Below are positions 1 through 42,415 of a stretch of DNA of 42,415 bases, piece after piece (position 1 is the stretch's first letter; every line of letters starts with the position of its first letter). The stretch covers positions 1-42,415 of the IMG/VR virus record IMGVR_UViG_3300028275_000027; one strand, written 5' to 3'. The notes beneath the pieces are model-generated. The model was not told where the DNA came from, did no database searches, and saw nothing but the letters and a program-made list of their open reading frames with translations. Both the position numbers and the translations under genes were made by a program. The stretch is from a virus.

Positions 1-2041
1 TCAAATTGCCTTTGCGTTTAACAGCATTAACATTAGCGTTTGCACCGTCTTCAACCGCGGTTATAAGCGTATCCATCTTAGTATTTAACTTTTCAAGTGC
101 TGTTAGAAGGTCGGAAGTGGTTTTTGTTTCTACTAGTGTTCCAGCTGCTCCAAATGCAGATCCAGTATTAGCAGGAGATATAGTTGAAGGTATATTAATA
201 GATGAAGCAAACTGTTCCATTACTTTCTGTATAACAAGATTTGGATTAGATTCAATCATAGAATTACGCAAACTACCTTGTAATCCTGATAACATTCCTG
301 GATTTTTTGCAACCATGTCATTTATGAATTCTCCTACTTTGTCCATTGGAACTACTGCTTCAGGACCTTTTTCATTCATAAATGACAACAAATTATCTGG
401 ACCTCCAAACCAATCTCCAAACGTTTCTTTAGATCCAAATGCCTGTTTAGTGACGCTAGTTGGATCAATTTTGACAGTTCCTTCGATCTGCATTGGATTA
501 GATTTAATACCTAATCTATCTTGCAATGCTTGACTTGGACGATTTGCCGAGCCTGGACCTGTATCTACTCCAGTGTAGTTGATCGCAGATTTTAATCGTT
601 TTTCAAGTTCATCAGGAGTTATTGCCTGGATACTAAATGCTTTTAAGTAGTTTGCAGGATTCATCGATGTTTGTAAATCTTTTCCAAGTTTATCAAAGCC
701 TTCTTTTAATCCCATTGCTAATCCAGCTGATATAGTCTTTGTTGCAGCTTCTGCGGCATTGATAGCTGTAGACAATTGATTACCTGGTGTTGCTCCTGCT
801 CCTGCAGGTTGTCTTTCTTTTTCTGCTTTTGCTCTAGCTTCGTCGTTTATTTTTCTAAAATCAGCAAAAGTTCCATCAGTCTTGGCCAACATTTCTTTGT
901 AAGCAGCCAGCAGACCTTCACCTTGCATCAGTGTTTCAACTGCTTGTCTTACACCTGCTGTTTGATTAGTAGCAAGAGCATTAAAACGTTCCATGCGTTT
1001 TTCATCTGATACAGCCAATGCCATTTCATAATCAATTTTAGCCTGTAGTTCTTTGCGTCGTTCAGCATTAGTTTCTTGACTTAGTTCTCTCATCAAGCCG
1101 CCAACTTGAGGTGCAAGTATGTTGAGAGCCGCTTGCATTTCTGTGCCTTCTTTGGTAACTACATTACCTCTGTTGGCTGACATTTCTGTGAATAGATTAG
1201 CAAATCCCTGGCCGTAAGATGTAATTTTTGGTAGTGATTCGTTGTATCTTGCCAGTTGTTCTGCACTCATAGACAATCTAGCAATACGCATTTGATTACT
1301 TTGCTGTTGTTGATCTATACCTTTTTGTATTTCTTGTCTACTCTTACCTGTAATCCTTGCCATGTTGTCTAATTCAGCAACTGTTGTGACTACAGATTCT
1401 TGTAATATTTTTTGTGTTCGTTGAGTTTCTATTCCTTGGAACTTTAATAAGTTTGTGCTTATTAATAATTGGTCTGTGAATTCGCTAAAGTCAATACCAG
1501 ACAACATGGCCTGTTGTACTTGTTTTTCGCTTCTTAATTCTTGTGCTTGTTTAAGGAATAACTGTGCAGATTCTTGAGCAGAACTTGCGCTACCGCTTAG
1601 ATATTTGGCGTTACTTTGTAATAAGTTAACCCATTGCTGTTGTCCAATACCAGCTTTTCCAAGTTCTTCAGCAAACTGCCCTAGGTTTTGACTGAAGCCC
1701 ATACCAAAACGAGATGAAGCCATCATATTTTGGTTCATCTCTACTAGGTTTGCACCAACAGATTGTGTTACTGCACCAATAACTTGGCCAACAGGACCAA
1801 AGTGTCCCATTACCGCAGTAACTTCTTTTAATGCGCCAGCAAAATTTAAATTACCTTGAGCCGCTTGACCCAGTGTGTTTAAAAAATTACCAGTGCCTTG
1901 TGCAATACCGGCCGCGCTAGTTCCGCCGCCAGTTCCACCGGTGGATCCTGTAGCGCCTGAGCGGCCGCCAGAGAACGCCCCGTTGTCCAACATTCGCTCA
2001 AGTGTAGAAGTTAACCGTTCGACTCTATCTTCTAATGCCAT
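1..2041 (-). CDS. Tail tape-measure-like structural protein, partial (3' end outside window)
   Basis: The minus strand is open from an ATG at 2041 to the window edge, giving at least 680 residues with no stop. The N-terminus is a short charged helix (MALEDRVERLTSTLERMLDN) followed by a Gly/Ser/Thr-rich linker. A long Gln/Ala/Glu-rich, largely helical region follows, typical of tail-length or hub proteins. Near residue 570 it carries GPEAVVPMDKVGEF, a motif that recurs near the C-termini of phage tape-measure proteins. In T4 the equivalent hub/tape measure is gp29, but I see no specific gp29 signature, so the family link is inferred. The gene is divergent from the gp26-type hub assembly gene. 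A late-promoter element (GATAAATA) lies about 45 bases upstream of the ATG. The ribosome-binding site is weak (GGTGGGA). Confidence 0.6.
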   Translation of the reverse strand, partial: MALEDRVERLTSTLERMLDNGAFSGGRSGATGSTGGTGGGTSAAGIAQGTGNFLNTLGQAAQGNLNFAGALKEVTAVMGHFGPVGQVIGAVTQSVGANLVEMNQNMMASSRFGMGFSQNLGQFAEELGKAGIGQQQWVNLLQSNAKYLSGSASSAQESAQLFLKQAQELRSEKQVQQAMLSGIDFSEFTDQLLISTNLLKFQGIETQRTQKILQESVVTTVAELDNMARITGKSRQEIQKGIDQQQQSNQMRIARLSMSAEQLARYNESLPKITSYGQGFANLFTEMSANRGNVVTKEGTEMQAALNILAPQVGGLMRELSQETNAERRKELQAKIDYEMALAVSDEKRMERFNALATNQTAGVRQAVETLMQGEGLLAAYKEMLAKTDGTFADFRKINDEARAKAEKERQPAGAGATPGNQLSTAINAAEAATKTISAGLAMGLKEGFDKLGKDLQTSMNPANYLKAFSIQAITPDELEKRLKSAINYTGVDTGPGSANRPSQALQDRLGIKSNPMQIEGTVKIDPTSVTKQAFGSKETFGDWFGGPDNLLSFMNEKGPEAVVPMDKVGEFINDMVAKNPGMLSGLQGSLRNSMIESNPNLVIQKVMEQFASSINIPSTISPANTGSAFGAAGTLVETKTTSDLLTALEKLNTKMDTLITAVEDGANANVNAVKRKGNL

Positions 2042-2065
2042 TATTTTCCCACCAAAAAGTACGCA

Positions 2066-2073
2066 TATAAATA
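2066..2073 (+). promoter_or_regulatory. T4-type late promoter (TATAAATA) for gp26
   Basis: This is an exact match to the T4 late promoter consensus TATAAATA, 31 bases upstream of the gp26 ATG. A GGAG ribosome-binding site at 2095-2098 sits six bases before the start. T4-type late elements are read by host RNA polymerase carrying gp55, which is encoded in this window. Confidence 0.75.
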
Positions 2074-2085
2074 CAATGCTTATAA

Positions 2086-2093
2086 TATTTATC
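2086..2093 (-). promoter_or_regulatory. T4-type late promoter (GATAAATA) for the tape-measure-like gene
   Basis: Read on the minus strand this is GATAAATA, matching the NATAAATA late-promoter form of T4-like phages. It lies about 45 bases upstream of the ATG at 2041. It is back-to-back with the plus-strand late element at 2066-2073. Confidence 0.55.
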
Positions 2094-2104
2094 TGGAGTT
2101 AAAA

Positions 2105-2932
2105 ATGGCAAATAATCCCTTACAGCAGTATTTTAGACAGCCTAAAATCTTTGTAAGTCTACCAAGCCAAGGCATCTACTATACACCTGGCACTATCAAC
2201 GGTGATCCTACTAGATTACCTGTTTTTGGTATGACAGGCATGGACGAGATATTGTTTAAAACACCTGATGCATTACTATCAGGAGAAAGTACAGCAAAAG
2301 TAATCAATAGTTGCTGTCCGGCAATTACAGATCCATGGCAAGTATCAACAGTTGACTTAGATTTATTATTATCGGCTATTAGAATTGCAACATTTGGCAA
2401 CGAACTAGCAATTGGTCATAAGTGTAGTAAATGCGGAACAGAACATGACTACAACATAGATCTTACAAGATTTATAGAACATTATTCAACTTGTGAGTTT
2501 GATAATCGTGTTGTGTTAGATGATCTAGCAGTAATTATAAAGCCGTTAAACTACAAACAAAATACAGATTTTTCATTGAGAAATTTTGCAATTCAACAAA
2601 AACTATATCAAATCAATCAACTATCTGATACTGCTGAACAACAACAAGCCAGTTCAAAACTATTTGAAGAATTAACTGAGTTAAGAAATGATATCTTTAC
2701 TGCACAGATTGAAAGTATTGATACAGGTAAAACAGTAGTTACACAAAGAGAATTTATTGAAGAATGGGTCAATAATGTAGACTTAGATATAGTTGATCGT
2801 GTGCGCGATCACATTGAAAAAAATCAAAAACAATGGATTCCGCCAGCTCAGACTGTCAAATGCGATGCTTGTGGTCATGAGGATCGTGTACTAATTGAAC
2901 TTGATCAGTCAAATTTTTTCGGCAAGGCCTAA
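2105..2932 (+). CDS. 26: Baseplate hub assembly protein, gp26-like (T4 baseplate family)
   Basis: This 275-residue protein opens with LQQYFRQPKIFVSLPSQGIYY and a TGMDEILFKTPDALLSGE segment, which I recognise from the gp26/gp51-type T4 baseplate hub assembly family. Two CxxC pairs, CSKCG near residue 107 and CDACG near residue 259, suggest a zinc-binding fold. In T4 the gp26 and gp51 proteins help assemble the baseplate hub in the cytoplasm and act on the tape-measure/hub protein gp29. Here the neighbour is a divergent tape-measure-like gene. The start is supported by GGAG six bases upstream and a late promoter. The last codons run over a T-tract slippery sequence, after which the -1 frame stays open for another 77 codons. 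Confidence 0.8.
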   Translation: MANNPLQQYFRQPKIFVSLPSQGIYYTPGTINGDPTRLPVFGMTGMDEILFKTPDALLSGESTAKVINSCCPAITDPWQVSTVDLDLLLSAIRIATFGNELAIGHKCSKCGTEHDYNIDLTRFIEHYSTCEFDNRVVLDDLAVIIKPLNYKQNTDFSLRNFAIQQKLYQINQLSDTAEQQQASSKLFEELTELRNDIFTAQIESIDTGKTVVTQREFIEEWVNNVDLDIVDRVRDHIEKNQKQWIPPAQTVKCDACGHEDRVLIELDQSNFFGKA

Positions 2933-2947
2933 TTGGATTAAACGCCT
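2914..2947 (+). promoter_or_regulatory. Candidate -1 programmed ribosomal frameshift signal
   Basis: In the gp26 frame the codons read aaT TTT TTC, so 2914-2920 is the slippery heptamer T TTT TTC. Both tRNAs could re-pair after a one-base backward slip. After a 4-base spacer there is a potential two-part stem: AGGC (2925-2928) with GCCT (2944-2947), and inside it TAAT (2930-2933) with ATTA (2937-2940) around the loop TGG. The zero frame stops at 2930-2932, just after the site. The -1 frame continues to 3153 and has no ATG, GTG or TTG codon before 3010. Confidence 0.65.
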
Positions 2948-3153
2948 CTGAGATTCAAGAACATCTAGTTAGGCTAGAAAAAGAAATAAAAGATTTTAAA
3001 ACTGAGCTAATGCGAATAAGTTGGTACATGCGGGGCGGTGTAACTGTAGATCAGTTGTTGCATCTCTACAGCTATGACGACAGATCGTCAATGTACATAG
3101 TTATAAAAGAAAATATGGAAATTAGTAAAGAAACTAATATGCCGTTAATTTAA
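2920..3153 (+). CDS. Start-less -1 frame extension of gp26 (gp51-like segment)
   Basis: The frame is open from the slippery site to a TAA at 3151-3153 and adds 77 residues. The sequence is protein-like throughout: an amphipathic, probably coiled-coil helix (EIQEHLVRLEKEIKDFK), then MRISWYMRGGVTVDQLLHLY and a C-terminus rich in Glu, Lys and Ile. I recall similar WYMRGG segments in small hub-assembly proteins of T4-like phages, but this was not checked. The only internal ATG codons are at 3010 and later, which would cut off the whole helical part. The simplest reading is translation as a gp26 fusion of about 349 residues after frameshifting. Independent initiation at an ATT overlapping the gp26 stop, or at 3010, remains possible. 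The stop overlaps the stop of the convergent minus gene. Confidence 0.6.
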   Translation, partial: RQGLIGLNASEIQEHLVRLEKEIKDFKTELMRISWYMRGGVTVDQLLHLYSYDDRSSMYIVIKENMEISKETNMPLI

Positions 3154-4148
3154 TAAGTTGGATTTTTGGCTTTTCCAAGGCCAGGTGCGTAGTTATCTGG
3201 TGGTTCAGTAACATTGCTAGGCGGTTCGTAGTCTTTAGGAGCAGGTTGAGCTTTGTCAGATCCTAATTTTCTTAACACAGCATCATAACCAGTTTTGCTC
3301 AATCCACTGAGCGGATTAATAATAAATCTTTTGTAGTAGTCACCGCCAGGAATTTTCCAATCTGTGCCAGGAATCATAGCTTCGCCAACAATCCATTTTG
3401 CCAATGCTTCTTGTCCTTCTGAACTAATCATCCACGCTTTAAATCCTGCTTGTGCTACTGGAGGTAATTTACTATAGATAGGATCAAGTTTTGCCAATAA
3501 TTTTCCTGCAAGAGGAATACGATAAGCAATACCAGGAACCCAAGAACCAATAACTTTACTAACTATTTTATTGCCTAGCCAAATTGAAACTATTCGTTGT
3601 ACACATTCATCAATATAGTATTGTACAACCCATTGCAGTTTACCATCGTCTTGCAGTTCTTTTTCGCCTTCATCACGCATTCTGTAGACATTGAGAATTT
3701 TTTCTTTGCAGTCTAGAATTGGATCAACAATTCCCCAGAACATTAAGCCTGCATTGATACTATCCCAAAGTGCTCCCCACCAGAAGTTAGTTCTACTGTC
3801 AGGAGTTTTTAATTGTCCCCAAATAGTTTTGCTGTTGGCTAGACTGATTTCTCTAGCTTTTTTTGCAGCTGCTTCAATAACATCATCAGCTACTTTTCCT
3901 TTAGCACTTCTTGATCCTACTGAAACAGCTTCATCGATTCCCATGCCACTTTTCTCAGCAAGATAAACCCATGCTTCAGCTAATTCTTCTGCAGCTTTAG
4001 GTTTATTTGCAATACGTCCTGCAAACCAAGACAATACATGTTCAATTGCTCCTATACCTTTAGGCAAAGCATATTTTATAGCAGTTGAAAGCACAACTCC
4101 TACTTCGTTTAGTTGCTGTGATTCCTGAATGATGTCGTAGATTTTCAT
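3150..4148 (-). CDS. Unidentified protein with a capsid-targeting-like N-terminus
   Basis: I do not recognise a family for this 332-residue protein. Its first residues, MKIYDIIQES, resemble the T4 internal-protein capsid-targeting peptide MKTYQEFIAE followed by Ala. The I-x-E at residues 7-9 and L-N-E at 13-15 both fit the cleavage rule of the T4 prohead protease gp21. A hydrophobic, Trp-rich stretch at about 121-145 (NFWWGALWDSINAGLMFWGI) could be membrane-active or buried. The C-terminus is Pro-rich. A late promoter lies 19 bases upstream of the start, with GAGAAAC as a possible ribosome-binding site. An internal head protein delivered with the DNA is my inference; an ordinary structural protein is equally possible. 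Its stop codon overlaps that of the convergent plus-strand gene. Confidence 0.6.
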   Translation of the reverse strand: MKIYDIIQESQQLNEVGVVLSTAIKYALPKGIGAIEHVLSWFAGRIANKPKAAEELAEAWVYLAEKSGMGIDEAVSVGSRSAKGKVADDVIEAAAKKAREISLANSKTIWGQLKTPDSRTNFWWGALWDSINAGLMFWGIVDPILDCKEKILNVYRMRDEGEKELQDDGKLQWVVQYYIDECVQRIVSIWLGNKIVSKVIGSWVPGIAYRIPLAGKLLAKLDPIYSKLPPVAQAGFKAWMISSEGQEALAKWIVGEAMIPGTDWKIPGGDYYKRFIINPLSGLSKTGYDAVLRKLGSDKAQPAPKDYEPPSNVTEPPDNYAPGLGKAKNPTY

Positions 4149-4166
4149 ATGTTTCTCGTGATATGA

Positions 4167-4174
4167 TATTTATT
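4167..4174 (-). promoter_or_regulatory. T4-type late promoter (AATAAATA)
   Basis: On the minus strand this reads AATAAATA, 18 bases from the ATG of the capsid-targeting-like gene. It matches the NATAAATA form seen at four other structural-gene starts here, so the downstream gene is probably expressed late. Confidence 0.6.
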
Positions 4175-4183
4175 ACTGTTTGA

Positions 4184-4237
4184 AGATGAACTACGTTCAT
4201 CTGTTCTTCGCTTTCGCTCGAACTTTTCTTCTTTTTC
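4184..4237 (+). terminator. Tandem hairpins with T-rich tail, probable rho-independent terminator
   Basis: Two hairpins lie side by side. The first is AGATGAAC (4184-4191), loop TAC, GTTCATCT (4195-4202). The second runs from GTTC (4203-4206) to GAAC (4220-4223) with a weaker inner CGC/GC pairing. A T-rich tract (TTTTCTTCTTTTTCT) follows directly on the plus strand. This arrangement would stop plus-strand transcripts reading through from the gp26 unit. Confidence 0.45.
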
Positions 4238-4238
4238 T

Positions 4239-4620
4239 ATAATATTAATCTATAACGCGAAGCGTTGCGATATTATCCAGATTGTTCAGTCACACTTAGC
4301 CCTAGCGGGCTAAGATTGAACATTATCCGAGTTGCACAATGTCACACAGCAGTAGAGCATTACAGAGGCGGTCGTCCGGTACCTCGAGCTCAGTCTTTTA
4401 CGACGGCGGGTCTACACAGGTCTGCTATCACTAGTGTAGCCGTAGGGTTTTTCTCCCTTCATTTAGCCTTTCCTAACTTCTAAACAGCAAAACTGGTTCA
4501 TAGGCGTATCCAATCATCGTCCTGTTAAGGATAGTTGCTGAGTGCTTTTTTGGGCAAAAAGGCTTCCGTACTCCGCGACATCACCGGAGATTTGGGCGCA
4601 CGAATTTAGCCTGCGCGAGC
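4239..4620. ncRNA. Gene-free, highly structured region; candidate large non-coding RNA
   Basis: No convincing reading frame covers this stretch and it is visibly richer in G+C than its surroundings. At least nine stems can be drawn by eye. Examples are AACGC/GCGTT (4254-4266) inside ATAATAT/ATATTAT (4239-4276), CTTAGCCC/GGGCTAAG (4295-4314) inside TGTTCA/TGAACA (4283-4322), GAGG-CGG/CCG-CCTC with loop TCGT (4365-4385), and TACAC/GTGTA inside CGGC/GCCG (4404-4442). Others are TCCT/AGGA (4520-4531), CTTTTT/AAAAAG (4545-4561), CTCCG/CGGAG (4571-4589) and GCGCA/TGCGC (4596-4616). I found no group I intron core, tmRNA tag or 3' end, RNase P motif or tRNA T-loop. Strand is unresolved because stems score on both. 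A TATAAT at 4238-4243 would suit plus-strand transcription but has no clear -35 box. Confidence 0.5.
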
Positions 4621-4621
4621 T

Positions 4622-5056
4622 TTAACCCATTAATTTGCCTTTGATGTGTGAGCCGTGGACTCTAACCTGTATATGCCCGTTGTAGTATTCGTCTGATTCT
4701 AATACTCGCCTTGAGAATTGCTCTCTAGCCTCTATATAACTACATTCCGCCTTGCTGTTGCAGTAGTAAAGTATTTCTCTGTGGAAGTTTTCAGCGCCTA
4801 GTTGTGTCACGTCTTTGGTTAGTTCCGGCGATGAACCATAGTATTCACGCCAGTCTGAATCAACTTTTTGCCTAATTTTCTTTTTCTTCTTAGTGCCGTT
4901 TTTAAGTTTGTGTACTTTGTAGGTAGTTTTGCTGAATTTTGCTAATTTTTTGCCTATGTATTTGCGCTGATTGGTCTGATTGGTAATACAATATACGAAG
5001 CCTATACAGTCTTCAGGAAGTTGCTCTACCAGTTGATTCATATAGTACCATGACAT
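4622..5056 (-). CDS. GIY-YIG endonuclease-like protein
   Basis: The 144-residue protein has the GIY-YIG core: GFVY at residues 19-22 and KYIG at 32-35, followed by WREYYGSS and an IEAREQF segment whose Glu could be the metal ligand. A very basic insertion (GTKKKKKIRQK) sits between the core strands and may contact DNA. Family members such as I-TevI and the T4 Seg proteins are homing endonucleases that cut DNA and spread their own gene. This one is free-standing and not inside a host gene. I start it at the ATG at 5056; a TTG three bases earlier and an ATG at 5041 are alternatives, and none has a clear ribosome-binding site. It abuts the structured non-coding region, which may be part of the same element. 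Confidence 0.7.
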   Translation of the reverse strand: MSWYYMNQLVEQLPEDCIGFVYCITNQTNQRKYIGKKLAKFSKTTYKVHKLKNGTKKKKKIRQKVDSDWREYYGSSPELTKDVTQLGAENFHREILYYCNSKAECSYIEAREQFSRRVLESDEYYNGHIQVRVHGSHIKGKLMG

Positions 5057-5082
5057 CAACTATATAGCGAGTAGCTACTGTC

Positions 5083-5652
5083 CTAGCTGTTAATTTTGGT
5101 CAAGACATGTTTGCTAATTTTGGATTGTGCCTGTTCTAACGGATGCCTATATGGCCCTTGCTCCAAGCCCTGTGTTACTAGCTCAAAGCTGTTGGGTCCT
5201 ACGGAATTGAATGTGTTAAAAAAATAATATTCTATTTGATTCTGTGCCAAGTATGCGCCTAATAGTTGTTTGTATAATTCAAATCTTTCTCGGTCTGTGA
5301 CATCGTCACTCCAATTTTGCCAAATTTCTAATCCAACTGGGGGCACATCTGTGTCCTTGGGACTGACAAAATTATAATAATACTGCCCGTGACTGTTGCC
5401 TATGGGCAGTTCAAATCTGTGTAACTGTGTCCACGCTATGATTACAGTGGGACGCAGTCCTCGCCGGACGTATTCGTTGATGTCTCTGACTGTGCGTCTA
5501 ACAATACTGCCGTTGGATGTTCCAGGCTCGGCTTGATTGTCAACAGTGGCGCCCAGTGCAGTTCCTAGCAAATATGGCCAAGCCTGCCGAACGTCTGCCA
5601 GTTCAGATCCAAAAGTCCAACTGCAACCATTAGTGTAGATCATCTTTCTCAT
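5083..5652 (-). CDS. SGNH/GDSL-hydrolase-like protein
   Basis: This 189-residue protein begins MRKMIYTNGCSWTFGSEL. The GCSW segment fits block I (nucleophile Ser) of SGNH hydrolases. GTSNGSIVRR near residue 45 could supply the Gly and Asn of the oxyanion hole, and HPLEQ near residue 169 the catalytic His. Such enzymes act on esters in lipids or glycans, but the substrate here is unknown. The gene overlaps the upstream 89-residue gene by 23 bases from the ATG at 5652. A second ATG at 5643 would shorten the overlap to 14 bases. Same-strand, tight spacing suggests co-transcription with gp46. Confidence 0.55.
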   Translation of the reverse strand: MRKMIYTNGCSWTFGSELADVRQAWPYLLGTALGATVDNQAEPGTSNGSIVRRTVRDINEYVRRGLRPTVIIAWTQLHRFELPIGNSHGQYYYNFVSPKDTDVPPVGLEIWQNWSDDVTDRERFELYKQLLGAYLAQNQIEYYFFNTFNSVGPNSFELVTQGLEQGPYRHPLEQAQSKISKHVLTKINS

Positions 5653-5899
5653 GCTTTCTTTTGATCTTTCTTTCTGCTAACTGTGCTTCTTTGGTTACAG
5701 CCCAACGTCTAACAATGTCTCTGCGAGCTATACAGACCTTGCGTATTTCACTTAAAATCTGTCGCAGTTCAATTGAACTTTGTTTAGTAGCCTTGTTGAT
5801 CCACTTTTGATTGGCTTCAAAGTACTGTCGAAACAGTTTCAACAGTTCAGCATGAAGCTCTTCGTCTTGATAATCAACAGGATCTACCTTTTTGCTCAT
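5630..5899 (-). CDS. Small charged protein of unknown function downstream of gp46
   Basis: The product has 89 residues, is rich in Lys, Arg, Glu and Gln, and is predicted by eye to be mostly helical (ELHAELLKLFRQYFEANQKW; SIELRQILSEIRKVCIARRD). It has no signal peptide or membrane segment. The start ATG overlaps the gp46 stop as TAATG, so translation is probably coupled to gp46. The position suggests a role with DNA metabolism, but I do not recognise the family. Confidence 0.6.
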   Translation of the reverse strand: MSKKVDPVDYQDEELHAELLKLFRQYFEANQKWINKATKQSSIELRQILSEIRKVCIARRDIVRRWAVTKEAQLAERKIKRKHEKDDLH

Positions 5900-7677
5900 T
5901 AGTCATTGATCTCCAAGTCGTTGGCATAGCTGGTAAAGCCATTTTCCTTAACAACTTTAAGCACATTGTTAACACGCCCAATCAATTCATCCTTGTGACT
6001 GATTAAGAATATGTTCTTATTGCGCTCACGGCCCATCTTTTTCAACACAGCCAACGCCGACTCTACCCCGCTTGCATCTAGTCCATTGTCAATTAACTCG
6101 TCTACAAACAACAAGTTAATGTTTTGATATAAACTTTCCCATACATCACGGAAAGCCCAAGACAATCCAAGTATAAGTCTATTGCGCTCTCCTCGACTTA
6201 GGTTATCAAAATCTAAGTCTTGCCCTAGTTGAGTAATTTCGACTGTTAGATCGTTTTGGAATACCACTGTATGCGGCAAGCCCATGCGATCCAAGTAATA
6301 GGTTAATCTATTATTGAGATATGCTAGGTTCTGATCTATGATCTTTTTGCGAATAAAACTGTCTTTACTTGTTAATAACTTGAGTAGAAACTCTTGATGG
6401 TCCTTGAGACTGTTAAGTTCGTTAACTTGATCCCAAGAAATTTCAACCATTGCTGTGTTTAACAACTCTTCGATTTGTTCTTGATAGGGGTCCTGCTCGC
6501 CTGCACGAACAGTCAGTTGTGTTTCCAGTGTTTTTAAGTTGTTTTGATGTTTTAGAGCCTGTTCAACAGTATCGTAATAGGTATTTGGTCTAGTACTTAC
6601 CTCACCAATAGCTGATATTTCTGTTTGTATTTTATCAAGGTCCGCCTGCACTTTGCTGAAATATTTTTCAGCTTCGGCTAGATTTTCTCGGGCCCGAGTG
6701 GTCAGCTCTTCATGTTTGTGGTCATGCAACTCTTGTTCACAAGCGTGACAGGTCTTATTAGCCAACTTGGCAAGCTCGCCGTCGTACTTCGTGACGCTTC
6801 GCTCTGCTTGCGCTATCGCGCTTTCTAACGTAGCACGTTCCTTATTCAGCGAGCGGAGCTTCGCTGTCTTTTCTTCGAAAAGTTTGAGCTCGCTGTGCTT
6901 CGCAAGCTCAGCGTCTATATCTACGCTTTCTAATTCTATGATTGCTCGTCCAATCTTTTCAAGATCGTTGTCTCGTTGAGTGTTCCAAGCATTTTGTTTT
7001 GTAATTAAGCTATCAATGCTCTTTTGAATTCCCTCGTTTGACTTCTTCGTTGCTTCGATTCTAGCATTTTCTTGTACTATATTGTCTTTAGTTGTGCGGA
7101 TTAACTCTTTAAGTGTTTCGGCTTTCTCACTTAAGATAGTAATACCTAATAACTGTTCAATAATCGCCCTTTGGTCATTTGCCCGCATACTTAAGAATGG
7201 TTCAGTATAGGTATTCAGTGCAAGAATATGCTTGAACATGTCGTGGCTCATGCCTAACAACTCATCTAAATCCTTCTGAGTTTCACGCATATCGCCTTGT
7301 GCGTCATCTGTTTCTTCTGTTTCTTGTTCTACATCGTTGACATAGAACTGTAGTATGTTGGGTTTACGTCCACGTTCAATACGATAGTCAATACCATCCT
7401 TTTCAAACGACAGCGTAACTAACATGTTCTTATTGTTGATCTTGTTAATTAAGTTATCTTTCTTAATATTTGTAAGTGCATTACCAAATAGCGCATAACT
7501 TAATGCATTGACAATAGTAGTTTTACCTGTTCCGTTGCGTGATCCGCTATCGTCACCGCCCATATCTAAGTTTTCACCTAGAACAAGAGTTAATTGTTGC
7601 TTGCCAAAGTTTACAGCTTGAGTTTGGTTACCCACACTCATGAAGTTTTTGACTGTAAGTTCTTTAATTTTTATCAT
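5899..7677 (-). CDS. 46: Recombination endonuclease subunit gp46 (Rad50/SbcC-like ATPase)
   Basis: This 592-residue protein has the full SMC/Rad50 layout. A Walker A loop (GSRNGTGKTT) lies at about 45-54, long coiled-coil arms at about 175-450 are interrupted by a zinc hook CHAC near 309-312, the ABC signature NLSRGERNRL is near 490 and Walker B LLFVDEL near 522. In T4, gp46 with gp47 forms the nuclease complex that processes DNA ends for recombination-dependent replication and host DNA breakdown. The start overlaps the gp47 stop (ATGA), so the two are translationally coupled. The coiled-coil arm just before the zinc hook is encoded by an unusually palindrome-rich, G+C-rich block at roughly 6780-6930. 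Confidence 0.95.
   Translation of the reverse strand: MIKIKELTVKNFMSVGNQTQAVNFGKQQLTLVLGENLDMGGDDSGSRNGTGKTTIVNALSYALFGNALTNIKKDNLINKINNKNMLVTLSFEKDGIDYRIERGRKPNILQFYVNDVEQETEETDDAQGDMRETQKDLDELLGMSHDMFKHILALNTYTEPFLSMRANDQRAIIEQLLGITILSEKAETLKELIRTTKDNIVQENARIEATKKSNEGIQKSIDSLITKQNAWNTQRDNDLEKIGRAIIELESVDIDAELAKHSELKLFEEKTAKLRSLNKERATLESAIAQAERSVTKYDGELAKLANKTCHACEQELHDHKHEELTTRARENLAEAEKYFSKVQADLDKIQTEISAIGEVSTRPNTYYDTVEQALKHQNNLKTLETQLTVRAGEQDPYQEQIEELLNTAMVEISWDQVNELNSLKDHQEFLLKLLTSKDSFIRKKIIDQNLAYLNNRLTYYLDRMGLPHTVVFQNDLTVEITQLGQDLDFDNLSRGERNRLILGLSWAFRDVWESLYQNINLLFVDELIDNGLDASGVESALAVLKKMGRERNKNIFLISHKDELIGRVNNVLKVVKENGFTSYANDLEIND
6827..6910. repeat. Cluster of short perfect palindromes inside gp46
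   Basis: Four inverted repeats occur within 84 bases: AACGT/ACGTT (6827-6839), CAGCGA/TCGCTG (6847-6866), CTTTT/AAAAG around TTCGAA (6868-6882) and TGAGCT/AGCTCA (6885-6910). The same stretch uses G+C-rich codons (GCG, CTC, CGC, AGC) unlike the rest of gp46, and it remains in frame. Confidence 0.55.
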
Positions 7678-8687
7678 AGACTGTTATAAATCGCCAGTAG
7701 CGTATTCTTATTATAAGTTTCACTTTCAATATTCACAAGCTGACTGGACACAATCTGGTCAACACTTTCAAATGATTGGATATCAATATCTGTATTGATT
7801 TCAACCTGCTTCTTTTCTGTGATTAGTGTAAGTTCTCTAATGTCATAATTGGCCATAAAGTTTTCTTTAATAAAACTGGCTTCTTCATAACTGATATCAA
7901 TGTCCAATGCAACACGTAGATGTTGTTTGGGTTTGATTAATGTGTCTGCTTCGTCGATAAGTTGACTTAGTTTTACTGTTCGGAACGTTGGTTGTTTGTC
8001 CCAAGTGTGGTATTCGGGTTGTCCGCCCCACTCTAATATCATCATTCCACGTTCATCGTCCCACGCATCTGCATAGTTGTGTGGGAAAGCATTGCCAATA
8101 TAGTGCATATTACCTTTGCTTTGGCGCTTGTGAAAGTGTCCGCTGAATCCTAGCTCATAGCCTTCAAATGCATCTAGTTGGATTTCACCGTGATCCGGCA
8201 TCTGTACCATAGCGTTCATATAGAAATGCGGTAGTTCAAAGTGTCCAAATATGTATTTGGCTTTCTTTTTACCAATAGCCTTCCATTCTTCACCTACTAG
8301 CCACGGGCAGAGAGTAACTTGGCCAATAGTGGTAGGCTCATGAACAATAGTAATCCCAGGAATATACTTTCCAAACTCGACGGAATGAATATCCCGTTTA
8401 TCTTTGTAATATAAATCATGATTGCCAGGGAAAAAGAAAAATTGATCAAAGCTCTTGCCCAACTTTTCCAAGGCCCTAATGCTATAGTCCATAGTAGTGA
8501 TATTAAGACTATTGCGATTGTGATGCCAGTCCCCCATAAATATTCCAGTATCACACCCTTCCTCCTTTGCTTTTGCAATATACCAGTCTACAAAGTCTTC
8601 ACAATCTTGATTGTGTACTTGACTGTTTGATTTTAAACCAAAGTGTATGTCCGTAAAACAGGCAACCTTTTTAAATAAATTACTCAT
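7674..8687 (-). CDS. 47: Recombination endonuclease subunit gp47 (Mre11/SbcD-like)
   Basis: The protein has 337 residues from the chosen start. It shows the calcineurin-like phosphoesterase motifs in order: TDIHFG (12-17), GDWHHN (52-57), GNHD (88-91), a GHFE segment near 148 and GHFHKR near 183. These ligate two metal ions in Mre11/SbcD nucleases. It partners gp46 in processing DNA ends. I start at the ATG at 8687 because AAGGA lies seven bases upstream and the overlap with gp55 is then only eight bases. The ATG at 8705, six codons earlier, has no ribosome-binding site and a longer overlap. The stop overlaps the gp46 start as ATGA. Confidence 0.94.
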   Translation of the reverse strand: MSNLFKKVACFTDIHFGLKSNSQVHNQDCEDFVDWYIAKAKEEGCDTGIFMGDWHHNRNSLNITTMDYSIRALEKLGKSFDQFFFFPGNHDLYYKDKRDIHSVEFGKYIPGITIVHEPTTIGQVTLCPWLVGEEWKAIGKKKAKYIFGHFELPHFYMNAMVQMPDHGEIQLDAFEGYELGFSGHFHKRQSKGNMHYIGNAFPHNYADAWDDERGMMILEWGGQPEYHTWDKQPTFRTVKLSQLIDEADTLIKPKQHLRVALDIDISYEEASFIKENFMANYDIRELTLITEKKQVEINTDIDIQSFESVDQIVSSQLVNIESETYNKNTLLAIYNSL

Positions 8688-9522
8688 CTGTTTGTCCTTC
8701 AACATAGCGTTTTAGTGCAGCTTCGTGTTCACCTTGACCAGTTCTGCTGTAACTTGGATTCATTCCGTTCATTTCTAAAATGTCATCTCTAATGTTTTGA
8801 TTACGTTTCTCCACGTTGATAACTCTAACGAATGAATTAGTAACAGCAGCAGTAAAGTAAGCAAAAGGGTTATCACTTTTAGATTCATCAAATTGAAGTC
8901 CTATTTGTGTAAGTTGTAAAATAGCTTGACCTTTCATTTCATCGTTGTAGGTATAACCACGAACGTTTCCTCTAGTAGCATATCTTTCGCAGAGTTTTAT
9001 CATCATACGAGCTAGGGTATCTGTGATTTGTCCTGCATCCTTGTCAAACTTGCCTGTTTTAACTCCACCCCTCCAATGACTTTTTCCAACACATTCTAAT
9101 TCATCTTTGTCATTAAATTTCCAATGCTGAAATGGAGGAAAGTTTACTTTGTCTCTGTGATCAGCAAGACTTTTAGGATTTTTCTTACGAGTATTGTTTA
9201 ATGGAATATGATCAAATGTCATTATTCTAAAGATTAAATCGGTCTTAGCTATCTTTTTATAGTCAACTGCACAATCTGCTAGTTTGATTTTTTCACCAGC
9301 AGCACGTCGAGCGGCATAGTCTTGATCACCGAGTCTTTTTGCTTTATTTCTTTTTGCTTCTGCTATTGTTCTAATGTTAATTTTATCTAAACTAGGTAGT
9401 ATTAAGTCATATTGGTGATATTCGGGTTTAGTAAAGCTGCAATATGAACTTTTACTTTTGTGTATTTCCGATAACATGTCCTTATTGTTTAGATAGTTTA
9501 CTTTCGTTTGGGTTGTTGTCAT
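8680..9522 (-). CDS. 55: Late-transcription sigma factor gp55
   Basis: The 280-residue product matches T4-superfamily gp55. The C-terminal half has a sigma region-2-like segment at about 195-260 (GYTYNDEMKGQAILQLTQIG, then NPFAYFTAAVTNSFVRVINVE), which binds core polymerase and the late promoter. The N-terminal half is longer than in T4 gp55 (185 residues) and contains a conserved-looking DFHIPL/FPPFQHW-type region; extended forms are, from memory, common in marine T4-like phages. It heads the 55-47-46 unit, and a near-consensus sigma70 promoter lies about 25 bases upstream. It would then activate the NATAAATA promoters in this window. GGAG ten bases before the ATG is the likely ribosome-binding site. 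Confidence 0.9.
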   Translation of the reverse strand: MTTTQTKVNYLNNKDMLSEIHKSKSSYCSFTKPEYHQYDLILPSLDKINIRTIAEAKRNKAKRLGDQDYAARRAAGEKIKLADCAVDYKKIAKTDLIFRIMTFDHIPLNNTRKKNPKSLADHRDKVNFPPFQHWKFNDKDELECVGKSHWRGGVKTGKFDKDAGQITDTLARMMIKLCERYATRGNVRGYTYNDEMKGQAILQLTQIGLQFDESKSDNPFAYFTAAVTNSFVRVINVEKRNQNIRDDILEMNGMNPSYSRTGQGEHEAALKRYVEGQTDE

Positions 9523-9545
9523 TTAATCAAGTCTCCGGATTGTTA

Positions 9546-9574
9546 ATTATAATATACGTATATTATAAAGTCAA
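9546..9574 (-). promoter_or_regulatory. Sigma70-type promoter driving gp55-gp47-gp46
   Basis: On the minus strand, TTGACT (-35; five of six consensus bases) is followed by exactly 17 bases and TATAAT (-10; perfect). It points toward gp55. The -35 box touches the divergent late promoter at 9574-9581, so polymerases could not easily occupy both. Confidence 0.75.
9547..9568. repeat. 22-base perfect palindrome in the gp55 divergent promoter
   Basis: The sequence reads the same on both strands across 22 bases, centred on ACGT at 9556-9559 with TTATAATAT arms. It fills the spacer and part of the -10 box of the gp55 promoter. It may be an operator for a dimeric regulator, or may place a TATAAT element on each strand. 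Confidence 0.6.
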
Positions 9575-9581
9575 ATAAATA
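9574..9581 (+). promoter_or_regulatory. T4-type late promoter (AATAAATA) for the tail operon
   Basis: AATAAATA lies 23 bases upstream of the first gene of the rightward tail block, which has AAGGA as its ribosome-binding site. It matches the other late elements in the window. Confidence 0.65.
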
Positions 9582-9604
9582 CTTTACCAAATAAGGAAAA
9601 CACA

Positions 9605-10621
9605 ATGGCGTTCACATCTGGAAATAATTTAACATCAAAAGTAGCCGCAGGTGCGGCTGTATTTGGTGCTGCAACACAGGCTGTTGACACGGCAAGAAAC
9701 CTTGGTGCCGCACTTTCAAATTTTAGTGCTGTTGCTAATGGTGCAGAAGGTGTTGGTGCAGCTATTCGAAGCATAAACTTGCCAGCAGGCGGCGAAGCAA
9801 TTGGGGATTTAGTTAGTGCTGTATCGGCTTTTGCCGGTGATGCAAATGCTAACGACTGGCGTGTCAGATTGAGTCTCCCTAATTGGTCTAGTTTTAGATC
9901 TAGCCCTGTTTTGAAACCTTTAAAAGAAGCTGGCGGACTAGTGTTTCCTTTTACTCCTCAGATTTCAATTAAGTCTGGTGCCAAGTATTCGGCAGAACCA
10001 GTTGTGCATACCAATTATCCATTCAATGCATTTAAAAATAGTGACCCAGGAACTATTGAAATTACTGCTCCTATGAACGTTGAAGATGCTGGTCAGGCAT
10101 TGTACTGGATTGCGTCGGTTCATTATTTACGCTCTATTGCCAAAATGTTCAGCGGATTTGATCCAAAAGCCGGCAACCCTCCGCCTATTGTGTTTTTAAA
10201 CGGCTACGGAAATTATGTGTTTAAGAATGTTCCTGTAGCAATACAAAGTTTTAATTGTACATTGCCAAATGACTGTGATTACATTGCCTGTAATGTTGTT
10301 GGTAGTGCGGCAGGTAATATTGCCGGACTAGCAGACAATATTAGTGGACTTGCTGATACATTAGGAGGATCTATTCCAGGAATAAGTGCAAATGCAATGG
10401 GCAATATTAGTAGCATTGCTGGAGGAATAGGACAAGTTGCTGGCCTATTAGGTACATTTGGCATTGGCGGTTCAACCAGTGGCGGACAAGCACATGTGCC
10501 AACAAAAAGTCAATTTCAGGTTACATTAATTCCGATGTACAGTAGACAAAGTGTACGTAAGTTTAGTCTTGATAGATTCGTTACAGGATCTTATTTGAAT
10601 AACCCATTTGGATACATTTAA
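9605..10621 (+). CDS. 48: Baseplate tail-tube cap/initiator protein, gp48/gp54-like
   Basis: This 338-residue protein has a central region (residues about 130-230) with NYPFNAFKNSDPGTIEI, GQALYWIASVHYLRS and PPPIVFLNGYGNYVFKNVPV. I recognise it from tail-tube-fold baseplate proteins annotated as gp48 or gp54 in T4-like phages. These cap the baseplate hub and nucleate the tail tube. The N-terminal 50 residues are Ala/Gly-rich, and a second Gly/Ile/Ala-rich insertion lies at about 235-295. Both could be flexible or interact with the tape measure. It is the first gene after the late promoter, and the following gene starts three bases later. Whether it is the gp48 or gp54 equivalent is not decided by sequence alone. 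Confidence 0.6.
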   Translation: MAFTSGNNLTSKVAAGAAVFGAATQAVDTARNLGAALSNFSAVANGAEGVGAAIRSINLPAGGEAIGDLVSAVSAFAGDANANDWRVRLSLPNWSSFRSSPVLKPLKEAGGLVFPFTPQISIKSGAKYSAEPVVHTNYPFNAFKNSDPGTIEITAPMNVEDAGQALYWIASVHYLRSIAKMFSGFDPKAGNPPPIVFLNGYGNYVFKNVPVAIQSFNCTLPNDCDYIACNVVGSAAGNIAGLADNISGLADTLGGSIPGISANAMGNISSIAGGIGQVAGLLGTFGIGGSTSGGQAHVPTKSQFQVTLIPMYSRQSVRKFSLDRFVTGSYLNNPFGYI

Positions 10622-10623
10622 TT

Positions 10624-10923
10624 ATGGCATCATATACAATTTTAAGTCCGTGGTACGAAACAAATACTCAACAAGATTACTTAGATATTCTTACTATTCG
10701 TCCTGTAAGCGCCGAGCCTGATGATTTTCTTTACACAATTGAAAGTCAGTATATGTACAGGCCAGATCTTTTAGCATTTGACCTTTATGGAGAAGCAGGC
10801 CTGTGGTGGGTGTTCATGCAAAGAAACATGGACGTTATTGAAGATCCAATTTTTGATTTTGTTCCCGGAAAAAAAATTTACATTCCTAAAGGAAGTAGTC
10901 TCCGAACAGTATTAGGAGTCTAA
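10624..10923 (+). CDS. 53: Baseplate wedge protein gp53-like
   Basis: The product has 99 residues with YMYRPDLLAFDLYGEAGLWWVFMQRN, then DPIFDFVPGKKIYIPKG. This pattern is typical of gp53-type wedge proteins, where the chain ends in a LysM-like IYIP motif. T4 gp53 (196 residues) is longer. In T4, gp53 binds adjacent wedges and helps join them around the hub. The gene is packed between the cap and hub-like genes with 1-2 base gaps. Confidence 0.75.
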   Translation: MASYTILSPWYETNTQQDYLDILTIRPVSAEPDDFLYTIESQYMYRPDLLAFDLYGEAGLWWVFMQRNMDVIEDPIFDFVPGKKIYIPKGSSLRTVLGV

Positions 10924-10924
10924 T

Positions 10925-13084
10925 ATGGTTGACGTCGTAGGGGCAACAACAAATCTTATTGGCACAGCGCAAACATACGGTGCATCATTTGGATCACTTG
11001 CCAGCAATTTAAGTTTGCCTGCTCCAAACATTTTATCAAATTATGCCAGTTACAACTATGTAATATCTTTGCATCCTTTGACAGTAACAGAATTAAATTT
11101 TCCTGATACAACTTATAAGTCTGGAAAAGTTCTTCCTATAATTTGCAAGACTGCTGGTGCCGACCCTTCGAACAGAATACAAACAAATTTCGGTAAACAA
11201 GATTTTTTTATAAACAATTTAACGTTTGAATCAGTAATTGGCTACCAAACTCCTAAAGCAACCAACGTTTCAGTAGTGCAGTTTGATGTTTATGAGCCTT
11301 ACAGTATTGGATTGTTTATTCATTCATTACAGAAAGCCGCAGCTGATGCAGGCCATGGCAACTGGCGTGATGCTCCTTTTTTACTAAGCATTGAATTTAG
11401 AGGAAACAAAGAAACCGGGTCAATATTAAAAGTTCCGTTTTCAACAAGACACATTCCAATTAGATTAACAACTGTAAAGATGAACTCTACAGAGCAAGGT
11501 ACTCGTTACCTTATAAATGCTTTTGCTACACAAGGAATGGCATTAACTACTGAACATGCAAATTTAAGAACAGATACTGTGATTAAAGGAAAAACTGTTC
11601 AAGAAGTTTTGCAAACTGGAGAACAAAGTTTACAAACAGTAGTTAATAATAAATTACAAGAATATGTAAAAAAGAAAGATGTTGCCGTAGCTGATCAGAT
11701 TGTAATTTTATTTCCTAAAACTGATAATCTTTCAAGTTCATCTGCCCCAGCAGCAGGCGGCAGTAGCGAAGCAAAAACAAATAAAGCCTATGTTAATCCT
11801 CAATTAACAAAAAGTTCAGCTGAAGTATTTCAAAAAATTGGTGTTAACGCTAACACGCTTCAGCAATCGCAAGGTGCAGTTAATGAGTTAGGCGCACAAG
11901 TATTAGGGTTTGATCAAAAAAGAAGAGGCGACCCTCCGCCAGGTAACCAAGCAGATACATGGGATCCGACTACAAAAACTTGGCTTAGGGGAAAGTTAAT
12001 ACCAGATGCTTCTACAGGAACATTTAAATTTAGTCAAGACATGGATATACCTACTGTTATAAATCAAATTTTATTAAACAGTTCGTATGCGGATGCTGCA
12101 CTAGCACCAGGAGCCGCTGATGGTAACGGAATGGTTAAATGGTGGCGAATTGACACGCAAACTTATTATGTTGATACAAAAGAAAATATTCCTTATACAG
12201 GAACCAGTCCTAAAATATTTGTCTACAGAGTAGTTCCTTTTAAAGTACATCTTAGTAAAGTTGCAGGACCAAATATTAAAATGCCTGGATTTGATCAATT
12301 AAAAGCAAATGCAGTTAAAAGATACGATTATATTTTTACAGGAAAAAATACCGAAGTTCTTAAATTTAATATTGATTTTAGCTTAGGTTTTGCTAACTCT
12401 TATCCAGCAGACGGCTTCAGAAATTCAACAGACGTGGCAAGAAAAGAAGCTGCTGGCAACGTTGATGATAATAAAAATGTAGATAAAGATGCATCACCTG
12501 CCGGCGGAACAGCTCCAACAAGACAGGGCGAACAACCTACACAACAAAATTTAGCTAATACAGGATCGTCTCAAGACGGCAAGGGCGGTGGCGGTCAAGA
12601 AACTGAAGTGCAACGTATGGCAAAAGCATTCCACGACGCAATAACTAATCCATACGATATGGTTGTTTTAGATTTAGATATACTAGGAGATCCTTTTTGG
12701 ATAGTTAACAGCGGCATGGGTAATTATACATCTAAATCAGTCGAAGGCGTTAAAGACTTAAACAAGGACGGGTCAGTTGATTGGCAAACAAGCGAAGTTG
12801 ATGTGATAGTTAATTTTAGAAGTCCTATTGACATTAATCAAGTGACTGGTATGTACGACTTTAAAGGTCCAAATCATCAGGACATGACAAAAGATCCTAA
12901 AGCTGGCCCTGCTATAGGATTTACAGGATTGTATTGTGTTAATCAAGTTACCAATCATTTTAGAAATGGTCAGTTTAGTCAAAATTTAAAAGGCTATAGA
13001 AGAAACGGTCAAGAATATAAGAAGCAAGGTTCTGGCCAAAATGCGTTAAACAGCAAAGAACCGGCTGGGGATAAAAAAGGATAA
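10925..13084 (+). CDS. Large baseplate hub-like structural protein (gp27 position)
   Basis: The protein has 719 residues. Residues 1-210 are beta-rich (YNYVISLHPLTVTELNFPD; HIPIRLTTVKMNSTEQGTRY), followed by a helical linker at about 215-255. A low-complexity Asn/Asp/Gly/Gln segment lies at about 505-560, and a C-terminal domain contains DMVVLDLDILGDPFWIVNSG and FRSPIDINQVTGMYDF. Its place between gp53 and the gp5 spike is where a hub (gp27-like) protein is expected, and the C-terminal beta domain fits a hub or tube-related fold. I cannot show gp27 homology directly. Translation is probably coupled to both neighbours, with a one-base gap upstream and two bases downstream. Confidence 0.5.
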   Translation: MVDVVGATTNLIGTAQTYGASFGSLASNLSLPAPNILSNYASYNYVISLHPLTVTELNFPDTTYKSGKVLPIICKTAGADPSNRIQTNFGKQDFFINNLTFESVIGYQTPKATNVSVVQFDVYEPYSIGLFIHSLQKAAADAGHGNWRDAPFLLSIEFRGNKETGSILKVPFSTRHIPIRLTTVKMNSTEQGTRYLINAFATQGMALTTEHANLRTDTVIKGKTVQEVLQTGEQSLQTVVNNKLQEYVKKKDVAVADQIVILFPKTDNLSSSSAPAAGGSSEAKTNKAYVNPQLTKSSAEVFQKIGVNANTLQQSQGAVNELGAQVLGFDQKRRGDPPPGNQADTWDPTTKTWLRGKLIPDASTGTFKFSQDMDIPTVINQILLNSSYADAALAPGAADGNGMVKWWRIDTQTYYVDTKENIPYTGTSPKIFVYRVVPFKVHLSKVAGPNIKMPGFDQLKANAVKRYDYIFTGKNTEVLKFNIDFSLGFANSYPADGFRNSTDVARKEAAGNVDDNKNVDKDASPAGGTAPTRQGEQPTQQNLANTGSSQDGKGGGGQETEVQRMAKAFHDAITNPYDMVVLDLDILGDPFWIVNSGMGNYTSKSVEGVKDLNKDGSVDWQTSEVDVIVNFRSPIDINQVTGMYDFKGPNHQDMTKDPKAGPAIGFTGLYCVNQVTNHFRNGQFSQNLKGYRRNGQEYKKQGSGQNALNSKEPAGDKKG

Positions 13085-13086
13085 TA

Positions 13087-14562
13087 ATGAGCGGTCCAAA
13101 TTTCGTAGAAACAATATCAAATGAAGATCCACCAGTTCCTGCTGGTATCTATCTTGCTGAAGTTGTCGGACATCTTGATACGACCTACATGGGTATTCTT
13201 GATGTTCGATTACATCGTCCTGTTGGCAATAACAATTCTGCCGGGCAAACATATCCTGCAAAATACATGAGTCCGTTTTACGGAGTTACTCCACAAAGCA
13301 CTACATCAGATAACGACACTTATGCAGACACACAAAAAAGTTATGGCATGTGGGCTGTTCCTCCTGATGTAGGTTCAACAGTCGTTGTAGTTTTTGTTCA
13401 GGGTGATCCAAAATACGGCTATTGGATAGGCTGTGTACCAGACGAAGGAATGAATTTTATGTTGCCAGGTATTGCGGCAACTCAACAAGTTGTTGAAGAT
13501 ACAAAGACTGTTGAAGGCGAACGTTTACCTGTAGCAGAATATAACAAAACTGTAAATTCAGGTAATCAGCCAGATCCAACAAAAATTAAAAAACCACAAC
13601 ATCCACTAGCTGAAATATTGTCAACACAGGGTTTAATTAAAGATGATACTAGAGGTATAACAACATCTAGTGCAAGACGTGAAGTTCCAAGCATGGTGTT
13701 TGGAATTAGCACTCCAGGACCTTTAGATAAAACTGGTCCTCAAGGTCTAGTAGGTCCAGACGAAGATCCAATTGCAGTTCCTGTTAACAGACTTGGCGGT
13801 TCTACATTTGTAATGGACGACGGTGACGATAAATTTCTACGTAAATTGCCAGCAGATGCAGGTCCACCTGAATATGCAAGATTAGAAAATGATGAAACTG
13901 ATGGAGATCCGTCTATACCACACAATGAACTTGTGCGTATCCGTACAAGAACTGGACATCAAATATTATTACATAACAGTGAAGATTTAATTTATATTGG
14001 AAATGCTAAAGGTACAACTTGGATAGAATTAACCAGCAATGGAAAAATTGATATCTTTGCAGATGACAGTATCAGTATTCATACTAAAAACGATTTGAAT
14101 ATTCGTGCTGATAGAGATATCAATTTAGAAGCAGGACGTAATCTTAATTTAAAAGCCCTTAACAAACTGCATGTTGAAGGAAATGCTGTTGAAAGTCTTT
14201 CAACAACTTCAACTAAAATAACTAGCGGAACAACATCACACATTAATAGTAAAACAACACATTTAGAAACTGCTGGTAAAATTTATATGAACAGTAAAGC
14301 AAAAGCTGAAGAAGCTAAAGCTCTATCAACCTGGCAACTACCAACTCCAGAAGGTGGCGCAATAGAATCCATAATGGCAAGAGTTCCAACGCACGAACCA
14401 TATCCACACCACGAAAATTTAAATCCAACATCATTTACAGCTGCTAAAACAGATAGAGATCAAGGAACTCAAGTTGCTATACCTAAAGCATGGAAATCTT
14501 ACAGTATACTTAATGATACTTTTGATAAGTTGCTATCACCTAATCAAAATACCGGAGAATAA
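13087..14562 (+). CDS. 5: Central spike/hub protein gp5-like, lacking a lysozyme domain
   Basis: The 491-residue protein begins with an OB-fold-like domain (residues about 15-125) including VGHLDTTYMGILDVRL, MWAVPPDVGSTVVVVFVQGD and GYWIGCVPDEGMNFMLPG, as in gp5/VgrG proteins. After a linker, residues about 280-400 (GHQILLHNSEDLIYIGNAKG, then IDIFADDSISIHTKNDLNIR) form short repeating beta strands like the gp5 C-terminal triple-stranded needle. T4 gp5 carries a lysozyme domain between these parts. Here the middle (about 140-270) is Pro/Asp-rich and shows no lysozyme Glu-x8-Asp-x5-Thr pattern that I can see. The spike would pierce the outer membrane but not digest peptidoglycan itself. Confidence 0.8.
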   Translation: MSGPNFVETISNEDPPVPAGIYLAEVVGHLDTTYMGILDVRLHRPVGNNNSAGQTYPAKYMSPFYGVTPQSTTSDNDTYADTQKSYGMWAVPPDVGSTVVVVFVQGDPKYGYWIGCVPDEGMNFMLPGIAATQQVVEDTKTVEGERLPVAEYNKTVNSGNQPDPTKIKKPQHPLAEILSTQGLIKDDTRGITTSSARREVPSMVFGISTPGPLDKTGPQGLVGPDEDPIAVPVNRLGGSTFVMDDGDDKFLRKLPADAGPPEYARLENDETDGDPSIPHNELVRIRTRTGHQILLHNSEDLIYIGNAKGTTWIELTSNGKIDIFADDSISIHTKNDLNIRADRDINLEAGRNLNLKALNKLHVEGNAVESLSTTSTKITSGTTSHINSKTTHLETAGKIYMNSKAKAEEAKALSTWQLPTPEGGAIESIMARVPTHEPYPHHENLNPTSFTAAKTDRDQGTQVAIPKAWKSYSILNDTFDKLLSPNQNTGE

Positions 14563-14564
14563 TA

Positions 14565-15008
14565 ATGAGTGCAAATGCAAAATTATATGATAAAATCGTA
14601 CTAACCCCTAACCAACGCAGAGACTTAATTTCTCCAAAAACCTATAAAGGGTTTAGTACAGTTAGTCAAGAAACAGAAAATTTTTCTTTATACGATTTTC
14701 AGTTAATACAACAAGATTTACTAAATCATTTTCATGTTAGACAAGGCGAAAGACTAATGAATCCAACATTTGGAACCATTATCTGGGACTTATTATTTGA
14801 GCCGTTGACTGAAGAATTAAAAGAATTAATAACACAAAACGTAAACACTATTATAAATTATGATCCTAGAATTACAGCAAATCAAGTAATTGTAACACAG
14901 TATGAAACAGGAATTCAAATAGAATGTGTACTAACATATTTGCCCTATAACATACAACAAAGTATGCAATTTAGATTTGACCAAGCAAATGGGCTATTAA
15001 TAGGATAA
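14565..15008 (+). CDS. 25: Baseplate wedge protein gp25 (GPW/gp25 family)
   Basis: The 147-residue protein has the family core: DFQLIQQDLLNHFHVRQGER, then NPTFGTIIWDLLFEPL and a helix before INYDPRI. gp25 is the conserved wedge element that starts the sheath and joins gp6 and gp53. It lies two bases after gp5 and before gp6, the order seen in many contractile tails. The family was once called a lysozyme; that activity is not expected. Confidence 0.92.
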   Translation: MSANAKLYDKIVLTPNQRRDLISPKTYKGFSTVSQETENFSLYDFQLIQQDLLNHFHVRQGERLMNPTFGTIIWDLLFEPLTEELKELITQNVNTIINYDPRITANQVIVTQYETGIQIECVLTYLPYNIQQSMQFRFDQANGLLIG

Positions 15009-15029
15009 AGTACGCACATAATTTTATTC

Positions 15030-15037
15030 GATAAATA
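15030..15037 (+). promoter_or_regulatory. T4-type late promoter (GATAAATA) for gp6 and downstream genes
   Basis: GATAAATA lies 19 bases upstream of the gp6 ATG, in the only gap of more than 12 bases within the rightward tail block. AGGA at 15048-15051 is the ribosome-binding site. It gives gp6, the giant gene and the fibers their own late start. Confidence 0.65.
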
Positions 15038-15056
15038 TTGTTATATAGGATAAATC

Positions 15057-18000
15057 ATGACGGTTACAGCTAGACAAAACAAACTTTTAATATCAGAAGA
15101 CTGGAAGAAAATCTATCAGAGTTTCCGCAACGCAGACTTCCAAAGCTACGACTTTGAGAATCTGCGCCGCACAATGATTGATTATATTCGTCAAAATTAT
15201 CCTGAAGATTATAACGATTATATTGAGTCAAGTGAATACCTTGCCCTAATTGACCTTATTGCGTTCTTGGGCCAAAGCATAGCTTTCCGTGTTGATTTAA
15301 ATGCTCGTGATAACTTTTTAGAATTAGCAGAACGTCGTGAAAGTGTATTGCGTCTAGCACGTATGCTTTCTTATAATGCTAAACGAAATATATCTGCAAG
15401 CGGCCTATTAAAATTTACAACAATTAGCACTACAGAAAATGTTCTTGATAGCAATGGCCGCAATCTAGCAGGACAAATAGTTACTTGGAACGATCCAAGT
15501 AATGCTAACTGGTACGATCAATTTATTAAAGTAGTTAACGCTGCTTTACCTAAAACACAACAATTTGGAACCCCGGCAGATAGCGATACTATATACGGAA
15601 TTCCAACAGAGCAATATACATTCCAAAGCAATACTACAGGAATTCCTGTGTTTGGATTTACAAAAATTGTTGCTGGTCGTTCAATGGATTTTGAAGTAGT
15701 AAGTACAACCTTTAAGGGAAAAACATTTGTTTACGAAGAATCTCCTAAACAAGGAAACCCAGTAAGTTGTATTTTTAGAGACGATGGTCGAGGACAAGGT
15801 TCTGCTGGTTCAGGATTTTTTATGCGTTTTGTCCAAGGAACTCTTAACACAGGTTCTTTTTCAATAACTCAGCCTAGCAACAATCAGTCAATCGACATCG
15901 ACAGTCAAAATATTAATAATGATGATGTATGGTTATACAAGTTAGACACTTTAGGAAATGAAGTTGAAGAATGGACTAGCGTATCAAATTTTGAAGCCAA
16001 TAACATCATTTATAACAGTCTTAATAAAAGTATTAGAAACATTTACAGCATAATCACAAGAACTAACGACGCAATTAGTTTACAGTTTAGTGACGGAACT
16101 TTTGGTGATTTGCCATTAGGTACATTTAGAACTTACTACAGAGTAAGTAACGGTTTAACATATACTATTAATACACAAGATATTCGTAATGTAAGTGTTA
16201 GTATTCCTTATATTTCAAATGTAGGACAGCAAGAAACTTTAACAGTTACAATGAGTCTTGCATCAAGTGTGTCAAATGCAACTGGTGCAGAATCAAGTGA
16301 CGATGTTAAAGCAAATGCTCCTGCAACATATTATACACAAAACAGAATGATCACAGCTGAAGACTATAATATTAGTCCTCTTTCAGCCAGTACACAGGTT
16401 GCAAAAATTAAAGCAATTAATCGTACAAGTAGCGGTATTAGTAGATATTTTGATTTGTCAGACCCAACAGGAAAATACAGTTCAACAACCTTGTTTGCTG
16501 ACGACGGAATTCTTTATAAAGAAGAATTTAAAAATAGTTTTAGATTTTCTTATCAAAATAAAACCGACATTGAAGGTATTGTTGTTAACGACATTTTTGA
16601 CATTATAAAGAATGTAGATTTAAGAAATTTTTATTATGATAAATTCCTTAATTTTGTTTCAGGACTTGATGCTGTTTGGCAAAACGTTACTACTGATACA
16701 GGGTTTTCTTCTGGATACTTGATTTCTAAGACAGGTTCAACTATCTACAAAGTTGGAAGTTATACTTCTACAGATTTAAAATATTTTAAACCAGGCGCAC
16801 TAGTTAGGTTTACTGCACCAGACGGTTGGTATTTTGATGTATCAAATAACAATGAATTAAAATATGGAAGTTCATCAACACCAGGCTCCGCATTAGCAAT
16901 TTGGGCAGAAGTTGTTAGCGTTGTCGATGATGGTACTGCAGCCGGCGCAGGCGTGTTGAGTACAGGATTTGGTCCTATTACTTTTAACGTTAATGTTCCC
17001 TCAGGTATTAGCGGTTCAGGTGTAGCACCTGCAATTTCACAAATAATTCCAAAGTGGAGAACAGTAATCGATAGTAGTACTATTACTACAATGATTGATC
17101 TTATTTTTGCAAATAAACCATTTGGTCTACGATATGACGCTGTTAATCAAGTGTGGACTATTGTATTTGAATTAAATTTAGATAGTAAAAATGCGTTTAG
17201 TCTTGGCAAGCAAGGAGATCAAACAAATCTCCGTCAAGATGCAAGTTGGTTATTGTTGTTTACAACAGACAACGAATATTATACCGTTACTTCTCGTGGT
17301 CAACGTTATATTTTTGAAAGCGATGCTCAAACAAGATTCTATTTTGAATCAAGCAATAAAATATATGATAGCAAGTCAAATGCTGTTATTAAAGATTTGA
17401 TCAATATCTTAAGCGTTAATACAAAACCAGATTCAACTTTATCATTTACGTATGATCAAGCCTGGGATATTGTTGCAGAATTTAGAGGTATTGACGGATA
17501 CGTAGATACTAAAAAATTGATTGTTTCTTTTGCTGATACTGACAACAATGGTGTTGTTGACAACCCTGAATTATTTTTAAATATAGTAAACCCGCCGTCA
17601 ATAACAGAAACTTCTTCATCTATCCTTCAAACAAAATATATCGTTCAAGAAAAATATCTAATCAGCCAGGGACAAGAAGATTATAGATATTTTGACAATA
17701 GTTCTCAGACCGTTTTAATTAAAGCAAGTAAAAACTATGTTAGTTTTTCAGAAAAGGTAACAGGTCAATATTTTTATTTTATTGATACAGATACTGTAGT
17801 CAAATACAATGCATTGTTAGCCGATCCTTATATTCCAACATTAGACTATAAAGTATTTTTAGGAAGGGACGGGCTAAGATTCCAATACATTCATAACGCC
17901 GATTATGATAGTAGAATTGATCCAGGAGCAACTAATATTATTGATGTGTATTTGTTAACAAAAAGTTACGACACAAAATTTAGACAATGGCTATCAGGAG

Positions 18001-18560
18001 CAATCGTTAACAAGCCATTACCACCAAGTTCTAATGAACTATACGATTTAGTTTCAGGAAATTTAAATTTAATAAAATCAATAAGTGACGAAATAATCTA
18101 TCATCCTGCAAATTATAAAGTACTGTTTGGATCAAGCGCAACACCTGATTTACAAGCCAGTTTTAAAGTGATAAAAAACTTAAATCAAGTTGTATCAGAT
18201 AACGATATTAAAACACGTATTATTTCAGCAATGGAAGAATTTTTTGCATTAGAAAATTGGGATTTTGGCGACACGTTTTATTTTAGTGAATTATCAACTT
18301 ATGTCATGTCGCAGTTAGCACCTGATATTTCTAGTTTTGTTGTTGTACCAAGACTTAGTGGCCTTGGTTTTGGAAGTTTGTTTGAAATTAAATCTGCAAG
18401 CGATGAGCTATTTGTTAACGGTGCAACAGTTGATGATATTGAAATTACTACAGGAATTACATCATCGTCTATTAAATCTGTAGCAGGCACAACTATGCAA
18501 TCAAATACTACTTCACAACAAAATGTAACAAGTTCTTCGTACGGAGCAAACAATGGCTGA
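15057..18560 (+). CDS. 6: Baseplate wedge protein gp6 (baseplate J-like)
   Basis: This protein has 1167 residues, much longer than T4 gp6 (660). The N-terminus (RQNYPEDYNDYIESSEYLAL, then LIAFLGQSIAFRVDLNARDN) and the segment MITAEDYNISPLSASTQVAK near residue 430 are characteristic of gp6 in T4-like phages. The C-terminal region (VVSDNDIKTRIISAMEEFF, then WDFGDTFYFSELSTYVM) is the baseplate J-like core-bundle part. gp6 forms the inner wedge ring with gp25 and gp53 and drives baseplate opening. The extra length is mostly a beta-rich middle part at about 500-950. The stop overlaps the start of the giant gene by eight bases. Confidence 0.88.
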   Translation: MTVTARQNKLLISEDWKKIYQSFRNADFQSYDFENLRRTMIDYIRQNYPEDYNDYIESSEYLALIDLIAFLGQSIAFRVDLNARDNFLELAERRESVLRLARMLSYNAKRNISASGLLKFTTISTTENVLDSNGRNLAGQIVTWNDPSNANWYDQFIKVVNAALPKTQQFGTPADSDTIYGIPTEQYTFQSNTTGIPVFGFTKIVAGRSMDFEVVSTTFKGKTFVYEESPKQGNPVSCIFRDDGRGQGSAGSGFFMRFVQGTLNTGSFSITQPSNNQSIDIDSQNINNDDVWLYKLDTLGNEVEEWTSVSNFEANNIIYNSLNKSIRNIYSIITRTNDAISLQFSDGTFGDLPLGTFRTYYRVSNGLTYTINTQDIRNVSVSIPYISNVGQQETLTVTMSLASSVSNATGAESSDDVKANAPATYYTQNRMITAEDYNISPLSASTQVAKIKAINRTSSGISRYFDLSDPTGKYSSTTLFADDGILYKEEFKNSFRFSYQNKTDIEGIVVNDIFDIIKNVDLRNFYYDKFLNFVSGLDAVWQNVTTDTGFSSGYLISKTGSTIYKVGSYTSTDLKYFKPGALVRFTAPDGWYFDVSNNNELKYGSSSTPGSALAIWAEVVSVVDDGTAAGAGVLSTGFGPITFNVNVPSGISGSGVAPAISQIIPKWRTVIDSSTITTMIDLIFANKPFGLRYDAVNQVWTIVFELNLDSKNAFSLGKQGDQTNLRQDASWLLLFTTDNEYYTVTSRGQRYIFESDAQTRFYFESSNKIYDSKSNAVIKDLINILSVNTKPDSTLSFTYDQAWDIVAEFRGIDGYVDTKKLIVSFADTDNNGVVDNPELFLNIVNPPSITETSSSILQTKYIVQEKYLISQGQEDYRYFDNSSQTVLIKASKNYVSFSEKVTGQYFYFIDTDTVVKYNALLADPYIPTLDYKVFLGRDGLRFQYIHNADYDSRIDPGATNIIDVYLLTKSYDTKFRQWLSGAIVNKPLPPSSNELYDLVSGNLNLIKSISDEIIYHPANYKVLFGSSATPDLQASFKVIKNLNQVVSDNDIKTRIISAMEEFFALENWDFGDTFYFSELSTYVMSQLAPDISSFVVVPRLSGLGFGSLFEIKSASDELFVNGATVDDIEITTGITSSSIKSVAGTTMQSNTTSQQNVTSSSYGANNG

Positions 18561-21500
18561 TAATACAAATCCAAACGGCGGAAAAACATCTAGTGCGGAA
18601 CTATTACCTAAATATTATCGAACAGATGCAAATAAAAAGTTCTTACAAGCTACTGTTGATCAATTAATACAGCCCGGAACAGTAAAGAAAGTAAACGGAT
18701 ACGTTGGCAGAAAAAATTCTAAATCTACCACAGGAGAAGATATTTTTGTCCAAGCACCAACTAATAATAGACAAAATTATCAATTAGAACCAGGGTTAGT
18801 TATTAAAGATTCTCTTGATAACACCACTTTCTTTAAAGATTATCAGGACTATATAAATCAGCTTAATGTTTTTGGCGCAAATGTCAAGAATCATCAACGA
18901 CTAAATGAACAAGAGTTTTATAGTTGGGATCCTCATATTGACTGGGATAAATTTGTAAACTTTCAACAGTACTATTGGTTGCCTTATGGTCCTGATGTAA
19001 TTAAGATTTTAGGCATTCAAGAAAACGTTACAAGTACATACAGAGTTGAAATTAAAACTGAAGCAGATAATAATACTTACGTATTTTATCCCAACGGCCT
19101 AGTTGAAAACCCAAGTATTAGATTGTATAGAGGACAAACATATCGTTTTGAAATTAACAGTCCTGGAAATCCGTTTTCAATTAAAACTGCAAGAACAACA
19201 GGATCAGCTAACAGATATGAAATATCAAACGTCAGCGGCCACGCAGTCGAACAAGGTGTTATTGAATTTGTTGTGCCAACAAATTCTCCAGATTTGTTGT
19301 ATTATGTAAGCGAATCAGATGCTGACCTTGGAGGTGTATTTGAAATACTTTCGGTAGATGAAAATTCGTTTTTAGATTTAACAACTGACATCATTGGGAA
19401 AAAGACATTCACACTACCTAACGGAACACCGTTGAGCAATGGGATGAAAGTATCTTTTGTTGGTACTGTTATTCCTGAAGAATATAAAACAGGACAATAT
19501 TACGTTGAAGGCGTAGGAGAATCTATTACACTTGTTCCTGAATCGAGATTAGAACTAATTAGCCCGTATACAACTCCAGAAGCAGTATTGTTTGATAGTG
19601 ACCCTTTTGATACATTACCATTTGGTGACTCAACCTCATTTTCTGGTAAACAAGATTACATTGTAATTAATCGACGAAGCGCAGATTATAATTCATGGAC
19701 TAGACATAACAGATGGTTCCACAAGAGTGTTATTGAAGCCAGTGCGGCATACAATGGAAAAGTAGCAGACATAGACCAATCTGCACGAGCCGTGAGACCT
19801 ATTATAGAATTTGAACCAGACTTAAAACTTTTTAATTTTGGAACTCGTTCTATTGTTGACGTTGATTTAATTGACACATACACTACAGATGTATTTTCAA
19901 AAATTGAAGGTCAATTAGGTTATAACATTGACGGAATTCCGGTAGCACAAGGACAACGAATTTTATTCCCAGCAGACACTGATATTCGTGTTAAAAATAA
20001 AATTTATAAAGTTGAATTTTTACTTCTTGATGGTGAAAGAAGAATTCACTTAGTAGAGCAAACACTTCCAGAAATTAATGATTGTGTTCTAATACGCCAA
20101 GGAATAGATAATCAAGGGTTATCTTATTGGTATGATGGTAGCACTTGGAATAAAGCCCAACAAAAAATCAGTTTAAATCAAGCACCATTATTTGATATTT
20201 TTGATAGCGGAAAAAATAGTTTTGGAGATAGAACTGTTTATGACGGATCAACTTTTGAAGGAACTAAATTATTTTCATATAAAATTGGTTCTGGTGCAAC
20301 AGATTTAAATTTAGGATTTGCACTTTCTTATAAGAATATTGATAACATTGGTGATATTGTTTTTAATTTTAATATTTCATCAGATACATTCCAATACAAA
20401 AATGTATCGTACGTTATCGACAAAAAAATTAACGCAGGCTTTTTATTAAAAACTTTACCAAACGGACAAACAAAATTTGTAAACGGTTGGCAAGTTTCGC
20501 AGGTAGCTGACGTTCAACCTGCTATCCGAATCTATAAAGACTCTAATAAAGTTAATAACTTTGATATTGATCTTTTTGATAATATTAATGATCTTGCTGA
20601 CTTGCATGTACGAGTGTACGTTAACGGTAAACGATTAGATAAGACACACTGGTCTGTAGTAGATGGTACATACTACAAAAAAATTGTTTTAGAAACTGAT
20701 ATTAAAACTACTGACATTTTAACAATCAAGGCTTTTGCAAAACAACCTATTAATGATAACGGATTCTACGAAATGCCAATAGGCTTTCAGAACAATCCGT
20801 TAAATGAAGATATCGTTGATTTTACTCTAGGAGAAATTTCTTCTCATCTTGATTCTATTGTTGATAATATTCAAGACGAATTTGTTGGTTTATTTCCAGG
20901 ACCTAGTAACATTCGAGATTTAGGAAATATCACACGCTACGGTACAAGATTTGTTCAGCATAGCGGCCCTATAAGTTTAGCTGCTTATCATTTAACATCT
21001 CAGAATAACAATATTATTCGAGCAATTGAAGCTAGTCAAAATGATTACATTAGATTTAAAAGAAATTTCATTATTATAGCTGAGAAGCTTGGTGTTGATT
21101 CTGATCCTGTTCGACAAGTGAATTTAATCTTGCAAGAAATTGCCAAAGATAAACCAAAGACTTCCCCTTACTATTTCAGCGACATGGTTCCATTTTCAGG
21201 AAGCGTTCGTTCTGACTTAAAGGTATTTGACTACAGAATTAAAACATATCCGTTAACTAATACGTTTGATTCTACAGTACTGTCTAGTAAAGCTGTTTTA
21301 GTTTATTTGAACGGCGAACAACTATTACTTGGAAAAGATTATACATTTAATGATCAAGGATTTGTAGTTATTTCTGCTAATTTAGAAAATAATGATAACA
21401 TAACAATTTACGAATTTGAAAATACTAACGGATGTTTTGTTCCTGCAACACCGACTAAATTAGGCATATGGCCAAAATACGAACCAAAAATTTATCTTGA

Positions 21501-24500
21501 TACAAGTTTAGTTACTCCAAGATTAATGATACAAGGACACGACGGAAGTCAAATTTTAGCCTACGGTGATTTTAGAGATGATTTAATTCTTGAATTAGAA
21601 AAAAGAATTTATAATAATATTAAGATTTCTTATGACACTGAAATTTTTGATATAAACGATTATTTGCCTAGCTACAACAGAAATACTTCTTATTCTCTAA
21701 CAGAATTTAACGAAGTATTATCTGTTCATTTTTACAGTTGGGCTAATTTAATTGAACAAGATTTTACAAAACAAATAAATTACGATAACGCAGATTCGAG
21801 AACTTATAATTATCGTGATATGTCAACTCCTGACGGTATAAGTCCTCTTCCTGGATATTGGAAGGGAATTCACAGATGGATGTTAGGTACTGATCGACCA
21901 AATATTTGTCCTTGGGAAATGTTAGGGTTCAGCGAAGAACCAGTGTGGTGGCAACAGGTTTATGGACCAGCTCCATATACTAGCAATAATTTAATTCTGT
22001 GGGATGATTTAGCTAAAGGTATTGTGAGAGAACCAAACAAACCGTTAGTGCAAAATACAAAATATATTCGTCCTTATATTGAAGGACATATCCCTGTAAA
22101 TGAAAATGGTGAGTTAATAAGCCCTCTTGAATCAGGTCTTGCGACAGGTGTTATTACAAATTCAACAGCAGGCGATTTTGTGTTTGGAGATGTTAGTCCG
22201 GTTGAAAGTGCATGGAGAAGAAGCAGTCATTATCCGTATAGTGTGCTAATTACTTTGTTGTTAACAAACCCTGCTAAAATATTTGGTTTATTACTTGATA
22301 GATCTAGAATTGTTAGAGATTTATCAGGTCAACTTGTTTACAAAGATACTGAGCTTAGAATTAAACCTGCAAACATATTATTACCAAGCATTTATTCTAG
22401 TACAACTAGTGTTAGAACAAGCGGTATTATTAATTTTATTGTTGACTATATTCAAAGCGATAATTTAAAATCTTACGATCAGTATGTGTACGATTTAAAT
22501 AATTTACAAATTAAGTTATCATATCGTATTGGCGGATTTACAAGTAAAGAAAAATTTAAATTGTTACTTGATAGTAAAACACCATTAACAACTGGTAGTG
22601 TATTTGTTCCTCAAGAAGATTACGATATCGTCCTTAACAGCTCTACACCGATTAAAAAAATTACTTATAGTGGAGTAATAATTACTAAATTAGCTGACGG
22701 ATTTATTGTTAAGGGTTACAATAAAACACAGCCTTATTTTAAATATTATTCATTTACAAAAACTGGAATATTAATTAATGTCGGTGGTATTTCAGAAAGC
22801 TATACTAATTGGACTACAAATTCGCAATACTCCGCAGGCAAAGTAGTTGCATTTAATAACAGATATTATAGAGTAAAAACTCTACATACTACTGATACAG
22901 CATTCAATCCAGTGTATTATACTGCCTTGCCTACTCTTCCAATTATTGGTGGACGAGATGCTTATTTTAGACAAGATTGGGATAGAACCGAAGAACTAGT
23001 AGTACCATACGGAACAAAATTCAAAACTATACAAGACGTGGTTGACTTCTTATTGGGATACGGGGAGTACCTAAAAGATCAAGGATTTATTTTCGATAAT
23101 TTTAATCCTGCATTAGGAGCTATCACTAATTGGGAAACTAGTGCAAAAGAATTTTTATTCTGGACTACACAAAATTGGAGTACAGGTGAAGACAAGTGGG
23201 TTGACTGGACAGCTAATCAACCCGTAGCACTTGGCGAAATTGTTAGATATAACGGTGATTACTACAGAGCAATAAATTCTTTAGAACCTGCTTCTGTGTT
23301 TAATACTGACGATTATGTAAAATTAGACGGTTTAAGTTCAATAGGAAGTAGTGTAATTAGTTTAAGTCCTGCTGCATCTAACTTAACATTTACATCTCCA
23401 TTGGCAGTTGTCGATGATATTAGAAATCCGTTTAACGGATACGAAATATTCAAAGTTGATGGATCACCAATTCCTCCAACTTTCTTAAACAATTACAGAG
23501 ATGAAAATGCTGTTAGTTATACACCGCTTCAAGACGGAATATATGGAGCAGTATTTTATCTAGTGCAAAAAGAACAAGTTGTGATTTTAAAGAATTCTAC
23601 CTTGTTTAACGATACAATTTACAGTCCTACTAGTGGTTTTAGACAAGAACGTATTAAAATTGCCGGATATGTAAGCAGTAACTGGAAAGGCAATTTCAAT
23701 GTTCCAGGATTTATTTTTGACCAGGCGACAATCCAAGAATGGGAAGCATGGAAAGACTATTCTCTTGGAGATATTGTTAAGTACAAACAATTCTATTATA
23801 CAGCCAAAGAATTTATTTCAGGAGATGGTTCTTTTGTCTCTAGCCAATGGATGAAGTTAGATAGCAAGCCATCGTCTCAGCTATTACCTAACTGGTCTTA
23901 TAAAGCAAGTCAGTTTTCTGATTTTTATAGTTTAGACAGCGATAATTTTGATGCTAGTCAGCAAGCCGTTGCTCAACACTTAATTGGTTATCAAAAGCGA
24001 CAATACCTATCTAATATCATTCAAGATGATGTTAGCGAGTTCAAATTCTATCAAGGCATGATTGTTGAAAAAGGAACAAAAAATGTCCTTAACAAATTAT
24101 TTGATGTATTAAGTGCTGATGGACAAGAAAGTGTAAAATTCTTCGAAGAATGGGCAGTTCGTGTTGGACAATACGGAGCAAGCGGTTCGTTTGAAAATAT
24201 TGAATTTATTGTCGACGAACAATACGTAAAAAATAACCCTCAAGGATTTGAATTAGTTAAAGAGCATGACGATTCTGTAGTTGATTTTATATTACGACAA
24301 ACGCCAAACGATGTATACTTAAAACCAATAGGGTATAATAGTAATCCTTGGCCTATCTCGTCTAATAAAAATCTATATCTAAGAACACCAGGATATGTTA
24401 GATCAGGCGACGTAAAACTTACTTTAAAAACATTTGAAGAAATTTTAACACAAGACATAACTTCTTTTGTAGAAGGAAATTGTGTTTGGGTTGGCTTTGA

Positions 24501-27500
24501 AGGCCGTGAATGGAACGTGTACAAATATACACGTTTTAATTCAACTGTCTTGAATATAGAATATAAACAAAATAAGTTAATTTTAACTTTAGCAGACGAT
24601 GTTCTTATTGATTTAGGAACTTATCTTGGTATTGATCAAGCATTTGCTTATAACGGATTTTATAAAATAGATTCGATCCAAGGTCGTGTAATAACTCTTG
24701 CGGCAATCTTAACAGATCAACCAAAGGTATTTGCAGAACAAGACAGAGTTGTTCTAAGTTATTTTACGTCAGTTCGTTCTGCATCTATGGATGAATCTGA
24801 CAAGACGATAAGTTTTCCAATTAACGATAATGATTTAATTTGGACAGACGACTCTGGAGACGGAAAGTGGGCTGTTTGGCAACACCAGAACATTTATTCT
24901 AAAAACGAAATAGTTAATACTGCTCCAAGTAATGGTCTATTTTACGGAAGGCAGTTGCTATTAAATCCTCCAAGTACAATTAGTATTATAACAACCAATC
25001 AGGGAGACGCGATTGTCTATGACAAAGCCGGGCCGTATGCACCTTGGTTACAACGTCAAACAATAACAGCACCATTTATTTCAACATCAACCGGATTTGG
25101 TTATTCAGATACTGCGGATTCTTTAACAGGAGATGTTATTGCAATTTCAGCAGATAGTACTTGGTTTGCTTCAGCAACACCGCTTGCGTCAAGCGTTTGC
25201 AGCAAATATGTAGGTGTTTGGGATTCATCAACAACGTATTCTGTTGGACAAATTGTAATTCATAATTCTGTCCCGTATGTTTCAGTATCATCGTCTACTA
25301 ATAAAAATCCTGAAACGATATCAAATTCTTATCTTGGTATGTCGGGGACTGCGTTGACTGGTGCAGGTGTTGGTGCAACATTTAACATAACTACAAACAA
25401 AGCTAATTATTCAGCTACTATTGTTTCACCAGGAGACAGTTATGCCGCAGGAGATACAATAAGAATTTTAGGAGCATCGTTAGGCGGTTCCGCTCCTACT
25501 AATAACCTTATTATCAAAGTAACATCAATTGCCGGTGGCGCCTTATCTGGACCAATCGCTGCTATTACCGTTTCGGGTAATGCAAAAACATATTGGAAAC
25601 CAATTGCTTATATTCCAGTTGATGCTACTGGATCTAATTCTAATCTAGATAATCAAGGTGTTGTTTCAATTTATAAGAAAGATAACAACAATATATTTTC
25701 TTTAGTGGCAACAATATTAAGTCCACTACCAAGTAACAATCAACAATTTGGTACAAGTTTAGTATTTGCTGATAATACATTATTTGTTGGTGCAAATGGA
25801 CATAACAATAATACAGGTATTGTATATAGACTTGATTACAAAACAGTTGTTGAAGTTAGCACTTCATATAATCCAACAGGAAGTGCAGGAACAACAGTAG
25901 TATTGACAAGTACAGCAGGTATTGAAGAAGGAATGTACTTGAGCGGAACTGGATTTACTAGCGGACAATATGTAGCTCAAGTTAATCAAGCATCTAATTC
26001 AATTATTATTAGTGCAGAACCTGATGCAACACCGTCTGGTAAAATTGAATTTACAACTACAGATTGGCGATACAACTTAGACAATATTTTAGAAATTCCA
26101 TCATTACCTGCATTTAGCAAATATGGATCTGTATTGTCTATTAGCTCAGATAATAATACGTTATTAGTTAGTACAGTTGGCGTTGATCGTCCAATACAAG
26201 ATCCTCCAGTTCCTGGAACAGTATTTGTTTATAAGAAAAATCTTAATGATTATAACTTAGCTCAAACAATTGATAGCGATGAATTTGGATTTGGAACAAG
26301 TTTAACAGTTTCTAATTCCGGAGAATATATTGCAATTTCATCAATACTTGCAGATGGAACTAGATTAGACCAAGGAAAAGTTTATGTTTATAAAAATGTA
26401 AATGATTCTTATCAATTCTATCAAGATCTGTACAATGTTAAACCAGAGGTTGCAGGATTCTTTGGAACTAAGATTTCATTTATGAACAACTACGAAACAT
26501 TAGTTGTTTTTAACAAAGGATCGGATAATGTTTTAAAAACAAAATTTGATTTAGGTGCAACAACGTTTGATAATAATTTGACCAGAATATATGATTTAAT
26601 CGAAGATGGCGGAAGGATCGACATATACGATCGATATGCATCTAATTGGGTATATAGCGAAAGTTTAGAAAATACTGACGATTTATTATCTGGATACAGC
26701 ATTGGTTTAGCAGTAGGTTCTAATCAGGTAATTGTTGGATCGCCTAATGCGTTAGACCAAGGATACAAATCTGGTAAAGTTTACGAGTATAGAAAATCGA
26801 TAGGTAAGTTTAGTTGGTCAATCTATAGAAAACAAAATGACCGTGTAGACATTGACAAAATTAAAAGAGCATTTTTATACAACAAAGCAACTAATAAACT
26901 TGTATCGTACTTAGATATTATTGATTCAACTCAAGGAAAAATTCCAGGTATTGCTGATCAAGAAATAAGATTTAAAACATTCTATGATCCTGCTGTGTAT
27001 AGTGTAGGAGATAGTACAGTTAATGTTGACGATGGTATGGCCTGGACTAAACAGTATGTTGGTACACTATGGTGGGACTTAAGAACTGCTAAATTCTTAG
27101 ACAGTCATGATACAGATTTAGTTTATAGAAACAGTACTTGGAATACTATTTTCCCAGGAGCAAGTATTGATATCTACGAGTGGGTTGAAACAAAATACAC
27201 ACCTGAAAAATGGAATAGTTTAGCAGATACAGAAGAAGGTGTTACTGCCGGAATAAGCGGAACAAGTCTGTACGGAAATGATGTATATTCATTAGTTAGA
27301 AAATATGACAGCGTAGCTAAGAGCTTTAAAAATACATATTATTTCTGGGTTAAAAATAAAAAAACAGTACCTAATGTTCTAGGACGTTTAATTTCAGCCA
27401 GCGATGTATCAACATTGATTGAAAATCCTCGCGGATACGGATACAAATACATTGCGTTAACTAGTTCAAATTCTTTCAGTCTTGTAAATGTAAAACCTCT

Positions 27501-30500
27501 TTTACAAGATAAAGATGTTGTATTAAGTGTAGAGTACTGGACAAGTTCTAAAACAGACGAAAACATTCATAGCGAATGGAAGATTATCAATAATAATATT
27601 GAAACATCTATTCCTCCAAACATTGAGCAAAAGTGGTTCGATAGTCTGTGCGGAAAAGACAGTCAAGGACGTTTAGTTCCTGATCCTGCTCTTCCACCAA
27701 AATTAAAATATGGAATAGAAAATCGTCCTCGTCAGGGAATTTTTATCAATCGTTTTGAGGCTTTAAAACAATTTATCGAGCATGTTAACAATGCACTGAT
27801 TAAAGAACTTGTAGTCGATAATTCAGATTTATCTAAACTAGAGCAATATGAAACAGAACCAAGCACTATTACAGGCTTATATGATTCTACTTCAGACTCA
27901 GAGTTAGAACTTAGATTTGCCAACATTGGAAATTTTGAAAAACCACAGTTTGCACCTGTTATTGAAAATGGAAGAATTGTAGGTATTGATATTATTAATA
28001 AAGGTAAAGGTTATGTAATTGCACCTTATTTTACAATTACTGGTTCAGGTACAGGCGCAATTATTCGTTCAGTGATTGACGTTAAAGGACAAGTTACAGG
28101 TATAGAAATTATATCTGAAGGCTACGGATATTCTTCTGATACATTAGTTACTTTAAGAAACTATAGTGTACTAGTACATAGTGATTCTGTTGCTAACGGA
28201 AACTGGAGCATTTATACCTACGAGCCTTCAACACAAGTGTGGTCGCGTGTAAGAAGTCAGTCCTATGATGTTAGAAATTATTGGAATTATGTTGACTGGT
28301 ATGCTACAGGATATAACCAGTTTACTTCAATAGATCATTCAATAGTGTCAATGTCAGACTTGCAAGAACTAGAATGTTCAGTTGGACAAACTGTTAAAGT
28401 TAGAGTAACAACAGCTGGCACTTGGTTATTACTTGAAAAATATGCTAATTCATCTAGCATTGACTGGACACAAAGTTATAAAGTAGTTGGTAAAGAAAAA
28501 GGTACAATTCAATTTGTTCCAGAACTTTATAGTTTTTCTAACAGTGAGTTTGGTTTTGACGGATCGTTATATGATTCAGGAATATTTGATAACTCTGCAT
28601 CAACAGAACTTCGTATTATTTTAGAAACACTTAAAAACAATATTCTTGTTGACGATATGAAAGAGGTTTATTTAAATCTCTTCTTCAATAGTGTGCGTTA
28701 TGCATACACTGAACAAAATTATATTGATTGGATCTTTAAAACTAGTTTTGTCAAAGCTCAACATAGTGTTGGTGAACTAAAACAAAAGGTAACATATAAT
28801 AGTGATAATTTAGAAAATTTTGAAGATTACATTAACGAAGTAAAACCTTATAGAACAAAAATTAGAGAATATGTAAGTGCATATAATAAAGTTGATACAA
28901 ATCAGATATCAACAACAGACTTTGATTTACCACCTGTTTACGAAAACGGAAAATTACTACCAATAACAACTAATGTTATAAATGGTATGATAGAAGCTGA
29001 TAACAATCAAGTATTGACTTACCCGTGGAAGCATTGGTACGACAATGTTGGTTTTTCAATTATTTCTTTAGACATTGTTGACGGTGGTTCTGGTTATAGA
29101 GCCGAACCAGTTGTTAAAATTATTAGCAATACTGGTTCTGGCGCAACTGCTAGAGCATTTTTTACTAATGGAAAAATTAATCGTGTTGTACTTTTAACTA
29201 AAGGCTCGGGGTATTTAAGTGCACCGACAGTAGTCATTGACGGCGGATTAATTGACGGTGGAACACCTGCGAAGGTTATTGCAAAATTAGGAAATAGTGT
29301 AGTAAGAAGTAATTTAGTAAAAATAAAATTTGACAGGATTACACAAAAATATTTTGTTAATAATTTACAAGAAACAGAAGAAATTTCTGGTAGTATAGTC
29401 TCCGGATCAAAGCTACAATTTTCTTTAAAATGGGCGCCAGATGTTCGAATAGGAAAAACTACAGTTCTTGTAGGCGAGTTAGGTAGACAAGTTGAAGTAC
29501 TAAGATCGAATTATAAATTAGCAACAGTTAAATCTACATCTAAAGGTTACACAAGTTATAGCGGTACAATTACTTTTGATGTTGCGCCTAAGAAAGGTTC
29601 GATTATAACAATAACATACATCAAAGATTGGTCGCTTTTAAATGCAGCTGATCGTATTCAATATTACTACGACCCAGCAACCGGTGAACTAGGTAAAGAC
29701 TTGGCTCAGTTAATGACAGGCGTTGATTACGGTGGTGTTAATATACACGGATTAAATTTTGATATCAGTTCTGGTTGGGGTAGTGTTCCTTACTATACAG
29801 ATAAATGGGCAAGTTTTGATTCTACATTTGATGATTACATTGTTACTGTTTCAGCAGGAACATATCAATTTACATTACCGTATGTACCAGCAGATGGTAC
29901 TGAGATGAATGTTTATTATGTAGGTAAGAATACTGATTCGTATGTTGGAGATGGTTATACTTTAATTTACAATTTTAATATTAATGACGTCTACCCTCCA
30001 ACTGCTACAGTTGTAATTGACAAGTTGTTCAACAATACAGGATCTATAAATGTTGCTGGAAGCGACATCATTAAAATATCTAACACAACTGGAATCAAAA
30101 TTGGTGATATACTAACAATTGATCCTGATTTCCCTCAAACTGTAGGGTTTGAAACTAAAGTTGTAAGTATACTTGATAGTACTAGAGTTAAATTAGACCA
30201 GATTCTATTTAAAAATATTGCCAACGGAACTACAGCAAAATTTACTCGAACACTAATAGATCCAACAGATTGTACAATCAATCCTAACGGTACTATATTC
30301 TTGCAAGAACCAATTCCAACAGGTGCTACTTTAAACATTGAAGCTTATGTTAATCCTGTTAGACTCGATGATCCTAATTTTACTGTAACAGGTGCTGCCC
30401 AACAAGCTCTTGACGACTTGGAACAAGATTATGCATTTATTATTTCTAATAGAAATACTTTAATTAACAACAAAAATTCTTCAGAAGCAAATTTAGAAAA

Positions 30501-33500
30501 TTATAATGCTGAACTAGTAAGCAAACAAGCAGAATTAAATGCTTTATTGGTCATACTTGATGGACTAGATCCAAGTGACCCATTGTATGCCCCAACAGTA
30601 AGTCAGATCAATATACTTGTAAACACAGAAATTCCAAATATACAAGCATCTATTGAAGTTGAACAAATTATGTTAGACAACATTAATTCTGATTTAGCTG
30701 CTAACACTATTGAAAAAGCTGCCAAGACAGTTGAAATTAATGATGCAAAAGCATATCTTGACAGTTTACCTCCATTAGCAAACTTAACAGCAATAATGCA
30801 AACTATTATTTCTGATGGAATTCCCGACAGTGAACTAGACCCAACATATAAAACATTTATAATTCCTGCAGCAATTGATGTCTATGACGGAGATCAATTC
30901 ATTTGGCGTCGAGCAGGAAGCGATGGATCGGTTCTGCCTCAAGACCAAGATTATGATACTGCACTAAGCGGAGGAGAATTTTTAAGTACTGCTCTTACAA
31001 GTGCAACTGGTTTAGCAGCAGAAGACATTATTGTTGACGGTGACGGGTTTGTAACACCAACAAGTAGCCCGGCCACAGAAGAAGTAGTTCCAGGACAAAT
31101 TGTTGATGCAGTTGCAATCAAAGTATACGATAGACCAAGTGTTGGATCTGCTAATATTAGAGTTGACAGCTATGTTGCAGATGGTATTCAAACTGATTTT
31201 GCAATAACACAACAACCAAATAGTCCTACAGCAGTTATTGTTAAATTTACAAACGGATTTAGAGATCCGTTAACAGATGTACTATCATCTACTTCAACAA
31301 TAAAAACAGTTAACGATGATTATATTATTGACTATGGTAATAAACTAGTTAAATTTAACACAGCACCTACACAAGGCGAACTAGTTTCAATTTTTAGTTT
31401 TGGATTTAATGGTTCTAATTTATTAGATTTAGACTATTTCATTGGTGACGGGTCTACAGTCGAATTTGTAACAAAAGCACCTTGGGTTGAAGATGTTAAT
31501 TACATTGTTTATGTAAACGGAGAACCAGCAGAGCCAGGAACTCCTGCACTATTTAAAACAGATTCAAGTTATGAAAGTGCCAACAGAATAGGATTGTATT
31601 TTAGTGTTCCACCATCTGCCGGCGCTTTAATTAACTATGTCATCGTTAGTGGAACAGAACAAACATACTCAATTACAAAAACACAACGCATTCAAGGTAA
31701 CGGATCAAATGTTTATAATTTAGAATATGCAGTTGGTGACAAGTTACCAGCAGAATCAAATATGTTGGTTAGAGTTAATAATAAATTCTTAAAAGGACCA
31801 AACAATAGCTACTATACAATTACAGGAAATAAAGTCAACTACGCAATTGATCCTATTAAGTTCCTACCATATTCTTTGTCTGCCAATGACATCTACGTTT
31901 ATGCAGGAGGCAAATTACTAACATCTGGTATTGACTATACTGTTGAGTTAAGTGGAATTACTGTAAAGATTACACAATTAATTCGTAAAAAGTATTTGAA
32001 TCAAGAATTGATTATCAGTGTTAAACAAGATCAAGAATATACGTATATTCCTTCAAACGGTGTTACATCTGCACAAATTCAATTTGTAAAAAATTATGTA
32101 TCTACTGATTTAATTGAAGTTGTAAGTTCTTATAAACACGATATTTTAGATATACAAAGAACAGGCGTTAATGTTAGTTCAAACTTTGAATTAACACCAG
32201 ACACACCTGAATTTTACAATTATAAAGGTGTTGCTGGAGGTGTAATACAGCTTGATAGATCTGTTATTGATGACAACTATGTTTGGGTTATTAAGAACGG
32301 TTTATTGTTAACACCAAGTGCAGACTTTAAACTAAATCAAGATAAAAAGAGCATTAAGTTGGCATTCTACCCAGATCCTGCTGATGAATTTACAATCATA
32401 ACTTATGGTAGCCAAGTTTTAAAATCTGGTGTTTCTTATATGCAGTTTAAAGACATGTTGAATAGAATACATTTTAAACGATTAAATGCAAATAAGAGAA
32501 CTATATTAGTTAAAGATTTAAAATATCTTGACACTTCTATTGAAGTTGAAGATGCAAGTAATTTTGATGCGCCTAGTATTGCAAACAACAAGCCAGGTAT
32601 TATTGAAATTCGAGGAGAACGTATTGAGTTTTTTACCTTGCAAACAAAAGTCGAAGGCACAGTAACAACTTACTTGTTAGGACAGTTGCGAAGAGGAACT
32701 CTCGGAACTGGAGTTAGCAAAATCCATAAAGCAGGAAGTTTTGTTCAAGATATTGGTGTTAGTGAAACTATTCCATATGTTGAAAAATCAACAATTGAAC
32801 AAATTAAATCAGACGGAACTAATATTGTTCCTCTAACATTCGTGCCAACTAAATCATCAGATTCTTGGACTTATGATACTGGCTTTACAAGTTCAATACC
32901 AACAGGCTACGGACAATCAAACGACATTGAAGTATTTGTTGGCGGATATAGTTCTATTCCATGGAGCAATGGAATTATATACAAAGTTAATGATATTGTT
33001 GAAGTAGGAAGCTATACATTTAGATGTCTAGCAGATCATATAAGCGGGCTAACATTTAAAGATAGTGTTACAACAATCGAATTTAATCAAGACGGCAGTT
33101 ATAACACACTATTAGAAAATGTAACATCAAGCACAGTATGGACATTCTTTGTAGGTAATATTCGTTTGAAGAAACAACCATACAAAATACACAATGTTGA
33201 TAATGCACCAGATAGTCCAGAAGGAGATGTACAATTAGATGCGGAATTTGCTGTAGACGGTTTCAGCAACGAGCTTAGATTGACCCATCAGTTAACCTTT
33301 GGCACCAGGGTAACTGTTGTAAAACGCACAGGAATTGCATGGGATTCAACTACAAATATACTAGATGACGACAGCAAAATTGCACGTTTCTTAAAAGCCG
33401 TGCCGGGTGTTTGGTACACAAATATTGGTAAATATGAGAACAAGGCAGGAATTCCGTCCAGTTTTGACAGCAGTACAGGAACGTTCGATAGTGCATCGAT

Positions 33501-33519
33501 AACATTCGATCAGGAATAA
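18553..33519 (+). CDS. Giant mosaic baseplate/fiber protein (4988 residues, gp7 position)
   Basis: A single uninterrupted frame of 14,967 bases. The N-terminal 150 residues (LPKYYRTDANKKFLQATVDQ; FYSWDPHIDWDKFVNFQQYY) look like a conserved anchoring domain. The position after gp6 is that of the T4 wedge protein gp7 (1032 residues), but I see no clear gp7 signature. Visible parts include beta-sandwich-like repeats with VNG...DYT motifs at about 890-960 and again at about 4280-4480. Chitin-binding-like W...Y..G..V...YY modules lie near residues 1417, 1546, 1728, 2218 and 4803. FG-GAP-like propeller blades are at about 2395-2745, G-x-GY repeats near 3136 and 3507, and a coiled coil at about 3946-4080. 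No signal peptide is visible. Carbohydrate binding is an inference from module shape. Part of the protein may be a tail fiber fused to the baseplate. Confidence 0.8.
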   Translation: MADNTNPNGGKTSSAELLPKYYRTDANKKFLQATVDQLIQPGTVKKVNGYVGRKNSKSTTGEDIFVQAPTNNRQNYQLEPGLVIKDSLDNTTFFKDYQDYINQLNVFGANVKNHQRLNEQEFYSWDPHIDWDKFVNFQQYYWLPYGPDVIKILGIQENVTSTYRVEIKTEADNNTYVFYPNGLVENPSIRLYRGQTYRFEINSPGNPFSIKTARTTGSANRYEISNVSGHAVEQGVIEFVVPTNSPDLLYYVSESDADLGGVFEILSVDENSFLDLTTDIIGKKTFTLPNGTPLSNGMKVSFVGTVIPEEYKTGQYYVEGVGESITLVPESRLELISPYTTPEAVLFDSDPFDTLPFGDSTSFSGKQDYIVINRRSADYNSWTRHNRWFHKSVIEASAAYNGKVADIDQSARAVRPIIEFEPDLKLFNFGTRSIVDVDLIDTYTTDVFSKIEGQLGYNIDGIPVAQGQRILFPADTDIRVKNKIYKVEFLLLDGERRIHLVEQTLPEINDCVLIRQGIDNQGLSYWYDGSTWNKAQQKISLNQAPLFDIFDSGKNSFGDRTVYDGSTFEGTKLFSYKIGSGATDLNLGFALSYKNIDNIGDIVFNFNISSDTFQYKNVSYVIDKKINAGFLLKTLPNGQTKFVNGWQVSQVADVQPAIRIYKDSNKVNNFDIDLFDNINDLADLHVRVYVNGKRLDKTHWSVVDGTYYKKIVLETDIKTTDILTIKAFAKQPINDNGFYEMPIGFQNNPLNEDIVDFTLGEISSHLDSIVDNIQDEFVGLFPGPSNIRDLGNITRYGTRFVQHSGPISLAAYHLTSQNNNIIRAIEASQNDYIRFKRNFIIIAEKLGVDSDPVRQVNLILQEIAKDKPKTSPYYFSDMVPFSGSVRSDLKVFDYRIKTYPLTNTFDSTVLSSKAVLVYLNGEQLLLGKDYTFNDQGFVVISANLENNDNITIYEFENTNGCFVPATPTKLGIWPKYEPKIYLDTSLVTPRLMIQGHDGSQILAYGDFRDDLILELEKRIYNNIKISYDTEIFDINDYLPSYNRNTSYSLTEFNEVLSVHFYSWANLIEQDFTKQINYDNADSRTYNYRDMSTPDGISPLPGYWKGIHRWMLGTDRPNICPWEMLGFSEEPVWWQQVYGPAPYTSNNLILWDDLAKGIVREPNKPLVQNTKYIRPYIEGHIPVNENGELISPLESGLATGVITNSTAGDFVFGDVSPVESAWRRSSHYPYSVLITLLLTNPAKIFGLLLDRSRIVRDLSGQLVYKDTELRIKPANILLPSIYSSTTSVRTSGIINFIVDYIQSDNLKSYDQYVYDLNNLQIKLSYRIGGFTSKEKFKLLLDSKTPLTTGSVFVPQEDYDIVLNSSTPIKKITYSGVIITKLADGFIVKGYNKTQPYFKYYSFTKTGILINVGGISESYTNWTTNSQYSAGKVVAFNNRYYRVKTLHTTDTAFNPVYYTALPTLPIIGGRDAYFRQDWDRTEELVVPYGTKFKTIQDVVDFLLGYGEYLKDQGFIFDNFNPALGAITNWETSAKEFLFWTTQNWSTGEDKWVDWTANQPVALGEIVRYNGDYYRAINSLEPASVFNTDDYVKLDGLSSIGSSVISLSPAASNLTFTSPLAVVDDIRNPFNGYEIFKVDGSPIPPTFLNNYRDENAVSYTPLQDGIYGAVFYLVQKEQVVILKNSTLFNDTIYSPTSGFRQERIKIAGYVSSNWKGNFNVPGFIFDQATIQEWEAWKDYSLGDIVKYKQFYYTAKEFISGDGSFVSSQWMKLDSKPSSQLLPNWSYKASQFSDFYSLDSDNFDASQQAVAQHLIGYQKRQYLSNIIQDDVSEFKFYQGMIVEKGTKNVLNKLFDVLSADGQESVKFFEEWAVRVGQYGASGSFENIEFIVDEQYVKNNPQGFELVKEHDDSVVDFILRQTPNDVYLKPIGYNSNPWPISSNKNLYLRTPGYVRSGDVKLTLKTFEEILTQDITSFVEGNCVWVGFEGREWNVYKYTRFNSTVLNIEYKQNKLILTLADDVLIDLGTYLGIDQAFAYNGFYKIDSIQGRVITLAAILTDQPKVFAEQDRVVLSYFTSVRSASMDESDKTISFPINDNDLIWTDDSGDGKWAVWQHQNIYSKNEIVNTAPSNGLFYGRQLLLNPPSTISIITTNQGDAIVYDKAGPYAPWLQRQTITAPFISTSTGFGYSDTADSLTGDVIAISADSTWFASATPLASSVCSKYVGVWDSSTTYSVGQIVIHNSVPYVSVSSSTNKNPETISNSYLGMSGTALTGAGVGATFNITTNKANYSATIVSPGDSYAAGDTIRILGASLGGSAPTNNLIIKVTSIAGGALSGPIAAITVSGNAKTYWKPIAYIPVDATGSNSNLDNQGVVSIYKKDNNNIFSLVATILSPLPSNNQQFGTSLVFADNTLFVGANGHNNNTGIVYRLDYKTVVEVSTSYNPTGSAGTTVVLTSTAGIEEGMYLSGTGFTSGQYVAQVNQASNSIIISAEPDATPSGKIEFTTTDWRYNLDNILEIPSLPAFSKYGSVLSISSDNNTLLVSTVGVDRPIQDPPVPGTVFVYKKNLNDYNLAQTIDSDEFGFGTSLTVSNSGEYIAISSILADGTRLDQGKVYVYKNVNDSYQFYQDLYNVKPEVAGFFGTKISFMNNYETLVVFNKGSDNVLKTKFDLGATTFDNNLTRIYDLIEDGGRIDIYDRYASNWVYSESLENTDDLLSGYSIGLAVGSNQVIVGSPNALDQGYKSGKVYEYRKSIGKFSWSIYRKQNDRVDIDKIKRAFLYNKATNKLVSYLDIIDSTQGKIPGIADQEIRFKTFYDPAVYSVGDSTVNVDDGMAWTKQYVGTLWWDLRTAKFLDSHDTDLVYRNSTWNTIFPGASIDIYEWVETKYTPEKWNSLADTEEGVTAGISGTSLYGNDVYSLVRKYDSVAKSFKNTYYFWVKNKKTVPNVLGRLISASDVSTLIENPRGYGYKYIALTSSNSFSLVNVKPLLQDKDVVLSVEYWTSSKTDENIHSEWKIINNNIETSIPPNIEQKWFDSLCGKDSQGRLVPDPALPPKLKYGIENRPRQGIFINRFEALKQFIEHVNNALIKELVVDNSDLSKLEQYETEPSTITGLYDSTSDSELELRFANIGNFEKPQFAPVIENGRIVGIDIINKGKGYVIAPYFTITGSGTGAIIRSVIDVKGQVTGIEIISEGYGYSSDTLVTLRNYSVLVHSDSVANGNWSIYTYEPSTQVWSRVRSQSYDVRNYWNYVDWYATGYNQFTSIDHSIVSMSDLQELECSVGQTVKVRVTTAGTWLLLEKYANSSSIDWTQSYKVVGKEKGTIQFVPELYSFSNSEFGFDGSLYDSGIFDNSASTELRIILETLKNNILVDDMKEVYLNLFFNSVRYAYTEQNYIDWIFKTSFVKAQHSVGELKQKVTYNSDNLENFEDYINEVKPYRTKIREYVSAYNKVDTNQISTTDFDLPPVYENGKLLPITTNVINGMIEADNNQVLTYPWKHWYDNVGFSIISLDIVDGGSGYRAEPVVKIISNTGSGATARAFFTNGKINRVVLLTKGSGYLSAPTVVIDGGLIDGGTPAKVIAKLGNSVVRSNLVKIKFDRITQKYFVNNLQETEEISGSIVSGSKLQFSLKWAPDVRIGKTTVLVGELGRQVEVLRSNYKLATVKSTSKGYTSYSGTITFDVAPKKGSIITITYIKDWSLLNAADRIQYYYDPATGELGKDLAQLMTGVDYGGVNIHGLNFDISSGWGSVPYYTDKWASFDSTFDDYIVTVSAGTYQFTLPYVPADGTEMNVYYVGKNTDSYVGDGYTLIYNFNINDVYPPTATVVIDKLFNNTGSINVAGSDIIKISNTTGIKIGDILTIDPDFPQTVGFETKVVSILDSTRVKLDQILFKNIANGTTAKFTRTLIDPTDCTINPNGTIFLQEPIPTGATLNIEAYVNPVRLDDPNFTVTGAAQQALDDLEQDYAFIISNRNTLINNKNSSEANLENYNAELVSKQAELNALLVILDGLDPSDPLYAPTVSQINILVNTEIPNIQASIEVEQIMLDNINSDLAANTIEKAAKTVEINDAKAYLDSLPPLANLTAIMQTIISDGIPDSELDPTYKTFIIPAAIDVYDGDQFIWRRAGSDGSVLPQDQDYDTALSGGEFLSTALTSATGLAAEDIIVDGDGFVTPTSSPATEEVVPGQIVDAVAIKVYDRPSVGSANIRVDSYVADGIQTDFAITQQPNSPTAVIVKFTNGFRDPLTDVLSSTSTIKTVNDDYIIDYGNKLVKFNTAPTQGELVSIFSFGFNGSNLLDLDYFIGDGSTVEFVTKAPWVEDVNYIVYVNGEPAEPGTPALFKTDSSYESANRIGLYFSVPPSAGALINYVIVSGTEQTYSITKTQRIQGNGSNVYNLEYAVGDKLPAESNMLVRVNNKFLKGPNNSYYTITGNKVNYAIDPIKFLPYSLSANDIYVYAGGKLLTSGIDYTVELSGITVKITQLIRKKYLNQELIISVKQDQEYTYIPSNGVTSAQIQFVKNYVSTDLIEVVSSYKHDILDIQRTGVNVSSNFELTPDTPEFYNYKGVAGGVIQLDRSVIDDNYVWVIKNGLLLTPSADFKLNQDKKSIKLAFYPDPADEFTIITYGSQVLKSGVSYMQFKDMLNRIHFKRLNANKRTILVKDLKYLDTSIEVEDASNFDAPSIANNKPGIIEIRGERIEFFTLQTKVEGTVTTYLLGQLRRGTLGTGVSKIHKAGSFVQDIGVSETIPYVEKSTIEQIKSDGTNIVPLTFVPTKSSDSWTYDTGFTSSIPTGYGQSNDIEVFVGGYSSIPWSNGIIYKVNDIVEVGSYTFRCLADHISGLTFKDSVTTIEFNQDGSYNTLLENVTSSTVWTFFVGNIRLKKQPYKIHNVDNAPDSPEGDVQLDAEFAVDGFSNELRLTHQLTFGTRVTVVKRTGIAWDSTTNILDDDSKIARFLKAVPGVWYTNIGKYENKAGIPSSFDSSTGTFDSASITFDQE
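25735..26790 (+). repeat. FG-GAP-like beta-propeller blades within the giant protein
   Basis: Five protein repeats share the form FGTSL...(D/S)NNTL.V.......G.VY.Y. Examples are FGTSLVFADNTLFVGANG, YGSVLSISSDNNTLLVS, FGTSLTVSNSGEYIAIS, FGTKISFMNNYETLVVF and YSIGLAVGSNQVIVGSP. Spacing is about 60-80 residues, as in integrin-type FG-GAP propellers, which bind proteins or glycans. Confidence 0.55.
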
Positions 33520-33522
33520 AAC

Positions 33523-34557
33523 ATGGCAAAAAAAGTAATTAACGTCGGTATTACAGCGAATGACTCCACAGGAGACCCGCTAAGAGCCGCCGGTAAGATA
33601 ATAAATGACAATTTTACAGAATTATACAATGCACTTGGCGGTGAAAACGGCGCTCCTTTAAGTATTGTTTCAAAAGTTATTGCAGGAAAAGGGATAGCAG
33701 TAAGCAGCGAAACAGGTGATATTTTAGTAACAAACAAGATAGCTACCCAAGAGGAAGTTGGCGGTATTCGCATTGGCTTAGGAATTAATGTTGACCAGGA
33801 TGGCATAGCCAGTGTTCAAGTTTATGAACTACCTAAAGCTAGTAATACAATATTAGGCGGTATCAAAGTTGGTGATAGACTTAGTATTGATGCTAATGGT
33901 GTATTAAGTGCTGACCCAGGAGCATACACTCTGCCTAAAGCTACTGCCAGCGTATTAGGCGGAGTTAAGATTGGTAACGGTTTAGAAATTGATACCGCAG
34001 GAGTAGCCAGTGTTAATTTTGGTGCATACAGTTTGCCTGTAGCTTCAGGAAGTCAGCTTGGTGCTGTTAAAATTGGTTCAAGATTGACTATTACAGACGG
34101 AGTCTTAAGTGCTGATATACAAACAATTGGTCAAGTTGATAGGCTTACAGCCAGCAGCCAGACACTAATATTAGACTCTACCGGTAGACTTAGTTATCCA
34201 GGTAATAACGTTCATCAGCAGTCAAGTCGTGTTGTAATTCCTCCTAATGTAGATACTGTAATTTACAGTACTAACGGCGAATACGTTAGAGCAATTAAGA
34301 TGTTTATCTTAGTAGAAAAATTTACAAACACTTACGAATCACAAGCGTGTGAACTCATTGCAACAGTTGACGAAGCACAAAATCAAATATATGTTTCAGT
34401 GTATGGAGTTACATACACTGGAACAAATCCTATTGCAACATTTGACGGTCAATATTCATTGGCAACAAATAATTTTGAAATTACAGCAACACCAGTTAGC
34501 GGAGTTGACACTCTTAATGTAAGAGTACAAACAACAGAATTAAACGGAACAGATTAA
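33523..34557 (+). CDS. Small fiber/baseplate-associated protein with tandem beta repeats
   Basis: The 344-residue protein begins INVGITANDSTGDPLRAAGK IINDNFTELYN, an N-terminal module I recognise from T4-like phage fiber proteins. Residues 71-199 hold four tandem copies of a 30-34 residue repeat (LPKASNTILGGIKVGDRL, then IDANGVLSAD). These are likely to form a trimeric beta shaft. The C-terminal 140 residues are a separate beta-rich domain. It lies between the giant protein and the large fiber, so it may be an adaptor or a short fiber. AGGA precedes the ATG, and the gap to the giant gene is three bases. Trimerisation and attachment are inferred. Confidence 0.6.
   Translation: MAKKVINVGITANDSTGDPLRAAGKIINDNFTELYNALGGENGAPLSIVSKVIAGKGIAVSSETGDILVTNKIATQEEVGGIRIGLGINVDQDGIASVQVYELPKASNTILGGIKVGDRLSIDANGVLSADPGAYTLPKATASVLGGVKIGNGLEIDTAGVASVNFGAYSLPVASGSQLGAVKIGSRLTITDGVLSADIQTIGQVDRLTASSQTLILDSTGRLSYPGNNVHQQSSRVVIPPNVDTVIYSTNGEYVRAIKMFILVEKFTNTYESQACELIATVDEAQNQIYVSVYGVTYTGTNPIATFDGQYSLATNNFEITATPVSGVDTLNVRVQTTELNGTD
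33733..34119 (+). repeat. Four tandem 30-34 residue shaft repeats
   Basis: Residues 71-102, 103-136, 137-170 and 171-199 of the 344-residue fiber protein align on LGGIKVG...L.ID..GVLS. The first copy is the most diverged and the last is shortened. Confidence 0.7.
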
Positions 34558-34569
34558 AAGGAAGCGAGC

Positions 34570-37500
34570 ATGGCAATTAAACCATTTGAAATACAAGGAT
34601 CAACACTAACTATTGGAGGTGTTGACTTACAAGCAGGTAATACTAGTGTTGTTATTCCTGGTGTAACACAAGCAACTAGTTATCGTGTAGAAGAAGTTGA
34701 AGATACTGGTGATCAGACTAGATCATTCGGACAAGTTGCTCCTATTATCATCGACTATCAAATATTCTTAGATTATCTTAATAACGGTTCATCAAGCGGC
34801 AGAGCAGTTTATAGTGTCAATGAACTGGACAGTGAAGGATTTATTGACGGTATTAGTGTCGATGCTCCAGGTTCATATACTGCTAATGAAAGAAGTGCGG
34901 CAGTTGGGAATGATCTTCACGCTTACATTGGTACAGCAGTTGGTGACGAGTTCAATCCGTTTGTGCCAACTGATTGGGATATTATTCCTTTCCGTCCTAA
35001 GATGCGAGCAGGTGAGATCGAAACTATTGGAGGCGGTGGTGGAAGTGGGTTAGTACAACGTACTGTTAACTATCCTACAGGTGAAAACGGCGATACTGCC
35101 GGAACAATGGTATTGGACCCACAAGGTAATGTTTACGTTTGTATCGCGGACTATGTTCAAGGAGAAGTGGTAGAAGGCGATACTGATATAGAAACCAGTG
35201 AACCGTACAACATAGGACAAACCGGCGGCGCACTTTTAGTATGGACTACAAACATAGCAGACTACTCTGATATAAGTGCCTTGTTTACAACAGATGGATG
35301 GGACGGTAGTTCTACATTCGATCATTCTAGCCCAGGAAGTTTTACTATAGTTAGTGAAGCATTTCAAGATTATCCAACAGCACACACTTGTACAAGAGTA
35401 GGCACTAACGGATCTGGAAGTCTTTTCTTTAATGTTAACTACACATCAGGCGATGCTTCGGATATTGCTCAAAGTTCCACAGCCACAGTGGCTTGGTCTA
35501 TTACTCCTACACAGGCCAATATTTGGGAACAGTTAAGCACAGGTAGCAGTGGCGGCAATCAACTACTTAATGGTGGTGAGTCATTTGCCCTAATGTCAGA
35601 AGGCGATGTTGTATTTGACGGAGTAGGTAATGGTGGTGTTAATCGTGGCTTAGTTTGGAACTATGGTGTTAACCAAGGTGACGGTACTAACAGTATGGTA
35701 CGCCAAGACATGTCTGGATTAACAGTTCATGCTTACACAGAAGGCAACGGTGGTGGATCTACAGGCAACAGCAATGATGGTTATTCAGCACCAGTGCGTA
35801 TTACTACTAACCAAGATGCTAACGGAAAAGTTTGGACTTTTGACGGAGCAGGCAATTTAACATTCCCAGACGGTAGCGTACAAACAACAGCCTACACTGG
35901 TCAAAGCGGCAGTGGCGTAACAACAACATACTATGTAATGGCCAACGTTGACGGTACTGTTCTTACAAGTACAGACGGTGTAACTTGGTCAACACCGGTT
36001 GACATTACTAATAACGGTATCAATCATGTAGCGACCAACGGTACAAACATTGTTTACATAGACGGAAGTACTGTTGGATACACTTCATTCGCAACACCAG
36101 CAACTGCTACCGAAACATCAATATCTGTTGATGGTTTATCGGATATTAATACTCAGCAAATAATTTATGGTGGTGGATATTTTGTAATAGCAGGCAGCGG
36201 CAACAACGGAACATTCCGTGTGCCAGTGTATGGATATTCAACTGACGGTGTAAACTGGACATTCAAGACTATTACTGATTCAGCACTACAGTTAGTTTTT
36301 TCTAATAGCAACAGCGAAGACTGTGATTTTAACGATGTAGATTATAACGGAGTAGGATTTAACTTTGCTGTTAATGGTACTAATGTAGGCGGTGGCGTTT
36401 ATACAACCAACATTACAGAAACATTTACAACAACAAATTATTTTAGTATGGTGCCAGGCATCCAAGTTGCTTGGAACGGAAATGCTTGGTTCTACTACAA
36501 TAGCAGCCAAGGAAGCGGTACAACCAGTAGTGTTGATCCAAGAGGTGCTAGTTGGGATGGTCCTCTTGACCCGTGGGGCACAAGAGTTGTTGACCTCGGG
36601 TATACATCAAATCCAGATATAAGTGATACTATGTCTGGTGGTGATGGAGTATTAGCAATGTCAGACGGGGAAGGACATGTAGCTTATTCTACTAACAACG
36701 GTTATACTTGGACTATTATTACTCCAATCCCTTATAATAATAGTATTTCTGATATTGTTCGCGGAACAACTACTACTATATCTTGGAGTGGTACTAGCCA
36801 CGGATTTAGTAACGGTGAAAAGATAGTTATTTCCGGTGTCACAAGTTTTGATGCCGGTGAACCAGGAACAAGCAATCAAAGTTACAACGGAACTTTTTAT
36901 ATTAAAGACAATGGTGGTACACCTGAGTTATACACAGACCAAGGATTAACTACACCTTGGGACACTAGCACATATTGGCCTCCAGGAACTGGCCCTGGTA
37001 GTATGACAGGCACAATTACATTCAGTCATGGTACTTACATTGACGCAATGGACTATGCTAACGGTTACTTCTACATTGGTAACGATGATGAGCAAGTTGC
37101 CAGAGCAAGTACAAGCGACATGACAACTTGGACTATCTTAGATGACCAAAACAATGCGTTTGAATACTGGAATGACTTTTATGGTTATACTGCTGTCGGC
37201 GCAAGTATTGTCCTAAGCGAATTAGTCGGTGACGGTGCTGTGGCATCAACTGGTTACAAAACTACAGTTTATACAGACTGGAATGGTTACCAAGGCGGTG
37301 AAGCTGGTAGTGATTGGTTCCCATATACCGAACAGATTGCTGTAGGCGATACACTAACATTCCGCAACGGCGAAGTTCGCACCGTTACAGATGTTAACCA
37401 AAGCCCCGGAGGCCATACAGCAGTTGTATGGAACGGTACTGTGGATGGCAGTGATACTAATCCAAGATATCCTATCGTAATTACATCATCTGTCTATGTT

Positions 37501-40311
37501 GAAGCAGTTAAAAACACAGCAAGAATCAAACCAGACACAGATGCGGCCACAGACTTTGACCAGTACATGGACATCTATGCTGGACAAGTTCCAGTAGTCA
37601 ATACACCTATTGACAGCAAACATATCCATATGGCTGGACATACTGGCGAAGTAGAACTTTTCCTAGGCACAGACAACAACTATGTCAGCGTTAAAGAAGC
37701 AGGCACAACATCAGCAAGTGTAAATTTACACAGTGAAAATGATGTTAGCGTTGTTGACAGTAACTTACGCTTAAATCGTAAAGGCAGCAGTTGGGCATCT
37801 GTTTACGGTGACGGAGAAAACCACAACTTACACAACCAAACATATGATGTATCTTGGGCAACTATCACAGTTGACGACCAAGGTGACTACTATGTAGGCG
37901 GTGAATCAAATAGTTATTCAGAAGCAATCGTTAGCAAAATTAGCCGCGATGGCGAATTGTTATGGAGCAAGTATGTAAACGGTGACAATACTGCTGGTTG
38001 GCAGTTAGACGGTGTTGCTTATTACAATAACGAAGTCGCTTCACTTGTACAAACGCAGTACGACAGAAACCACAATTACTATAAACTAACTGTACATGAC
38101 AGCGAGTCGGGCGATGTTAAATCAACAATAGACATTTATGATACAGAAGGTAACATTGAAGCACGACACATGATTCATCACTCAACACTAGGTTGGGTAG
38201 TAGTAGGTAGAAACTACGGTGAATCATCAAATACAATGTCAATAAGCTCAATAGGAGCAACTGGTACTGGCATTATTGAATTGCCTGGTAGTCAGGCACA
38301 AATAAACGGACAATATCCAGACTGGCAAAGCGGATCATGGTCTATGTCGGGAACCAACATTACTGGAGTACAAACACTACAGTTAGGTGTAGGTTTATAT
38401 CAAGCAGTTCCTTTAACAACAGTTACTGGTATTGGCTCGGGTGCTACAATTTCGTTGATTGCCGACTACAACTATGGCAACTATGGATACGATGTGATTA
38501 CAAATGTAGGTCAAGATTACCAAACCGATGACGAAGTTAAAGCGTTGGGTAGTTTGCTAGGCGGTGTTGACGGCGGATCTTCGATAATGGCCAGTTACGG
38601 CGCGGTTACTCCTGGTGCCCAAATAAAGATTTATTTTGATAAGACAACATATCCTGACTTGTACAATCAACTTACTAACGCAAGTTATCAGGCAGTATAT
38701 GATACCAACTATTACAATATAGTAGGTGTTCTAAGCCAAGGAGCCAACTGGGAAGTTACTCTTGATACCAGCGTAATTCCAAGCGGTAGTCCAATAACAT
38801 TCTATACACAGCACGGTAATGACGCCTACTTTACTATCTATGGTAATGGCGGCGCTTTCGACGGTATTAAATACGCCCTTAACGGTCAAGCATCTAAGGC
38901 AACGGTTCGTATAGATATGGGCCGAGCAATGGGTTATGGTTCAACAGATTTTACTGGCGGATCATTTACATTAGGTAAAACAATAAATGCTCAACCATTT
39001 GTTTGGACTAGTTCTGGATTGAAGAAATACTTACCAAGTCCGCAGACTAATGGTTGGGGTTACGCTCAATGTGTGGCAGAAGACACATACGACGGTGGTT
39101 TAGTTGTAGGTGGTTACATAGACAACAGTAGCGGAAATGCTTTTGTTTGGAAACTGTTAGCCGATGGTACTACATCTTGGGCAAATACTATTAACACCGA
39201 TGGTAGTGCTATAAATCATGTAGCAGTTAGCGCAGTCAACGGTGATATTTTTGCTTCAAACGGTGCTACATCTATAAACAAGTTTAACAGCAGTGGCTCA
39301 TTTATTGACAGATATGAAACAAACGGCCCGTATGGTTTCAATGCTCACGTTTATCTTGCTGTTGAAGACGGAACAGAATACTTGTATGCGGGCGGACAAG
39401 GCGGTTCTATGTGGACTAATGGCGGCGCCTTATTTGTGTCAAAACTTACTACAGACTTCAAAGTTGTTTGGGGTAGATCATTAGAGGATAATTCTCAAGG
39501 AATAAATGGAAACTACGATTTCAATCACGTCAACTTTGCACTAGGCAAAGGTCAAGCATCGTTAGTTGGTTACAGTCACTTAAACGGGTTAAATTACTAT
39601 AACGGTGTTATCCTTACATTATCTACCAAGGATGATTTTGAGACTCGCTCAATAGGACGATGGAATTTAGTACAGTCGGGATATATGAGCTGGAGTAATA
39701 ATAACGCAAGCAATTATTCAGCATACGATTTGATAAATGTCGGCGGCGTTAGCCCAACAACTTCAAGTATGTTATCAGAACTTGAGACATCTCAACTAAG
39801 TTGGACAAACTATACATTCCAGTATAAACTAATTGACTTGAATCCAACAAAGCAAGGCATTCGTGGAGTTGAGGCTATCGAGTTTGCTGACGGTGGTGTG
39901 TTAGAACACAATCCAGCAATCATTCCTCCAAGCGTACATTTTGATAGTAATTACAGTTGGAACTATACACTACAGTTAAGCGACATTGGTAGATTTATTA
40001 TAAATCAAACAATTCCTAACGATAGTTACTGTCAAGACCTGTACATTACAGTTCCGCAAAATGATGTTGTTCCATTCCCAGTAGGCACTGTTATTACATT
40101 AATTAACACTCATGATGTTAATAATAATGGTTACAGAATTTATGTACAGCCTGAGAATTACGGTAATAACGAAAGTCCAAAGATCTGGGCAACAGGCGGA
40201 AATCAAAACCCAAGCACCTGGAGTTTCCAAGGTATGCAGACTGCTACACTAATGAAGATTAGTACTAACGGTTGGTTGCTAACTGCTAACGATATTACAA
40301 ACGAGGACTAA
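34570..40311 (+). CDS. Large tail fiber/adhesin with Asp-box and propeller repeats
   Basis: This 1913-residue protein has an N-terminal attachment region (MAIKPFEIQGSTLTIGGVDL) ending at a GGGGGSG linker near residue 155. The common fiber motif LTFPDGSVQTTAYTG follows near 430. Asp-box-like repeats (TSTDGVTWS near 468, YSTDGVNWT near 556, YSTNNGYTWT near 708) suggest a sialidase-type propeller. SBBP/PQQ-like repeats such as YYVGGESNSYSEAIVSKISR appear near 1105-1190, with a second set near 1485-1645. The C-terminal 150 residues form a compact beta domain. The likely role is host receptor binding. No enzyme active site can be assigned. AAGGAAG precedes the ATG, and the next gene starts two bases after its stop. 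Confidence 0.7.
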   Translation: MAIKPFEIQGSTLTIGGVDLQAGNTSVVIPGVTQATSYRVEEVEDTGDQTRSFGQVAPIIIDYQIFLDYLNNGSSSGRAVYSVNELDSEGFIDGISVDAPGSYTANERSAAVGNDLHAYIGTAVGDEFNPFVPTDWDIIPFRPKMRAGEIETIGGGGGSGLVQRTVNYPTGENGDTAGTMVLDPQGNVYVCIADYVQGEVVEGDTDIETSEPYNIGQTGGALLVWTTNIADYSDISALFTTDGWDGSSTFDHSSPGSFTIVSEAFQDYPTAHTCTRVGTNGSGSLFFNVNYTSGDASDIAQSSTATVAWSITPTQANIWEQLSTGSSGGNQLLNGGESFALMSEGDVVFDGVGNGGVNRGLVWNYGVNQGDGTNSMVRQDMSGLTVHAYTEGNGGGSTGNSNDGYSAPVRITTNQDANGKVWTFDGAGNLTFPDGSVQTTAYTGQSGSGVTTTYYVMANVDGTVLTSTDGVTWSTPVDITNNGINHVATNGTNIVYIDGSTVGYTSFATPATATETSISVDGLSDINTQQIIYGGGYFVIAGSGNNGTFRVPVYGYSTDGVNWTFKTITDSALQLVFSNSNSEDCDFNDVDYNGVGFNFAVNGTNVGGGVYTTNITETFTTTNYFSMVPGIQVAWNGNAWFYYNSSQGSGTTSSVDPRGASWDGPLDPWGTRVVDLGYTSNPDISDTMSGGDGVLAMSDGEGHVAYSTNNGYTWTIITPIPYNNSISDIVRGTTTTISWSGTSHGFSNGEKIVISGVTSFDAGEPGTSNQSYNGTFYIKDNGGTPELYTDQGLTTPWDTSTYWPPGTGPGSMTGTITFSHGTYIDAMDYANGYFYIGNDDEQVARASTSDMTTWTILDDQNNAFEYWNDFYGYTAVGASIVLSELVGDGAVASTGYKTTVYTDWNGYQGGEAGSDWFPYTEQIAVGDTLTFRNGEVRTVTDVNQSPGGHTAVVWNGTVDGSDTNPRYPIVITSSVYVEAVKNTARIKPDTDAATDFDQYMDIYAGQVPVVNTPIDSKHIHMAGHTGEVELFLGTDNNYVSVKEAGTTSASVNLHSENDVSVVDSNLRLNRKGSSWASVYGDGENHNLHNQTYDVSWATITVDDQGDYYVGGESNSYSEAIVSKISRDGELLWSKYVNGDNTAGWQLDGVAYYNNEVASLVQTQYDRNHNYYKLTVHDSESGDVKSTIDIYDTEGNIEARHMIHHSTLGWVVVGRNYGESSNTMSISSIGATGTGIIELPGSQAQINGQYPDWQSGSWSMSGTNITGVQTLQLGVGLYQAVPLTTVTGIGSGATISLIADYNYGNYGYDVITNVGQDYQTDDEVKALGSLLGGVDGGSSIMASYGAVTPGAQIKIYFDKTTYPDLYNQLTNASYQAVYDTNYYNIVGVLSQGANWEVTLDTSVIPSGSPITFYTQHGNDAYFTIYGNGGAFDGIKYALNGQASKATVRIDMGRAMGYGSTDFTGGSFTLGKTINAQPFVWTSSGLKKYLPSPQTNGWGYAQCVAEDTYDGGLVVGGYIDNSSGNAFVWKLLADGTTSWANTINTDGSAINHVAVSAVNGDIFASNGATSINKFNSSGSFIDRYETNGPYGFNAHVYLAVEDGTEYLYAGGQGGSMWTNGGALFVSKLTTDFKVVWGRSLEDNSQGINGNYDFNHVNFALGKGQASLVGYSHLNGLNYYNGVILTLSTKDDFETRSIGRWNLVQSGYMSWSNNNASNYSAYDLINVGGVSPTTSSMLSELETSQLSWTNYTFQYKLIDLNPTKQGIRGVEAIEFADGGVLEHNPAIIPPSVHFDSNYSWNYTLQLSDIGRFIINQTIPNDSYCQDLYITVPQNDVVPFPVGTVITLINTHDVNNNGYRIYVQPENYGNNESPKIWATGGNQNPSTWSFQGMQTATLMKISTNGWLLTANDITNED

Positions 40312-40312
40312 T

Positions 40313-41539
40313 ATGCCAGTACTACAAGCAATACAAACAGTAGTAGGACGCACGGGAGGAGGAGGAGGCCCTCCTCCAGTAACTGGAAAAGATTTCTTCT
40401 GGTCCGCCGACAATGACACATGGTTAGCACTTGGCGGATATTACACAACAGGACTATTTTCAAATCCTGCTCCAGCATCTGCTGCCTACACCTATCCCGA
40501 TGGAAGTTATACTGGAGTAACTAGAACTTTCTCCGGCAGTGAATACTTAATCAGTCCTAACTTAGGCATTGGTGGTGCTTGGCCGACAAACACTATAACT
40601 ATAGACTTATGGTTCTATCCTACTGCTAATAATGTTCAGATATTAAGCGAATTAAATGCTCAAGATCCCGGAGCAGGTTATCACTATACAGTATTAGAAC
40701 TTGACAGCAGTGGCTATGTCAAGGCTATGTTCTGGCAAAATGCTCCACAAGGTTTTAGTCAAATTATTACATCAGCAAGCCCTGTAGAGTTAAACAAGTG
40801 GAATCACATTTATTTTACAGAAGACGCACAAGGCGGACATACGCTTGAGTTAAACGGTGTAGGCACAGGTGTACAAAATCCTGTTTATACTAGATCTGGC
40901 CCAGGTTCTACAACTGAATACTTTGCTATAGGAATAAGCGACGCTACCTATATGGTCGCTACTAACAGATTTCAAGGTAAAGTTGGATACTTGTCTATTA
41001 ACGACTATGTAGTACCTTCAACTTATTCTAATACAGTTAATAGATTTAGACCCGCATACTCCGATACTGGCATAACGCTAGGCACATCGTGGACTGTTGA
41101 GATTATCGCAGAACTAACTCCCACAAGTTTCTGGGCTACATTGTGGGGCAATGAAAACTATTTTGCTAACCTTGGACACTTTGCTTACTTTACCAGCACA
41201 TCAAATCTAAACGTTGGATCGCCTGCTGGTACAGACACATACAATGTGTCTGGTATTGAACAAAAAGGCTACTGGGCATTTACCCACACAGATGGTGGCG
41301 GGGTAAATGTCTACAGAAACGGTGTACTAATAACACCAAGTTCTTCTGGATATGTACAACCATTCCCTGCTGGCAATACTTTATTAATCGGTGCTAGACA
41401 TAATAACGATGGCACAGGCACAACTGATATTTGCTCAGGAAACTATTACTATAATGCTATAAACAATAGCACGGCCTTAGATGCTACTGCTATCCAAGCA
41501 TCTTACGATAGTTTAAAAGGAACATACGGACTACCTTAA
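40313..41539 (+). CDS. LamG/concanavalin-like lectin-fold adhesin
   Basis: The 408-residue protein has a short head (MPVLQAIQTVVGRTG), a Gly5-Pro3 linker at about 15-22, and two LamG-like jelly-roll domains. The first, about 25-235, contains ITIDLWFYPTANNVQILSEL and ELNKWNHIYFTEDAQGGHTL. The second, about 245-408, contains SWTVEIIAELTPTSFWATLW and GYWAFTHTDGGGVNVYRNG. Such domains bind glycans or proteins, so a tip adhesin on the fiber is likely. The ribosome-binding site GAGGA is inside the end of the fiber gene. It is the last gene of the rightward block, and its stop overlaps the convergent QueC-like gene. Confidence 0.65.
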   Translation: MPVLQAIQTVVGRTGGGGGPPPVTGKDFFWSADNDTWLALGGYYTTGLFSNPAPASAAYTYPDGSYTGVTRTFSGSEYLISPNLGIGGAWPTNTITIDLWFYPTANNVQILSELNAQDPGAGYHYTVLELDSSGYVKAMFWQNAPQGFSQIITSASPVELNKWNHIYFTEDAQGGHTLELNGVGTGVQNPVYTRSGPGSTTEYFAIGISDATYMVATNRFQGKVGYLSINDYVVPSTYSNTVNRFRPAYSDTGITLGTSWTVEIIAELTPTSFWATLWGNENYFANLGHFAYFTSTSNLNVGSPAGTDTYNVSGIEQKGYWAFTHTDGGGVNVYRNGVLITPSSSGYVQPFPAGNTLLIGARHNNDGTGTTDICSGNYYYNAINNSTALDATAIQASYDSLKGTYGLP

Positions 41540-42129
41540 CGAATTCCTTGCGCTTTTAACTTAATACAGGTATCGCACTTTCCACAAGGTGCGATATTTT
41601 TTTCTGTGTAGATTGGATGTCTACAACTCCAAAACATATTGCGTAGACTTTCAGGCAAACTGTCGTATATTTCACGCTTGCTCATATTCAACACTGGGTA
41701 AATCTTTTCAACTGGGGTAAATGCTTCGAGGATTTTGTTTGCTCGCTTGCGGCGTTCTTCTAATGCGTGATTTCCATCATTAGCCTGCATACCCATAGCA
41801 ACTAGTTTAATGTCTGGATTCACACTAGCAACATATCCAGCAAAGAAGTTCATAGTGTCTGAGTCATATAAAAAGTTACGGCCGTAGGGTTGTGTGCCTA
41901 TTTCACTTTCACTGTAGGCAAAGTTAAATCCTAAGCGTTTAAGTTCTTGAGTGGCAAGATCGACAGCAATGGCTTCTGCTCGGTGCCTTTTCTCAACATT
42001 CTTGTTATGTACATGATGTATATGGATGTCATAGTCTTTATATTCAGGTTCTGTCAGCAGTTTATAAACCATACCCAGGCTGTCTAAACCGCCTGAGTAC
42101 ATGGCTAGTATTGTTGGTTTTTGTTCCAT
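41536..42129 (-). CDS. queC: QueC-like 7-cyano-7-deazaguanine synthase
   Basis: The 197-residue protein starts with a PP-loop ATP pyrophosphatase motif, YSGGLDSLGM, at residues 11-20. It ends with a zinc site of four Cys (SCRHP, then APCGKCDTC) typical of QueC. QueC converts 7-carboxy-7-deazaguanine to preQ0 using ATP and ammonia. Phages use preQ0 either for tRNA queuosine or for 7-deazaguanine DNA modification that blocks restriction. No other gene of that pathway is in the window. Length is slightly below typical bacterial QueC (about 220-230). The start overlaps the upstream gene by 25 bases. Other PP-loop enzymes of similar shape cannot be fully excluded. Confidence 0.75.
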   Translation of the reverse strand: MEQKPTILAMYSGGLDSLGMVYKLLTEPEYKDYDIHIHHVHNKNVEKRHRAEAIAVDLATQELKRLGFNFAYSESEIGTQPYGRNFLYDSDTMNFFAGYVASVNPDIKLVAMGMQANDGNHALEERRKRANKILEAFTPVEKIYPVLNMSKREIYDSLPESLRNMFWSCRHPIYTEKNIAPCGKCDTCIKLKAQGIR

Positions 42130-42415
42130 ATGAAAAATGTATAAACTTCGTTAATAGGGTGTTCCTGCGGCTGTGGTGTTAATTCTTCAGCACGAGGGAA
42201 ATACACCGCATACTTCGTGGGCCAGTTAGGGTTTAGGAAAGCACGGGCAACAAATCTGTTACAGTTTGGCAGTACCGCTTTCAGCAGGGCTTGACAAAAC
42301 TGTTCACCAAATGCCAGCCCGCCATCTATTATTACTGTATCCCAATGTTCATCTAACGTGAACCAATCACGCTGTTTTAACTTAGGATCAGCATATAAAG
42401 GATGTAGATCCCACG
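42105..42415 (-). CDS. 3' end of an unidentified gene upstream of the QueC-like gene (partial)
   Basis: The minus strand is open from the right window edge to a TAG at 42105-42107, giving 103 complete codons without a start. The visible part includes HWDTVIIDGGLAFGEQFCQA and LPNCNRFVARAFLNPNWPTK. The first looks like a Rossmann-type strand with an acidic turn and suggests a nucleotide- or S-adenosylmethionine-binding enzyme, but the family is not recognised. It overlaps the QueC-like start by 25 bases, so the two are probably co-transcribed. Confidence 0.6.
   Translation of the reverse strand, partial: WDLHPLYADPKLKQRDWFTLDEHWDTVIIDGGLAFGEQFCQALLKAVLPNCNRFVARAFLNPNWPTKYAVYFPRAEELTPQPQEHPINEVYTFFIWNKNQQY

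Follow-up and report, generated by a model that had tools for sequence, protein, structure and literature searches.

As read from its sequence, the gp26 gene in this viral DNA very probably encodes a tail-assembly chaperone and undergoes -1 programmed ribosomal frameshifting, by which two forms of the protein, one short and one long, would be made. We use the window for the whole stretch of DNA analysed, i.e. 42,415 nucleotides of the IMG/VR virus record IMGVR_UViG_3300028275_000027. The core of this reading, a -1 slip like that of the lambda proteins G and GT, had been put forward in a first-pass annotation, and it is upheld by three features found here: a conserved heptamer, a start-less coding extension and a downstream hairpin. 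The features of the locus are listed below with the evidence for each.

2105 to 2932, plus strand: short form, gp26-like, 275 amino acids, PF12322 / phrog_150 (Pfam, PHROG, AlphaFold)
2914 to 2920, plus strand: putative slippery heptamer T TTT TTC, in frame, of the form X XXY YYZ (sequence; conservation)
2920 to 3153, plus strand: -1 extension, 77 sense codons (2920-3150) and a stop, predicted to form a helical hairpin (dN/dS, AlphaFold)
2926 to 2938, plus strand: 5' arm of the stem, 5-6 nt past the heptamer (folding z, covariation)
2930 to 2932, plus strand: TAA that ends the 0 frame and with it the short form, within the 5' arm of the stem (sequence)
2963 to 2975, plus strand: 3' arm of the stem (folding, covariation)
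2 to 2041, minus strand: large divergent gene running to the window edge, candidate tape measure (position kept in relatives)
3150 to 4148, minus strand: convergent gene with no assigned function (homologues at the same place in close relatives)

By direct reading, the 0 frame at the end of gp26 is AAT TTT TTC GGC AAG GCC TAA, and it crosses T TTT TTC at 2914-2920, just where the first-pass annotation had located it. The heptamer does lie before the gp26 stop as had been claimed, at a distance of 9 nt and not 10 nt. After a slip of one base the ribosome would continue as CGG CAA GGC CTA and so on, through 77 sense codons to the TAA at 3151-3153, and the predicted fused product has 272 + 77 = 349 amino acids. 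This -1 frame is open in the window from 2905, and its first ATG, GTG or TTG appears only at 3010, which bears out the earlier description of a 77-codon frame lacking these codons up to that position.

The heptamer is conserved far beyond the window. We collected 67 IMG/VR loci and 89 phage records using the window's gp26 as the query, and widened the survey with the cyanophage, Vi01 and KVP40 queries and with named phages to 178 loci with a complete gp26 end, which fall into 34 groups at 60% identity. Comparing homologous loci in this way had been proposed along with the original claim. The exact in-frame T TTT TTC was found in 159 of the 178 loci and in 32 of the 34 groups, and many groups are also start-less. 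The carriers cover the window's lineage, the cyanophages, KVP40 and the jumbo phages Atu_ph07, Phosso, CBB, XaC1, RaK2, 121Q, Cassandra, SCTP-2 and Vibrio 2.275. Elsewhere in the surveyed gp26 genes, Phe is encoded by TTT three times in four. With Phe-Phe given and local codon usage taken into account, T TTT TTC would be found in all 32 groups with a probability of ~10^-28, an order of magnitude only, since the calculation takes the conserved Phe-Phe as given and treats the groups as independent, which they are not fully.

Because the related loci keep the site, chance, sequencing error and hidden initiation are all very unlikely explanations. Homopolymers are prone to error, and one added T in the T6 run would fuse the two frames, so that a sequencing or assembly error could in principle have split one long gene. 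However, the identical T6-C is present in dozens of independent assemblies as well as in isolate genomes, the 0-frame stop is kept in place across the relatives, and T4 gp26 naturally ends at the equivalent position; we find such an error exceedingly improbable.

The 19 loci without the heptamer are 18 loci of the Ackermannviridae type (L174-L191, e.g. Salmonella phage Vi01) and HTVC008M. The gp26 end has no canonical heptamer in the former, which share a conserved stretch close to ATTTTCATYTAATKTTTGAAAYTGATTTA spanning the gp26 stop. An ATG is found in the -1 frame of three of them (L188-L190), and Vi01 has a -1 extension at its gp26 end despite having no canonical heptamer. HTVC008M (L089, reverse strand) has T8 in the place of the heptamer, leading directly into the stop (TTTTTTTTAA), and polymerase slippage is possibly an option there as well.

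The same mechanism could be considered for the T6 run: RNA polymerase would slip on this run of identical bases, as it might on the T8 of HTVC008M, and some mRNAs would then encode the fusion with the ribosome not slipping at all. We rate this as very improbable, as the run is fixed at T6 followed by C and is not lengthened, which lets both Phe codons re-pair in the -1 frame, and as a hairpin is found 5-6 nt downstream, the usual distance for ribosomal stimulators.

This hairpin argues for ribosomal frameshifting in its own right, its spacing being within the range of about 5-9 nt expected of -1 frameshift stimulators. It has 12-13 bp in the window, with an MFE of -15.8 kcal/mol and z = -2.8. 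A stem-loop after the heptamer had been noted before; it does exist, but 5-6 nt and not 4 bases downstream, and the best stem is larger than the one described. Across 24 relatives, 83.7% of the cells of the stem 2926-2938/2963-2975 are paired and 24 cells are altered on both sides, e.g. U-A at columns 21/54 is replaced by A-U, G-U and G-C, compensatory changes within the window's own clade. The covariation of the stem is 0.344, compared with 0.179 when shuffled (0/500) and with at most 0.125 when the partners are slid. More generally, the hairpin z after the heptamer averages -2.3 over the 32 groups, versus -0.06 over 141 gp26 control windows (p = 2e-11). The hairpin varies in sequence among the groups and is absent in some of them. 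RNAalifold gave no consensus structure on the mixed alignment A4, which includes four sequences from a sister clade without the stem.

The -1 frame after the heptamer shows the pattern of a coding sequence. In 158 of the 159 loci it extends over 57-81 codons before a stop; in the remaining one, L059, the contig end cuts the frame. We calculated a median pairwise dN/dS of 0.12 over the extension, using 46 distinct extensions of 77 codons, and of 0.34 over its start-less first 35 codons. Codon position 2 is the most conserved in these 46 extensions, and both of the other frames hold several stops in the extension sequences listed. The AlphaFold model of the extension has a pLDDT of 87.5, with helices at 14-41, 48-53 and 57-77 of the submitted segment, and its comparison with viral models gave weak, short fold matches only. 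One could ask if the -1 ORF is an untranslated chance overlap. Such an overlap is at odds with the conserved length, the low dN/dS, the stops in the other two frames and the confident helical model, and we give it next to no chance. These patterns argue that the extension is under purifying selection and is translated.

The extension lacks a start codon among its codons 1-25 in 15 of the 32 groups, the window's being one of them, and hence ordinary initiation cannot make its conserved N-terminal part in these groups. The earlier statement that normal initiation does not explain the upstream part thus holds, with the start-less stretch being under purifying selection. Other relatives do have a start codon near the 0-frame stop, namely Atu_ph07, Phosso, 121Q, KVP40 and many cyanophages, and in the first four of these an ATG is located at the stop or adjoins it. 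The extension is often annotated as a separate gene in such cases, under the name gp51 in cyanophages and KVP40. Homologues in which the second segment has an ordinary start codon had been named in advance as evidence against a frameshift; such a codon does occur in these relatives and in S-PM2, but all of them retain the heptamer.

The second segment could alternatively be a separate small protein, produced by translational coupling, i.e. by re-initiation near the gp26 stop. The separate gp51 annotated in the cyanophages and KVP40 agrees with this idea, and re-initiation of this kind is possible where the ATG is at or next to the stop. We still consider it an improbable account. In the window and 14 further groups the coupled ribosome would find no start in the stretch under selection, the ATT at 2932 is not conserved (it is ACA in L025), the heptamer persists even in phages having the ATG, and in T4 the segment is the C-terminal part of gp51, itself a full-length protein.

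Our data place the short form in a known family. The window's gp26 matches PF12322 with 63 bits against a cut-off of 24.5 (Pfam 4.3e-17) and phrog_150 (PHROG 1.3e-18). Its AlphaFold model has a pLDDT of 88, and the best viral fold match is to 'Baseplate hub assembly protein, bacteriophage T4-like' with an E-value of 6e-22. The short form corresponds to T4 gp26 by orthology. The model has no significant match among the solved structures in the PDB, and known chaperone folds (PDB 2OB9, 3KLU, 3FGX) were therefore not recovered; a sequence search also found no solved structure related to T4 gp51 or to the window's gp26.

In T4, gp26 and gp51 are both members of PF12322 (8e-65 and 2e-53, respectively). 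We compared them with a profile of the frameshift fusions predicted in cyanophages and KVP40. The alignment with T4 gp51 runs across the junction, while the one with T4 gp26 ends at the junction, and the cyanophage/KVP40 extension matches the C-terminus of gp51 with an E-value of 7e-10. It had been suggested that the slip joins a hub chaperone to a gp51-like segment, and for the cyanophages and KVP40 the alignments agree with this; the window's own extension gives only weak matches, with hhalign E-values of 6e-4 to the cyanophage extension and 0.019 to gp51. Its link to gp51 is thus weak by sequence and comes mainly from the equivalent position.

We scanned T4 and seven T4-even records and found two PF12322 genes in each, with gp51 reported in two pieces in one record (G006) and gp26 cut by the record's ends in another (G002). 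These two genes are paralogous and divergently oriented, and among the T4-even sequences examined neither the ends of gp26 nor the C-termini of gp51 contain the heptamer. All remaining genomes in the scan have a single PF12322 gene except SCTP-2, whose one relative is below the Pfam cut; both the heptamer and the extension are present in this phage.

The neighbourhood of gp26 is partly characterised. A tape-measure-like neighbour had been proposed for the gene at 2-2041. Its product matches nothing in PHROG or Pfam and resembles neither T4 gp29 nor the gene at the same position in RaK2, and a search of six named records, run without a positive control, did not find the protein. What stands is the position: in the loci inspected, a large divergent ORF with an open frame of 669-955 codons keeps the place of 2-2041, and a tape measure is plausible for this gene as it fits the retained position. 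On the other side, the convergent gene at 3150-4148 and the -1 ORF have their last 4 nt in common.

Several other features of the window were observed. A copy of Rfam RF01718, 'Polynucleobacter-1 RNA', is present at 4482-4621 on the minus strand with 86.9 bits, directly 3' of an ORF for a SegE-type GIY-YIG endonuclease (4622-5059, minus strand; Pfam 1.6e-33). Of 20 related phage loci, 16 also carry RF01718 on the minus strand, ~1.5-2.3 kb past the end of gp26, which suggests that this orphan family is a phage RNA of the window's lineage. Two giant ORFs follow the baseplate genes on the plus strand, at 18553-33519 (4988 aa) and 34570-40311 (1913 aa), and the product of the latter has no Pfam match. 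A QueC-like queuosine biosynthesis gene is found at 41536-42129 on the minus strand (PHROG 5e-18), and it is possibly involved in DNA modification.

We propose the following mechanism. Most ribosomes would terminate at 2930-2932 and release the short form of 275 residues. The hairpin 5-6 nt downstream would hold the ribosome at T TTT TTC, and a minority would slip one base back, where both Phe tRNAs are able to re-pair, and go on to make the long form of 349 residues with a C-terminal helical domain. The hub/tape-measure initiator may be chaperoned by both forms, in the case of the long form through its extra domain, and both would be expected to be absent or rare in the finished virion. We infer the slippage and its efficiency from the features of the locus, and the chaperone role from the homology to T4 gp26/gp51 and the analogy to lambda G/GT.

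The implications go beyond the window. Genes annotated as 'gp51' or 'hypothetical protein' after gp26 in the genomes of cyanophages and jumbo phages are probably the C-terminal part of a frameshift product, which gives a uniform account of the annotation problem around gp26. T4 gp51 gains a role that can be tested, and the covarying hairpin, a putative stimulator of frameshifting in a chaperone gene, should be handy for reporter tests.

The first-pass annotation was not aware of any description of such a frameshift in T4-like phages. One does exist, according to two papers, PMC10885494 and PMC12846349, that cite the work of Vladimirov, Gautam and Davidson (2022, Virology 566:9-15) on the tail-assembly chaperones of T4-like phages. 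The former reports from it that some T4-like phages have one short and one long gene and no frameshift, and the latter cites it for polyT -1 frameshift signals in such phages. Going by these two papers, systems of this kind are thus already known, with the same gene family and the same idea of a short and a long form as in the window. What is possibly new is the frameshift in jumbo phages and in the window's uncultivated lineage, together with the covarying hairpin. A literature search with incomplete coverage found nothing joining jumbo phages, tail-assembly chaperone and frameshift. We speculate that in the T4 superfamily as a whole, with its jumbo phages, the -1 frameshift is probably the ancestral source of the hub/tail chaperone pair, and that the T4-even phages lost it upon duplication into gp26 and gp51; part of this view is very probably already contained in Vladimirov et al. 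(2022).

Atkins et al. (2016, PMC5009743) described G-T frameshifting as conserved in long-tailed phages 'except T4'. T4 gp26 and gp51 are called hub assembly chaperones; according to PMC3004832, gp51 is required but does not occur in the particle, and its function is unknown. T4 gp26 is homologous to the short form, and T4 gp51 aligns across the junction with the long form predicted for cyanophages and KVP40; unlike the window, T4 has two paralogous divergent PF12322 genes and no heptamer. Lambda G/GT resembles the window in that the -1 slip takes place close to where a chaperone gene ends and yields a short and a longer form, which for the window is indicated by the sequence signature. The window differs from lambda in its heptamer, T TTT TTC, and in its candidate tape-measure neighbour, which, if it is one, is divergent. 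The chaperone frameshift of the Vandenendeviridae and Andersonviridae, as described in PMC12846349, has a conserved polyT -1 site and a -1 frame that is open where the short form ends, as in the window; the motif there is GTTTTT versus T TTT TTC in the window.
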